Shown here: piece by piece, positions 1 to 64,000 of the stretch
How positions within the stretch are numbered: position 1 is the first letter of the stretch
How the letters are laid out: every line of letters starts with the position of its first letter
NCBI GenBank assembly: GCA_964036195.1
Contig: OZ038458.1
Span: forward strand, 6,262,001 to 6,326,000
Length of the DNA stretch: 64,000 bases
Source of the DNA: Sphaerolaimus hirsutus
Taxonomy: Eukaryota; Nematoda; Chromadorea; Monhysterida; Sphaerolaimidae
Reading direction: 5' to 3'
Made by a program: the position numbers and the translations under genes
Notes under the pieces: model-generated
Told to the model about the DNA's origin: nothing
Database searches by the model: none
What the model saw: only the letters and a program-made list of their open reading frames with translations

Positions 1-677
1 AAACAAGTTCGCCACCCACTTGATTGGCTGCACTACGGGGGCCATATCTCCTGCTGTGGAGGGGTTAAAAAGCTGAAATTTGGGGGATGTCTTGACAACA
101 CCCCCCTCACTTTTCACCGGCGGGATGACCGCCGGCGACCCACTACAGCATTGGTTGCTGCGTTTAAAGTTGTTTTTTTTAAACCCGAGCATCCCACACA
201 AGTTCACCACCCGATTCGTTTAAAAAAGTGAATGGTTTAGACTTTAAAGAAAAATTAAAGTTGTTTAAAGCAGTCAACCACCTTTTTTAAATGCTTTGGT
301 TGATAAAAAATGAAACCAGACACCACTGGGACCCACAATCCCAACCCCAGAAACTAAACACAAATCCTGATCCCAAATAATTATAAAAAATTTCATCAAA
401 CATTTGAAAAACTATTCAGACCCTGAACTAGTCCTGATCCCAATCTTGAATAATTTAAAAAGTATCCAGTATGAAAAATCTGAATGAAAAACTATCCAGA
501 ATGACCCCCACCCCAATACCGCACACAGACCCCAGTCACGATCCCAATCTCAAAAAAATAAAAAATCACGATATGAAAAAAAAGATCCCAGACAACCCTC
601 TAGTAATGATCCCAATCCCAGAAGAAAAATTATATCCAGTTTGAACCCTAGATCTCCTGATTGAAATTTTCTCTGTA

Positions 678-1122
678 GGCACTGGCAAACTTGAATGGGA
701 CACCCACCCCCTCCCTAAATGGCAGAAAAAAATTCACTTTACACCAAATTTTTGTTTCACAATTGAAAAGTTGGTTTACAAAGTTCCATAGAGGAGTGTT
801 TAAGGTTCAATATTGTGTAAACAACATGACCTCTAAAATGCCTCCATAAGGAAATTTATTTGGGGTGAATGAAAAAGTGAAAATTTTGGCAAATTTTGTT
901 CCTGTGGCAATGTCATTATGATGTCATAAAATTCACCCCAAATAAATTTATTTATCAGGGCTTTTTAGAGGTTATGTTGTTTACGCAATATTGAACCTTA
1001 AACACTTTTCTATGGGACTTTGTAAACCAACTTTTAAAGTGTAAAACAAAAATTTGGTTTAAAGTGAAATTTTTGTCTGCCATTTAGTGAGGGCAAGGGT
1101 GTACCACTCAAGTTTGCCAGTA
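678..1122. repeat. Foldback element, arms of about 180 bp
   Basis: Ends are CACTGGCAAACTTGAATGG and its complement near 1122; arms share TGTAAACAACATGACCTCTA and AATTTATTTGGGGTGAAT. The loop is about 70 bp. It is nested in the element spanning 1-1815 and has no coding capacity. Confidence 0.85.
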
Positions 1123-1138
1123 CCGTCTGTGAAAATTC

Positions 1139-1420
1139 TAATTACCATTTTTCCTTGAAATTCCCCCCTCCCCCTCGAAATTCCCCCCCTCCCGACCACT
1201 ATGAACTTTTCACCCCCCCTCGAAATACCCCCCCCCCCAAATTGAGTGTAATGAGGATGTAGACACAGTTTGTGTTCTGCGTAATAAAGATATAAACAAT
1301 GTGTGAAAACTAGTGTTAAGAGAATAATTAAGGCATGTTAAAACAGGGTTTGTACCATCTAAATAAGTACTGATCTCATCTTGTCTTAAGTCTTGTACCA
1401 TCTAAATAGGCAGTCAACGA
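1139..1420. repeat. Poly-C foldback family, partial copy
   Basis: Contains CCCCCTCGAAATACCCCC and the family core (ATTGAGTGTAATGAGG, GTGTTCTGCGTA) seen in full copies near 33.3, 45.4 and 62.2 kb. Confidence 0.7.
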
Positions 1421-2102
1421 CGCCTGACCGCGATCCCAATACCGATACCAAAAATTCGTAAAAGCAATCGCTATCCCGATCCAGAAAAGTCGATCCTGTT
1501 TGAACCCTAACCTCCAATTACATTACAAATGAATTTGTGCTCAGGTTTGCCCCCACGGACCTTTTTTTAAAACGCAATTGGGTGGTGAACTTGTGTGGGA
1601 CACTTGGGTCATTTTTAAAAAAAACAACGTTAAATGCAGCGACTAATGCTGTAGTGGGTTGCCGGCAGTCGTCCCGCTGGTGAATAGTGAGGGGGGTGTT
1701 GTCAACACATCCCCCACATTTCAGCTTTTTAACCCCCCCCCCCCCCCCCGACAGCAGGAGATATGGCCCCCGTAGTGCAGCCAATCAAGTGGGTGGCGAA
1801 CTTGTTTGGGACACTAAAAACGCCGGAAAAACATGTTGCATATACGGCGACCCTCCCAGTAGTTCGTCGCCGTGCCTCCGCCCATTGATGCGGAGTAGGG
1901 GATTGTTGAAACTATATATATACAAATTTTCAGCTCGTTAATCCCCCCATAGCCGCAGATATTGCGTCAAGAATAAAATAAAAAAATGGGTGGTGAACTT
2001 GTCCGGGAAGGTGTTTATAATCAGGTTGAACCTTCACAACTGTCAATCCATCAGAAAATTGACCTACACTCCCCTCATATCAAAAATCCCCACCCAACTC
2101 AG

Positions 2103-2379
2103 ACCTCGCGCGTCTACTACGAACTAGAAGCCTCCCAATTACCAAACGGAACCAGCGTCGCTGGCAACCCCTCGTCAACCCCCTGCGTCAGCTCCAACGG
2201 GCCGCTGCACCAGTCGCTCGCGGCCGCGCTGCACAAAGCCATGGCCGGGCGGCAGCAACAGTTGCAGCGGCGGCACGGACACGTGCCGCCCAGTGACCCC
2301 GGCGGCGGGGCGGCCGATGTGTTGGAGAATGATTATGAGGAGTTGAGGCATAGTCATGCGCAGATTGGAGCTAGGGTGT
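2103..2379 (+). CDS. Unrecognised candidate exon
   Basis: A GC-rich open frame (about 92 codons) after the acceptor CCCAACTCAG: RVYYELEASQLPNGTSVAGN, then a Gln/Arg/Gly-rich stretch, then ENDYEELRHSHAQIG, ending in a donor-like GTGTGA or a TGA stop at 2379. Composition and splice signals resemble the real exons of this window. It could be a 5' exon of the KCNQ gene or the end of another gene; I found no family match. Confidence 0.4.
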
Positions 2380-2535
2380 GATGATTTGCGTGCGTTTTTT
2401 TCACTCGCCATTTTTGCGTGGAATTTGGTGAAGATCGGTGCGGTTCGCTGTTGTTCATGGCCCTGGGGTGAGCTGGTTCCTGGTAAAGTGCTTTGTTGAG
2501 CTGAGTGATAAATTTCAGATGATAGGGGGTCGATT

Positions 2536-2772
2536 GTGCCTACACACAGTAGTTTTCACCGTGACTTCGTGTGAAAACTGAAAAATTTTCAAATACAAAT
2601 TGACGAACACGGTTGAATGATTTAATTTAATTTAAATTTGAATTTAAATTAATGAAAGTTAAAATTTGAAAACTAAAACACATATAGCATACAATAAGAG
2701 TAGGTGGATGTCGCCATGTCGCCATTTCAGTTTTCACATCGGTCACTGTGAAAACTAGTGTGTGTAGGGCCA
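2536..2772. mobile_element. MITE with CCTACACACACTAGTTTTCAC ends
   Basis: An element of about 235 bp with terminal inverted repeats, left CCTACACACAGTAGTTTTCA and right GAAAACTAGTGTGTGTAGG. It has a second copy at 59251-59460 with the same interior (GAACACGGTTGAATGATTTA, GTCGCCATGTCGCCATT). Non-autonomous, no open frame. Confidence 0.9.
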
Positions 2773-3973
2773 TTTGGCCTTGGCGAAAAATGCAGCGGCA
2801 TGAAAACATAAAATTTCACATTAATTGTTTACACAAGACCGGATCGATGATACAGGTGTCCCACTTGTGAATTTGGAACCATTGTTTAGCATGAATTTTG
2901 TCTGCAATCTGTCACTTGAAATGGCACTTTACCTGGTTCTGGATTACCGCCACTCCATTCTGTGTTTTTTCTCTCAGTGCGGTACAAAATTGTGCATACC
3001 GTGTGTCTGCCAAATACCCGTCTGTCAACAAAATTTAGAGCGGAAGGGGGGTTAATTTGAGGGGGCTGTTTTTCCCCACAACTTTCCTAAAATTGCATGT
3101 GAATTGAATTTATTGCATGTGACGTATTTGTCTTCACTACCTATATGTACTCAATTTACATAAATAAAACTACGTAAATATTTACCTTTATTCAATGAAT
3201 CAGCAAATTCCGGGCACAGCTTTACTCGTTTTTCCTGTTCACCTCACTGGAGGGGGGTATTTTTTCCGCCCCTCTCTCATGGGTTATTTCGAAGAGGTTT
3301 TCACCAGCTCACTCACATATGAGTGTATATAGAGGGGGTAATTCAAGGGTGTATTTTGAAGATGTACGGTATCTAGCAGTATTTATTTGCAATTACCTAT
3401 ATGACATTGACAGATACTATGGTACTGTTGTTTTTCTGGGTACTCACGAGCTTTCTACACTCCTTTTGTTTTTCATGTCACAATTTGTCTCTTGGCTTTA
3501 TTGTCTTGTCTGTTGCACAATACTGTTTTACTGCGTATGTATTTTTCAATTATTTCTCGTGTGATTTGATTTTTAAAAATCAGAAAATGATCAAAAGTTT
3601 TATCTTTGGCTGCTCCTACTCCACTGCCATAAATATGTGCATTTAATTTTTCTGTTTTGTCACAATCTTTTTATAATGGCACTTTTACTCTTACTTCATT
3701 GATTCAAATGCAGTGCTAATATTTACTCACGTTATCAAAAAGATGTCTTGTGCATAAAACAGCTCTTTTATGACCACTTAAACTGCGTAGCCTCAGTGAA
3801 ATAACCCCGAAATGAAACTAACAAAAGAGAAACTATTGTATTTACATTCACACTTCGTAGTCAGAAAAAAACCCTGGAACAACACCCCTAACAATTCCTG
3901 TCCAAAAATACCAACTGATAAATACTCACCTATAAATCTAAAAAAAAATTTAAAAAAATTCACTGTGAAAAAC

Positions 3974-4073
3974 ATGGCGCACAGAAATAGGCGGCGGCGG
4001 CGGCAGCAAGCGCTTCGGCGACTGCACATGCGCACTTTGCGGCTGCTCGACGGCAACATCGCTTATGACCTTG
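3974..4073 (+). CDS. KCNQ: KCNQ-like exon 1 (N-terminus, possible start)
   Basis: ATG at 3974 follows AAC, a reasonable Kozak context. It encodes a very basic N-terminus (MAHRNRRRRRQQALRRLH) and then a stretch leading into S1. The donor GTGGGC at 4074 leaves one base, which joins the two bases at 5715 as a Gly codon, so the frame continues into the S1 helix. KCNQ proteins also have a basic segment before S1. Alternative: an acceptor AG at 3983-3984 would make this an internal exon with the true start further upstream. Confidence 0.5.
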
Positions 4074-7000
4074 GTGGGCACTGTAAGGGGGTTCCCAGGG
4101 GGTTGAAACGCACCCTGTAAAATGTCATGTAAAGTGTAACATGTGAGCGAAGTTTGTCAATGGCGAAGATTTCTGCACTTTGCCAGGTATTTTACATGAT
4201 ATTTGACAAATTTGAAATTTCACATGACATTCTCCAGGGTGGGGGTCTGACTCTGCCAAGCCTGTTTTTCCGTTTGGGACATAGGCCCAACGAAGCCAAA
4301 ATTGCCTCTGGGGCCAGTCCCGAAAGTTGACAAGTGCTTTACTCCTTACTCTTGACTTAAAACTTGATTCTTGACTTTGTCACTTGCGGAACCAATGTTT
4401 AAGAGTAAAGCACTTGTCAACTTGCGGGACTGGCCCCTGGTGGCCAAAAAAGCCATTTGTCGCTCTTTGCGTGTGGAATAAATAAAATAAATAAATTAGG
4501 ATGTGGATAGTGATGGAATGGCGCCATGGCGCTGGCGCCATTTGAGGGCGCCAAAGGGCGCCGCGCCATGGCGCCATTGGCGCTTGGCGCCCTTTTTCTG
4601 TGGCGCCCTTGGCGCCTGGCGCCCACATTTTGAAAAGCGCCATGGCGCCCTTGGCGCTTGGCGCCCATTTTCCGTGGCGCCCTTGGCGCCTGGCGCCCTG
4701 CTTTTAAAGGGAGCCAAAAAGGCGCCAGCAGGGTTTCAAGGTGAGCGCTGTGTAAATGAAAAAAAATAAAAACGCATGCGTGGATAATATAAATTCGCCG
4801 GAAAAATGAACGAAGTGGTGTGAACAGGTGGAAATCTTTCATCCAGCGGTTCATCAGATGTGTTTGACAGATCAGAAGATAAGAATGATGGACCGTTGAA
4901 CTTGCAAAATCATAAATAAACGGATTCAAATAGTTGCAATTCCGTTTTTGTCCATTTCATGGAAACATTTGAAGTCTTTGAACAATGTATATTTGAAGTG
5001 AATGGATTGTTGTCAAATGACAATTTCCATTGTGTTTGAATTGGTCATGTGGATTTTATTACAAAAATTTTTTGTTGCTAGTCTATTGTTTGTGCATTAC
5101 ATCCTGGAAAACGCCAATAAAGAAGGGAATGCGTGTACTACGGTGCTGTAGAAACATTTTTAGCACTTTTGGGGTGTTGTACGCACTTCTTTATCCTGGC
5201 GCCCGTGGCGCCTGGCGCCCTATTTTCCAAATGGCGCCATGGCGCCCTTGGCGCTTGGCGCCCTCTTTCCGTGGCGCCCCTGGCGCTTGGCGCCCACTTT
5301 CCGAATGGCGCCATGGCGCCCTTGGCGCCTGGCGCCCTTTTTCTGTGGCGCCCTTGGCGCTTGGCGCCCACATTCCGAATGGCGCCATGGCGCCCTTGGC
5401 GCCTGGCGCCCTTTTTTCTGGCGCTTTTCCATCACTAGTCCCAATATATCCTAGTTAGGGTGTCAAAAATTTTTTTATGGAAAACGGAAACTTCAAAAAA
5501 AAATTTCAGCGGCCGGAAATATACCGAAAATATACCTACGTATTTATAGTGTTCTGGTTGTAAAATTTCATGCACTTTCGGTAAATGGTATTTATATAAC
5601 ACATATTTTCATAAAAGCTACTTGCAGCGTCACTCGATACCGGATAGTAAGAGCTCCTCAAACTGCGTTGTATCAGACAACCCCCAACTTCAAACATTTA
5701 AGCAAATTTGCCAGGCATCATCGCACTAATCGGCATGGTTTTGTCGTTGGACATGAGCCAAGTCTACAGTTCCGAGTCCGACCGCAACGAGTTATTCCGA
5801 CGGACCGCAGTCGGTTTCAAGGCGGTTTTGGCCGGAGTTTTACTGGCAGAGCTGATTTTTCGATTGTGGGCCGAGTATTCGCTGAAAGTTTCTACGTTGG
5901 GTGGATCGGGTGGATGGACAAAAGTGTACGTGCAGGGTGGTCCTGCACTTGGTTGACTGTGATTGATACTTCTTGTGAATAATTTCGGAACAGTTTCAAG
6001 CAGCTTGCCAAAACGTAAACAAATGAGGTTGTGCCAAGACTGGTGAGGAAAAAAGCCATGGCGCTTTGCTGTCCCCAGCGCCAAGCGCCAGAGTAAAATG
6101 GCGCCATGCGCAAAAAGCGCCTTGGAGCTTTTCTGGACCTCAGCGCCAAAAGCGCCATGGCGCTATTCCATCACTAGCCAATACATCAGTGCCCGGCGTA
6201 TTTCAAAGCACCACGGCACTTTTCCAATTCTAAGCGCCAATAGTTTCCTTTGGCACGATGCCAATTGCAAATAGTGCCAAAGAAAATGCCACCCAATCTT
6301 CCCTCAGCACGCGGCTAGTGTGCTGGCGCACGCTGGCCGACCTGGTGGTTGCGTGCGGCGCCGTGGCGCTGGTATTCGAGCCCCCGCTGCACCACTCCGA
6401 ACTGCTGCTCCTGCTGCGGCTGCTGCACTTCGACCGGTGCCAAAGGCGCCCGCGCCGTGGCGCCATTTCTCTGGCACCCTTCCAATTACCATCCGATTAT
6501 ACCGTAAATCCTCGAATAAGTCCCCCCCCCTCGAATAACTCCCCCCCCCTCGAATAAGTCCCCCCTGTTAGCAGACTGGGGAAAAAATAACTCCCCCCCT
6601 CGAATAACTCCCCCCTACTTTATGGGTGGGAACGACGTACATAGATAAACATGTTGTAAATGTATGCGTACAGTAAAAAGAATGTATTCTTTTGTAGCTG
6701 ATGTTCACCAGCATCGATTCTATTGCATTTAATATGGATTCGTGCATGAATTTCACCCCATTCATACAATTTATTGATCATGCATTTTACTCAATATTCT
6801 GACGAAAAAATAACTCCTCCCCTCGAATAACTCCCCCCCTCGAATAAGTCCCCCCTCAAAAAATTCTGACGAAAAAAATAACTCCCCTGGGGACTTATTC
6901 GAGGATTTACGGTAAACCCATCACACAGATTATCCTCCGCATGGCACACGGTCGAACGTCTGATCACCGTGCACAGACGCGAACTAATTGCCGCTTACTT

Positions 7001-10000
7001 CGCAGCCGCCTTGCTCACACTCGTTCTTGCCGCCGGCGTGTATACATTGGAACAGGGAAGTGCGGATGACCCGTTTGATTCGTTCGGACACGCTCTATGG
7101 TCGAATTGAAAGTGATGTGGATGGGACACGTTGAAATATGGAATCTCTTTTGTGTTTTTGTGTTTCCCGGAATACAGAAACACAGATTTTGTTGTTGGGG
7201 TGTTTTTGTGTAACTGTCTCCCTGGGAATAAGGGAACACAATTTTTTTGGGTGGGAGGTATAACTGTAATACTAGAAGGAACAGAGGAGATAATATACTT
7301 TCACTCTGTGTGAGTGNNNNNNNNNNNNNNNNNNNNNNNNNNNNNNNNNNNNNNNNNNNNNNNNNNNNNNNNNNNNNNNNNNNNNNNNNNNNNNNNNNNN
7401 NNNNNNNNNNNNNNNNNNNNNNNNNNNNNNNNNNNNNNNNNNNNNNNNNNNNNNNNNNNNNNNNNNNNNNNNNNNNNNNNNNNNNNNNNNNNNNNNNNNN
7501 NNNNNNNNNNNNNNNNGTTGGCTTTAGCCATTTTTTATCAGATATACTTCTTTTTGTGGGCCACAGGCCCAAAAGTTTATAAGTTATTGCAAATCAAGCA
7601 AATGCCAAATGTGGCAGTGAGCAATACAATCTATAGTCAAGAAGAAGCCAAATACTAAGATTCAAAAGATTTTCAACCTGACATTTAGAACCTGAAAGTT
7701 ATCACTTGACATTTATGACTTGAAATTACCCACTTGACAATAACTTGACATAAACCACTTGACATTTATGACTGAATGGCATATTTATGACTTGACATGA
7801 ACTGCTTGCCATTTTTTCACCTGATAGTTTTCACTTGACATAAACAACTTGACAGGTATCACCTGAAAATTGTTACTTGACATATTACTTGACATTTGAC
7901 ATGACATTTATCACTTGACATTAAACTTGACATTTCACTTGAAATTTATCACTTGACGTTAAACTTGACATTTGACATGACATTTATCACTTGACATTAA
8001 GCTTGATATTTAACTTGACATTTGACTTGACATTTGACTTGATATTTGACTTGACATTTCACTCTAATTTATTACTTGACATTTCACTTGAAATTTATCA
8101 CTTGGCATTTGACTTGACATTTCAATTGAAAGTTATCACTGTATATTCACCTTGACATTTATAACTTGACATTTGACTTGATATTTGATCACTTGACATT
8201 AAACTTTACATTTGACTTGACATTTCTCACTTGAAATTTGACTTGACATTTATCACTTGAAATTTGACTTGACATATGACTTGATATTTGACTTGACATT
8301 TATGAGTTGACATTAAACTTGACATTTCACTTGAAATTTGTCACTTGACATTTGACTTGAAATGTGTCACTTGACATTTGACATGACATTTGACATTACA
8401 TTTCACTTGAAATTTATCACTTTACATTTGACTTGACATTTGACATGACATTTATCATCTGACATTAAACTTGACATTTCAATTGAAATTTATCAGTTGA
8501 CATTTGACTTGAAAGTTATCACTTGAAATTTGACTTGATACTTTATCACTTGATATTTTATAACTATCTATCACTTGACATTTATCAATTGACATTTCAC
8601 TTGAAATTTATCACTTGACAATTATCACTTGACATTTCACTTGAAATCTACCACTTGACATTTATCACTTGATATTTGACTTGATATTTTATCACTTAAT
8701 ATTTTATCACTAGACATCTATCACTTGACATTTGACTTGACATTTATAACTTGACATTTGACTTGACATCAACCACTAGACATTTATGACCTGATAGTAA
8801 TCAGCATGCAAGGTCACATGCTCAGTATCACATGAAGCAGTAGTTCAGGCATGTTTGCGCATTTTACACAAAATAAGCAAACTTGAATAACTTTTGTAAA
8901 TCTGTACCAAAATTGCCAAAAATTGGCTTATTTGAAAGCTCTAGTCATGGCACACATCAACAAATTTTTTTTATTGCCTCATTTGTATTCAAATTTTAAA
9001 TTTATTGAGGTTTGAAAATTTCAAACAGATACCGTACCAAAGTGGGCGGAGCCTGTGAAAAAAAATTCCGAAAATAAGAAATGGCATCATATTCTCTTTC
9101 AAATGAGCCATCAACCATGAAAATCGGTCGTGTTTCAAGGAAGTTATTGCAGTTTGAAGATTTTCGGGAGAACAAGAACAACAACAACAACAACAAGAAC
9201 ACTACTTGAAAAAGAAAATGCGTAATAACTTCCTCCGAACTCAACCGTTGGATCTGAAAATTTGCATGGTGGTACTTTTCGACACGGGCTTTTTAATGGT
9301 GCAGTCGGTTCTGCACTAGCGCATTGCGTTCCGAAGTTATTGCGATTTTAAATGTGCGATTTCCGCATTTTGGTGTGTCCGACCATATTATGGGTGGGTC
9401 GCTTGCGCCCTCCCTCGGCAGCGAGGGATGGCGCTGGCGCGCCCACCCGATACAATTTTGTTTGGGTGGGAGGTATAACTGTAATACTGGAAGGAACAGA
9501 GTAGATAATACACTGTCACTCTGTTTGAGATGTGAAAACCCAAAGACAATTTACTTCTGAATACACCAACAAAAAAACGAGAGGCCCAAAACACACTAAA
9601 AACACGCATCACCAACCCACCGGTGGGCAGTGATAACCGCCCTAACAGTCGGCTACGGGGACGTGTCGCCGCGCCAGCCGGCCGGAAAGGCTGCCACCGC
9701 CCTGGTGCCACACCCGGACCATGTAAAATGCCTTGGAAAATGTCAAGTGTCATGTCAAGTGTCAAAACTCATGTAAAATACCCGGGAAAATGACGAACAA
9801 CTAGTTAGCATTTTCCCGGGGCATTTTACATGACTTTTGACAATTTACATGGCACTTGACTCTTTACATAACACTTGACACTTGACACTTTACAGGGCAC
9901 TTTACACGGTCTGGTCACGGCCCCCAGCTGTGCGTGCTGTGCGTGTGCGCCTACGGCACCGTGGGCTCGGTGCTGGGCGTGGGCCTGTCGCTCGCCGTGC

Positions 10001-13000
10001 AGGATAGACAGCTGATGAAGCAGCACAACCGATTGAGACCGGTTGGCTGGGTCAACGATTATTTTTTTGGCTTTTGGGTGCTTTTGCGGCTGTGTCGAGA
10101 TTCCATGGCGCCGTTTTTTGTGATTTTTCGAATGCTTCAAATTGTTTATTGACGCATAAGTCTAGTTCGCAGCGGGATGTATCATGTTACACAATGTTTG
10201 TGGTGAAACGTCTGTAATTAGTTGGACAAATTTGGTTGTTTAAAAACCAAATTATGGCGCTAGCGCCAAAATTCCTTGCGCCATTCATTATCACAGGCTG
10301 CAGCTCGATTAATTCAAACCTCATGGCGACAGCACCTTATATTCTCGGAATATGACAAGTGCAGCGAGTGTCACAGTGAACAGTGGGACTGGGAGTATGG
10401 ACGGCCGTGCAGCAGCACCTATTTGCATCGTTTGGCGGGCAGGTGCCAATGATGCATATTGTCAAGTGACGAAATCAAGTGTCAAAAATAGTGATGTGAA
10501 AGCGGCATGGCGCCTGGCGCTAGCGCCGAAGCAAAAAGCGCCATCGCGCTTCTGGCGCTTGGCGCCATTTTACTCTGCCATTGGCGCTTGGCGCTGGGGG
10601 TCGGAAAAGCGCCATGGCGCTTTTTACATCACTAGTCAAGAATAAAGATAACTTTTTATGGTAATTAAAGTGACCAGAAAAACGTTGCCTTCTCATAACT
10701 TCACTTGACACTTGACCTGTCATTTATGACAATTCCTTATATTGAATTGCCAGTGGTCTTATCACAATGTGCGAAACTGGCGCCAGGTTAGAACGGCTGG
10801 AACGGCGCCAACTGCAGCGCCAAGAAAACGTCAAACGGCGCGCCCATTCAGTTGGCGCCGTTTCTATGGTGCGAAGTTTGGCCGGCTCACATCAAACGTC
10901 CATGGTGTCGCTGTTGTTCGCGCCAGCTAAACTGGCCGGCGCGATCAAGGTAAATCGATCGGATTTTTGGGTGAAAATGTAAAAAAATAATCTTTTTTCA
11001 AAGAATTGACAGTTTTACATTTTACACAGACCGCTGAGGGCGAGAGAAGGAACTCCATTCCGAAACTTCCAACCATCACGTGAGCCGAATTCCCCTATCT
11101 CAAAGAACGACAAAAATAAATTTGAACCATTAAAAAATAACAGGGTCACCAGCCCAACGGACCGCAGACACCGTCCAGGTGCCAATTCCGCAAGTGGACA
11201 AATAAAACAAAACATTTGAGAAGTTTGAAGTGAAATGAAAAATGAAATGACAAGTAAAAAGTCAACAGCGAGATAAAATGAAAAGTGAAAAGTGAAATGG
11301 CAGATAAAAAAGTCAACTGTAAGAGCGTTTTTACGATGGGAAAAACACCACCCCACAAAATTTTAGACAAACAAATGCAATGATAATTCACGGAACGTAA
11401 ACTACTATGTATTTTGTGAATTAAATTTGGGCAAACTTTCTCAGACATTACGACGGCTTTTCGACGGCAACGGGGACTGCATGGCATGCACAGCCCTGCA
11501 GTGGGCTGCGCAGTACCCCGTCAGAGCACTGCATCGCAAGATCGACGCCGCTACATGGGCTGACCGAGTTCGCCATGTTTTCTAGTGGTTGTAGTGCTCT
11601 GCACAATTTCGTTTCCTTACCCCCAATTTTAGTTACTGTTTTGTGCGCCAAATCTATTTAAGTCAAATTGGCTAGGTTATGTCTAGCTTAGGCGTAACTG
11701 CATTTCACATGGCATAAGGTGAGAGGGGAATTTCACATTTTCACTTTGAAATGCCGCGGCGCGGCGTGTGGCCGCCTTTGGGCTCGCCGGCACACTGTTG
11801 TGACTCTCTGGGCGGTCTAAAGCACATTCCACCCTTTACTTATCTTTGGGCAGAGGCGGAGACTGACGGCTGATAGGTAGGTGGCGACCGGAAGCCAGGA
11901 ACAATGAATTTCACTCAAAAAAATACAAAAGCACTGTTCCGTGTTCCTCCCCATGTTGACTAGATTGTCGTGCGTCATCTAGTATCGGTGGGTGGTAGGA
12001 ACAGCTTCTGATAATGCCCCAAGTGACAAGTTGCAGTCCAAAAAATGCTTTTCCGCCGCCCTAGCATAAATATCTCCTCGCGCTCGGAAGGGTGTGGCCA
12101 TCGGGCTGAAACCTTTCTCACGGGCGCTAGCTGACCGGATAGTCACAATAGTGGGTCGCGGGGTTGGAGGTGATAAGCATTTCGCGCCCGCGAGCATTTT
12201 CTAGCTACCGTAACTTATGAATATAAAACCCCCAAACAAAGTTTCCATGTGACATGTAGAAATTGTTGTACATATCGTTTCACGCCAATGCCTTTCATTC
12301 CCACGAGCTTAATTAATCGTTCTGTATCTTAATTAATTAGCATTAGTTGTAAGCTTGTGTTAGTTGTCTAATTATTGATTAGCGTAAATTACTGTGTTGG
12401 ATTATGATGCCGTAATTGCCTTTGTACATACTTTGTTCATTCTGTTTTTGTAAATATGCGTTGCACTGCGCTGTTATCTGTTTTAAGTCGTCTTATATTA
12501 GGTAGGGATTTGTAGGTAATTATGGAAGTGAGTAATTGTCGTATCAAGTAAACTTGTGAATTATAGATTAAGCCCCATGTCGCATGAAGCTTTTAATTAC
12601 TTTTGTTAGCTGATATTAATTAATACTCTTTTTTATAAGCAGCTGTGTTACGTACGATTTTACTAAGTGCTTACATCAGAGCTTATGTGATTTGAAAGTG
12701 ATTTTGTAACCTCACAATTTTATGTCTTTTTTAGCTTTTCATTCAAGTCGATTATGGTAGTCTTGATTGCCTTATAAGTAGCCGAAATTGTTTTTCCCCC
12801 CAACTTCGTCGACGCGACGTAAGCTGATTTTGCTTCTACTCTGCCGCTACTGTTCTTCCATCGCCCTAAAAATAAACTCTCTTCTCAACCCAACTTGGAC
12901 CCCTTTTTGTATTGGCACTAAGTACTAACTGCTTTCCCTTAGTTAGCTAATTAACAACTGCTCTAATTGCCGCGCTGCTTATGCTGAGTGTAAGTGCTGT

Positions 13001-15632
13001 GCGTGCTGCGGGAAACGGAACAGCGTGAGCCACCGAGTGGTTCATCGCACGTTCTGAAAAACCTACAGTCTTCGGACACGTTTCCTTAAAATTTACAACA
13101 CGCATTTATAACCTGGACCTCCGGGCCCAGTGCAGCGCACTGCAGCGGCAAGCGGCCGGTGAAGTGGGAATAGAGGGAAAAGTGCGGTAAAAAACCTCGT
13201 GAATCGTGTAGTCGAAAAACAGCTGAATACACGGATTCATGACATCAACAGCAAGGTAAAATGACGGTAAAGTGAGAAGTGAAACGGCAAATAAAAGGCT
13301 AAAAGCAAATGTAACGTGAGAAGTGAAATGAGAGGTTAAAAGTTTACTCCGCAATTGACTTTTTACTTGTCATTTCTCATTTTACTCTCATCTCACTTCT
13401 CAACTGCTCGTTCACACCTCCACTCGCGGAATGGACCGCAGACGACCAGTTGACAATCATCAACGAAACATCAAACGCTTCACTTCTATACAACAGTCAA
13501 ATCGACCATGACAGCGAACGTGAACTGCCGCCGCGACGCTGCCGCTCAGCTTCCGACGCGCCGCGGCCGATGTCGCGTTTGAGCGGCAGCACTGGCACGT
13601 CGCAGACGCAGTCGCGCTCGCAGTCGGGCAGCACCACGCCCTGCAGCCAGTGGGTGCGTGGGGGTTGATGTGCCCTGTTTGAGCGGGTTACCCCCCCCCC
13701 CCCGCACCCCGAAATACCTACAGGGGGCACTCACAGACCCTGTAAAAGACCCTGTAAAATGTCATCTGTCATGTAAAAAACCCTGTAAATAGTCATGTGT
13801 ATCCCAATCTTATTTTATCCGATCATAATAATATGTTTTTGTATCCAAATCTTATGTCAAAAAGTAAGATTTGGATACAACAAAATAATATTTAGATATG
13901 ATAAAATAATATTTGGGTACACATGACACTTAACATGGTCTTTTACAAGACATTTGACACTTTACAGGGTCTTTTACATGACACATGACATTCTACAGGG
14001 TCTTTTGCATGACGCATGACATTTTACAGAGTCTTTTGCATGACACATGACATTTTACAGGGTTTTGATACTGAAAAATACGGGTCTGGGAGTGGCACCA
14101 GGTCTGAGTAAGCTGGGGAACCCTGCTGGAATTAACCCCCCTTAACTGATTGTCCGATTGGCTCGGGATGAAGTAAATTCCTTTGTTCCGTGGAGTTTAT
14201 CATTGTAATGTTGATTCGATTCCATTGACAGTGGAAGGTCAAGTCACGATGTCAAAAAATGTTTGCATACGCAAATCAAATTTCAACCTTGCAAATTTTT
14301 CTCGCATTGCAAGACGGCATTTTTCTCGCATCACGGCAGGGCACTACGATAATGTTACATAAAAAATTATCCCTACCCACAGGGAGCGGAATCCAATCTA
14401 GGCAGCCCCCTGTCCCCATCGGAACAGCCTTCTCTTACGCAAAATACCCGCCAACCCATAGCTGCAAAGTACTGGCTGGCCCTGGTCCCACGTTCAATTT
14501 AAACGTAAGGCGTATGTAAGGCGCTCGATACGTGGGTAAGCCCTGAAATTGGGCGCGTTATGTCGATACACACACTAGTTTACCACCAGTAAACTCAAAA
14601 TCTTGTAAACTCATAAATAAACTTTGAATGGCATTTGAGTTTACTGGAACTAGGTGTTCGTCAACTACAGTTGACGGAAAGTAAAAAGAACCAATTATAG
14701 TGAACTCAAATACATTCAAGCTGGCGTACAAGTTCAAAATGTTTTAAAAATTGCATCAGTAAACAAGTGTAGTAAATAAATACATGTGGTCAATTCATGC
14801 GCACAACTCCATTCACTCACTCACATATCAGTGCCTTACCTACCCTAACCTTCCAATTGGACCTGGCCCCTGGGTGCCGTGTGGTGTCTGCGTAGGCAAC
14901 TAGCCAGCGCTAGGTTCCGCCTAGCTAGGCAACCTTACAGCGAGGTTGATGTGGTAGGCGAGATGAGCGCTGGTACCATGTCGCAGGCGGCTAGGTTGAG
15001 GGAGGTTGGTTCGGGGGGTTGGAGGGGTTTTTTTGTCGGGGGGGGTGGTTGGGTGGTTTGTGTTTGTGTCATTTAAGCGCTGGTTAAAATACACGGTTTT
15101 GGTGTGCTGACAGTGTTTACATCGATTTTTCATTTGTTTTGATAGATTTTTTTTTTTGGGGGGGAGGGGTTCTGGAATTCTGGAAGTTATCTATACACTT
15201 AAAATTCGCAAATTAACCAATCGTCCCAACATATGAGTATCGAATGGATGGAAAACTTCCGGGCAACTTTACACCTAGTTATTTTCAGTATTTTCTTTTA
15301 TGTCTACCTTTACTAAATTCCAAAGTCGACCTAGGCTAAACTTCTACCATATTTTACTTTCTTTTCTCTAACTTTATTTTCCAGTCTCCGAAATGGCAAT
15401 TCATTTCTGTACTAGAACTGTTTTTCGCTTACGCAAAAACATTTCCTCGTAGCTGCAATTACAATTGGATCGAGTGTTGGGAAAAGATTCAACACATCAT
15501 TGGCAAGGTGCCAGCGTCGTTGGTCGGCTTGAAAAACTGGAGCAAAAGTTGGCTGAAATGGATCAATCCATCGAAACCATCAACAAATTGGCTGTCAGAA
15601 TTGTGAAAATGAATAAAGTGAATGGTGTTTGA
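3974..15632 (+). CDS. KCNQ: KCNQ-like voltage-gated potassium channel subunit, divergent (gene model, 11 exons)
   Basis: Joined exons: 3974-4073, 5715-5925, 6308-6436, 6929-7100, 9624-9704, 9928-10041, 10333-10442, 10787-10949, 13450-13649, 14896-15004, 15453-15632. All junction phases agree, giving about 522 residues and a TGA stop at 15630-15632. Known KCNQ proteins are plasma-membrane tetrameric K+ channels with S1-S6, a pore loop and cytoplasmic helices A-D that bind calmodulin and drive assembly. Seen here: an S2 with ELIFRLW; S3; an S4-like LLLLLRLLHFDR; S5 with VHRRELIAAYF; pore WAVITALTVGYGD (residues 205-217); S6 ending GVGLSLAVQ; helix B/C RLARQPYSEVDVV; and a C-terminal coiled coil RLEKLEQKLAEMDQ. 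It is shorter than vertebrate KCNQ (about 650-870 residues). Odd: S4 charges, the PAG hinge and the helix A core are lost, and the exon 4/5 junction lacks an AG acceptor. Family assignment is firm from S5 on; exons 1, 8 and 9 are inferred. It may be a non-conducting or voltage-insensitive paralogue, or a decaying gene with an intact frame. Confidence 0.82.
4103..4250. repeat. TGACATTT foldback element
   Basis: Left arm CACCCTGTAAAATGTCATGT, right arm CATGACATTCTCCAGGGTG; palindromic. It sits just after the donor of KCNQ exon 1. Confidence 0.75.
4508..5437. mobile_element. GGCGCC-armed foldback transposon, ancestral-type copy
   Basis: Ends TAGTGATGGAATGGCGCC and GGCGCTTTTCCATCACTA. Arms (4508-4720 and 5195-5437) are arrays of GGCGCC-centred words such as CATGGCGCCCTTGGCGC. 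The AT-rich core is homologous to that of 20272-21548 but lacks its inserted 640-bp element. No transposase. It lies in KCNQ intron 1. Confidence 0.92.
5715..5925 (+). CDS. KCNQ: KCNQ-like exon 2 (S1-S2 and linker)
   Basis: The acceptor TTTGCCAG ends at 5714. The frame reads GIIALIGMVLSL (S1) and later AGVLLAELIFRLW (S2), matching the KCNQ S2 pattern E-x3-R-L-W. The donor GTACGT at 5926 gives an S2-S3 linker close to family length. A second phase-compatible donor, GTTGGG at 5896, would shorten the linker, so the exon end is less certain than the exon itself. Confidence 0.7.
6060..6182. repeat. GGCGCC-armed fragment
   Basis: GCGCCAAGCGCCA-type words ending in TTCCATCACTA, the right end of the TAGTGATG family. 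It lies in the KCNQ exon 2/3 intron. Confidence 0.75.
6308..6436 (+). CDS. KCNQ: KCNQ-like exon 3 (S3-S4)
   Basis: The acceptor CTTCCCTCAG ends at 6307. It encodes S3 (TLADLVVACGAVALVF) and an S4-like helix HHSELLLLLRLLHFDR. Against KCNQ S4, the first two gating arginines become His and Glu, Gln-3 becomes Leu, one Arg is kept, and the final H-x-D-R of KCNQ1 is present. The donor is GTGCCA at 6437; CG plus A restores Arg at the junction with exon 4. Confidence 0.8.
6500..6914. mobile_element. Poly-C foldback element (TACCGTAAATCCTCGAATAA ends)
   Basis: Left TACCGTAAATCCTCGAATAA plus C runs; right TTATTCGAGGATTTACGGTA. It occupies most of the KCNQ exon 3/4 intron (6437-6928). Confidence 0.9.
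6929..7100 (+). CDS. KCNQ: KCNQ-like exon 4 (S4-S5 linker, S5, turret)
   Basis: The acceptor ATCACACAG ends at 6928. It encodes WHTVERLITVHRRELIAAYF, then a hydrophobic S5, then GSADDPFDSFGHALW. This matches the family pattern [20 protein letters not shown] and the turret before the pore helix. It is the strongest KCNQ match in the N-terminal half. The 3' boundary is ambiguous by one base (7099 with donor GTCGAA, or 7100). Confidence 0.9.
7235..7316 (+). repeat. Direct repeat, left copy
   Basis: The stretch with GGGTGGGAGGTATAACTGTA, AAGGAACAGA and CACTCTGT recurs with few changes at about 9447-9527. The two copies bracket the N gap, the satellite and about 0.6 kb of other sequence. Confidence 0.85.
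7317..7516. other. Assembly gap (200 N)
   Basis: A run of N inside the intron between KCNQ exons 4 and 5, next to a tandem satellite, which probably broke the assembly. Confidence 0.99.
7676..8800. repeat. TTGACATTT-type tandem satellite
   Basis: About 1.1 kb of irregular repeats of ACTTGACATTT with variants (TATCACTTGACATT, GACTTGATATTT). The unit is 11-22 bases and imperfect. The same word builds the arms of the TGACATTT foldback family elsewhere in the window, so the satellite looks like an expanded arm. It lies in the KCNQ exon 4/5 intron. Confidence 0.95.
8800..9446. other. KCNQ intron stretch, nothing recognised
   Basis: AT-rich intronic DNA with a (CAA)n microsatellite near 9177-9195. 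A minus-strand open frame here has a poly-Leu tract from that microsatellite and no other protein-like feature. Confidence 0.5.
9447..9527 (+). repeat. Direct repeat, right copy
   Basis: Second copy of the 80-bp repeat at 7235-7316 (CAATTTTGTTTGGGTGGGAG onward). It suggests a duplication or a target-flanked insertion of about 2.2 kb within the KCNQ intron. Confidence 0.85.
9624..9704 (+). CDS. KCNQ: KCNQ-like exon 5 (pore helix and selectivity filter)
   Basis: It reads WAVITALTVGYGDVSPRQ and then AGKAATAL. TVGYGD is the K+ selectivity filter and the flanks match KCNQ (W-G-L-I-T-L-T-T-I-G-Y-G-D-x-x-P). Homology puts the start at 9623-9624, but the preceding bases are ACCG/ACCGG, not AG. The nearest AG (9629-9630) breaks the frame. 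The donor at 9705 is GTGCCA. Confidence 0.88.
9705..9927 (+). mobile_element. TGACATTT foldback element forming an entire KCNQ intron (introner candidate)
   Basis: The intron is the element from end to end. It starts GTGCCACACCCGGACCATGT and ends ACGGTCTGGTCACGGCCCCCAG; these are the inverted ends of the family whose consensus is about CTGG(T/G)GCCACTCCCAGACC then CTGTAAAATG. The two halves pair around a loop near 9791-9806. CTG flanks both sides. Confidence 0.85.
9928..10041 (+). CDS. KCNQ: KCNQ-like exon 6 (S6 and start of C-terminal domain)
   Basis: The acceptor GGCCCCCAG ends at 9927. It encodes S6 (LCVLCVCAYGTVGSVLGVGL) and then SLAVQDRQLMKQHNRLRP. It aligns without gaps to KCNQ S6 and the F-A-L-K-V-Q-E-Q-H-R-Q-K-H segment. 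The Pro-Ala-Gly hinge is replaced by Val-Gly-Ser. The donor at 10042 is GTTGGC, phase 0. Confidence 0.88.
10333..10442 (+). CDS. KCNQ: KCNQ-like exon 7 (degenerate helix A region)
   Basis: Chosen because its phases fit both neighbours (phase 0 in, phase 2 out) and because PHLIFSEYDKC and HSEQWDWEYGR resemble the family's L-I-Q-S-A-W-R-F-Y and H-S-T-W-Q-Y-Y-E-R. The aromatic and basic core of the calmodulin-binding IQ-like helix A is not kept. The acceptor GGCGACAG is weak; the donor is GTGCCA at 10443. Another frame of the same bases contains AAAPICIVWRA, also helix A-like, but its phases do not fit. Confidence 0.5.
10489..10634. mobile_element. GGCGCC-armed MITE with 8-bp target duplication
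   Basis: Ends TAGTGATGTGAAAGC and GCTTTTTACATCACTA; flanks GTCAAAAA (10481-10488) and GTCAAGAA (10635-10642), one mismatch. It lies in a KCNQ intron. Confidence 0.9.
10787..10949 (+). CDS. KCNQ: KCNQ-like exon 8 (A-B linker, basic)
   Basis: The acceptor ACTGGCGCCAG ends at 10786 and the strong donor AAG|GTAAAT is at 10950. It encodes a charged stretch (LERLERRQLQRQENVKRR) then SLLFAPAKLAGAIK. The A-B linker is poorly conserved in KCNQ, so there is no direct family match; it is placed by phase, position and donor quality. Confidence 0.5.
11000..13449. other. KCNQ intron 8, mostly unexplained
   Basis: 2.5 kb of intron. Apart from GAAGTGAAATG repeats near its two ends, I see AT-rich DNA (12200-13000 is rich in TTAATTA) and a short CpG-rich stretch near 11755-11800. 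No coding signal. Confidence 0.5.
11160..11330. repeat. GAAGTGAAATG foldback fragment
   Basis: Contains GTGCCAATTCCGCAAGTGG followed by GAAGTGAAATGA words. Related ends occur near 13270-13430, 22105-22312, 26985-27350 and 52990-53140. Confidence 0.6.
13450..13649 (+). CDS. KCNQ: KCNQ-like exon 9 (Ser/Arg-rich linker)
   Basis: GC-rich against AT-rich flanks. It encodes a low-complexity linker with PPRRCRSASDAP and a Ser/Thr/Gln-rich run. The start at 13450 (after ACCAG) and the donor GTGGGT at 13650 satisfy the phases of exons 8 and 10. If donor GTGCGT at 13654 is used instead, an unseen exon must lie between this one and helix B. Confidence 0.5.
13730..14110. repeat. TGACATTT foldback element, complex
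   Basis: Left GGGGCACTCACAGACCCTGT, right GGGTCTGGGAGTGGCACC. A smaller palindrome (CCCAATCTTATTTTATC / GATAAAATAATATTTGGG) is inside. It lies just after the donor of KCNQ exon 9. Confidence 0.88.
14896..15004 (+). CDS. KCNQ: KCNQ-like exon 10 (helices B and C)
   Basis: It encodes QLASARFRLARQPYSEVDVV and then EMSAGTMSQAARLRE. The family pattern is K-x-K-F-x-x-A-R-K-P-Y-D-V-R-D-V-I-E-Q-Y-S-x-G-H-L, so the calmodulin-binding helix B and the helix C start are recognisable. The acceptor is GTCTGCGTAG (ends 14895); the donor is GTTGGT at 15005. Confidence 0.85.
15453..15632 (+). CDS. KCNQ: KCNQ-like exon 11 (helix D coiled coil, C-terminus)
   Basis: The acceptor CCTCGTAG ends at 15452. The exon opens LQLQLDRVLGK, completing the family's R-I-K-E-L-Q-R-R-L-D-Q-T-L-G-K across the splice. 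It then encodes the tetramerisation coiled coil VVGRLEKLEQKLAEMDQSIE, matching the KCNQ pattern R-L-x-x-V-E-x-K-V-x-x-M-D-x-K-L. Stop TGA is at 15630. A candidate AATAAA lies near 15826. Confidence 0.9.
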   Translation: MQLQLDRVLGKDSTHHWQGASVVGRLEKLEQKLAEMDQSIETINKLAVRIVKMNKVNGV

Positions 15633-15789
15633 AAAAGCTTGACGCCATGGTGCCTGGCGCTTTTCCATTAACACCTCCTCTAGTGATGTCACCACGGCGC
15701 CCTTTACTCTATAACCCTTAATTTTTATCCTCTAAAGAAATTATCACAGTCTAAAATGTGGCAAAAATGTCGAAATGTCTAAACGTGGC

Positions 15790-15932
15790 AGTCCCGCACT
15801 CTGTAAAGTGTCATGGCAATTGTGTCAATAAAAACAAAAAGAGAAAAGATCCTATTACTGAACGTTTGACACTTTACATGGCATTTGACGAATTTTTATG
15901 ACATTTTACATAACACTTTACAGGGTGCGGAA
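15790..15932. repeat. TGACATTT foldback element
   Basis: Left GGCAGTCCCGCACTCTGTAA, right TTTACAGGGTGCGGAACTGC; palindromic, just 3' of the KCNQ stop. Confidence 0.85.
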
Positions 15933-18350
15933 CTGCCCGCAGGGGAGTATTCAAGGAATTGGGGCATTTCCCTCTTCCCCCACTAAACGCAACTTTACGA
16001 CAATTGTGACGCATGTGCCTAGATAAACACTTGAGTTTTCTGGAACATTCGATCCAATTGTGGCAAATTGAAAGTGGTAGCAAGAAGTATCCAATTATTT
16101 TGTGCATACAAAATACGTAATTACCGTGTATCCTTGAATATGTCATCCAATGATTTTCCCTGTATCATTCACTGGTACTCTGCGGATCGCATTAGGTATG
16201 CTCCCAAAAATACTTAAATAGGTATGTCTTTTGTCGATAACACTCGAGCAGGATACTTATGAATGCAGTTTCACAAAAAAAATTGTAAAAAGAAAAAAGC
16301 AGAGCCGGCTACAACCAACATCTTTCATGGCTGAAATAATTTAAAATTCTTCAATTAATGATGACGTCATGATGGAGTATTTTCATCAGAACATTGCATA
16401 GCATGTGACCTGCAGAGCATAGCCGCGTCATTCGAGGGGGGCTTATTCAAGAGTATACGGTAGTGAGGTGCTCGTGTGTGCTGTGCAGCGCTTTGCTTTG
16501 CTGCGGCAATATCATGTGCTCATCTGTGATTGCTTTTTTTATATTTAAGCTTGCGTTATTTTCGCACTTGTGCCAAGTCTCGTTATTGTTAAAAATATGT
16601 ATTTAGCTTGCTCTTAGTGGACCCTGTCACATTCATTCGTATAAAGATGGATTTACAGCACAACGACAAATAAAAGGTGAAATGACAAAAAATGTCACCG
16701 ATAAGTTCAGTATTTTCATGTTTTCAAGTTTTTTTGTTGAAAATTAGCGTTTAATACTCCAATTTAAATGGAAAATTTATCATATGGGAGATGTGAATGA
16801 AAATCGTTGGATGAATGATGGTCCACCGACAAATCAATTTCACATTAACGCCCTAAAATCAATGGGTAATGCTCTGTTTAGGTTACCTTCACATTTCAAT
16901 GCCAATGGCTTTTACAACTCAAATGAAAGTAGTCGACAAATTTGCAGAAATTGAAGCAATTGAAGCATAGAAGAAAATGTGTCCAAAATTATCACTATAA
17001 ACACATCGCAGATACTAATCTCGAAATGGTATCCATCGCGTATTTGTGAACCAGTTGTGACCGGTTTTTATAGAGAACTTGTATTTGCACAATTTTTTAT
17101 CGAATCAAATTACTTCATGCCTTGTTGTAGTGAAGAATTCACATTTTGGAATGTTCGACAAGTGTTTACCTGTGGAAAATTACATTAAATGCTGCTCGCA
17201 TGCCGATTTTTTCCAATATTGCGCCGAAAAATATTTTTGCGCCATTTTGAGTAAACTGCGCCTTTTTGCGACGTAAGTGGACTGTTGGAATTTTGCCAAA
17301 TTTTCGAAATGATTTTGAAAAACCACTGCCCAAAAACCGCCAAAATAGAAATGCGACATACGATTATCAGATTCAAAATTATAATGACAGACACCATATC
17401 ATTTTTGACAGAATCGAATGGACATAGCAATGTAAAAGCGCTATGGCGCAGGAGCAAATATCACAGAGAAAAATGGCGCCAGGTGGAAATGTTGTCATGG
17501 CGCTGAGTTACCTATTTCGTTCCGTTAAGTGGCGCCAGCTCCGTGGCGCCATTCCATCACTAATGGTAAAATACTAATTTGGAACGTTTCCCACGCAATT
17601 TTGTCAGATAACTGCGCACATTCGTTTCAGTTCAGTGGCTGTTTTTATATGACATTGTTATGATACGAGCTGTGTTTTTAAAGGCGTATTACCGTAAATC
17701 GTATAATGTTCCTCAAAACCCACTTTTTCGGTGATGAAACACAAGCAAAATATCATGCCAACTTTAAAACTTCAAAGAAGTTGACTAAATGCCAATATTT
17801 CGAGAAAAATGCTGTTACAGTGGTAGGTATTTCTATTTTCTTCTTCGCACTATATTTAAGCTAGGTATTAAAAACAAACCAGTACATAATACATGACGAA
17901 AACATTCATTTTTTTATTTATCACCTATGATTGTTATCTCACAGAGTCAGTTAAAAATACCTATTTTTAACCATCTCATTTCCAGCTGTCTCCATGCAGC
18001 TGTCCCACGCGGTTTTCATTACACATGTGATTTTTATGTAAAGACACGATTAATGTATGGAACTTGCGAGTTGTGACGTGAGATGTCTTCAAACCGTTAA
18101 CCTGTTATTTTGCGTCATTTGACTCTTTTGGTCCATCCAGAATTACCGGGACAGTTGGTAGATTTTTGTTTCACCAGCTTAAAACATACATAGATGGCTA
18201 AAAATGTGTCAACTTCTGAAAGTTGATATGTCTGAGAACGGCAAGGTTGCCCTGAGAACTGAGTTAGGCATTATGTATTTATTCCCCCCACTTTTGACCA
18301 CTGTAAAGTCATTACTGTATTTGTCCTAAGTTAAAGTGCTAAGTTTTGAC
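15933..18350. other. Gene-poor stretch, little recognised
   Basis: AT-rich. It contains a poly-C/G family end near 16430-16462 (TTCGAGGGGGG, TACGGTA) and a GGCGCC-family right end at 17440-17566 (GGCGCCATTCCATCACTA). Short open frames look random. Confidence 0.5.
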
Positions 18351-18961
18351 CAGAGTTGTTAGAATTACTGAACTTTTTTACAAGTATATGTAAACGTAAA
18401 GTATTTGTTTTTATTCACCACAAAGTATAGAAAACGTAAAATACTTTTTTTTTACTCGTACGTACGCGTAAATGTGGGTACTTTTTTGTGAGTGTAGAAA
18501 CGACTACTTTTCTTTATAGAATGTGTAAAAGTGGGCACTTTTTCATACGGTTACAGCACAACGTATGTTTTTCTATAAGCAAATGACAGATTATATATTT
18601 AGTTTTCAAGGTCTTTTTTTCTAGGAGATAAAAATCATCATTCTCCCGACTCGTTTACCACATCCATTGTCTCCACAACCATTTCAATTTGGTTGCAAAT
18701 TTTGAAACTTTTAAAGGCACTACCCCCGCTTATCTAAAATATTCAATGGAACCACTTCTGTAAATACGTAGCAGTGTAGTTACTTTATAAATATGTCCCA
18801 CATTGAATTTTCATAAATAGATTTTCTGTACGCATACGCTTTGAAAGTGTACGCGTACAAGTGCGTACGGTAATTTTTTGAAAAGTATATGTAAATGTAT
18901 TTACCGCGTACTCGCGTACCCGTATTTTTCGAGTAAACGTACGTACCTTTTAACAACTCTG
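18351..18961. mobile_element. hAT-like foldback element (CAGAGTTGTT ends) with 8-bp target duplication
   Basis: Ends CAGAGTTGTTAGAATTACTG and TTTTAACAACTCTG; exact target duplication GTTTTGAC at 18343-18350 and 18962-18969. Arms are built of GTAAAGTA/TACTTTTTTTTTACTC words. No transposase. CAG...CTG ends and 8-bp duplications are typical of hAT elements. Confidence 0.93.
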
Positions 18962-18969
18962 GTTTTGAC

Positions 18970-20263
18970 ACCTTTTGTAACTTTGTAAAAGTAGGCACAA
19001 AATGAATGTATCCACTCTGATTTATGAAAAAAATTGAAAAGGTCTAATTCCTTGACTCTGCCTGTTCAAGAAAGCATCGAGGATGTTTAGATCTCCACTA
19101 TGGATTCTGAAGTCAAATTTTTTCTAAATAAAGCAAGTTTTCCCAAAACTGGAACAATTATTTAAAATCCTTTCGTGATCAAGAAAATGTCAAAAAGTTC
19201 AGCATTGTTTCAGTAAAAATTTGATAAGGAGATTTCAATTTCACCAACAAGAGTATGCCATATTTCTTTGAAATACCATTTTGAATTAACCCCCTCATTT
19301 AATACTGTATGAGCAAAATGAGCAAAAAATACCCATTCCCTCAACACAGCCCATTTTGAATGAGGTACATCATGTATTCAAAAGTACATTATGTATTAAT
19401 TTGGGATAATTTGCATCACAGCTACACATGTAAAGACCTATTCTTTATGAAAATTTCTGGCCAAATGATAACCCAATGGTTGTATTGCAAAGAAATACAG
19501 TATGTGGAACTGTTTTTCTTTTGCTGGGGAAATGCTCAATGATTTCAACACATACTGTGGTTACAGTAGGTCTGCTTTTGTTTATGATAGTTATTGGAAA
19601 TCCAAGCTTCCAGATAATGTAGAAGCAAAACTGTAACACATAATGAATAAAAATTGGCCCAGCAAGATTTTCAAGCAAAGCAAAGAGAAAAAGATCAGGT
19701 AGTCCCTATGGCTATGGACACTGTCTCAGTAATTCTGGAACAAATTCTAATGCAAGTGCACTTGCTCCTAATAATTTATGGACCATTACTAATCTGAGAG
19801 CCATAGGATAGAGATAGGTAGGACAGATTTGTGACTGACTTACAGGTTATTAGAAAAACATCTACTTACATAAAATACCTATCAGACAGCTGAAATGCGA
19901 TTTTTTAACCAGTATAAATATACTTTAATGACTTACCTAATTGCATGTTATTCATGACTTTCAATCGAACATTTTGATTGGTACCGTAATTAGTATGACA
20001 TGTCTTCAATTCATCAAACGTGACGTGAAGCCACAATAGAAAAACAGTGTGGAGAATTTCGACAGGACGCGTTAATACAACACCTCAATAGAATAACAGA
20101 AAATTCCCCCAAAAATGTGCCAAAAAATTTCGGCTAAACTTCGCGAACCGCACATTATGCATTTTTCTGATGGGGATAAGTCATCCTAAATAAAACTAAA
20201 ATACGGTAAGTCCCCAAAAAAAAACGGAAAAAACGTTCGAGGAAAGGAAACACTCGTCACTTG
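18970..20263. other. Gene-free stretch, nothing recognised
   Basis: AT-rich DNA with only short, random-looking open frames. Confidence 0.5.
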
Positions 20264-20271
20264 TACACGAC

Positions 20272-21548
20272 TAGTGATGGAATGGCGCCATTGGCGCTTG
20301 GCGCCCTTTTGCCGTGGCGCCCTGCCCTACCAGAGCGCCGAAATGGCGCGGGCAGGGTTTCAAGGTGAGCGTTGCCTCAATAAATAAAAAATAAAAAAAG
20401 GTGTCTGCGGATATCGAAGTTCGCCGGAAAGTGGTGCCAGTGGATGGAAAGCTTTTATCCAACGGTTCATCAGACACGTCTGAAGAATCAGAAGCTTACA
20501 ATGATGAACAATCAAACTTGCAACCTCGTAAATCAATGGCTGCAAATCGTCATAACTTTGTTTTTGTCCACTTCAAAAAAGATCTATTGGAAAATCTATT
20601 TGAAGTCGATGCATTGTTTTGTCAAATGACAATTGAGGCGTCCAATTCTAAAAGTCGACAAGTCCAAAATATGAAAATTTCGAGTTAGGCCCGGAAACGT
20701 CATCTGGGGCTACTTCTGCACATTTTTCATCATTTTCCATAAATTTTTTGACCTCACATGCCCATATGGCAAAGTGCCAAATTCGACATTTTTGGGGAAA
20801 ATGCAAAAATTTTGGGCAAGAAGTCGTCAAGTCCATTTAGTTTTGGGCTAAAAGGCGACAAGTCCATCCTCCGATTCTTTTTTTGATGGGAAAAAACGCA
20901 AGAATTGTGATAAGTCCACTATGGGCACCGATTTCTAAAAGGCGACAAGTGCATAATTTTCTCATAAGGCAGCCCATATTTTCCCATGAACAAAACTGTT
21001 CTCGCATGCAAGAAGGCGACAAGTCCATTTCCCTCCCAAAAACAGTTTTGCTCTGACCGAATGGAATTTTATGGACACCCCAATTTTCACATATACGTTG
21101 AGATTTGGGGCTGAAAATTTGACACTTTATTGTCAACATATGGAACTTTATGAAAAGCATGAGAGAGCCAAATTGGACATGCACCACGGGCCTGGAATTG
21201 GCTCGGAAACTTAAAATGCGATTTACTCGAAATCACATTTTGTGGACGTGTCGACTTTTAGAATTAGACGCCTCAATTATCATTTTTGTTTAAATCGAAT
21301 GTCATGTGTGAGCATTATTTTGTGCAAAAATCTTGTTTCCAGTGTCGTTTTTGTTAATTTTATCCTGGAGAACGTGAATAAAGAAGTGATTGTGTACACC
21401 ACAGTGTTGGATGAACATTTTTAGCACACACATTTATAGTACACACGTATTCATTCTGGCGTCCTTGGCGCCTGGCGCCCACATTTTCAAATGGCGCCAT
21501 GGCGCCATTGGCGTTTGGCGCCCTTTTTCTGGCGTTTTTCCATCACCA
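20272..21548. mobile_element. GGCGCC-armed foldback transposon with 8-bp target duplication, carrying a nested element
   Basis: Ends TAGTGATGGAATGGCGCC and TTTTTCCATCACCA; exact flanking duplication TACACGAC (20264-20271, 21549-21556). The core shares AGGGTTTCAAGGTGAGCG and TTGTCAAATGACAATT with the copy at 4508-5437. The nested element is at 20635-21274. Confidence 0.95.
20635..21274. mobile_element. Nested inverted-repeat element with AATT target duplication
   Basis: Inverted ends GAGGCGTCCAATTCTAAAAG and CTTTTAGAATTAGACGCCTC; AATT on both sides (20631-20634, 21275-21278). The related copy at 4508-5437 has a single uninterrupted AATT here, so the insertion boundaries are clear. The interior repeats GGCGACAAGTCCAT about five times. 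Confidence 0.95.
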
Positions 21549-21556
21549 TACACGAC

Positions 21557-22104
21557 TCAGCCTTTTTCTTGCTGATTTTTTTTTGTTGCGAAAGTGCGTG
21601 CATGAGTATCCTGCTTCCGCGTTATCAACGCAAACATAAGTAATTTTTGACGCATACTTTGCGGTCCGCCTTGTCTACGCTATAAATATTTATACTTTCA
21701 GTGGTTTTGGGATACCCTTAAGCTGCCTGTACGTCAGTGCGGTTTTAGGCATCTCATCTCAATAAACATTCCCACCCCCTCTAGTCTGTTGTCGATATGT
21801 TCATTCAACCATTCATTCATCCAGAGCAATTTCATTCTGATTGAAAGTGGAAATCCCGCCCACGCGCAGATCTTATAAAAACATGTGCTCATCGCAACGC
21901 GACCACCCGGTGTTTACGTCATAGTGTACGATGGGAACAAATTGATTTGAATTGAATTTATTTGAATTTTTAGATGTAAAAAATACCTGTAGTATCTTTT
22001 ATGCTAATCATGGGTGTGATGCACACTGAAGCATTGTGAAAAAAAGTGATCACAAATGTGATCACAAAATTTCACTGAAAAACAGTGATGAAAAATAGCT
22101 GATC
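21557..22104. other. Gene-free stretch, nothing recognised
   Basis: AT-rich; a small palindrome (AGTGATCACAAATGTGATCACA) near 22045-22070. Confidence 0.5.
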
Positions 22105-22312
22105 TGGTGCCAGTTCCGCAAAATGAGAAGTGAAATGGCAAAGGCGAAGTAAAAGCCCGAAGGTGAAGCGAAATGTATTCAAAAGTATAAAAAAGAAAAA
22201 GAAATTCCTATTCGCTTTTGCCAATTCACTTGCTGTTTCACTTTGCAGTTTGCGCTTTTACTTCGCCTTTGCCATTTCACTTCTCACTTCTCATTTTCCG
22301 GAACTGGCCCCT
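22105..22312. repeat. GAAGTGAAATG foldback element
   Basis: Left CTGGTGCCAGTTCCGCAAAA, right TTTTCCGGAACTGGCCCCTG; arms share GAGAAGTGAAATGGCAAAGG in inverted form. Its outer CTGGTGCCA is shared with the TGACATTT family. Confidence 0.88.
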
Positions 22313-23685
22313 GCTCGAATGACTCACTCATTGCAAACTCTCCAGCCAAAAAAACTGGATGGAAATGGAATATAACAACTTTTTCTAACTCCCTTGTGGA
22401 ATTATTTATGTATTTACAAAATATGTAATGAGCATCCACTTACAAGTGTCTTGACTAGTAGCATATTGACAGATTATTTTGTGAATAAAATGTTGCTTAT
22501 ACAGTGAATTTGTTAATATGAATGTGGTTGAATACATATCAGAAAACAAGGCCCCTTGATAATTCCCATGAATGGTTCCCACTAAAAAAGATGTCTGGCT
22601 AAAAGATAATCTCTCAGGGCTCAGGGGAACTAATCAGTTCTTACTAATAATAGTTCAGTTGTAATATGAGTATTTATGGTAATTCAGTTCAATTCTATAG
22701 TAAAACCTATGATGAATTCACATGCATGTGCCTGGCATCATTTTTCCTGGCACTTTTCTATCCTAGTCAGCAGTAGAGAAGTCTTTCAAATCATATTTAT
22801 GTGTTTTTATGATTTGCATTGACTGTTTCACACCTTTACTGATGATTCAATAAAAATTACTTTTGGTTATTAAAATATCATTAGGAGAACTATTAAAAAA
22901 TGTTAATATTTTAAGTAGAATGTGAATAAGATATCACCAAAAAATATTTTTTACATGAAATATTGTTACTCTGCCATCCCTGTTCTAACTACGTTGTTTA
23001 TTTGTCTGGACTCACTACATATTACGCGCATTATTTACTTGTTTACTATTTGCACACAGATTTCGAATTGAATGGAATGATGTTTTACGCGAATTCATTC
23101 AAAACTTCATCGTGTATTTAGGTTTCCTAAGGAAACTTTGGCAGTTTAAGACGTTTTTGTGACGTCCGCAGTCAGATGTGCGTGTCTCTATTTACCTTGA
23201 TTCAGTTTTTCATTTTGCATTTGCTCTTTTTCCATTTGGCAATCCGGAGAATAAAATGCACAAAAGGATTTCCCATCATTTCGCATTTTTCTCGCGTTTT
23301 CAGCCTTGACTTTTTAAAGTGCTAATTTTTTTGAGGGATAATGAGCTTGGCATTTTTTGTTCACCGATTGTCTTTTTTTGTTTGCCTTGTTTGTCGAGCC
23401 CGCGCGATCTATTCTTGGAATTTTTGGCTGACAACTCAAAAGTTAAGGCTTGGAAATACTAAATAAATATTTACTACAGTTTTAAAAACATAGCTTTTAA
23501 ATATTATTTGTCATTTAATTATTTGTACCCGACTTACTGTACCCAACTTATGTAGGTATATATCTAACTTCTGAACCCACATCAAATGACTTCAATCAAA
23601 TTTAATTAATTAGCAACTCCCTGCTTATGCAAAACATGCAACGTAACAAAAAAGGAACTAAAGTCACATTTTGCTTGTCAGGGGG
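22313..23685. other. Gene-free stretch, nothing recognised
   Basis: AT-rich DNA with no coding signal or clear repeat. Confidence 0.5.
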
Positions 23686-23820
23686 CAGTCCCAAGCCCTG
23701 TAAAGTGTAAAGTAAAGTGTCAAATGTAAAGTCAAATGCAAAGTCAAGTGTCATTTGACATTTGACTTTACATTTGACACTTTACTTTAAACTTTACAGG
23801 GCTTGGGACTGGCACCAGGT
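23686..23820. repeat. TGACATTT foldback element
   Basis: Left CAGGGGGCAGTCCCAAGCCC, right GGGCTTGGGACTGGCACCAG; a near-perfect hairpin. Confidence 0.92.
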
Positions 23821-23879
23821 CTGAAATTCAGCTAGAATATAAGGCGCAGGAAATTGTTAAAGGGGCATCCTCCAGAGGC

Positions 23880-24236
23880 CGCTCTCTGACAATGTAAAAT
23901 ATTATATTTTACTTTATTTTTTAAAACTAGATATTTGAAATTTTTCTTGACATTTTACATACCGTATTTCCTGTAAATACCCCTGGCCCTGGGGGTGATT
24001 TTTTCATAGTGTAAATTTTGTGGGGGCTAAACGAGGGGAGGGGTAACTAGGGGAGAGGTGGGTTTATTGATTAATAATGTGCATGTTGAGGGGAGTATTT
24101 CGAGGAGGGGGCGGTTATTTCGAGGAGGGTTCGGTTATTTCGAGTGGGTATTTCGAAAAAATACTGTAGCTTTTGCCACTTTACATGACATTTGACATAT
24201 CACAGGGGATTTTACAGGGTCTGAGAATGGCACCAG
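23880..24236. repeat. TGACATTT foldback element interrupted by a poly-C/G element
   Basis: The outer arms (CTGACAATGTAAAATATT / TTTTACAGGGTCTGAGA) are split by a TACCGTATTTCCTGTAAATA...ATACTGTA element at 23960-24168. Confidence 0.8.
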
Positions 24237-25230
24237 GTGCACCCTCACCAAGCCACATTTGACTGATTGAATATGAATAAACCGCTCAGTTGCCAGGTAA
24301 CTGCAGCGTCATTCATTTGACATATGCATTTGCATATGCACTGCTATGCAGCCACTCGATCTTTCGTGCAGTGCACTGCTAAGAAGTGCTGTACTTTAGG
24401 TTGTATTAGGGTTTTATGTGTGGCTCTGTGGCTAAACATTCAGATGTCATAGGGGTAAATAGGTATGTTAAAAAGATTTTATAAGTTGTAAGAATCGTTT
24501 GCAAGCAAGACACAACAAAACGCCATGACAATGATTTCTCTTGGTAATGATGTTGGTGATGGCAGGTGAAAAAGGTGATAAGACGATTTCTCACATTTCT
24601 AAGAGTGAGTAAAAATGAAGCACCAAGTCTGCAAAATCGGAAACAAAAGTACCTGTGGGAATCACACACTTTCAAACGCTGTTCTCAAAAATGTGAAGAC
24701 TAGTGGAAAGATCTATCACCAACAAATGGACTTTTTGTGACCATAGTGATAATCTCTGGAAATCTCATTTTACATTTTCATTTACTTTTATTTTTTGCTT
24801 ACGTTTGCTCAGCGCTTTTTTGGAGCAGTCAAACCCGGGTTGTGGGGTGCTAGAGTGTTTTAGTACTAGAGTGCTAGACTGGCAATGTTGTCTGCTGCAT
24901 ATCTTGCAACAATGTTTCTAGGTAGTTTAGGTGTTTTTCTCCATACTCCCCTCAACAACAATCTTCACAGCGCTACGACAAACGCACCTGTTTAGACTGC
25001 AATTAGGGGTAGTCGATGGGTGTGCAATATGGTATTGATATTTACTTGCGTTTGACTTTCGAGGTCTGAGACAAGTAAACCAAGAGAGCAACATTTGATT
25101 TGATTTGATTTGATTTGCAGACGTTTATCTCGCCTTTTTGTAGGTGCATAGCTTATCAAACCATGTGAATTTTCACCCCTGATTTGTTCCATACGCCGTA
25201 AGACGAGTGCTAAAAATCACAAATCGTATT
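24237..25230. other. Gene-free stretch, nothing recognised
   Basis: AT-rich; a short TGATT microsatellite near 25096-25118. Confidence 0.5.
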
Positions 25231-26367
25231 TACCGTATATCCTTGAATTATCCCAGTCCCCTCGAAAGAGCCCCGGGTCGGAGAGAGCTGACGGAAAAAT
25301 AACCCCCCTTGATATACCCCCGTCTAGAAAAATGTACATGGTCCAGCTGAAAAGTCCCCGGGCAGTGCTCGCCATTCGCACTAGGGGTAAGCTACGGTCA
25401 AAAATTCCGACATGTTAAGATATCAGGTGTTTTGAGTTTTCACCCAAAATTTCACCCCTCTAGCTCCACCCACTGCGGAACTGTGGGGGTTACAATTCTG
25501 GTCATTTTCTACTGATGTACAAATGGTGCTCAAGCTCAATGCTGCTTTAAGTTGTGATCATGAAACTTTGGCTAGTGTAAGCCACCACTGTTGGCAATGT
25601 GCCAGTACTAACCAACATTAGCTATGATATCATAAGCCTAGTTCATATTGTCATTTCTGTCGCTACTCTCACTACCAAATTCATCATTCTGCCTCTCCTT
25701 CTCAAAAAGTTTATACAGGATGCATGTTGCATGCACACTGCTGTTGAACACAGGTAATGTGTCCACTACAGATTAGTAATGAAACATAGGAAAATTTTAG
25801 ACACATAACTCACTTACTCCACACTTCAAAACGACATAAAAATCACTGCATTACAACATGATCTCAGATGATCACCAAAAACATCCATGACAGTTCCACG
25901 TTTCTTGCACATCACCCTGATCTGCATATAAATTTTACCTTAATAGCAATGATATTGATAAAAGTGTTGAATATTATCAGCACATTACAACACTGATGGC
26001 TTACACTAGCCAAAGTTTTATGATCACAACTTAAAGCAGCATTGAGCTAGAGCACCATTTGTACATCAGTACGAAATGACCGAAATTGAAACCCCCACAG
26101 TTCCGCAGTGGGTGTCGCTAGAGGGGTAAACTTTATTGGTAAAAACTCAAAACACCTGATATCTTAACCTGTCAAAATTTGATGAGCGTAGCTTACCTAC
26201 CCCTAGCGCGAATGGCAAGCACTGCCCGGGGACTTTGCAGCGCGACCATGTACTGACTAAAGTTCACAAAAATTTCTGACTAAATAATATACCCCTCGAA
26301 TACCCCCCCCCTCAAAATTCGCTAGCGAAATAAAAAACACCCTGGGGGTATTTAGACGAAATACAGT
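25231..26367. mobile_element. Poly-C foldback element with extra 270-bp inverted arms
   Basis: Ends TACCGTATATCCTTGAATTA and TTTAGACGAAATACAGTG. Inside, 25330-25600 and 25985-26255 are inverted copies (CCCCGGGCAGTGCTCGCCAT / ATGGCAAGCACTGCCCGGGG; GATATCAGGTGTTTTGAGTT and complement). Confidence 0.9.
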
Positions 26368-26709
26368 GCTCTATTTACAATATGTCAACACGGAAGTGAT
26401 GCGTCGTGTTACTGCCAGGCGAATTTTCGGTTGATAGTTGACATGCAATTTCGTAACTCCAAGTGATTTGTTTATCAGACTTAAGTTTTCTAGAACTAGT
26501 TTTTATTCCGACTTAGTTTATCAACATATTCACGTAAATAGACCGAAGTCATACACCGGGAAAATAAGACAAAAAAAAGTGTAGCGGATACATTTTACCA
26601 TGTAAATACCTACCTACCTACGTATACCTACATAAAATACCATACTTCTTCTTATAGAAGAACATATCTTTAGAATAGAATAGAAGAGCGTATCTAAATA
26701 ATATAAATT

Positions 26710-26778
26710 TAGTGATGTAAAAGCGCCATGGCGCTTTTGGCGCTTGGCGCTAAAGTTCTGGCGCTTTTCACATCACTA
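26710..26778. mobile_element. Minimal GGCGCC-armed MITE (69 bp)
   Basis: TAGTGATGTAAAAGCGCCAT ... TGGCGCTTTTCACATCACTA, almost only the two ends. No 8-bp duplication is visible at its flanks. Confidence 0.92.
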
Positions 26779-27026
26779 CCTATATAGATTCACTCTTGTG
26801 ACTGTTTTGATCACGAAATAAAAAGTAGTTCGTCTAACGTCTAAGTTGGAACGAACCTGGACAAAAACACTACTTCCTGTATCATAAAATACACATTATT
26901 AAACTGTTGATTATAATTCCGCCCATTTCCCACATTATTTCCCGCCAGACTTAAAATATTTACGTAGACGAAATCAGTCCACCACGTGCCAATTCCGCAT
27001 TTGGAGAAGTGACAAGAAAAGTTGTA

Positions 27027-27207
27027 ACTGGGGGTACTCCCTGACCTTGTAAAATGTCCTGTAAAATGGTAAATGTAATGTAAAGTGTCTAAGTCATGTA
27101 AAATTCCATGTAAAATGGTAAACTTCGTTACAATTCACATTGCATTTTACATGACTTTTGACACTTTGCATTACATTTGCCATTTAACATGGTCTGAGAG
27201 TGGCACC
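27027..27207. repeat. TGACATTT foldback element
   Basis: Left CTGGGGGTACTCCCTGACCT, right CATGGTCTGAGAGTGGCACC. It sits between GAAGTGAAATG-family fragments (GTGCCAATTCCGCATTTGG at 26988). Confidence 0.9.
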
Positions 27208-27209
27208 TA

Positions 27210-28110
27210 ACTGCCACGTGATTTTATAAATGTGAATTCAAATGATAAGCAAACTTATCGAATACATTACTTGCCACTTAACTTACCGCATTACTTCACT
27301 TAACACTTATCACGTTATCACTTATCAGGTTGCAAGAATTGGCCCCGAATCGAACAGAATTTTCCGGGACGCGCTGCAATTTTTTTCTTTTTTCCAGTGA
27401 TAATGCGCGGCGTGACGTATCAAGGAACACCTGGTAATTTTACCACACTTGACGCATATAAATAAGGTGCGAAATGATAAAACGGGTACTTTTAAGTCTA
27501 GCTCAGACATATTTAGGTTTCATCATTTAATTTCATAATTATTTTTCCGATTTACTTTTTAGTATTTCGATTAAACGATTAATCCTCAATTTCGATTCAT
27601 TTCTCCTTACGTTTTGCTGAGTTACTTAAATTTACGTTTCTCAGGTATTTTAAAAATAGCTTACATTAACGTTTTCCGTTAACTTGTTAGGAAAATGGAT
27701 TGGGGCAAATGGGTCATTCCCCTTTGAAAAAGTTTGAAAATGCCACATCACAGCTGCTTTGTTTTGCGCAACGTATTAGGTACTTACTCAGTTAAACATT
27801 GGGACACATTAGACAACGAAATTTTCACTTAACGTAAAATCTATGTATTTTACGTACATACATATTTAGGTACATTTTTATATGCAAAAGAGTGGTAGTG
27901 CTGATTGATCGTTTTTGTCTGAGAAGTTACCTACTTAAATACTTACTTATTTACGTACGAAAATACGACACTTGTTTTTCGCACGATTTACACGGTGTTC
28001 ATCCCTCCTATATTCGTAGCGAATTACTAAATAATAAATTAATACTCAATACTAATACTAAATAATAGATAAAAAATACCATGTCAAATCGACTCAAATC
28101 AAATCACAGT
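27210..28110. other. Gene-free stretch, nothing recognised
   Basis: AT-rich, with TACGTA-rich runs between 27780 and 27960. Confidence 0.5.
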
Positions 28111-28117
28111 ATATCAA

Positions 28118-28273
28118 GTGCCACCCCCAGACCTTGTAAAAAGTCATGTAAAATGTGAAATGTCATGCAAAGTGGCAAAAGTCATGGAAAATGCCCTGGA
28201 GTTGCCGAGTTGCCATTTTGCAAGGCATTTGACATTTTACAGAGCTTTTTACAGGGTCTAGGAGTGTGCCCCC
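28118..28273. repeat. TGACATTT foldback element
   Basis: Left AGTGCCACCCCCAGACCTTG, right ACAGGGTCTAGGAGTGTGCC. Confidence 0.9.
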
Positions 28274-28597
28274 AAGACTCTAGTCGAATTATGTCGCATT
28301 GCACTGCACAGCACAGCGACCACTCTTACAGATTTCACTGCAGCGCTTATATGTAGGTATTCATCTTAGATCTGGCTCCGGCGTTAGCACTTTTTCGCTT
28401 ACATTTGCATTTGGGTCCGTAGGATTCTAACCCATATATTTCGAGTCCATAGGATTCCGTCCCACAGTTAATGAATTAACGTTTGATTCGGTTCCACATG
28501 ATGTACCAAAGCGTTTTGATTTGCTAAAAATTAGTGTTGGATTTGGATATATGCCAGAAAAACGGCCGATCGCCAAGCCGCCAATGGTGCCACCATT

Positions 28598-28814
28598 GGG
28601 CCCACACACACTAGTTGACATCAAAATTCGTGTCAACTAAATTTTGGTTTCAAATGTGATTCCAACTTTCCCATGTGATAGAGCATGGCATGGTTAATTT
28701 TATATTTTGACACTTAATTTTCATTGTTTCTGTAATGTGTGACACAAACACGTGTTATTAAAGTTGATATTCAGTTGACATTTATTTGCTATGTCAACTA
28801 GTGTGTGTGGACCC
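28598..28814. mobile_element. MITE with CCCACACACACTAGTTGACA ends
   Basis: Ends CCCACACACACTAGTTGACA and TGTCAACTAGTGTGTGTGG, subterminal GTTGACATTTATTTGC. Other copies: 39826-40130, 49280-49484, 59629-59851, 63003-63219. Confidence 0.93.
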
Positions 28815-29139
28815 GTTGGCGCTTTCCAATGGCGCCAGCGCCATTGCGCATTTCTATCCTTAGCGTATACTTCTTCCAATCCCGGTCCGTAGGATGTGTT
28901 GCATAGCGAAGGTTTTTTTCACCCATTCATCAGCTGAGTTAAGATGCAGAGGGTATTTTTAAGCGATGCATTCCACTCCAGACACCAGTGCAGTAGATTT
29001 TACTCATTTTGTAGGGCAATACGATCGGGATCATATCCCAGGTTTTGACAAGTGACAAGACAGGTTTCTAGAAGCATTGAATTCTATGTCAAGTAGTGAG
29101 TAGTGAGAAAAACGACTGTAAAGCAGATTAGCGAGGAGT

Positions 29140-29745
29140 CAGTTCCTGCGGCTCCGCACCTGTACGCACAAACGCCCGGCGCGCACAAACGCCTGGCACG
29201 CACAAAATGAAAGTCCGGTACGCACAAACACCCGGTATGCACAAAACTGTAGCTGTGTGCGTGCCGCACAATGTGCGTGCCAGTCGTTTTGTATTTGTAT
29301 ACTCCAGTCACTTTACACCCTGCACGCGTGGTTCCCGCTGGAAGCGTGCCAACGATGTTTTACCCATGCGATTTTCAAAGTTGAAAAGTTGAAAAAAGTC
29401 ATCTCTCTAACGATACTCATTTACTCTAACGATACTTATTCACACAATGATTTCTCTCATCTTTTATACAAAAATCGCATGCTTTATCATCGTTGGCACG
29501 CTTCCAACGTGAGACATAAATTAGTGCGAGGGCAGAGTATCATATCCGCCGAGTATAACATTGCCACCAATCTCACCGAGTGTTTGAGTGCATGTTGGGT
29601 GCATTCACGTGTAATTCACGTGTATTCACGGTACGCACAGAGCATCAGATTTGTGCGTACCGGACATTTGTGCGTGGCGGGCTCAATTTTGTGCGTGCCG
29701 GGCGTTTGTGCGCGCCGGGCGTTTGTGAGTAGGAGGCCTGGCCCG
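29140..29745. mobile_element. Foldback element with CGCACAAACGCCCGG-repeat arms
   Basis: Left arm repeats GCGCACAAACGCC and ACGCACAAACACCCGG; the right arm repeats the inverse (GTGCGTGCCGGGCGTTTGTG). The core (29290-29560) contains TTTACACCCTGCACGCGTGG and TTGGCACGCTTCCAACGTGA, also found at 44990-45225 between entirely different arms. Confidence 0.9.
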
Positions 29746-29918
29746 TTCCTGCGCCATGTAAAATGCTATGTACAATATGCAAAATGTCAGACAAGTTTGT
29801 CAAGTGTCAAGTAAAATTCAATTTTGTATTTTACCAGTCTTTCTACGTTTCGCATAACATTTGACAAAATTATCTGACACAACATATTTCACGTGGTTTA
29901 CATGAAGCTGACCCCGGG
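29746..29918. repeat. TGACATTT foldback element
   Basis: Left CGCCATGTAAAATGCTATGT, right ATTTCACGTGGTTTACATG; adjacent to the preceding element. Confidence 0.7.
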
Positions 29919-30544
29919 GAAAAACCGCGCCACTCCGAGCTAACAAAATTCACTAATTTTTACTTGACTTGACACTTGACAAGCCACTTGGAACCGCGCG
30001 TTATCGAAATTGGCTCCAAGAAGTTTTTGAGTGTCCAAATATTTACTGCCTTGGGTATTCGTGGTATCACATTCCAGTTGCTATGTTTTTGGTAGACAAT
30101 ATCGCATATTACATAAATATTAATAGCGGAATCCGGTCCTTGGAAGTCTGTTTCTTGGTCGCTGCGTTGCTTTTTCGTTAAAGATATAATTTCTCAGCTC
30201 ATTCAAATGCTGAAATATTTTTTTTACGTTTCGGCTACTTACTAAAAATTTCTGTACAAATGCACATTGATCATTATTATTTATTATTTATCAAGGTACA
30301 TTTATTATTTCCTTTCTTTATTCTAAATTTATTTTTGAAAAATCGAACCTTGAAAAAGCAGACAGGATCTATTGAAGTAGATATTGATGGTCAATTTGAA
30401 TATGAATGAAAATGTACACAAAGAAAATAGTCCACATGCATTCATCCTTGTAAAGTTATTTGCAAAAACCCGCCACCCATTCCATCATTTCACAATATCC
30501 GACAATATTGTGCCCACACATTGCAAAATGTCAGCTAACCATGG

Positions 30545-31190
30545 TACTGTATTTCTTCTGATATAAGGGCGGGTCTCCGATAGAAGGTACACTTTTGGCT
30601 TTATTTGGGCTTCAAAATCAATAGAAGGGCAGCAGAGTTGTTCAATCTACCGAACTTTTTACAAAGTATGTGTATGCGTAAAGTATTTTGTTTTACTCAC
30701 CCCCTGAGTACGGAAAGCGTAAAGTAAAACTTTTAACTTTTACTCGCGTGTAAATGAGAGTCAAATACTTTTTTTCCCAGAAAGCATAAATGGGGGTATT
30801 TTTTTCTCAGGAAAGCGTAAAAGTGAGTAAAATTACCTTTTCTTTTCCTAAAAATGTTGGAGGGAGCGTTATGAATGTTTACCCTGGACAACAAAAAGGT
30901 GTCTTCTTTCTATTAATAAGTATTCTTTATTAAAAGCAGGGGTCTCAAATGACAAAAATACTATTTATGTACTCACAAAAATACTCTACTGTACTCAAGT
31001 ACTCTCAAAAAGTATGCATACAGATGAGTACAGATACTTTTTCAAAGTATGCTTATGCGTTTTTACGTGTGGTACTTGAGTATGCGTACTTTTTAAGTAA
31101 AAGTAAATATGCATTAACGATTTTAACCATTAAACGATGGCGTCTCTAATATAAAGGTGAGTATGCCCTTCTATTAGAAGAAATATGGTA
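30545..31190. mobile_element. Inverted-repeat element with TTCTTCTAATA-type ends and a CAGAGTTGTT insert
   Basis: Left TATTTCTTCTGATATAAGGG, right GCCCTTCTATTAGAAGAAAT. An internal CAGAGTTGTTCAATCTACC start with GTAAAGTA arms (30634 onward) belongs to the family at 18351 and 32557. Confidence 0.7.
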
Positions 31191-32139
31191 TATTATGTCA
31201 AATAACAATATATTTCTAGACTTAATTAAGATGCGATGTTCACTTCTACCCCATTCCATTTCATCTGATACAAAGTGTTGTTAAAATTGATGTATACTTT
31301 ACATTTTGATACCCGGAATAATAAAATCTTTGAGTTTTCGAATACCTAGTACTATAACTAATTTTGCACTCACGCTGTTCCACGTGAAAAAATACACGAT
31401 ATTACCTATTGCGAGTTCATTTCTACTTTTTTAATACTTTGTTCAGCCTTCTTAAAATAAGATGCAAAAGCTAATTAGGAAGCACACGTCTGCATTTTAG
31501 TCTCATGGGCCCCACATTCCTGACAAGAAGTGCTCTAAAGTCTAAAGAACTTGCGTGTTGAATTTTTTCTAATTAGGTAGATATCTAGTTTATTGTCCTC
31601 GCATTTACAATGTCAGAAACACATTCAAAACAGAAACACAGAAACTGATTGGCTTTCTGTGTTTTTATTGTACACGCAAACACAGAAACTCACATATTCC
31701 ATTGAAACTCGGGTTACTTTTCATGGATATTAGTTCTAGGAAGTTTCTTGTGTTTCTGTTTCATAGTCCACTGACAAAACGAATTCGTTTCAACATTTCA
31801 AAACAAAAACATTTCGTTTTGTTCTGAAAAAGCAGCTGTGACATTATTGGCTGCAGATAGGTTCGCAAAAGTACCAATAGAATGGCACTTCAGAATCTCT
31901 ACTACATATATTTAGCTCCATTTCAATATCATGTTGCATCACTTGTGATGGTAACATTGAATATTACCTTTTTTTGTTTGATCGAGCCAACTCAATATTC
32001 ATCAAACCAATATCACAGCGCACTGTGTTTTAGCTGCACTGAGTATTGCAATTTGATATCTAAAAACTGCAAGCCACCACCTTTGGTCTATCCATCATTC
32101 ATGCAGCAGGCTGATCTGAATACTCTGAAAGACATGACT

Positions 32140-32370
32140 AGTACTCGGAACCGGAATCGGAACCGAATCGAGCCCGACCCGAATCACATATTCGGAATCG
32201 CCATTAAAGATTATTCAGAGAGTAGAGACCCATACTTGAAGTTGGAATGAGAAAACCAATACCCGATCGAACTCACACCCCTCCTAAGTCACAAGAACCC
32301 GAATCAACAATAGTTTCCCGATTCCGATCGTATCACACTTCCGGGTCGCGAACCCGACAACCTATTTAGG
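32140..32370. repeat. CCGAATCGGAACC-type repeat element
   Basis: Left ACTCGGAACCGGAATCGGAA, right ACTTCCGGGTCGCGAACCCG with CCCGATTCCGATCG; inverted low-complexity arms. Confidence 0.65.
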
Positions 32371-32389
32371 TAGTCGTTCGCATTCGCCG

Positions 32390-32550
32390 CCAGTACGCGC
32401 TTTGTTCGCCGCTTTCCACCTGCCACCGGGGCGCGCTTTACATATCCCCCCCTCACATCGGAAGCGCGGCCGTTGCGGCGCGGCCGGAATCGGCTGGGGG
32501 CGGCGGCCCGCCATTTTCCAATTTCACCCGCCGCCCCGTCGCCGCCCCCT
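32390..32550. other. CpG-rich patch
   Basis: GC-rich DNA with short open frames on both strands, immediately left of the foldback element at 32557. No recognisable coding content. Confidence 0.25.
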
Positions 32551-32675
32551 TTTGCACAGAGTTGTTGAAAGTATCGGACTTTTTTCTTAGTATACGTAAA
32601 TGTAAAGTATTTATTTTTACTCATCTCCTGGGTACAGAAGGCGTAAAGTATATTTTCTTTACTCTTACTTGTGAG

Positions 32676-34177
32676 TAACGATGGCAAAAAAAGATTCGAA
32701 AATTCGAAAACATTTTCGAATTTTCGAATTTTTTCGTAATTTTCGAATTTTTATTTCGCCCCTAGAAAAAACACTTAAAAATCGATTTATTTTTCAAAAG
32801 ATTCGAAAATTCGAAAATTCGAAAATTCAAAAATAGTTTTCGAATTTTTTAGGGAATTCAAGGCAACAAAACACGCTGTTAAGTTCAACGTGCTAAATAA
32901 ATCGACATTTGATACGCGGCGCGTATCGAAAAGCGAAACGTATAAAAAACGTTGAAATGTCATCCACGGCGGAAGAGGCGGACTTCGACGCATCCGTTTT
33001 TTATACTGTATTTCCTGGAAATATCCCCCCCCTCGAAATACCCCCTCAAAATTCTCGAAATACCCCCCCGGGTGATTGTTTCATAGTGGTCCCGAGAGGG
33101 GGGGGGGTATTTCGAGGGGGGGCTATTTCGAGGGGGGGGGGTTATTATTTCACAAGAAAAATTTTCAAATCCCAGTACGAAATTGTCGTCTGAAACGTAC
33201 GCAGACGTCAAAAAATACAACAAAAACCGCCATTTATAAGGTTATGTAGACTAATATTAGTATGTAGATGGTATAAACACTGTTCTAACGTGATTACGAC
33301 ATTGTTTTAACCTCTGTTCTGCACTACGCAGAACACAAACTGCAGTATTTGTCATGTACGTTCTCTTTACACTCAATCTGGGGGGGGGTATTTCGAGGGG
33401 GGGTGATTGTTTCATAGTGGTCTCGAGAGGGGGGGGGGTCAAACGAGGGGGGGTATTTCGAGGGGGGGGTGATTGTTTCATAGTGGTCTCGAGAGGGGGG
33501 GTCAAACGAGGGGGGGGTATTTCGAGGAAATACGGTATATAGAGTCTTATAAATGGCAGTTTTTGTTGCATTTTTTGACATCTGTGTTACCTAAAAACAA
33601 CAATTTAGTACTGGGATTTCGAAAAATTTCTGGCTAAATAATACACCCCGTCGATATTTCCACCCTCATTTAACCCCCCCCCCCAAGTTTCCACTCTCAA
33701 AAAATAATATGGTATTTGATGCCAATTTTGAATTTTTTGCTGATATTTTATTTGATGCCAACTTTTAAATTGTTGTTTTTATTGCCTTCACTCTGTTGGT
33801 GAATTAAACGTATCAATGTGTGAATTAAATGAAGCAGCACACTGGTTTGCATAACTCCTTCGTCCATTTTTAATGCTAATTTATGGTTAAAATAAGGTTA
33901 TAACAACTGAGCAGAACATGAAGACAGTCCAAATTCTGTGTTTAAAGCTTAATATTCAATATTTTTCAAAAAAAATTCCAAAATTATTTGAAAAAATTCG
34001 AAAACTAGCCAAAAAAATTCGAAAATTGCCAAAAAAGATTCGAAAATTCGAAATTCGAAAATTAAATTCGAAATTCGAAAATTATTTTGAAGAAAAATTC
34101 GAAAATTCGAAAATTCATTTCAGAAAAAACACTTAAAAATTTAAATACTTTTTTTTTTTGACTGTTTGCCATCGTTA
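32676..34177. mobile_element. hAT-like foldback element with TTCGAAAA arms and 8-bp target duplication (nested)
   Basis: Ends TAACGATGGCAAAAAAAG and GACTGTTTGCCATCGTTA; exact duplication CTTGTGAG (32668-32675, 34178-34185). Arms (32690-32850 and 33950-34130) are AAAATTCGAAAATTCG arrays in opposite orientation. It contains the poly-C element at 33003-33537. Confidence 0.93.
33003..33537. mobile_element. Poly-C foldback element (third nesting level)
   Basis: Left TACTGTATTTCCTGGAAATA, right TATTTCGAGGAAATACGGTA, with GGGGGG/CCCCCC runs and the family core (GTTTATACCATCTACATAC on the reverse strand). A further decayed copy of core and C runs follows to about 33715. Confidence 0.9.
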
Positions 34178-34599
34178 CTTGTGAGTAAGCGTGAGTAATA
34201 TACTTTTCCCCAGATAACGTAAAAGTGTGTATTTTTGTAAAATTTTTCATAAATTTTCACTCAAAATAACCAAGTTCTATTTTTATTGCCAATTTCGCTC
34301 TTCAATTTCACCTATTTTCTGTTGTTGTTTTTGTGCAATATGTGATCTCATACGCCTATTTTTTGGCTATTTTTCTCTATTTTTGGTCTTTGTCACCCTG
34401 TTGTCCCTTCCGAGCCTTGAAAAAACCTATAAAAACACCTATGAGAAATACGTTTTCTGTACCCGAGTACTTCAAAAAGTACTGCGAGAACAGGGAAAAA
34501 ATTTCGAAGGACACGTAAACGTATTTACTCTGTACCCGAGTATTCGTATTTATCGTGTAAAAAGTCAATACTCTTTAACAACTACGCTTTTGCATCGGA

Positions 34600-35160
34600 T
34601 GCCCCCCGTGCTCTTTGATGTGTATCTGATCGAAATCATGCGCCTTTGAAAATTAAAATGCCGCCCGCTGCTGGTTTGTTACCGTTGGCCGGGTAGATTG
34701 GTACGATCCGGGTTTCGGTCCGGTGGAATCGAGCTTTTCTATGCGCGGAATTTACCGGGTTAAGTTGCCGGATTGTTGCACAAGTGATTTACGTTTGGCT
34801 GTTCTTGAATCAGTTTCGCGTACAGTTACTGTTTCAATGCAACTTGATTTACATTTAGGTACATCTCTTATCGCTTGATTGGATAAAGAATTGGCCCCTG
34901 GGATCTTATTACAATTCCGAGTTTCTTGTTAGGGACCTCAAAGCGAGGTATTTGAATTCAAGGAAATTTGCTGTTAATTATAAAATATCTCGAGAGGGGG
35001 TTCGAATCTGCATAACCCCTTAAATCCAGACAAAGGTACTGAACAATCCAAGTGACCAATCACCACCCAAAGTCAAGCAAATTCTATGCAAAAATCAGCC
35101 AAATTCCATGCAAAGATTCTGCAAAAATCATTCCAAGCACACTTCATCTAAGTCACTGCA
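34600..35160. other. Gene-free stretch, nothing recognised
   Basis: AT-rich; a short GC-rich stretch at 34660-34760 without a useful open frame. Confidence 0.5.
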
Positions 35161-35161
35161 T

Positions 35162-35296
35162 GGGCACTCCCAGACCCTGTAAAAAGCCCTGCAAAATGTA
35201 AAATGTCATGCAAAGTGTCAAAAGTCATGGAAAATGCCCTTCAAAATGGCAAACGTTTACAGTTACATTTTACAGGGTCTGGGAGTTACACCATGT
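35162..35296. repeat. TGACATTT foldback element
   Basis: Left GGGCACTCCCAGACCCTGTA, right TTTTACAGGGTCTGGGAGTT. Confidence 0.92.
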
Positions 35297-35626
35297 GCTA
35301 TAAATATGTAAATGACTCCAAAAATTAACTTCCATCTGTTCTATATCCGTCTGCTTATCAAATTCCAATCACTATAAAAAACCCTCCCAAATTAGCCTCA
35401 AGTCAGTCCCGTTTTACATATGTACGTTCCAGTTACCCAGATGGGGGTCGCGCAAAGGGAAATTGCGTGCGCCGGTCAAAATAAAAATGACGATACAAAA
35501 TAGTCTAGTTTCGGGTGCGTCATTCAGCCCACATCGAACTAGAAGCCCTACTGATCGCACGCAATAACCCATGAATGGGCATTGGCCAGTATATAAACCG
35601 CCGCCTACGCACGTTTTTCATGCTGG

Positions 35627-35807
35627 AGGCAGTCCCGGAGCCTGTAAAATGACTTGTCAAATGTCAAATGTCAAGCAAAGTGTCAAAAGTCATGGAAGAT
35701 GCAATGGAAAATAACAATGAGTGCACTTTGCTTTCCAGGGCATTTTACATGACTTTTAACTTTTCGCATGAAATTTCACATTCTACAGGCTCTGGAGTTG
35801 GCTCCTG
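35627..35807. repeat. TGACATTT foldback element
   Basis: Left GGAGGCAGTCCCGGAGCCTG, right CTACAGGCTCTGGAGTTGGC. G-run arrays follow at 35813-35855. Confidence 0.9.
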
Positions 35808-35859
35808 CAAATTGGGGGGGGGGGGTACTCACCCATGTCCACGACAGGGGGGGGGGGTT

Positions 35860-37089
35860 GGTTCCAGTTCCACTTTTGTGAATGGAAAACACGTAGCGGG
35901 CATTGAAATGGACGCAGTGCTGTGCGTTCTACGCAGCTAAGCACATAGGACGTGGGCGGTGCGATGCAGCAGCGATGGGAAATGCTAATTGGGGTCGGGT
36001 TTTTTAAATTTGTTTTTATCTTGTGAATTTGGGGGCTTTTATCATTGTTGAAGTTCGCAATGATGAAACTTTACCAGACCGAGATTTCTTGAAAATGATC
36101 AAATTTTGTAAACTTTCATTCAACAAACGACTAAGAAATTATCTCTCAAACCATGAAAAATTTACCCCGTAGAAATTAAACTAAACGCGATAAAATCAAA
36201 TCAAATTTTTTCCAACGACAACCATTCCCACCGTTCTACTTGCAGTGCACTGCATTTCCATAAATACATACGTATTGAAAGTACGGACGTTCTCTTTTTA
36301 GTCTGCCTCAAATGCGAGTGGAGTGGCCATTTTGTGCTTCCGGTAAACAAGTTCAGATAGTGATAGAAAAACTGGAGCAACTAGTGATGGAAAATGCTGG
36401 AAAAAAATTTGTCACGCCATTTTACATACAAAAAACGTTGCGCCGGTAGTGCTCATAATAGAGCACCATAGGAAAATGGCGCCAGCGCCATGGCGCAACT
36501 TCATTCACCCTTTTTGCGCCATAGACTAAACCCTGGCGCGCACTGCACTGCGTCATTGCATCAGTAATCAGTATATTCTGTGTGACCGCGCATCAACGAA
36601 CCCCCCCCCCCCCACCCATGCCCGGGGGGCGAAAAAATCTCATTCACGCAAGCCCCGCTTCCAATCCATTCATACTTCCAGCCTACGCAATGTGAATCGC
36701 ACTGCGCAGAGCACCGCACTGGGATGAGTGGTAACTCGAGGAGATAGATGGATATGTAGTGGGATGGATATTTATGTGGATACTAAACTAGAGGAGAGCC
36801 CATGCAAGTACGGCATCAGTGTGGGGGGGGGGGTTGGGCGCCGCGCCGCTATCGATCAGACTGGCGGCTTCCAATTGGAAGCTTACCGTAGGCGCTTTTC
36901 AGCGCACCTACCTCCCCCCTCCCTCCCTTTGGTCGTTCAGTTATTCACATTAGGTTATTCACAAGTGTTTCATATCATGCGGTCAATTGCTTACCATATG
37001 CGTCCCGTTTTATGGTGTTTAATTTGCCCGACACGTTTTTGTCGGGCAATCGGACCTGAATTTTATTATTGGATATCGGCTCGAACGGA
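35860..37089. other. Gene-free stretch with GGCGCC fragment and C/G runs
   Basis: A TAGTGATGGAAAATGC half-element at 36380-36500 with GGCGCCAGCGCCATGGCGC, a C run at 36600-36616 and a G run at 36822. No coding signal. Confidence 0.5.
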
Positions 37090-37150
37090 GTGACGGATTA
37101 TTTCTGATGAGTTAATCGGGCTGCCCGACAGACGTGTCGGGCAAATTTAA
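37017..37150. repeat. CGGGCTGCCCGA / GTCGGGCAAA palindromic repeats
   Basis: Contains GCCCGACACGTTTTTGTCGG and, inverted, ATCGGGCTGCCCGACAGACG. Related words recur near 42395-42430, 46408-46442 and 50178-50230. Confidence 0.7.
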
Positions 37151-37610
37151 TTTCGAGCCGCCGTGAATGATAAGGAAGTAAAAGAAAAGATAGATATTTA
37201 CTTCTGTCCACCGTCCTGGCAGGCGGCCGCGAAAGTTTCATGAATGAACCCAAGCGGCACTTCGAACTTCTTTCGTCCCATAGAAGCGCGGCGGCGCGCG
37301 AAATCGCATCCATTCTCAGGCGGGCGGCGACGGCGAGACTGCAATAAGCAAAGATAAGCGCGCAATGTACGCCGACTTCGCGCCGCCCCGCCAATCGGCC
37401 GCTTCCGGCGGCGCGGCCGCTCTTCCGGTCGCGGTCGGACACTACCGAGACCGGAGTGAAATTACGGTGCGGTTCGGCGCGGTAATGTCCATGTGCAACA
37501 CGCATACTTGCGCAGCTGCGCAGGCTTCTTGTTACATTTGATAAAAAGCGTGCAGGGGGGGGGGGGGTTGCGCCATTGATAACAAGCATGGTGCCAGGCG
37601 GGCACATGTG
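37090..37610 (-). other. CpG-rich patch with a long open frame, unrecognised
   Basis: The minus strand is open for 169 codons (37607-37098), but the frame is Arg/Ser/Ala-rich without domain features, and CpG density alone can keep stops away. Most likely a CpG island or an isolated promoter in the gene-poor interval. Confidence 0.25.
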
Positions 37611-37619
37611 GCCCTGCGC

Positions 37620-38778
37620 CTATGCGAGTGTGTTCTGTCTGTATGTTTGCGCGCGAGAGTACCCCGCTGCCATTCATAAGAGGGTTTCTGTATGACTTCG
37701 CTAGCTATGTGTGATGCGAATCCGACACGGGCAGGTGATAAGCCATGACTGCGGATGATAGATTTTGCGTTATTTTTAGTGTGATGAGTCACTATCCGTT
37801 TTGATTACACTCTCCTTGTGTATATATCCCTACTCATTTAATTACACTGCTTCATTTTGTGCATTGTTCATTCATATTGGCGAACAAAAATGTTTATCGG
37901 AGCGATTCAATCTTGTGCACTTTTCAAAAACACCGCTTACAAATATCATCAGTGCACAGCTTTACAACTTACAAAATACTTAACTTAAAAATCACACTTT
38001 CTTTATCGCATACAAAAGTGACCATGGCATACAATCTTATCATGGATGTTAAATGCACAAAAAGTTTCACATAACAAGCGCATGGAGGGCAGCTACAGCT
38101 GTGGTTCGCGCGCGCTGCACTGCGCGTGTATTTTGGGCTGTTCTGAAAGTTGTGACACAAGTAAATTAGGCTTGGCTTCATGCGCTGGAATTGATTTTAT
38201 GAATTTGGTATTTTAACTGTTGCCAAACACAATTTTTTACGTCTACGCATGTTTATCATGCATTTTTATCAATATTTTATAAGATATGTTTAACATTAAA
38301 AACCAGTTGTTACTGTGTAAAACTGACTTTCCGTGTAAATGATTTTCCAGTCATGAGCTTTTCATTACAGCATTTATTTATCAAATATATTATCCCTACG
38401 TAACTTTTACAATAATTGTAAAAACTGCCACGCTAATACATTCCTATGAATCATGCCTCACCTCTGTAGATTGGAAAACTAGCTGTCCCACTACTTTCCG
38501 AACAGCCCAGCAAAACACGTATGTCACATGCGCGCAGTGCCATGCAATATGTGAACGCGAGTTATGGCTGAACTCCAAGCCTACAGTCACATGATTTCTA
38601 TACCCCCCCCCCCTGCCGCCGAAGGCTTGATTACCTTGCTTTGCTAGCTATTCATGTCGACTGGTGATAGATAAAATTGTGAATTTGAGCTGTATTTTTG
38701 CCGTTTAGCACTCCGTTTTGTGTGCGTGCTGTGTTTTGCGCGATTGATAAGATTACGCTATTGTTTTACGATGCTCAT
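37620..38778. other. Gene-free stretch, nothing recognised
   Basis: AT-rich; a C run near 38605. No coding signal. Confidence 0.5.
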
Positions 38779-38986
38779 GCTCAGTGAGTCACTCCCAGAC
38801 CCTGTAAAATGCCCTGTAAAATGTCAAATGTCATGCAAAGTGTCAAAAGTCATGTGAAATGCCCTGCATTCCCGAAATGCCCTGCAACTCGGTTGCCATC
38901 TTGCAGGGTATTTCACATGACTTTTGACACTTTGCACGACATTTGACATTTTACAGGGCATTTTACAGGGTCTGGAACAGCCCCCA
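38779..38986. repeat. TGACATTT foldback element with flanking AGTGAGTCAC on both sides
   Basis: Left TCCCAGACCCTGTAAAATGC, right GGGTCTGGAACAGCCCCC. AGTGAGTCAC occurs at both flanks (38781 and 38986 regions), a likely target duplication of 7-10 bp. Confidence 0.88.
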
Positions 38987-39143
38987 GTGAGTCACGACTT
39001 TAAGACCTTCATGATTCGATTTTTACGCCGCTCTGCCGTCAGTTTAACGGATCATTTCGCGGTGCGCAAATGACGCGTTTTTTTTTGTTTTTTTTCGAAG
39101 CGCCGCCCGGCTATCTGGTTTTTGCAATCCGATCAGAGTCAGG

Positions 39144-39355
39144 TAGTGATGTTAAAGAACAATGGCGTTTTTTGCGCTATCTTGCTGTGGCGCCATTGGC
39201 GCTTGGCGCATTTTTTACCCAGCGCCAGTAACAAAACGTATGGTGCTGGCGTTTGGCGCTAGCGCCAAAAGGAAAAAGCGCCGTGGCGCTTGGCGCCATT
39301 TTGCTTTGGCGCCATTGGCAGTTGGCGCCAAAGTCCTACCGCTTTTACATCACTA
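39144..39355. mobile_element. GGCGCC-armed MITE
   Basis: Left TAGTGATGTTAAAGAACAAT, right CGCTTTTACATCACTA; arms of GGCGCCATTGGCGCTTGGCG words. Confidence 0.9.
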
Positions 39356-39825
39356 GTCAGACGTTATCTAAATTTAATAGTGCGATCGAGTTTACAAACT
39401 ACGTACTTGAAAATCGGCGGGCATATTTTTTCATCAGTGTCGAAATCTGGGAAGGCAGCACATGTTCTATGATTTCGAAGTTCGATAATTTCACATTGAA
39501 CGATTCCCACTGTAAACAAAATGTTTCCAGAACAGTGTAACAACTGTATTATTTTTAGAGCTGTGAGTGAGGTCTGCGTACGCTGTATTCATACACAAAA
39601 AGTTTACAGTCTCACACGATAAATAATTTTTACAAATAGTCATCTCGCATGTGTGAAATAGGAAAACGTCCAGAGTTCTTCAAATACGTTGGCTTGCATC
39701 AACATTGCATGTGTTATGAAAGACACGTAGGTAAAAAATGTACATCAAAGGTAAAATGTAAAAGGTTATACATCAAAAATGTATTCAAATAATTACTGCT
39801 GTTCGTATAGTATTTTCCCTGCTAA

Positions 39826-40130
39826 GGGCTCACACTAGTTGACATAGCAAATAAATGTCAACTGAATGCCAACTAAATAACGCAAAATGTTTTTTTAAAG
39901 CATCTCACTTTACAGAAACAAGAGAAATTAAGTGTCACGACCAAGGATGGAAAAAAAACAGAAATTGTACGCCGAAACTCGTTAAGTTTCAGTGATTTTG
40001 TGTTACACAGAAACATGGAAACTCAATAATTTTGAAATTTGAAATGGTTAACCGCTTCACGATTTGAAATCAATAATTAACCTAAATTTAGTTGACAGGA
40101 ATTTTGATGTCAACTACTGTGTGTGGGCCC
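39826..40130. mobile_element. MITE with CACACACTAGTTGACA ends
   Basis: Left CACACTAGTTGACATAGCAA, right TGTCAACTACTGTGTGTGGG; the interior shares AATAAATGTCAACTGAATG with 49280-49484. Confidence 0.92.
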
Positions 40131-42490
40131 TAAGAGGCAAACTTTTGTCAAACCGCCATGACCTCAAATGCACAATGTCAAGCTACATATTTACTATTCT
40201 TGTGCTGGTTCGCAAATTGTTGGCACATGCCACTTTCAGCATGTCACATTCACGTTATCATAACACATGAATGACAAGTATCTATATTTACATGACACAA
40301 TAAACACTCTAGTCGAGGTCTCTAAATATAGGTAGGCTCTATTTTTGTACCCCGTCAAATAGAATGCACTTCCTTCTAACCCGAGAAACCGGTTTCTCAA
40401 AGCTCCCACATTTGTCAAACAGCGTCCCAAATTTGTCATCCACAATAAAAGGGAGCTTCCGCATTTTCAAGTGGCCTTGAGTGTCAGGAATTTAGTGACG
40501 CTTGGCTTCAGACAAGGTTTGCGGCCGTCCAAATTGAGTGTGCAACATGGCATTGGTAAATGTGTACGCGCGTAAATAAGTAAAATACCTGCATACTTTT
40601 CACGTTCATAAGTATGTTGGTAGATATGATGGCGCATTTGCATGTTGCCCAAATTACATTGTCCAAACAATACCGTTTTTGTTGGCGGTCGCGCCGTATG
40701 ATGTCTTGGGAACTTGCCAAAATAAAAAGCACTTTACATGTGTTATTTCTACAGTTGCCGACGTTTCAACAGTTCGCTAAAAAAGCGCCCACATGGGGTG
40801 AATTTTTTTTTCCTTTCCGTATGTATTTATACTCACTTCGAGTGTGGGAAAAGATTCACAAAAATGCGAAAAACACCCCCCAATAAATTTTACAGTGCGC
40901 ATTTTCCACATTTAGCACAGTCAATGGCCACAATGTATTTTATTGTGCGCGCCATAACACCGCACCCCACTTATGCAATATGGAGGAATTTCAAGTCAGA
41001 TTTTATATACCTCGTGATAGGTATTATAGACTATTTTTGTCACTTTTTTCACAAAGACAACTTATTTACTATGCATATCCGCCTTCAAGTTGCATTTGCA
41101 TCCATTGTCGCCCAATTTTCGTGAAACAGTCGAAGTATTGTATTTTGGATTGTAAATATTTGCGATAGTCGCCCCGCCGACGCGGCCGAAATTTCGCTCA
41201 TTATTTCAAATTCCGAATCGATTCGAATAATTAGTCTAGTGGATGTTGTAAACGAAATTGTGCCGCCATTGTGCGGCCGCAGTTCGCGGAGAAATTGCCC
41301 ACTGCAGCGTTTTATTTAAATGTTCAGTTGTTTTTTTCTCGGAATTTTTCGATGAGCACATACACGCCTGTCAATTTGCATGGTCAAAACCGATGTTGCA
41401 AAATAATAACTGCTCGTTTTCGAATAAGCCCCCACCCCCTTTAAATTAAAACCCAAGTGTGGCGATTTTTAAGGTGTAAATGGACAGAAATGTACAAAGA
41501 GTAAGGATTTTCACAAAAAATTGGGGCCATAATCATTCACAATTTGCTCCACATAGGTAAAAGATAGGGCGATTTTTTGAGGGTGGACCATGCTATATTG
41601 TTCAGAAATTGCCACCCTGCTATGAGCTGGAATCTATGGATAAATATGTGATCGGGTCGTCTGGCGTTTGGGGGTACCACCCATCGGGACCCCCCAAAAA
41701 GTTTAAGCAAAGCATTTATACATAGTGCACTGTATAGGTAGGTAGGTAGGTACATAATCATGCCTTTTTGCTCCATTTCTTCCAGCGGTGTAATATTGTG
41801 CGGAACTTTACCGTTACACTCTCTATGCACTTGTATTTTTGAACATTTTGTACCCAATACGGTTGTTGTCCCTAATATTTAGACAATACCCGTATATTTT
41901 TGTACGCATGTATGTAATTGCGGTGTGGAAAAAGTGCAAAATTGAACGCACTTTGTACATAAATACATAGATAACTGCATATTTGTCTGTTTATTTGCAC
42001 AGCACCGGAAACTACTTAAGCATACCATAAAATTTTATTTGGCACCAGTTTCGATATATTTTGAAGAAAAAACGAAAGACAGGTATTTACATTTACATAT
42101 GTATTTATGTACATAGGTATTTAACTATGTAAATGTGCGTGTTTGTTGATGTTTGTTTTACGTATATGTTCATTTCAAAGTCTTTTTTTAATTAGAAAAG
42201 ACGCTGTTTTCACATTTTACTTCTCTTCACTAAAAAAAAGTTCCTTTCAAAACATGGAACCAGTTAAAATAGCAGTTGCGTAGTCGCTTCATTTAATGTT
42301 TTTTTCTTCCAATCTATACAAAAATCTGGGCGCGAAAACAGGTACATTTTTTCTGCGCGATGATGATGATGAGATCAAGTGCAAAAAAATTTTGGCCCGA
42401 CGCGTGTTAATCGGACAGCCCGATTAACTGTCTCTAAAAATTAATTTGTTGCGCGATAGGCTGTAGTACTGTAGGCAGCCTGGCGGCATC
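40131..42490. other. Gene-free stretch, nothing recognised
   Basis: AT-rich DNA; a GTAGGTAG microsatellite near 41740; TACATA-rich runs at 42080-42140. Open frames here look random. Confidence 0.5.
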
Positions 42491-42499
42491 AAGAAATAA

Positions 42500-43880
42500 T
42501 TTTCCCTGATCACTTCTAATCACGCACAGTTCACATCGAGCTACAGGAGCATCAGATATAATCAAGAACTGTCTCACTTCACATCATAATCGCGTTTCTG
42601 CCTTTCTTGTAATCAAAAATGCTCCACTTCACATCAAAACGTCCAATTGAACTACTGCTAGGGTTCAAACGGGATCCCGATCCCGATCCCGGATCCCGTG
42701 AAATTCCGGGATTTAGCAGTCCCAATCCCGATCCCGATCCCGAGAATTTTCAAATCCCAATCCCGATCCCAAGAAACCCCAAAGTCTGGGATCCCGATCC
42801 CGGAAAAGATAGTGGAAATTATCATAAGTGAAAAAATGACGTTTTTGCATGCAAAAATGTAAACGCAAACCCCCAGCGTTCATGTTATGCCACTTTTCTG
42901 GCATCCAACAGTGTTTTGAGACCTTTATGAACAACTGTGAATGCCAGAACATTGGCCAAATACTCTATCCCAAGACCCCAATCCCGATCCCAAAAAAATG
43001 GCAATCCCGAACCCGATCCTGATCCCGTGACCCCAATCCCGGCCAATCCCAATCCCGATCCCAAAATCTCAAAAAACCAATCCCGATCCCGATCCCAAAA
43101 AGTCAATCCTGTTTGAACCGTAACTACTGCCCCAATTGTAATCAAGAACTGGACAATTTGTAATCAAATAATTTCTTCCCACAATACTTCTCGTCAATAT
43201 TTCTGCTGTGCCTATGTGCTTATTGTGTCATTTCACATCAAAGGCTACAAATTCAAGTGATTGATGCTGCTTGTAAAAACAGCTGCAGACTGCATTTTGC
43301 ACTGCACCTGTTGCAATTCAATATCACTTTGTATTGGCTGGGACATGCATTGCATTGATGTAGCACCTGCTTTTTACCCTTTGACATGGTTCATCCCAAT
43401 AATGCAATGTGGCACATTACTTTTAAGTACCATATTTCTTCTAATAGAACAGAACAATTAGATCTACTGCAAATCTGAATTGAGTGAGTACACTATTCCT
43501 CTATTTTATCCATACTCCACACTCTCTAAATTTTTGTGAATGCCACAACCAATTTTATTGGCATTAATACTTATTCACATTATCACTTTTGAACTGTTTT
43601 TACATGGCCTCAGACATTGTTAATTGTATATCTTGATTATAATTGCAGCCAAAAATGTGAATGCAGCACAGTGAAAATATTTATGAGAAATAAATGTTGT
43701 GGGAAGAAAGTATTTGATGTGGGGCAGTAGCTCAATTATAAGTTTTGATTGGAAATGAAGCATTTTTGATCACAAGTGAGGCTATTGTTGATTGCAGCGA
43801 GGCAGAAACGCGAGTAGAAGTTTTGATGTGGAGTGAGGCCGTCCTTGATGACAAGTGATGCCTCTGGGCTTGATATGAAG
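42500..43880. mobile_element. Inverted-repeat element hosting a GATCCC element
   Basis: Arms at about 42500-42658 and 43718-43880 are inverted (CTTGTAATCAAAAATGCT / AGCATTTTTGATCACAAG; CTTCACATCAAAAC and complement). The left arm is interrupted by the element at 42659-43122. Confidence 0.75.
42659..43122. mobile_element. hAT-like foldback element with GATCCC arms and 8-bp target duplication
   Basis: Ends TAGGGTTCAAACGGGATCCC and GTCAATCCTGTTTGAACCGTA; exact duplication ACTACTGC (42651-42658, 43123-43130). Arms are (GATCCC)n-like. Similar ends (TTTGAACCCTA) occur at 645-655 and 1498-1509. Confidence 0.93.
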
Positions 43881-44694
43881 GATACATGATTAGGAGTGGT
43901 TCATAAACTCTCTGGCATTCACTCTCCACTGGAGAGACTGACGCAAATGTTTGTAGGGCGATACGTCTGCCGACTTTACTCATTTTGCTGTCATTCTGCT
44001 GATGCCAACTATTGGCAAAATTGACTTGCTGATTTGCCATTGTGTACAATTGACTTTTCAGGTATTTTCCAGTCATACTGATATTTGCACGTGCAAGAAG
44101 AACCACATTATAATTATTCAGGTGTAAAATTTCAGTTATTCAAAACGCCGCCTTAAAACATGTCGGGTTTATTAAATCTCACATCAAACGCATCAAAGTT
44201 CGCTTAGAACACATAAACTGTCGCGCGTTTCAAATTTATGGGTTTTAAAAACCAGTTCGTTTGACATTGATGCACTTTTTACCATCCATCAAAGTTCGGT
44301 GTTTTTTTCCCAAAGTGCACCTGACAATTTGTGATAAATGCGTTGAAAATTTTATGTGGGTGAGTATTGCACATTCTTGTGTGAGCAGTACATTTTAGCG
44401 TCTTAAATTTTGAACGTTTTCCGGGGGGGGGGGCGCTATCACTTCCTCAAACAACAAGACTTTTTCTGGCAGTCGTGAATCGCGATCATGGCAGTCTCGT
44501 TATGTAACTGGCAAAATAGAAGTTAATTGATGATATTTGCTGGATAGATATTATCTTGAACCACTTATGAACTTGTAAACAACTTGTGAATTTTTATTAA
44601 ATGACGTCATTTAAACGATGCTTGATAGGGGTAAAAAACATAGGTAAGTAAAAATGGACTTTTTATACAATTTAGACTGTGTTGTGCTCTGTGT
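43881..44694. other. Gene-free stretch, nothing recognised
   Basis: AT-rich; a G run near 44423. No coding signal. Confidence 0.5.
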
Positions 44695-45902
44695 TGAGTA
44701 TAACCGAGGGAATCCCGATCGGTAACCTTCCCGATCGGTAAGCTCTCGATCGGTAAGCCAAAGTATGGCAATCGGTAAGCCAAAGTGTGTCGATGGGTAA
44801 GCCGCAGGCAATTTTTATTTTTGACTCGATCGGTAAGCCACAGTGTATTGATTGTTAACCCGACTATCTCGATTGGTAAGCCGCGAGCGTATCGCCGCCG
44901 ACACATCGGCACATGGACACATCGCCAAAAAGTCTACTATCTTGCCGCGGCATATAATTACTCCATACGTATGTATGTATGTATGTATACTCCGCTTACT
45001 TTACACCTTGCACGCGTGGTTCCAGCTGGAAGTGTGCCAACGATGGTTAACGCGTGCGAGTTTCGTAAAAAGATGACAAAATTGATTGTTGTTATAGTGC
45101 TATTCATTAACATATACACATCGATGAATTTTTTTCATCTTTTTACAGTAATCGTATGATTTGATGATCATTGGCACGCTTCCAACACGAGACATAAATC
45201 AGTGCGAGGGCAGAGTATCATGTACGCCGAATACCGTATTTCCTCGAAATACCCCCCCCCCCCTTGAAATACCCCCCCCCCTCGTTTGACCCCCCCCCCT
45301 CTCGAGACCACTATGAAACAATCACCCCCCCCTCGAAATACCCCCCCCCCAAATTGAGTGTAAAGAGAACGTACATGACAAATACTGCAGTTTGTGTTCC
45401 GCGTAGTGCAGAACACACGTTAAAACAATGTCGGAATCATGTTAGAACAGTGTTTATACCATCTACGTACTAATATTAGTCTACAGAACCTTATAAATGG
45501 CGGTTTTTGTTGCATTTTTCGACGTCTGCGTACGTTTCAGACGACAATTTCGTACTTGGTTTTCAAAAATTTTCTTGTGAAATAATAACCCCCCCCCTCG
45601 AAATACCCCCCCCCCCCTCGTTTAACCCCCCCCCCCTCTCGGGACCACTATGAAACAATCACCCCCCGGGGGGTATTTCGAGGAAATACGGTATATGCGT
45701 GTGGTACGTTTGTATTGCGGCTTACCGATCGAGACATTGGCTTTACAATCGATATACCATGGGTTACCAATCGAGATACTTTGTTAGACTTTGTGTGGCT
45801 TACCCATCGACACACTTTGGCTTACCAATCGACATACTTTGGCTTACCGATCGAGAGCTTACCGATCGGGAAGGTTACCGATCGCTATACTCTCAGTATA
45901 AC
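44695..45902. mobile_element. Foldback element with CGATCGGTAAGCC arms and a nested poly-C element
   Basis: The left arm (44697-44890) repeats CGATCGGTAAGCCAAAGT; the right arm (45710-45890) is its inverse (ACTTTGGCTTACCGATCG). The core at 44990-45225 matches that of 29290-29560. The poly-C element at 45232-45693 is inside. Confidence 0.92.
45232..45693. mobile_element. Poly-C foldback element (full copy)
   Basis: Ends TACCGTATTTCCTCGAAATA and TATTTCGAGGAAATACGGTA; C runs near both ends; core with AATTGAGTGTAAAGAGAACG and GTTTATACCATCTACGTAC. Confidence 0.95.
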
Positions 45903-46315
45903 CTGGGTGTTCTTATTTGGTGGCTTTTCGGTCTTCGGTGTGCAACAGCGTTGCAGCGCAGTTGCGATTTTGCACAGCTTTTATTGCCAGTGTGAATGCA
46001 AGCTCGACTGCGCGCGCATGAAACAGACCGATCGACCATCCAAAAATATAAAACTGTTAGCATAGGTGTGCTAACATTCACATTACATTAAGGCTTGAAA
46101 CACAGTGGTCCAGCTGTATTGTTTCTATCTCAGCCCTGCCGGGAGCCAATTCAAGTGTACCAGTGGAACGAAAAGTGTCGAGTGCTAATAAAGTGTGAAA
46201 AGTGACTTCTTGAGAAAAAATTATTTTGTTTAGAAATTCACTTAGAACTAAGTACTTAACTTGGATGGAACTTGAAAAAGTGAATGGCGCCAGCGCCAAA
46301 AACCTGCCCAGACGT

Positions 46316-46400
46316 ATCTCCCAGAGTACGTAGACCCTGTAAAATGTCAAATGTCTTGCAGTGTCATGTAAAATCGCAGACGAAGTTTCCTGGAGCCGAT
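46316..46400. repeat. TGACATTT family fragment
   Basis: GTAGACCCTGTAAAATGTCA followed by TGTCATGTAAAAT; left half only. A GGCGCCAGCGCC word lies just upstream (46285). Confidence 0.6.
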
Positions 46401-46497
46401 CCTGAATGTTTAATCGGGCTGCCCGAAAAAAAGTCGGGCAAACCAAAACCCGCGCCAGGTCCCACTAAAGCGTCTGAAAGCTACACTGTGGCGGTAG

Positions 46498-46752
46498 GCG
46501 GTAGACTGTGTTTTCGGTTCCCGCGTGCCCCGGGCGGCCGGCCCGCTGTTTGCACAGCGCGCGGCTATTGCCGAGACGCCCGCGCATGTGCAGCGGCGGC
46601 GGCGCGGCACCTGCAGCTGCAGCTTGGAGCCGAGCGGCAGCGGCTGCCGCAGCGCGCGCTACATCGGCCGCAATCTCAGATCGCCGCATGTTTTTCAGCC
46701 TGTCGTTTCATATCGCGAAATAATTCAGATTTACCGTTTGACCGGTAGCTAA
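46498..46752 (+). other. CpG-rich patch with an 84-codon open frame, unrecognised
   Basis: About 250 bases of CpG-rich DNA in an AT-rich interval. The plus frame reads RVPRAAGPLFAQ, GTCSCSLEPSGSGCRSARYI and SPHVFQPVVSYREIIQIYR before TAA. Other frames are open too, as expected of GC-rich DNA. It may be a CpG-rich promoter or first exon 2 kb upstream of TENT5, or an exon of another gene. Confidence 0.3.
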
Positions 46753-47344
46753 ATGTGGGTTCATACGCCCACACGATACTTTCGTGAAGCCGCGCTACTA
46801 CATATTTATTATATTTTACGCAGTTTTTGTTTCATTGCGGTTTTATGGCGTCCGGTTGCATGGGCTTTACGTAGGTGTATAAAAATTTACTTTTTTATGC
46901 GACTGGCTGCTATTTATGCCCGTATAAATGCAATAGCTGACTCAGATTCTAACAAAGCTACCATAGGCCATATCATGCTATTAAAAGAGCATTAGAAACG
47001 TAAAAACCACCACTGTAAATAGATGAAAATAAATATTAAATTCCAGACCATATTTTATGACGATCAGTTACTGTAACACACTGAACAATATCGAATGCTA
47101 AAATAATGCGATGTGTGCACTTGATTTGATTGCCACCAGGTTGATACCCCCGTCCGGTCGCGGTGAGACAAAATTGCACCAAATTTCAATGCGTCGAATG
47201 TGCACTTAAATAGATCGGAACCTCGTTTTCTGCAACAGTCCAAACCGGTTTCGAATTAAGGAACTTGAGTAAAATAACACTAGTCTCAGTTCACGAAACC
47301 CGCTCAAAGCAGTCGAGCAAAACAACGGAAGCAGCGAAACTTGA

Positions 47345-47535
47345 GCGCATCACATTTGGCGCGGTATCGTCCAAGCGCGGCCGAGCGGCAGAAAGCAGCC
47401 GAGTAGGCGTATGAGCGGCGGCGCCGCTAGTCGCATGCTTTCACAGCCGCCCATGCCTTCCATTGATGAATGCGCTACTAGCGCCGCGGCGCCGGCCGCC
47501 CCGCCGCCAGTACTTGCATACGAACGTAGTTGTGT
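47345..47535 (+). other. CpG-rich patch with possible short 5' exon
   Basis: A second CpG-rich patch 1.2 kb upstream of the TENT5 start. An ATG at 47411 begins MSGGAASRMLSQPPMPSIDE, then an Ala/Pro run with a donor-like GTACTT. Its phase does not fit 48761, so it is not joined to the TENT5 model. Promoter, 5' UTR or unrelated exon are all possible. Confidence 0.25.
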
Positions 47536-47689
47536 ATGCGCCAAAGCGAACCGGTACATTTGCATAATATGTAAGAGCAATTGCAAGAACCGATGCACTT
47601 AGCACTTTACATAGTCAAAATTCACTAGTTCACGTGATACCAAGTGCGCACTTTAGATTTTGCACAATTGGTTTTGCATATGCAAATGA

Positions 47690-47780
47690 ACCGGTCCGCC
47701 CGGCAGCGGGGGGAAGTGCGGCGCGTGGGCGTGCGCCGCGGCCGAAAAAACATTCGCCCTAGCGCTGAAACATTCGCTCG
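47690..47780. other. CpG-rich patch
   Basis: A short run rich in CGGCAGCGG and GCGCGTGG upstream of TENT5. With the two patches before it, it suggests a promoter region; I see no open frame of note. Confidence 0.25.
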
Positions 47781-48777
47781 CTAGCCGACCAGCTACCTAG
47801 TCGGCTAGACTAGACCCGATGCAATGTTCCCACTGATTTTCGCGCCGCATTAATCCGTTTTTACATACTTTTTACGGCCGCCGATACTTTTGCGAAATGT
47901 TTTCGGTAACTTGGGCGGACCGGTAAACAAACAGATAAACAATTTTCAGGGCCCCCAGACCGAATATAAACAATTTCCACTTCCAGGTGTGCGCGGCTGT
48001 GCTAAGCCTATCAAATGTATAAATTTTCCATCATTTAAGCAGAGGACAAATATCATGCAAATTTTAATAAAATATATTAAAATCACATGAAAATTTGTAA
48101 ACAGGTTATTATTAGTCCCACAACCGGTCCCATATAACGAGCACAGAACCTCGCGATGGTTTCTCTTATTTATTACCTACATTACATCACATTCCTCAGT
48201 GTAGCCAGTTAACTTAAACCACTTCATGTATCGAAAAATATGTGTTATATACTTATACTCAAATACCTACAAGTACATATTTTATAGAGGGTGAAAGTGG
48301 CAATATAAGGCAATTAATTTAATGACATTGACATTTCATTAATCATCGGAAAATGCGAATTAGGCCCCGCGTATCGTCTGTATTGAATCGGACTAAAAAC
48401 ATCTTATCTTATGTAAAAACAAAAACTTTGAATTGCTGCAAACCTTTAAAAAACAACCTACGTATGGCACTCATACAAATACAAGTGGGTAAACACTATA
48501 CTCTGAACATTAGTATACAATATACAAGTAGTACGGCATTGATAAATTAGGTGATTCTGAGTTAAGTACCCTCCAAAGCCGCAACATTTCGACCGCACTG
48601 CGTACATAAATACAACCAAAAACACAACTCTCAACACAATTTCCACCAAACCACCAAACATCGCAGACCACAACGCCCAGGGTGCAGTGCACTGCAGTCG
48701 GCCCAAAACCCGCACTAACAATATCTCGGCGGCGCTAAAACCTTCCCGAAATTCAATCAGTCAACCTGACGCCGACG
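47780..48777. other. TENT5 upstream region
   Basis: AT-rich, without recognised repeats. The transcription start and any 5' non-coding exon are not visible by eye. Confidence 0.4.
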
Positions 48778-49092
48778 ATGCTATCCGGCTGGCCGGTGGC
48801 CATGCCGAACTTGGCGCCGCGCGGCACCGCGGTGGGCCGGCGCCGGTCCAAGAGCGACACGGACGGCGCCGCGCCGCAGCAATTGGAACTGGGCCCGCTG
48901 GGGCTGTGGCCCCACGGGCACCAGTGGGCGGCGGGCGACACGGCGGCCGCGATGGTGCCCAACATGGCCTCCACGGCGACCAGGTCGATGTCGTGCGCGT
49001 CGCTGTTGGCGGCGGGCCAACTGCCGCTGCAGCAACCGTCCGGGCAGCCGCAGCAGTTGCTCAGGTCGCAGGCGAGACTCACGCCGGCGCAG
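48778..49092 (+). CDS. TENT5: TENT5 exon 1 (N-terminal extension)
   Basis: GC-rich. The first in-frame ATG is at 48778 ([16 protein letters not shown]). It continues with [10 protein letters not shown] and ends LTPAQ before donor GTACGG, flowing into [16 protein letters not shown] of the conserved domain. There is no family match before residue 100. An acceptor (AATCAG, ending 48760) lies just upstream, so an earlier 5' exon is possible. Confidence 0.75.
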
Positions 49093-52000
49093 GTACGGTT
49101 CGGGTGTTTGATTGATGAGTGGGAAATTTCTTGAAGGGTGGTAGATACCCGACGGAAAACATGTATCATGGCGCGATTAAACACAATATTTGTGAGAGAT
49201 TGCTCATTGCGCATAACAAAATACGATGAAAGCTTCAAAATTTTTGATTATTTTAACAGGCTCAATTAACTTCGCTTTCGGCCCACACATACACACACAC
49301 TAGTTGACATCGCAAAGAAATGTCAACTGAATGTCAACTCAATAACACAAAAAGATTTTTCAAGCATCACACTTGACAGAAACAATGAAAAAAAGTGTCA
49401 CGATACAAAAAAATTGAAATCACATAAATAACCAAATTTAGTTGACACAAAATTTGACGTGAACTAGTGTGTGTGGGTGGGCCCTTCGAGCAATAAAACA
49501 ACAAACCTAAAACACACCGCAACCCCCCATTTCAACCCCCCCCCCAGGTGCGCACCCTGCGCGCGGTGCTGCACGAAACGTTCGAAGTGCACGGCAGCCG
49601 GTGCGCCACGGGCAGCGGCCACCGCTGGCCCACCCTGTACGTGCGCCTGCGCGAACTGGTCAACGCCATCCGGCAGAGGCTGGTGGCCGCCGGCCTGCCC
49701 GCCAGGGGCGTCAAGTTGAACGGCGGCGCCGCCAGTCATATACTCGCCGCCGGCGAGTTTCCATTCTCCGATGTGGATCTCATTTTTCACGTGCCCCTCA
49801 GTACGACCGCCGATTTCGATAAGGTGGGTTTTTGGGGAGGTTTTTCGGTGGTTGGGGTATTTTGGTTGAGGTACCGCACACTGTGAAGTGTCGAATGGCA
49901 TGTGAAATGACATACCTACATGTTTGTCAGTTGTCATGCAAATGTTCAGTAATAAAATCTCTTTCGATTGACATTTTACACTTTACAAGGTGCGGGATTG
50001 CTCTAGGTTGTGTTTGAATTTTGTACATGAGGGATGAAATAATATGTTGGCCTGACAGCCCTTTGGATTTCACTTTGGATCGCAAGATTAATCACGTCTG
50101 AATCGCGCACGGGTATCATTATCACCCGCTGCCATCACAAACAACCATATTACATCGGGCAGGGTATTATCTCGAATTCAATAAATCGGGATGCCCGAAG
50201 TAAGAGTCGGGTAAAGTGAATTTCGGGCCAAATTAACTGATTGTCATAAACATCACAGGTGCGCGACATCGTACTGGACGCACTGCATGCATTTGTACCG
50301 GCGAACGTTTCATCGGCAGTCGACAGGAATACACTTCGGTTGGTTGATATAAACGAAATGCCTCTGAGTGGTTTCGATTTAATTGTATTTTGATGGGTGT
50401 AATCTTTGTAGGCTAACTTGCCATACACATGAAACGAAAGTGCTATTAAAACTGATAAAAACGCTACAATATCCTTAACTGTCACCAGTGACAAATTCCA
50501 GTGCCCTCCCCATCATTTACCCACCACCCACAAGGGTTAAAATGATCTACCAAATGGTAAAATAGTAAGCAGCACTTTTCACACCAAAAATCCAGCACAG
50601 ACAGCAAAATAAACCACAAAAAACACTAACACCACCCAACCCACAAAACCCCCCAACTAATCACCACAACTCAATTACCCCCCCCCCCCCGCAGCGAGGC
50701 GTACATGCGCAAGATGGTCAAAGTGTGCTCTGGGGCCGACCGCTGGTCGCTGTTCTGCGTGAACAACGACAGCGGCCGCTGCGTCGAATTGAAGTTCGTC
50801 GACCGGTGCCGCCGCGGCTTCGAGTTTTCAGTTGACAGTTTCCAGTTGACATTGGACCGGCTGCTGGACGAGCAGCAGGGCGGCGCGGCGGCCGCCGGCG
50901 ACAGGTGCCCGCTCGTGCTGGCCGAGAGTATGTATGGCGATTTTAAGGTGGGTTGTGGGTGGGATTGGACGCAACTTTGTGGAGTGGTTTACTGACTGGA
51001 TAATTTCAAATTTAATTAGCCCATCTGGTGCCACCATCCCCAGACCCTGTAAAATGTCAAACGTAAAGTGTCAAAAGTCATGTAAAATGCCCTGTAAAAT
51101 GCCAAAAGTCCAGTAAAAAATAACATTTGACCTTTTACAGGGTCTCGGAGTGACCGCTGAACAATGTCATTGAATACGAAGTTTTCAAATTACCCTATCC
51201 ATCAAAAAACATTCTCAAAAAGATTCTCAAAAACATTCTAAATAACATTCTCAAAAACATTAGGTGCTTTCAGTCAGTAAATAGGAGTTTTTTTACCGCG
51301 TATGAAACAGTTTATGCAGAAATCGCGATCGATTTTCACTAATAAATTATTTACTATATGACAAAGCACATATTTTGCGGGGCAGTCGTAATTGACAAGT
51401 AAAATAAAGTTAAAGTGAAGTATGAAAAAAGTGACAAGTTTTTCACTTTCCCAACGCGCACACGTACAAAAAAAAGAAACCACTCAAAACAACCCCCCTC
51501 AACCCCCCCCCCCCTCAAAACGCAGACAGCAGTGCGTCATCTAGACGAGCGTCTGATCGACACGCGGCGGCCGGAAGAGATCCGCGGCGGGGGTCTTTTG
51601 AAGTATTGCGCCCTGCTGACGCGCGGCTACAGGCCGGCCAAGCCGTGGAAGTGCAGGCAGCTCGAGCGCTACATGTGCTCGCGCTTCTTCATCGACTTCC
51701 CCGATGTGCGCACGCAGGTCTGTGGTTTGGGGGCACTCACAGGCCCTGTAAAATGTCAAATGTCATGCAAAGTGTCAAAAGTCACGGAAAATGCCCTGCA
51801 AAATGGCAAACGTACGTAGCCATTTTACAAGGCATTTTCCATGACTTTTGACACTTTGCATGACATTTTACATTTTACAGGGCTTTTTACAGGGTCTGGG
51901 AGTGGCGCTGGGGTGGTGTTTTGATATTATAAATATTTTTGTGGGGCGAAATATTCACCCATAATAATTGCGATGAATTTGCGAATTTCAAAATTTTAAA

Positions 52001-53868
52001 ACTTTGTGATAAAAACAAAGGGGCTGGTGAATAAAAAACTTGCCACGTTTTGGTACCTGTTGGCGATTGCATCTGGTTGGCAAAAATTTTCTGGAAAGAA
52101 TAATTAAATGAGCAAAGTGTTAAAAGTGCCAAATACCAAAAAAACCTATCTCCAATCTATCAAATCAACAAACCCCCCCAACCCCACAGGAGGCAAAACT
52201 GCTGGGCTACCTGTACGGGCATCTGAACCCTGCAGGCGCGGTCTCGGCAGCCACGCAACAGGCAGCCGCCGCGCCCGGTGTCGGGCTTGAAGGGGCCAAA
52301 TCGAGACCCGTCACGCCCGCGCAGAGGTCCGCCAGCGACGGCAGCAGCATAATGGTGAGTTGTTGGCGTGGCTGTATTTGGAGTGTTTGGGGGGGGGGGG
52401 GGTTGGTTTTTTGGGAAGAGGTAAGTTGGAAGAGTGCGATTTTACATAGCTGTGTATTTTACATACCGCAGCAGTGACGTCTAACTGGGTGAACACTGAT
52501 GGAAAAGCGCCAGTAAAAATGGCGCCAGTCGCTGGTGCCATTGAAGCGCGCCAGCAGCCAATCAATTCCACATATCGTCAAATTGACATGGGCGTCACTG
52601 ATAATTTCCTCATGGAGAGTGAAGCGTCAAGTAAATTGTAGACAAGTATCGCGTGTTCACCACTTAAGCAAACCCATCAAGCTTCAAATTTACAAACAGC
52701 AACGCAGAGTAGCCCAAAAGTGCCCACTAAACAATCAACCAGCCAAAACACAACACCCCCAAAATCCGCAGTCTGACGACTCGGAGAGCACGGCGGCGAC
52801 GAGCAGCAGCGCGTCCAGCCTGGCCGCGCCCACGGCCGGCTACGGCGCCCAGTACGAATACCTGATGCTGTTGCACCGCATCGTGTCCGAGAGCACCGTC
52901 TGTCTGATGACCCACGAGAGGAGACAGACATTGTCCATGATCGAGCGCCTAGCTTACCAGGTGCGAGATTTGGTTTTGGGTGGCCTGTGGTCGATTTTGA
53001 AAGTGGGGAAGTGAAAAAGATGACTTTAACTGAACCAATTTGGAGAAGTAAAAAGTTAAAAAGTATGTTTTTAAGTGAAAAGTTTTCTTCTCTTTTAACT
53101 TCACATTTGTTTTTTTCGCTTCTCCACTTGTGGAATTGGCAACTAGGGTGTATTTTTTGTAATGGAAGTCTTCAATTCTACTCATGCTTCTGAATATATA
53201 CAAAATCAGAAATAAGACAGAACCACACATGTATAATTTTTCCTTGAAATAGCATAGAAAATCAACCATTGTCACAAAAACATGGTGCCTGGAAAAATGG
53301 AAAGGAAGTTTTGTGGGCATTTATGTAGTACAGAGCTGGCATTTTACTGTGTCTGGGACAAGCCCCTGGCATACATTTATGAATAAAGTTTTCACCACTT
53401 CTGCTGCCTTTGTAAAAGGGATCTTCATGAACCAAAATGTTCACTACACAAAAAATAGCGATGTTGGAAACTCCATTTTGTACACGGTACATAAAGCATA
53501 AGGCATTCATTTTATAGACCCATCCCCAATGGCAACCACAAACCAAAATATCCCCCCACACGCAGGTGCAAATGAACCACATCTACCTGCAGCAGCAGTT
53601 GCAGCATCAACAACAGCATGCACAAATCGCCAACAACATGCACCAAACAGCCACTCATCAACATCACCGTCAACAAGTGGGGCAAGCTGGCAAGGTGCCA
53701 ACACGCAGGCACCAGGAGAGGCCCCCACCTGCAGTTACACCCACTGCATCGGAGTGTTCCTGTGACAGGCACCAAAACCAGAATCAGAACCATGGAACCA
53801 ATGTGGCACCAAGGCAGATGCTGATGTACTTGCCGAGGAATGCAAATTATTGGATTCCCGTGGTGTAA
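48778..53868 (+). CDS. TENT5: TENT5/FAM46 non-canonical poly(A) polymerase (gene model, 8 exons)
   Basis: Exons: 48778-49092, 49548-49823, 50259-50338, 50695-50947, 51526-51717, 52190-52354, 52772-52960, 53566-53868. Phases agree throughout, giving about 590 residues. TENT5 proteins are cytoplasmic terminal nucleotidyltransferases that extend poly(A) tails of selected mRNAs. Seen here: the nucleotidyltransferase motif LNGGAASH (residues 162-169), the metal-binding DVD (180-182), ELKFVD (255-260), [33 protein letters not shown], and the C-terminal signature [15 protein letters not shown]. All catalytic landmarks look intact. It is longer than typical members (about 350-450): about 100 extra N-terminal residues, a low-complexity Ala/Ser insertion of about 60 residues across exons 6-7, and a Gln/His-rich C-terminus ending NYWIPVV. 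Every donor has GT with G at +5. It is convergent with CCDC174. Family identity is near certain; the start codon is the least certain part. Confidence 0.95.
49280..49484. mobile_element. MITE with CACACACTAGTTGACA ends in TENT5 intron 1
   Basis: Left ACACACACTAGTTGACATCG, right GAACTAGTGTGTGTGGG. It fills nearly half of the intron. Confidence 0.92.
49548..49823 (+). CDS. TENT5: TENT5 exon 2 (catalytic core)
   Basis: The acceptor is a C run followed by AG (ends 49547); the donor is GTGGGT at 49824. It encodes [19 protein letters not shown], then [13 protein letters not shown] and [12 protein letters not shown], which carry the glycine and aspartate motifs of the nucleotidyltransferase fold. 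Confidence 0.95.
49868..50010. repeat. TGACATTT foldback element in TENT5 intron 2
   Basis: Left GTACCGCACACTGTGAAGTG, right TTTACAAGGTGCGGGATTGC. Confidence 0.75.
50259..50338 (+). CDS. TENT5: TENT5 exon 3
   Basis: A short exon of 80 bases encoding [17 protein letters not shown], equivalent to the family's V-K-D-A-V-L-D-C-L-L-D-F-L-P. The donor GTTGGT (50339) leaves CG, which joins C at 50695 as Arg (TLR|EAYMRKM). Confidence 0.88.
50695..50947 (+). CDS. TENT5: TENT5 exon 4
   Basis: The acceptor is a C run then GCAG. It encodes [20 protein letters not shown], then [20 protein letters not shown] and ESMYGDFK, all strong TENT5 signatures. The donor is GTGGGT at 50948. Confidence 0.95.
51024..51160. 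repeat. TGACATTT foldback element in TENT5 intron 4
   Basis: Left TGGTGCCACCATCCCCAGAC, right TTTTACAGGGTCTCGGAGTG. Confidence 0.88.
51526..51717 (+). CDS. TENT5: TENT5 exon 5
   Basis: It encodes [20 protein letters not shown] and then [16 protein letters not shown], diagnostic for TENT5. Of three nearby AGs, the acceptor ending 51525 gives the best family alignment ([14 protein letters not shown]). The donor is GTCTGT at 51718. Confidence 0.93.
51733..51912. repeat. TGACATTT foldback element in TENT5 intron 5
   Basis: Left GGGGCACTCACAGGCCCTGT, right ACAGGGTCTGGGAGTGGCGC. It begins 15 bases after the exon 5 donor. Confidence 0.92.
52190..52354 (+). CDS. TENT5: TENT5 exon 6 (Ala-rich insertion)
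   Basis: It starts [12 protein letters not shown], the family's R-K-L-E-A-Y-L-x-N-H-F segment, then runs into an Ala/Gln/Pro-rich insertion not seen in usual members. The acceptor is CCCCACAG; the donor GTGAGT at 52355 is the only full-consensus donor in this gene. Confidence 0.85.
52772..52960 (+). CDS. TENT5: TENT5 exon 7 (C-terminal signature)
   Basis: A Ser/Thr/Ala-rich start ([13 protein letters not shown]), then [20 protein letters not shown] and [16 protein letters not shown], the conserved TENT5 C-terminal helices. The acceptor is ATCCGCAG; the donor is GTGCGA at 52961. Confidence 0.93.
53566..53868 (+). CDS. TENT5: TENT5 exon 8 (Gln/His-rich C-terminus)
   Basis: The acceptor CACACGCAG ends at 53565. 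It encodes a Gln/His/Asn-rich tail and ends [18 protein letters not shown] then TAA at 53866. The rest diverges from the family except for a final Trp-x-Pro similar to known C-termini. An AATAAA occurs near 54101. Confidence 0.82.
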   Translation: MQMNHIYLQQQLQHQQQHAQIANNMHQTATHQHHRQQVGQAGKVPTRRHQERPPPAVTPTASECSCDRHQNQNQNHGTNVAPRQMLMYLPRNANYWIPVV

Positions 53869-55943
53869 AAGAACAGCCAAAAACTAGCTTGGGCTTTACA
53901 ATGATTCACTAATTGTGGTTGTATAAATGCTTGTATGGTTATTGTAACAAATTGTGCTACAAACAGGTGTGGCACATTAGTTTTAACCACATTGTGCATG
54001 AGGTGAACACAAGTGGGTGTGACCTCTGATATTGTAATACTAGGGTGATTCATAAAGGTTCAAATCAAGGGTGAGTCTTTTACAAGGGATTATAATCAGA
54101 AAATAAAAGAAAAAGCATTTATTCTTCTATTCTGTGTTAAAGTTCCTTTCTTTGCACAGGAAGGTTTAGATTCTCATTCTGGGATGTCTTTGACACATTT
54201 TTTAGGAGTTTTTGTTCATACAAGGGTTCTCTTGCACATTTTGTACAGGTTTTCAATTATTTTTTTGTGCTATGATTTAAGAAAGCTTATAATTTTTAAT
54301 GTGTATTTACAAAGATCATCAACTACAAATTTCTTCCACCATTTTTCTCAGAGGTGAAATTTTACACTACCAAATTTTAAATATCAAAAACTTTTTTTTT
54401 CTTCTGCACACGTATGTAGTGGGATAGTTACATTTTGCATACTTTTAGTTTTATGTCACAAATCAGGAAGATCAATAGAATGTTTTTGAAAAAACAACTT
54501 TTGAGGTCATTTTAAGGAACGGGTGCTCTTGGTATATAGTGCAGTGCTGAAATGTTTACATAGATAAAACCACAAATATTGTAAACTGAGCTAAAAGTTA
54601 CAGCTACAGGTTACACTACCATAAAAATGATAGAAGAATAATGACACAATTCATAAATATTTACATGAACTCAGATCAAATAAGTATTTGGCAGTGCAAC
54701 CTTCAAGCTGAACATTTACCAAAATTGTGGGTTTCAGTTTTATGCTGTCTTTGTAACATGCATGTCCATATTTAGATTGCCAAGTGCAGAATAAAAACAG
54801 GTATCAGTAGTTGGCACTCTTCCAATAAGAAATGTTACACAGTACATTGTTAAGGTGAAATTGAATTGGCATGATGATTAGGGTCCAAAGTCACTCAGAA
54901 GTACACAGATAAAATCAAAATTGATGTTATCCCATTTTCTATTGTGTAAGAACACATTTGTTTTGTTTTTGTATCAGGATGATGGAATTCTATTTCTAGC
55001 CACAAGCGATTTAGCTGTTATACCCACAAAGGCATATTTTAGATCCACATTATTTAGATTAGAGGCATTCATCACAATATTTATTGTTTCATTTAGGCTA
55101 TTTCTGGTGGAAATTTCAGTGTTTTCTTTGTTGTTGTGAAACAAAAAACCAAATCGCAAGGCATGGTAGATAATGACATTCAGAAAGCTGGCTGTTTTAG
55201 GTGAGAGATTTTTATGTCATCAGCCATATTTGGTAAATGTTTAAAGTTTCTTTTTTGTGTAGCAAAATAGTTAAATACAGTATGTGATACATTTGTGCAA
55301 AACGGGAAAAAATTATGACTTGTCTTATCTTGTATCCAACATTACACCTCGTGTGCATGACATTCTCAGTGTATCGCAGACCGAAACTGATAAATAAATT
55401 AATAAAGACTTTGACTGTATAATTGTGGGCATCACCCATGCCCAAATACGATGCAAAACACGATATTTCATACTCAATTCGATATCCATCACATAATATA
55501 TATGTACATCAGACAACCAAAATCAATTTACCGACTCCCAAAAGCAGCACTATATGCAGGAAATTAAAAAACATATCAAACACATAGATTTTCCGGGATC
55601 GGGACACATCACTTTCGAAAATAGCTGGATGGTGGTGCAAATTCGTTACTGCGTTCACTACGCTGGCGCTCGTTCCACTCATCTTGGGACACTGCACAAT
55701 TTGCATTGTGTGGTACGATAATTAAAATAAAACGTAATTGATTTAACGACCCACGCAAAAAAAATTTATGAGAGCATGTTGGTGAGAAAAAAAATGTGAG
55801 ATAAAAAATCTAACATCTTACAACCAAAAAAAAGAAAACCCAATTGATGCATCTCACAATTCTGTCAAAAAAGCGAGAAATTACATAGGTATCCACAAAA
55901 CAACCCAGCCCCAAACTTTTCCCCCAAATAACCCCCCCCCCAA
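53869..55943. other. Convergent intergenic region between TENT5 and CCDC174
   Basis: AT-rich 3' sequences of both genes: AATAAA near 54101 on the plus strand. No coding signal; open frames of 60-78 codons look random. Confidence 0.5.
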
Positions 55944-56076
55944 CTAACACACAACATGCTCCCTGGGCACTTTACTTTTAGGTTCAGCTATTTTTCCCTT
56001 GTCCCAGGGCCGTACGTGCGCCGCTCGTCGCCGCGCGGCAACAATTTCAGTTTCGACTTCAGATAAGGCCGCCTCG
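55944..56076 (-). CDS. CCDC174: CCDC174 exon 8 (C-terminus)
   Basis: The acceptor is CAATTGCAG. It encodes LSEVETEIVAARRRAAHVRP then WDKGK, matching the family's H-I-R-E-W-D-R-G-K, and reaches TAG at 55944. A good donor (AAAA|GTAAAG, near 55970) follows WDKGKIAEPK, so the gene may continue in a further exon I could not find; the family has a longer C-terminus. Confidence 0.78.
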
Positions 56077-59000
56077 CTGCAATTGTGTGGGTGGAATGTC
56101 GTCTAAAAAATGTCATTTGACGGGCATTGATGCCATTGATTCGTGTGGTTGCTTGATATCAATTAACTATACTCAGCGGACCGCAAAGTATGCACAGAAT
56201 CCGACCATAATTACATGAAGAAATTCTTTGAAAAATTTCGTAATAACTTATTTCATAGTTAAAACGAAATACCATATTACCTCGAAATACACCCATGGGG
56301 TTTATTATTTCGCCAGCAAAATTTGAGGGGGGGGGGGGGGTCATTCGAGGGTGGTTTAAAATTTCGTCAGCAATTTTCGTAAAGATCGTAGTAAATAGTA
56401 AGCATTTGCGAACCCAAAACAGGTAATAAATGTGGCCAAACAGTATATACTTAGACATACAAACGAAGATAGCTACACAAACTAGTCTGTGTAGCTGCAA
56501 TGCAAATTAGCAGTAATAAATACATCATGTACATTGCATGCATGATGTACATCATTCCGGAGGGGGGGGGTATCTAGAGGGGGGTTATTATTTCGCCAGC
56601 CCATTTTGAGAGGGGTTAATTCAAAGGGGGGGGGGATAATTCGAGGTAATACGGTACTATGATGAAAAACTGCATAATTTGTGGTTCATTATTCAGATGT
56701 ATTACGGTAGGTTTCCATACTAAGTGTGATGCCCGCCGAGTATACCGTCAGGTTTCCCGAAAAGTTCTACGCACAGTAGTGGACACCGGATTTCAACTGG
56801 TTTTGATGACGATCGAAATTTTAAGTGACGGGTCACACAACGTTGTGAAAATTTACATTCTGCAACAATAAAAAATAGGTATTTTTTAATATCATATTAT
56901 TTTTCAATATTGCAGCACGTACAGTCAGTGATTGTTCTGTCACCGGCAACTAAAATGTAAATTACATAACAACGACACCGAATGTCAACTGCTGTGCGTA
57001 TCGCCAATATTAACTTATGGTCGCCCTCTTTCAAATTCATTTCGCCACACGCCATTGCATTTTTTTACCGCGTAAAGTAAAAAGCGCACCGTTGTTCCGC
57101 GGTGGGCCCATCCGGTAGCGGTATTTCATCGACTGCTGTCGCGCTGCTTGAAGCGGCAGCTGAATCATTGTCAGTTGACAAAAGGTCGCCGGCGAGAGCA
57201 CCTGGAAGTGACAAAATTAGAGATAAAACAACGTAGGTTCTTCAAAAAGGATACCCAGTTTTTTATTAGAAAGTAAACCGCTTGAAGGGATGGCAAATTT
57301 TCTGAAAAAGTAAGGGATAGGCACTTGTCACTAGGGCTGGGAATTTCAAAATTTTCGGTTCCGGTTCTCGCTTCTAAAAATTTTTGGTTCGGTTCTCGGT
57401 TCCTCAAAATTTTCGGTTCCGGTTCTCGGTTCGGTTCTTAAGTTCGGTTCCGGTTCGGTTCTTTCGGTTCCAAATTGTCAAAAATTTCGGTTCCGGGTAA
57501 TGAAAAAGTCGGGTATCGGGTAATGAAAAAATCGGGAAAAAGAAAATAATAAGCTGAACAAAGGAAAAACAACATAAAACAACCCCCCCTAAAATTTTGC
57601 CCCTGTAGTGGCGGAATGGTGTCATGGCGCTCGCGCAATTCATAGGCACCACGCCATGGCGCCATTGGCGTTGGCGTAGGTGCCCCAGACGGCCAAAACT
57701 TGGTGTGCATGTAAACCCAGTGCGTATATAGATCCCTTGCTTCGGGGGCCAGGTACATATCCAGGATTTTTGAGCATGGTGTCTGTTTGTTTACTGAGCC
57801 TGGTGTACGGTAGGGGGATTCAGCCCCCCCCCACCCCCCCCTAAAAGTTTACCTACATGGTGACGAAATGGCATCATGGCGCTGGCGCCATTGGCATTGG
57901 TGCCAAAAATCTCTGATATGTAAATATGTAAATACATGTACATATAGAGAGACTGGCACCCCACTTGCTGTATTTTATAGAGAATTAACAGTACGATTAC
58001 CAATGTACTTCTAAAATATCAGTGTGATGGAAACATGTGGGAAAATGGGCCTACATGCACACCAGGTTTACATGCACACTGGCACAGACCCCCACAGACT
58101 GCTGTATATGTATTTTACATACATATACACATTTTAGGCGGGATCGTGAACACATGAGGCTGCGCGACAGTGAGATGAAATCACCAGCAAGAATTGCGCG
58201 CTTGCACGCAAAATTTTTTACAAATCACCCTAAAAATTGATGCCGGAAGTTACATTTCCATGCATCTTCCTACTCTCACCCGGGAAGGGGGGGGCGGCCG
58301 CCGATTATTGTATAACATTTTGGTTCTTTCGGTTCTTTAGTTCGGTTCCGGGTCTAAGTGCCGGTTCTCGGTTCCGGTTTGGGTATTTTTTTCGGTTCCG
58401 GTTCTCGGTTCCAAAATTGTGCTCGGTTCTCGGTTCGGTTCGGTTCGGTTCCCCAACCCTACTTGTCACTGACACTCTCATCTTTATTTGTGAATTTACC
58501 TGACATTCCCACTCAACTTGAATTAAGGTGCGCTACTTGTAAGCCGTGTAAATGTGGTAAATACAGTATCCTGCATCGATTACTCGACTGAAAGATAGAC
58601 AATTCACGAGAACCGAAATTGGCTACCAAAACACTGCAACAGTCAAAATACATTATTTATTCTAATAGAAGAGCGCCGTTTTATTTTCCATCAACTTTTT
58701 AAATGCCGTTCTATTGAAGGTGCGTTCTATTGGAGGCTGCCGTTCTATTGGAGGCCGCCGTTCTATTGTTTTCGTGAGGGTAAAAACGAGAGCAAAAACC
58801 TGCCGTTCTATTGAAAGGGCCTTTCTCTTGGAAGAATGCCGCTCTATTAGAAGGAATACCGTAACCCCCAATAATTAAAATCGCCCCCCCCCCCACCAAC
58901 CAGGATCGAGTTGTCTGCGTTTGCTCACGGCTGCCAATCGGGCGCGCATGGTCGCTTCGCGGCGCTGCCGCAACTTTTCCGCCCGCGCGCGCGCATCTAA

Positions 59001-61902
59001 TGTCTGCGAGGTTTATTTTGATTTAATTATGATTTAGAATTGATTTTTTGATGCGTTGAAGTGAAGTGACACGGAAATGGGGGTCGGGTAATGTGCGAGG
59101 TGTTTACTGCCTAACTCGTTAGACTCTTGTGCATGAATATGATTTCCGGGTCTTACCAAAAAATCGAATTCGACATTTTATTTAAGTTGCTGAATATTCG
59201 ATACGCGATAAAATATCCTATATTTTGGTGTATTTTGATATGCAACACAATGTACCTACACACACGTGTGAAAACTGAAATTTAAAAAAATGCAAATTAA
59301 TGAACACGGTTGAATGATTTAATTTCATTTGAATTGAAACTAATGAAAGTTGAAATTTGAAAACTAAAACACATAGCACACGATAAGAGTAGGCTGAATG
59401 TCGCCATGTCGCCATTCAGTTCTCACCAATGCCACGGAAAAACTAGTGTGTGTAGGGCCAATAGGAAAAAAGAAAATCAATTCTATTCACCAATAAAACC
59501 CTGAAAGTAACAAACCGCCTGCCTGGTCTGCTTCAATTCTTGCTGCTGCTTTTGACGCTGCTCCTCGTCCGTGGAGAACTGGTAGTACGCGGCGCCCAGT
59601 TGACGCGCGTCTGAAACGCCACAAAGGGTGTGCACACACTAGTTGACATCGCAAATTCGTGTCGAATAAATGTCAACTCAATAACACAAAACAATTCAAA
59701 AGCATCACAATTAAGGATAAAGATGGAAATCAAGTGTCACGATATAAAAATAACTGAGCTGTACTACATAGGAACATAGAAACAACATAATTGACCTACA
59801 TTTACGTTGAATTAGTTGACACGCATTTTGATGCCAACTAATGTGTGCGCCATAAAGACACAGACACTTAAAAATTACAAAAATGGGATTGAAAAACCAA
59901 CAACACTAAAAATTTGAAGAAAAAAAACACACCATCGGCGGACACGTGTTGATAATGCACGGGTCCCGACGGCCCAGCTGTTTCTCTGTGCTGCGTGGCG
60001 GCAGACGCCCCTTGATGATCAGAATCTGAAGTTGCAGTCGCGCGGCAACTGCTGCTGCCGCCGTGCAGTTCGAGCAGCACTTCAGCATCCTTGGCGCTTT
60101 CTACCTGCGTTGGGGAAAAGTGAAAGTGAAATGGTCTCATGTGAAGTTGTGAAAATGTAGCGACAATGGCGTTACAGACGCTAGTTGACCGCCGGTACCC
60201 TCCGGGGGCCAAATTCAGTCAACCCCTGTTTAAAAGTAAGTACACGCCTCAATTATATTTTCCGGGACTTAATACCGAGACCGTAAAATCTCCAAATTTA
60301 GGACGACCCGGGACCGAGACCGCATTCTGGTTTGAACCCTTCAACGCACCCTGCGATCCAACTGCTCCCTTCTACAGGTCCTGGTCCTTCCAAACTCATC
60401 CACATACTCAACTAGGTCACCCTCTTCCTGCACATCCTCATCGACATCGACATCGCGCGGTCGTCGATTGCAATCTTGATTCGCTTCGCTTTCGGCCCGC
60501 TTTAGTTGGGCCTTGCGGTCGAAATCGACCATGAATGTGCCGCTAGAGTCGACTTCCTGGGGCGGTGTTTTTGGGGGGTTTTTTTTGGTGTGGAGTGGAA
60601 TTTTATTTGGTTGGGGAGTTGATGGTTTTTTTGGTGATTTTATTTGGGGGGCGGACTGATCTGTGACACAACATTTGACAAATTTGTTTGACATTTTTTT
60701 ATTTTGCATTGTGTGGGCTGTCAATCAAATCAACACAATCAAAAAATCAATACAATCAATTAGTGTGTCATTGAATAAATAGCGGAAATTTTCGATTACC
60801 GTATTTCCTCGAAATACCTCCAGGGGGTCTATTTTTTCAGAGTGAGATTTTTGAGGGGGGGGGGTTAAACGAGGGGGAGGGTTTATAAACTCGTAGTGTC
60901 CATTTTGAGGGGGGTATTTCGAGGGGGGGGGGGTTAAACGAGGGGGAGGGTTAATAAACTCATAGTGTCCATTTTGAGGGGTGGTATTTCGAGGGGGGTA
61001 TTTCGAGGGGGGTTTCGAGGGGGGTATATCGAGGATATACGATAATTATAGATGAATCACGACCACCCGTTGACTTAACAGTAGGCAACTTTCGTCTAGT
61101 TAGGATACACGTGGACTTATAGAGAATTCTTTGCCAAAATTTTACACGAATAATCAATCTCTACCCCAACGGCCCCCATTTAAACCCCTCCATCCAAAAA
61201 AGACACAGACTTTTGGCATCGGCCCGCCAGTGGCGCCAGTCATCTGATCATACAGCTTAGATTTTTCCGCCAATTTCTGTTTAGCATGGGCAATCTGCTT
61301 CTCCTCCTCCTCAACTTGGGCCTGTAGCCGTTTGATGCGCTCGGATCTCTCTGTTTTCGCCTGTTTGTCGCCGGTTTCGCGTCGCACGCGCTCGGTTAAC
61401 GAGCAGTTCTGAAATGGGGTTAGGTTTGTGGGCTTGAGAAATGGTTGTTTGTTTTTTTGAAAAACTTTTTTAAACTTTGTTTAGGGGAACTTTATTTCTA
61501 CAAAAAAAACTTTTGATGGCCTGTTTTTGAAAAACTTTATAAACGCTGTGGAATAGATGAAACGTCCAATCTAAATACACTGTGGAGTTTGGAAGAAGGA
61601 TGGTGATTTCTGCTATTAACTCCCAATTTTTGTGTATTTACTCACAGAAAAAAAACACAAAACTAAATACTGTATTTTTGTACACCCAGTTTATGCAATA
61701 AGTCAAAAGTCTAGAAGAAAACCCACACCCCAGCCCCCCCCCCCCCCCCGCCAAAAAGAAGAAGGAAACCAACTGTATTTTTCAGTTGTATTTGCGATTT
61801 GACCACATTTTGTCCTTGTCGCTGTGCGGCCGCTCGCTGAGCCTGCTTTCTATACAATTCCGCCTTTAACTCCACTAACTGCGAGGGGAAAATTCTTTTC
61901 AT
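55944..61902 (-). CDS. CCDC174: CCDC174 coiled-coil protein (gene model, 8 exons)
   Basis: Exons in transcript order: 61902-61774, 61408-61211, 60556-60350, 60104-59933, 59610-59516, 59003-58901, 57201-57090, 56076-55944; phases agree, giving about 382 residues. CCDC174 is a nuclear, coiled-coil, spliceosome/exon-junction-associated protein. Seen here: SQLVELKAELYRKQ near the N-terminus; KQKLAEKSKLYDQMT; FMVDFDRKAQLKR; LVEYVDEFGRTRTCRR; GPVHYQHV followed by ARQLGAAYYQFSTDEEQRQK; ARLAAVSKRRQ; EIPLPDGP; and HVRPWDKGK near the C-terminus. Each matches a family block in order (for example L-V-D-L-K-A-E-L-F-R-K-Q, G-P-V-H-Y-E-D-I, R-E-W-D-R-G-K). It is shorter than the human protein (467 residues), mainly at the C-terminus. 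ATG 61902 lies in frame eight codons before the conserved block, but CCCCTCGCAG at 61879 could be an acceptor, putting the start further upstream. Confidence 0.92.
56270..56656. mobile_element. Poly-C foldback element in a CCDC174 intron
   Basis: Ends TACCATATTACCTCGAAATA and TAATTCGAGGTAATACGGTA with G runs between. Confidence 0.88.
57090..57201 (-). CDS. CCDC174: CCDC174 exon 7
   Basis: The acceptor is CACTTCCAG. It encodes GDLLSTDNDSAAASSSATAV and then DEIPLPDGPTAEQ, resembling the family's I-G-P-L-P-P-E-P. It is supported mainly by phase fit with exons 6 and 8. The donor is GTGCGC at 57089. Confidence 0.7.
57332..58461. mobile_element. hAT-like foldback element with CGGTTC arms and 8-bp target duplication
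   Basis: Ends TAGGGCTGGGAATTTC and GGTTCCCCAACCCTA; exact duplication CTTGTCAC (57324-57331, 58462-58469). Arms (57350-57500 and 58318-58450) are CGGTTCCGGTTCTCGGTTC arrays on one strand and the complement-oriented equivalent on the other. GGCGCC words (57605-57900) are inside. It lies in the CCDC174 intron between exons 6 and 7. Confidence 0.92.
58655..58865. repeat. GCCGTTCTATTGGAGG tandem repeat
   Basis: At least five units such as CTGCCGTTCTATTGGAGG, bounded by TTATTCTAATAGAAGAGCG and CTCTATTAGAAGGAATACCG. The ends resemble those of the element at 30545-31190. Confidence 0.8.
58901..59003 (-). CDS. CCDC174: CCDC174 exon 6 (basic helix)
   Basis: The acceptor is CTCGCAG. It encodes TLDARARAEKLRQRREATMR and then ARLAAVSKRRQLDP, equivalent to the family's basic helix with A-R-L-A-K-L-R-Q-K-K. 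The donor GTTGGT at 58900 is followed by a G run. Confidence 0.88.
59251..59460. mobile_element. MITE with CCTACACACACTAGTTTTCAC ends, second copy
   Basis: Same family as 2536-2772. It lies in the CCDC174 intron between exons 5 and 6. Confidence 0.9.
59516..59610 (-). CDS. CCDC174: CCDC174 exon 5
   Basis: The acceptor is GCGTTTCAG. It encodes ARQLGAAYYQFSTDEEQRQK and then a Gln-rich helix, continuing the conserved block (family E-A-R-Q-L-G-V-G-Y-F-A-F). The donor is GTTTGT at 59515. Confidence 0.93.
59629..59851. mobile_element. MITE with CACACACTAGTTGACA ends in a CCDC174 intron
   Basis: Left TGCACACACTAGTTGACATC, right GATGCCAACTAATGTGTGC. Confidence 0.9.
59933..60104 (-). CDS. CCDC174: CCDC174 exon 4
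   Basis: The acceptor is CCAACGCAG. It encodes VESAKDAEVLLELHGGSSS, a low-complexity region, then GPSGPVHYQHVSAD. GPVHY is the start of the most conserved CCDC174 block. The donor GTGTGT at 59932 leaves G, joined with AC at 59610 as Asp. Confidence 0.9.
60350..60556 (-). CDS. CCDC174: CCDC174 exon 3
   Basis: The acceptor is CCGCCCCAG. It encodes EVDSSGTFMVDFDRKAQLKR, an acidic stretch, then LVEYVDEFGRTRTCRREQL, matching the family's W-V-D-Y-V-D-S-L-G-R-S-R-R-C. The donor is GTGCGT at 60349. Confidence 0.93.
60797..61044. mobile_element. Poly-C/G foldback element in a CCDC174 intron
   Basis: Left TACCGTATTTCCTCGAAATA, right ATATCGAGGATATACGATA, with tandem GGTTAAACGAGGGGGAGGGT units between. 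Confidence 0.88.
61211..61408 (-). CDS. CCDC174: CCDC174 exon 2 (coiled coil)
   Basis: The acceptor is CCATTTCAG. It encodes RSERIKRLQAQVEEEEKQIA and then AKQKLAEKSKLYDQMTG, a heptad-like coiled coil ending in the family's K-L-x-E-K-x-K-L-Y-E-K-M-T. The donor is GTCTGT at 61210. Confidence 0.92.
61774..61902 (-). CDS. CCDC174: CCDC174 exon 1 (or first conserved exon)
   Basis: Reads MKRIFPSQLVELKAELYRKQ and continues into an Ala/Gln/Arg-rich helix. If the acceptor before TTAGTGG is used, the exon begins at 61878. The donor on the minus strand is GTTGGT (61773), phase 0, followed by a G run. Confidence 0.85.
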
Positions 61903-62077
61903 GTTCGTTTGTTTAAGTAAATGGAAGTAGTTATGTAGACATAATTTTGGTCAGCAGGACCATAAGGGGTCATTTTTTCACTACGTATTTTAAGACCGGG
62001 TTTTACGGTCACGATAAAGACTAAAAAACCGCACCCAGTAGTGGCACGTCAATCGTCACGCAGTATTAATAAAAAAT

Positions 62078-62452
62078 TACCGTATTTCCTCGAATTACCC
62101 CCCTCAAAATGGGCACTATGAATTAATAGACCCCCTCGAAATACCCCCCCCCCAAATTGAGTGTAAACAGAACGTACATCACAAAAGCTGCAGTTTGTTA
62201 TTCAGGCAATGCAGAACACACGTTAAAACAATGACTGTGTGACCTTAGAACAGTGTTTATACCAACTACATACTTATAAAGTAAAGAAACACTTATGCTT
62301 GTCGATTATCGTTGCATTTTTCTACGTCTGCGTACCTTACAAACAACGAATTAGTACTGGGATTTCAAAAATTTTCTGGTGATTTACCCCCCCCCCCCTC
62401 AAAGTTCTCACTCTGAAAAAAAACCCTGGGGGTATTTCGAGGAAATACGGTA
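62078..62452. mobile_element. Poly-C foldback element (full copy)
   Basis: Ends TACCGTATTTCCTCGAATTA and TATTTCGAGGAAATACGGTA; family core with AATTGAGTGTAAACAGAACG and GTTTATACCAACTACATAC. Confidence 0.93.
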
Positions 62453-62489
62453 ATCAGATTTTTTGACAGTCTGCGTAAGATTCGACCAA

Positions 62490-62625
62490 GGTCCGGGACC
62501 GCCCCCAGGCCCAGACCCTGTAAAATATCACACAAACTGCCAAGTCATGTAAAATGGCAACACGGTTGAAATTTCACAGGACATTTAGGTAACAGGGTTC
62601 GGAACCGCCCCCAGGACACCCCACA
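62490..62625. repeat. TGACATTT family element, decayed
   Basis: Left CCGCCCCCAGGCCCAGACCC then TGTAAAAT, right AACAGGGTTCGGAACCGCCC. Confidence 0.7.
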
Positions 62626-62633
62626 GGCACAAA

Positions 62634-62687
62634 CTAACTGAAGAACCGGCCACGGCGATCGGCTTCGAAGGCATGCTCCACTGCCGC
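62634..62687 (-). CDS. Possible last exon of an unrecognised gene
   Basis: On the minus strand the acceptor AAAATCTCAG is followed by AAVEHAFEADRRGRFFS and a TAG stop. The stretch is GC-rich and protein-like against AT-rich flanks. It lies upstream of CCDC174 on the same strand, so it would end a separate gene whose other exons lie beyond the window or were not seen. I do not recognise the family. Confidence 0.35.
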   Translation of the reverse strand, partial: AAVEHAFEADRRGRFFS

Positions 62688-63002
62688 CTGAGATTTTTCA
62701 CAGTGCAGATTACTTGGGTTGTTTACGAAAAGTGCTATGTAAAGTGTCAAGTGACACATTTCAAGCGAGATGCGGATCGCCTAAACGAAGTTGTGCAAAA
62801 TGATCTGTAATCGGTAAACTGAGGGCTTTCAGTTTTTTGAAAAAATCTGTCACTCGATAAAATGAGACCGGCCCCAGTTGTTGTTGCGTATGGCCCCGCA
62901 AGTTGACATCGACACTACATGTCAACTGGATCCAATCTCGATTCAAAGCTTGCTGACGAGCCGACGAACGACGTTCAAACGCAAGCTTTGAATTGGGATT
63001 GG

Positions 63003-63219
63003 CGCCACACACGCTGGATGTCAACTGAACTCGTGTCAACTAAATTTTTGTGAATTGTGATTTCAACTTTCCTATCTGATAGAGCATAGTGAATTTTACA
63101 TAATGACACTGAATTTTCATTGATTCTGTTAAGTGTGCTGCTTTTAAAATTCTTTTTGTGTTATTTAGTTGACATCGAGTTGACACGAATTTGCGATGTC
63201 AACTAGCGTGTGTGGGCCC
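63003..63219. mobile_element. MITE with CACACTAGTTGACA ends
   Basis: Left CGCCACACACGCTGGATGTC, right GATGTCAACTAGCGTGTGTG; a second partial right end follows at 63231-63269. Confidence 0.85.
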
Positions 63220-63269
63220 ATCGGAACCAGTTGACATTTGGTGTCGATGTCAACTAGCGTGTGTGGGCC

Positions 63270-64000
63270 CTATTATACAGTAAAATTAACGGGATTATAT
63301 TCCAACAATGATTCATCTACATTCGATAACCAATTTCACCGCGAGAAATTGGCACGATTGAGGTTGTCAACTGTGATTTCGCGATGGAACATTGAAAAAA
63401 CAGTGTTAAAAATGTGCAGTTATGACGACGCACGAGCTCACATAGAACATAAATATGAAAAGTAATGTACACAAAGACAGCGACCCGAAAAATCCACACG
63501 TAAATAGCACCCAAAACGGAGTCTCTTACATGTCGGAAATCCTAAAAATATTTACCCCCACAATGATTGTCAAGTGCCGTCACAACTCAACAGTGGAAAA
63601 ATCAGCTTTGAAGTTCATTTTTCAGCGTCATGGGCGAATACAATCTGCAGACAAAATATCATAAATAGAAATTTACCATTTTTCATCACTATGCGATCAC
63701 CAATCTTAAAAAGACTAAATAAATAAAATTTAGGTAACTATAAAAATTCCAAATTTTTTTAAATAAAATATCCACATGATTATCAATGCAAAATTTTTCA
63801 GTGAAAAACCCTACTGTATACACCATGAAGCACAGCAAACTTATATTATAGCTGAAAATTGAAGCTTTGAGTGCCCTAAGCACATAAATGTTATTTAAAT
63901 TCACATAACTAAAAACAAAAAGACAATTAGTGAAGTGACGCACACACAGAAAGGTGAGTATTATTTTGACATGAATTGAGTATACAAAATCCTCACTGAA
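63270..64000. other. Window end, nothing recognised
   Basis: AT-rich DNA with no convincing coding or repeat signal. Confidence 0.5.

Follow-up and report, generated by a model that had tools for sequence, protein, structure and literature searches.

A foldback DNA transposon family whose copies coincide with probable introns in the nematode Sphaerolaimus hirsutus

The window analysed here is a 64-kb stretch of DNA (C14:6262001-6326000) from a genome of 348.5 Mb in 762 contigs. Contig C762 carries the mitochondrial COX1 gene, which has 14 in-frame TGA codons and reads through with the invertebrate code (table 5). In the window, the pore and S6 exons of a KCNQ-like gene are separated by a predicted intron at 9705-9927 (Table 1), which reads directly as ...GCCCTG (9704)/GTGCCACACCCGGACC...GGTCTGGTCACGGCCCCCAG (9927)/CTGTGCG. 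The intron sequence is an inverted repeat with longest arms of 69 nt that are 78% complementary. Its computed RNA fold reached -101.4 kcal/mol, whereas 200 shuffled versions averaged -48.0 (z -12.8) and none of them was as good. Joining 9704 to 9928 gave a 60-residue pore-S6 stretch that matched Pfam Ion_trans_2 (3.7e-6) and, in a PDB search, aligned without gaps to 57 residues of KCNQ1 (E 3.9e-5). The original prediction, that a foldback transposon makes up this whole intron, was borne out by the inverted repeat, the fold, the presence of both termini and the gap-free join: the intron consists of one foldback element plus a target-duplication CAG. The outer boundary of the element comes from a by-eye alignment to its family; the motif search placed the end one base off, at CCA, and for the frame and orientation analyses below it was set by hand. 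It had also been stated that CTG flanks both sides. This is true of the letters, but the CTG at 9928-9930 belongs to the exon and not to the duplication, as the gap-free joined protein indicates. The two copies of the target at this intron are not identical (CTG left, CAG right).

Table 1. Features of the KCNQ-like intron and copies of the repeat family (family A) in the window
Feature	Position	Strand	Remarks
KCNQ-like pore exon (..LTVGYGDVSPRQPAGKAATAL)	9631..9704	+	start inferred from CAG acceptor; Ion_trans_2, KCNQ1 matches
CTG, left CWG target copy, last exon codon	9702..9704	+	
Foldback element, family A; GTGCC end upstream, GGGGC-type end downstream	9705..9924	+	
CAG, right CWG target copy, putative AG acceptor source	9925..9927	+	register by eye; gap-free join
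KCNQ-like S6 exon (LCVLCVCAYGTVGSVLGVGLSLAVQDRQLMKQHNRLR..)	9928..10041	+	end approximate
Family A copy with further insert	13720..14102	.	
Family A copy, degraded	15781..15943	.	
Family A copy, CAG both sides	23678..23819	.	
Family A copy	27027..27210	.	
Family A copy	28114..28274	.	
Family A copy	35157..35295	.	
Family A copy, CTG both sides	35622..35808	.	
Family A copy	38782..38988	.	
Family A copy, degraded	51024..51160	.	
Family A copy, apparently within longer TENT5-like (TENT5/FAM46-like) intron	51726..51912	.	gene named by reading
Degraded relative	62498..62615	.	

The lowest E-value for the pore-S6 join in the PDB search belonged to MthK (29 residues, 1.1e-5), ahead of KCNQ1, and the name of the gene therefore rests on modest similarity; matches across S6 were to KCNQ chains only. 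In human KCNQ1, exon 6 presumably comprises codons 308-344, so its borders lie elsewhere than the site of the present intron, near 331/332.

To describe the repeat family (family A), a profile was built on 50 arms taken from the 30 best matches in the genome, the KCNQ copy among them. This profile gave 12 paired copies in the window, the KCNQ copy included, and 33 arm hits, in fair agreement with the predicted number of about 15. Regularly spaced stretches of C1 and C2, 200 kb together, contained 13 paired copies. The consensus of 48 copies is 190 bp long and near-palindromic, with one GTGCC end and one GGGGC end, and the TIR ends read GTGCCASTCCCAGACC. The genome-wide search was made with exact 27-base end patterns of three kinds and detected CTG-GTGCC 830 times, CAG-GTGCC 1039 times and CTG-GGGGC 998 times, while reversed-pattern controls gave 0 hits. 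Exact GT ends alone thus number approximately 1,900, and a 31-base version of the end occurs 115 times. On C1, exact GT ends paired with an exact CTG-GGGGC end in 15 cases and with another exact GT end in none, showing that the elements have polarity. Among 56 sampled elements, 44 had one GT end, five had two and seven had none. Family A is a MITE family: it is short and has long TIRs, a target duplication and a high copy number.

Sequence identity of the KCNQ copy to the 48-copy consensus is just 79.5%, compared with 89-95% for most copies with coding flanks. This low value could suggest that an ordinary KCNQ intron resembles a repeat by chance, but the match is full length and includes both termini, and the hairpin is far outside the shuffled range. 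Together with the exact-end counts and their empty controls, which refute it, this leaves chance a negligible probability. The KCNQ copy is an old family member. Of the predicted "active or recent" intron generator, "recent" is apt for the family, many copies of which lie within ~5-10% of the consensus, but not for this copy.

Other repeats were observed along with family A. The copy at 51726-51912 starts within the longer intron noted in Table 1, a few bases past its apparent donor. Pairs of family copies at most ~1.3 kb apart were found in coding-looking sequence at three loci (L028, ~1489/2501; L011, ~189/1507; L023, ~436/1483). A second repeat family is present at 22103-22313 in the window and at loci L031, L044, L045 and L049; it has the outer terminus CWGG(T/G)GCCAGT in common with family A but then reads TTCCGCAAAATGAGAAGTGAGAAGTGAAATGG. 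A tandem-like array of TCACTTGACATTTGACTTGAAATTTA units at 7660-8790 resembles the inner part of the element. Repeats rich in GGCGCCATGGCGCC are located at 4489-5461 (with a period of ~74 nt), 20276-20337, 21434-21554 and 39165-39347.

The ends of the copies were then compared. CWG stood at both ends in 37 of 61 family A pairs, and the two trinucleotides were identical in 29 of these 37. The combinations were CAG/CAG (15), CTG/CTG (14), CTG..CAG (6, one of which is a composite of two elements at L044) and CAG..CTG (2). The KCNQ and L003 copies, both CTG..CAG, are outside the 37, their end having been set one base off. Over all 67 pairs, identical end trinucleotides were found 31 times, whereas 2000 shuffles gave a mean of 18.0 and a maximum of 27. 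On C1, a sense-right CAG was accompanied by a left CAG in 11 of 15 cases and by a left CTG in four, with the two left ends equally common there (96 and 94). Genome-wide, GT ends were preceded by CAG more often than by CTG (p 1.5e-6). Such an excess is as expected if CAG copies are favoured; insertion bias would also explain it.

Among PIF/Harbinger-related (PHIS) transposons, the NuwaI group is defined by a 3-bp CWG target duplication and reported mainly from animals (PMC4482050), and family A has the same 5'-CWG-3' duplication. We infer that it is probably mobilised by a PIF/Harbinger-related transposase of the NuwaI type. The genome contains 163 matches to the Harbinger-type transposase domain DDE_Tnp_4. 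The single readable locus, a Harbinger-type gene at L039, was rejected as the autonomous partner because it is not flanked by family A TIRs. This multi-exon transposase-like gene (~4250-6945, minus strand) has at least 10 further matches of near-equal score elsewhere in the genome, and its first gap is an element of the same foldback kind at 6550-6747 with arms that are 94% complementary. In more than 100 places, near-identical DDE_Tnp_4 matches cover 147 positions over ~633 nt, mostly with 4 TGA; each looks as if it holds an insert of ~190 nt, the size of an element plus target site.

These features suggest how an insertion could become an intron. A non-autonomous hairpin DNA transposon (MITE) with a 3-bp CWG duplication would insert into an exonic CAG or CTG and place the GTGCC of one terminal repeat directly after the left CWG, creating the donor CWG/GTGCC. 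The duplicated CWG would remain at the other end of the element and could serve as acceptor if it reads CAG. Splicing out the element plus one CWG would restore the original coding sequence exactly. The idea that the element ends supply both splice sites would accordingly hold for the GT, which comes from the TIR, whereas it is the duplicated CAG target, rather than the inverted end, that would provide the AG.

Next, the reading frame across the elements was analysed. Ends were set for 55 elements, and 75-nt flanks were scored by codon-position GC and purine contrast, with the nearest 15 codons free of stops. Both flanks were above threshold 5 in 16 elements, and after subtraction of the element and one CWG, frame offsets 0, 1 and 2 were found in 15, one and none. 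Among random control points, 234 of 3978 passed, with offsets distributed 89, 69 and 76. Eleven of the 16 elements lie at the loci that most resemble the KCNQ copy; the other five are those that passed among the 21 copies of the window and the regular stretches, and 4 of these 5 were in frame. Lower thresholds weakened the result (19, 2 and 3 of 24 at threshold 3; 28, 7 and 10 of 45 at threshold 0), and the 39 of 55 elements below threshold 5 need not be introns. A plain open-frame test was useless, with offsets 0, 1 and 2 performing alike at 40 codons (30, 29 and 20 of 64), an outcome that the GC-rich flanks presumably explain. Counts of 15, 2 and 3 of 20 at threshold 5 came from a codon score trained on a set chosen by eye, so we rely on the untrained test.

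Proteins joined across the elements were compared with Pfam. Matches spanning the junction were obtained for a Kv channel (L006, 7.5e-25), HSP70 (L044, 1.1e-27) and DUF7799 (L028, 1.5e-20). A K2P-like channel (L030) matched Ion_trans_2 at 2.7e-6, barely spanning the junction, and two junction-spanning matches were below the Pfam cut-off (TMCC, L021, 1.8e-4; 7tm_1, GPCR-like, L011, 6e-4). The joins at L016, L024, L029 and L004 had weak or non-spanning matches only, and at E 0.1 Pfam gave no match for 9 of the 20 joined proteins. Element ends thus coincide with predicted intron borders in the HSP70, Kv, DUF7799 and KCNQ-like genes and, more weakly, in the GPCR-like, TMCC-like and K2P-like genes. 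Several copies fit gaps between coding segments exactly, rather than never matching intron boundaries, the outcome named beforehand as speaking against the original prediction.

The cleanest case is HSP70 at L044, where four exons, with two such introns among their gaps, join into 163 residues that align without gaps to a heat shock cognate (PDB 4hwi, 9.9e-77). The intron between ERL and VGDAAK is a whole element with the ends CTG/GTGCC...GCCGCCTG/. The other intron, of 691 nt, contains a nested further copy; it begins ACCAG/GTGCCACCCGCGGACC and ends GGTCTGGGAGTGCCCCCAG/. Both places are also interrupted in a duplicate gene at a distance of 8 Mb, and both members of the pair are on C2. In a Pfam scan of the same genome, other HSP70 loci were uninterrupted, eight at the first position (one such exon carries a stop) and at least six at the second (outside these six are two further stop-carrying exons, one with a longer stretch). 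They are paralogous empty sites and point to probable intron gain at two HSP70 positions in this one genome. A 29-base junction pattern, with up to 3 mismatches allowed, had only two hits in the genome, the two duplicates, which differ there by one base. The pair therefore retains one copy at the same site, a CTG site (it would be a GT..TG intron). The duplicate has two TAG codons in one aligned stretch (316-403), where perhaps an intron was read as exon. At L044, a copy of the second repeat family begins directly after an HSP70 exon (GDTHL/GTGCCAGTTCCGC; minus strand near 240).

The empty sites also bear on the possibility that older introns existed at the element sites and were later replaced or filled by the element. 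The copy at 51726-51912, apparently within a longer intron, would fit such a history. Against it, both element ends coincide with exon ends, the CWG duplication is common to exon and intron, and HSP70 paralogues have unbroken exons where the split genes carry the element, which makes replacement very unlikely.

Alternatively, the exonic copies could be unspliced MITE insertions of an ordinary, recent kind in genes that are damaged, redundant or polymorphic. Since an insertion with target duplication restores the frame on removal regardless of splicing, frame restoration is trivial in this case and alone is not decisive. Such damage would also agree with the absence of AG in 7 of 15 in-frame copies by the automatic call, and with the two TAG codons of the HSP70 duplicate. 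Orientation, which should be random for unspliced copies, gave a different picture. Among 13 in-frame copies with differing ends, the GT end was upstream in the gene in 12 (p 0.003), and it was upstream in all seven copies lacking AG (p 0.016; L002, one of the seven, is probably misregistered). At threshold 3, the GT end was at the donor in 15 of 17 cases. The exceptions, in which the donor on the chosen strand was the non-GT end, were L018 (threshold 5) and also L014 (threshold 3); the set included one placeholder, the L044 composite, which failed the threshold. Moreover, copies 5-20% off the consensus occur within otherwise open exons, the HSP70 pair retains the same copy with the same right end, and some gene regions have more than one copy (L011, L023, L028, L044). 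The orientation bias, the age of copies in open exons and the shared HSP70 copy favour splicing over damage, and we regard unspliced insertion as improbable. In view of how the elements are built and how many there are, of their target duplication, orientation bias and exact in-frame fit within conserved genes, and of the empty HSP70 sites, the best explanation, and in our opinion a highly probable one, is that the KCNQ intron is an introner of a family with exact in-frame exon insertions; we infer that the elements are removed by the spliceosome.

The 3' ends of the elements deserve separate consideration. At the right end, the 15 in-frame copies had CAG (7), CTG (4), TAG, CTA, CCG or AGG (one each), and six or seven of them lacked AG at the expected acceptor position; the right end of L002 is probably misregistered, so its AGG should not be counted, although the copy stays in the frame and orientation numbers. 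In HSP70, no register of the repeated border yields GT..AG, and stopping at the inner acceptors leaves the frame unrestored (hand count on the sequence). Other acceptors were considered. The inner TTTTACAG acceptor, used with the outer GT or the inner GTAAAA donor, adds 1 modulo 3 nt and loses the frame, whereas combining the inner donor with the outer end preserves the frame and again leaves TG as the 3' terminus (hand base count on the consensus). In L007 and L017 the frame survives if a downstream AG is used, at a cost of few codons, making these weak non-AG cases. In HSP70 the first downstream AG is at 20 nt and out of frame, and in the GPCR-like gene it would remove approximately 26 codons. 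An in-frame excision that would require a non-AG 3' end is found in HSP70 and the DUF7799 gene, and more weakly in the GPCR-like gene. For HSP70, either the spliceosome would use TG or the copies would be imperfect alleles.

The CTG..CAG copies (KCNQ, L003, L021, L030 and L039) could have arisen by a later T to A change at the acceptor, although a CAG/CAG copy whose exon codon had changed from A to T would be indistinguishable from them. Taken further, this leads to a tentative proposal, to which we give somewhat less than an even chance: a large class of hairpin introns may be removed with GT..TG, GT..TA and GT..CG ends. An insertion into CWG on either strand would then be an intron instantly, the hairpin would draw the ends together, AG would be optional, and a right CTG could mature to CAG. 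In the GT..TG reading, the introns of KCNQ, L003, L021 and L030 would already have matured. No part of this work is more surprising, or less certain, than the non-AG subset.

In the regular stretches of C1 and C2 (200 kb), four element introns were counted as candidates: a pair in one HSP70 gene, of which one is a composite, and, on weaker evidence, those of L033 and L039. Extrapolation by hand gives roughly 7,000 element introns in the genome (Poisson range ~1,900-18,000, the events not being independent). The family has probably made a number of introns here, probably thousands.

A survey of DNA-transposon introners describes 548 families with 5 to >2,000 copies and, among 835 animal and land-plant genomes, reports introners in two groups only, both animals (PMC9860276). 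Like family A, the surveyed introners are described as non-autonomous, with TIRs and a short target duplication, mostly leaving mRNA length unchanged, and in the legend of its Fig. 2C the element carries the 5' site while the 3' site is co-opted from the target (PMC9860276). Set against that survey, family A is an animal family with CWG duplications, a long hairpin and ~1,900 exact GT ends, in which six or seven of 15 in-frame copies lack AG. Introner elements of the dinoflagellate Amoebophrya likewise have hairpin IRs that join the exon ends, border direct repeats and many non-canonical ends; their ends are reportedly very varied and lack a family-specific IR motif, and the authors rule out general transposase-driven movement (PMC7789003), in contrast to the one family with a nearly constant GT end described here. 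In another animal, the larvacean Fritillaria borealis, a large share of introns also breaks the GT/AG rule and <10% reportedly keep GT/AG (PMC13326754), whereas in family A the 5' GT is kept and the 3' end alone varies. In 36 human genes, TG has been verified as a substitute for AG at alternative 3' sites of U2-type introns (PMC2374985); in family A, TG would be the sole in-frame acceptor. No CWG or Harbinger-type animal introner was named in the open-licence titles and abstract openings covered, and one open-licence paper, on fungal introns, contained both "introner" and "Harbinger"; this is weak evidence of novelty.

The origin of spliceosomal introns is a long-standing question, and few animal cases have been caught in the act. 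Here, one family in one animal offers insertions of different age, in which intron gain, splice-site maturation and loss can be followed, and in HSP70 uninterrupted paralogues stand beside genes split by the element. The copies without AG would be a natural test of how far an animal spliceosome depends on the AG rule.
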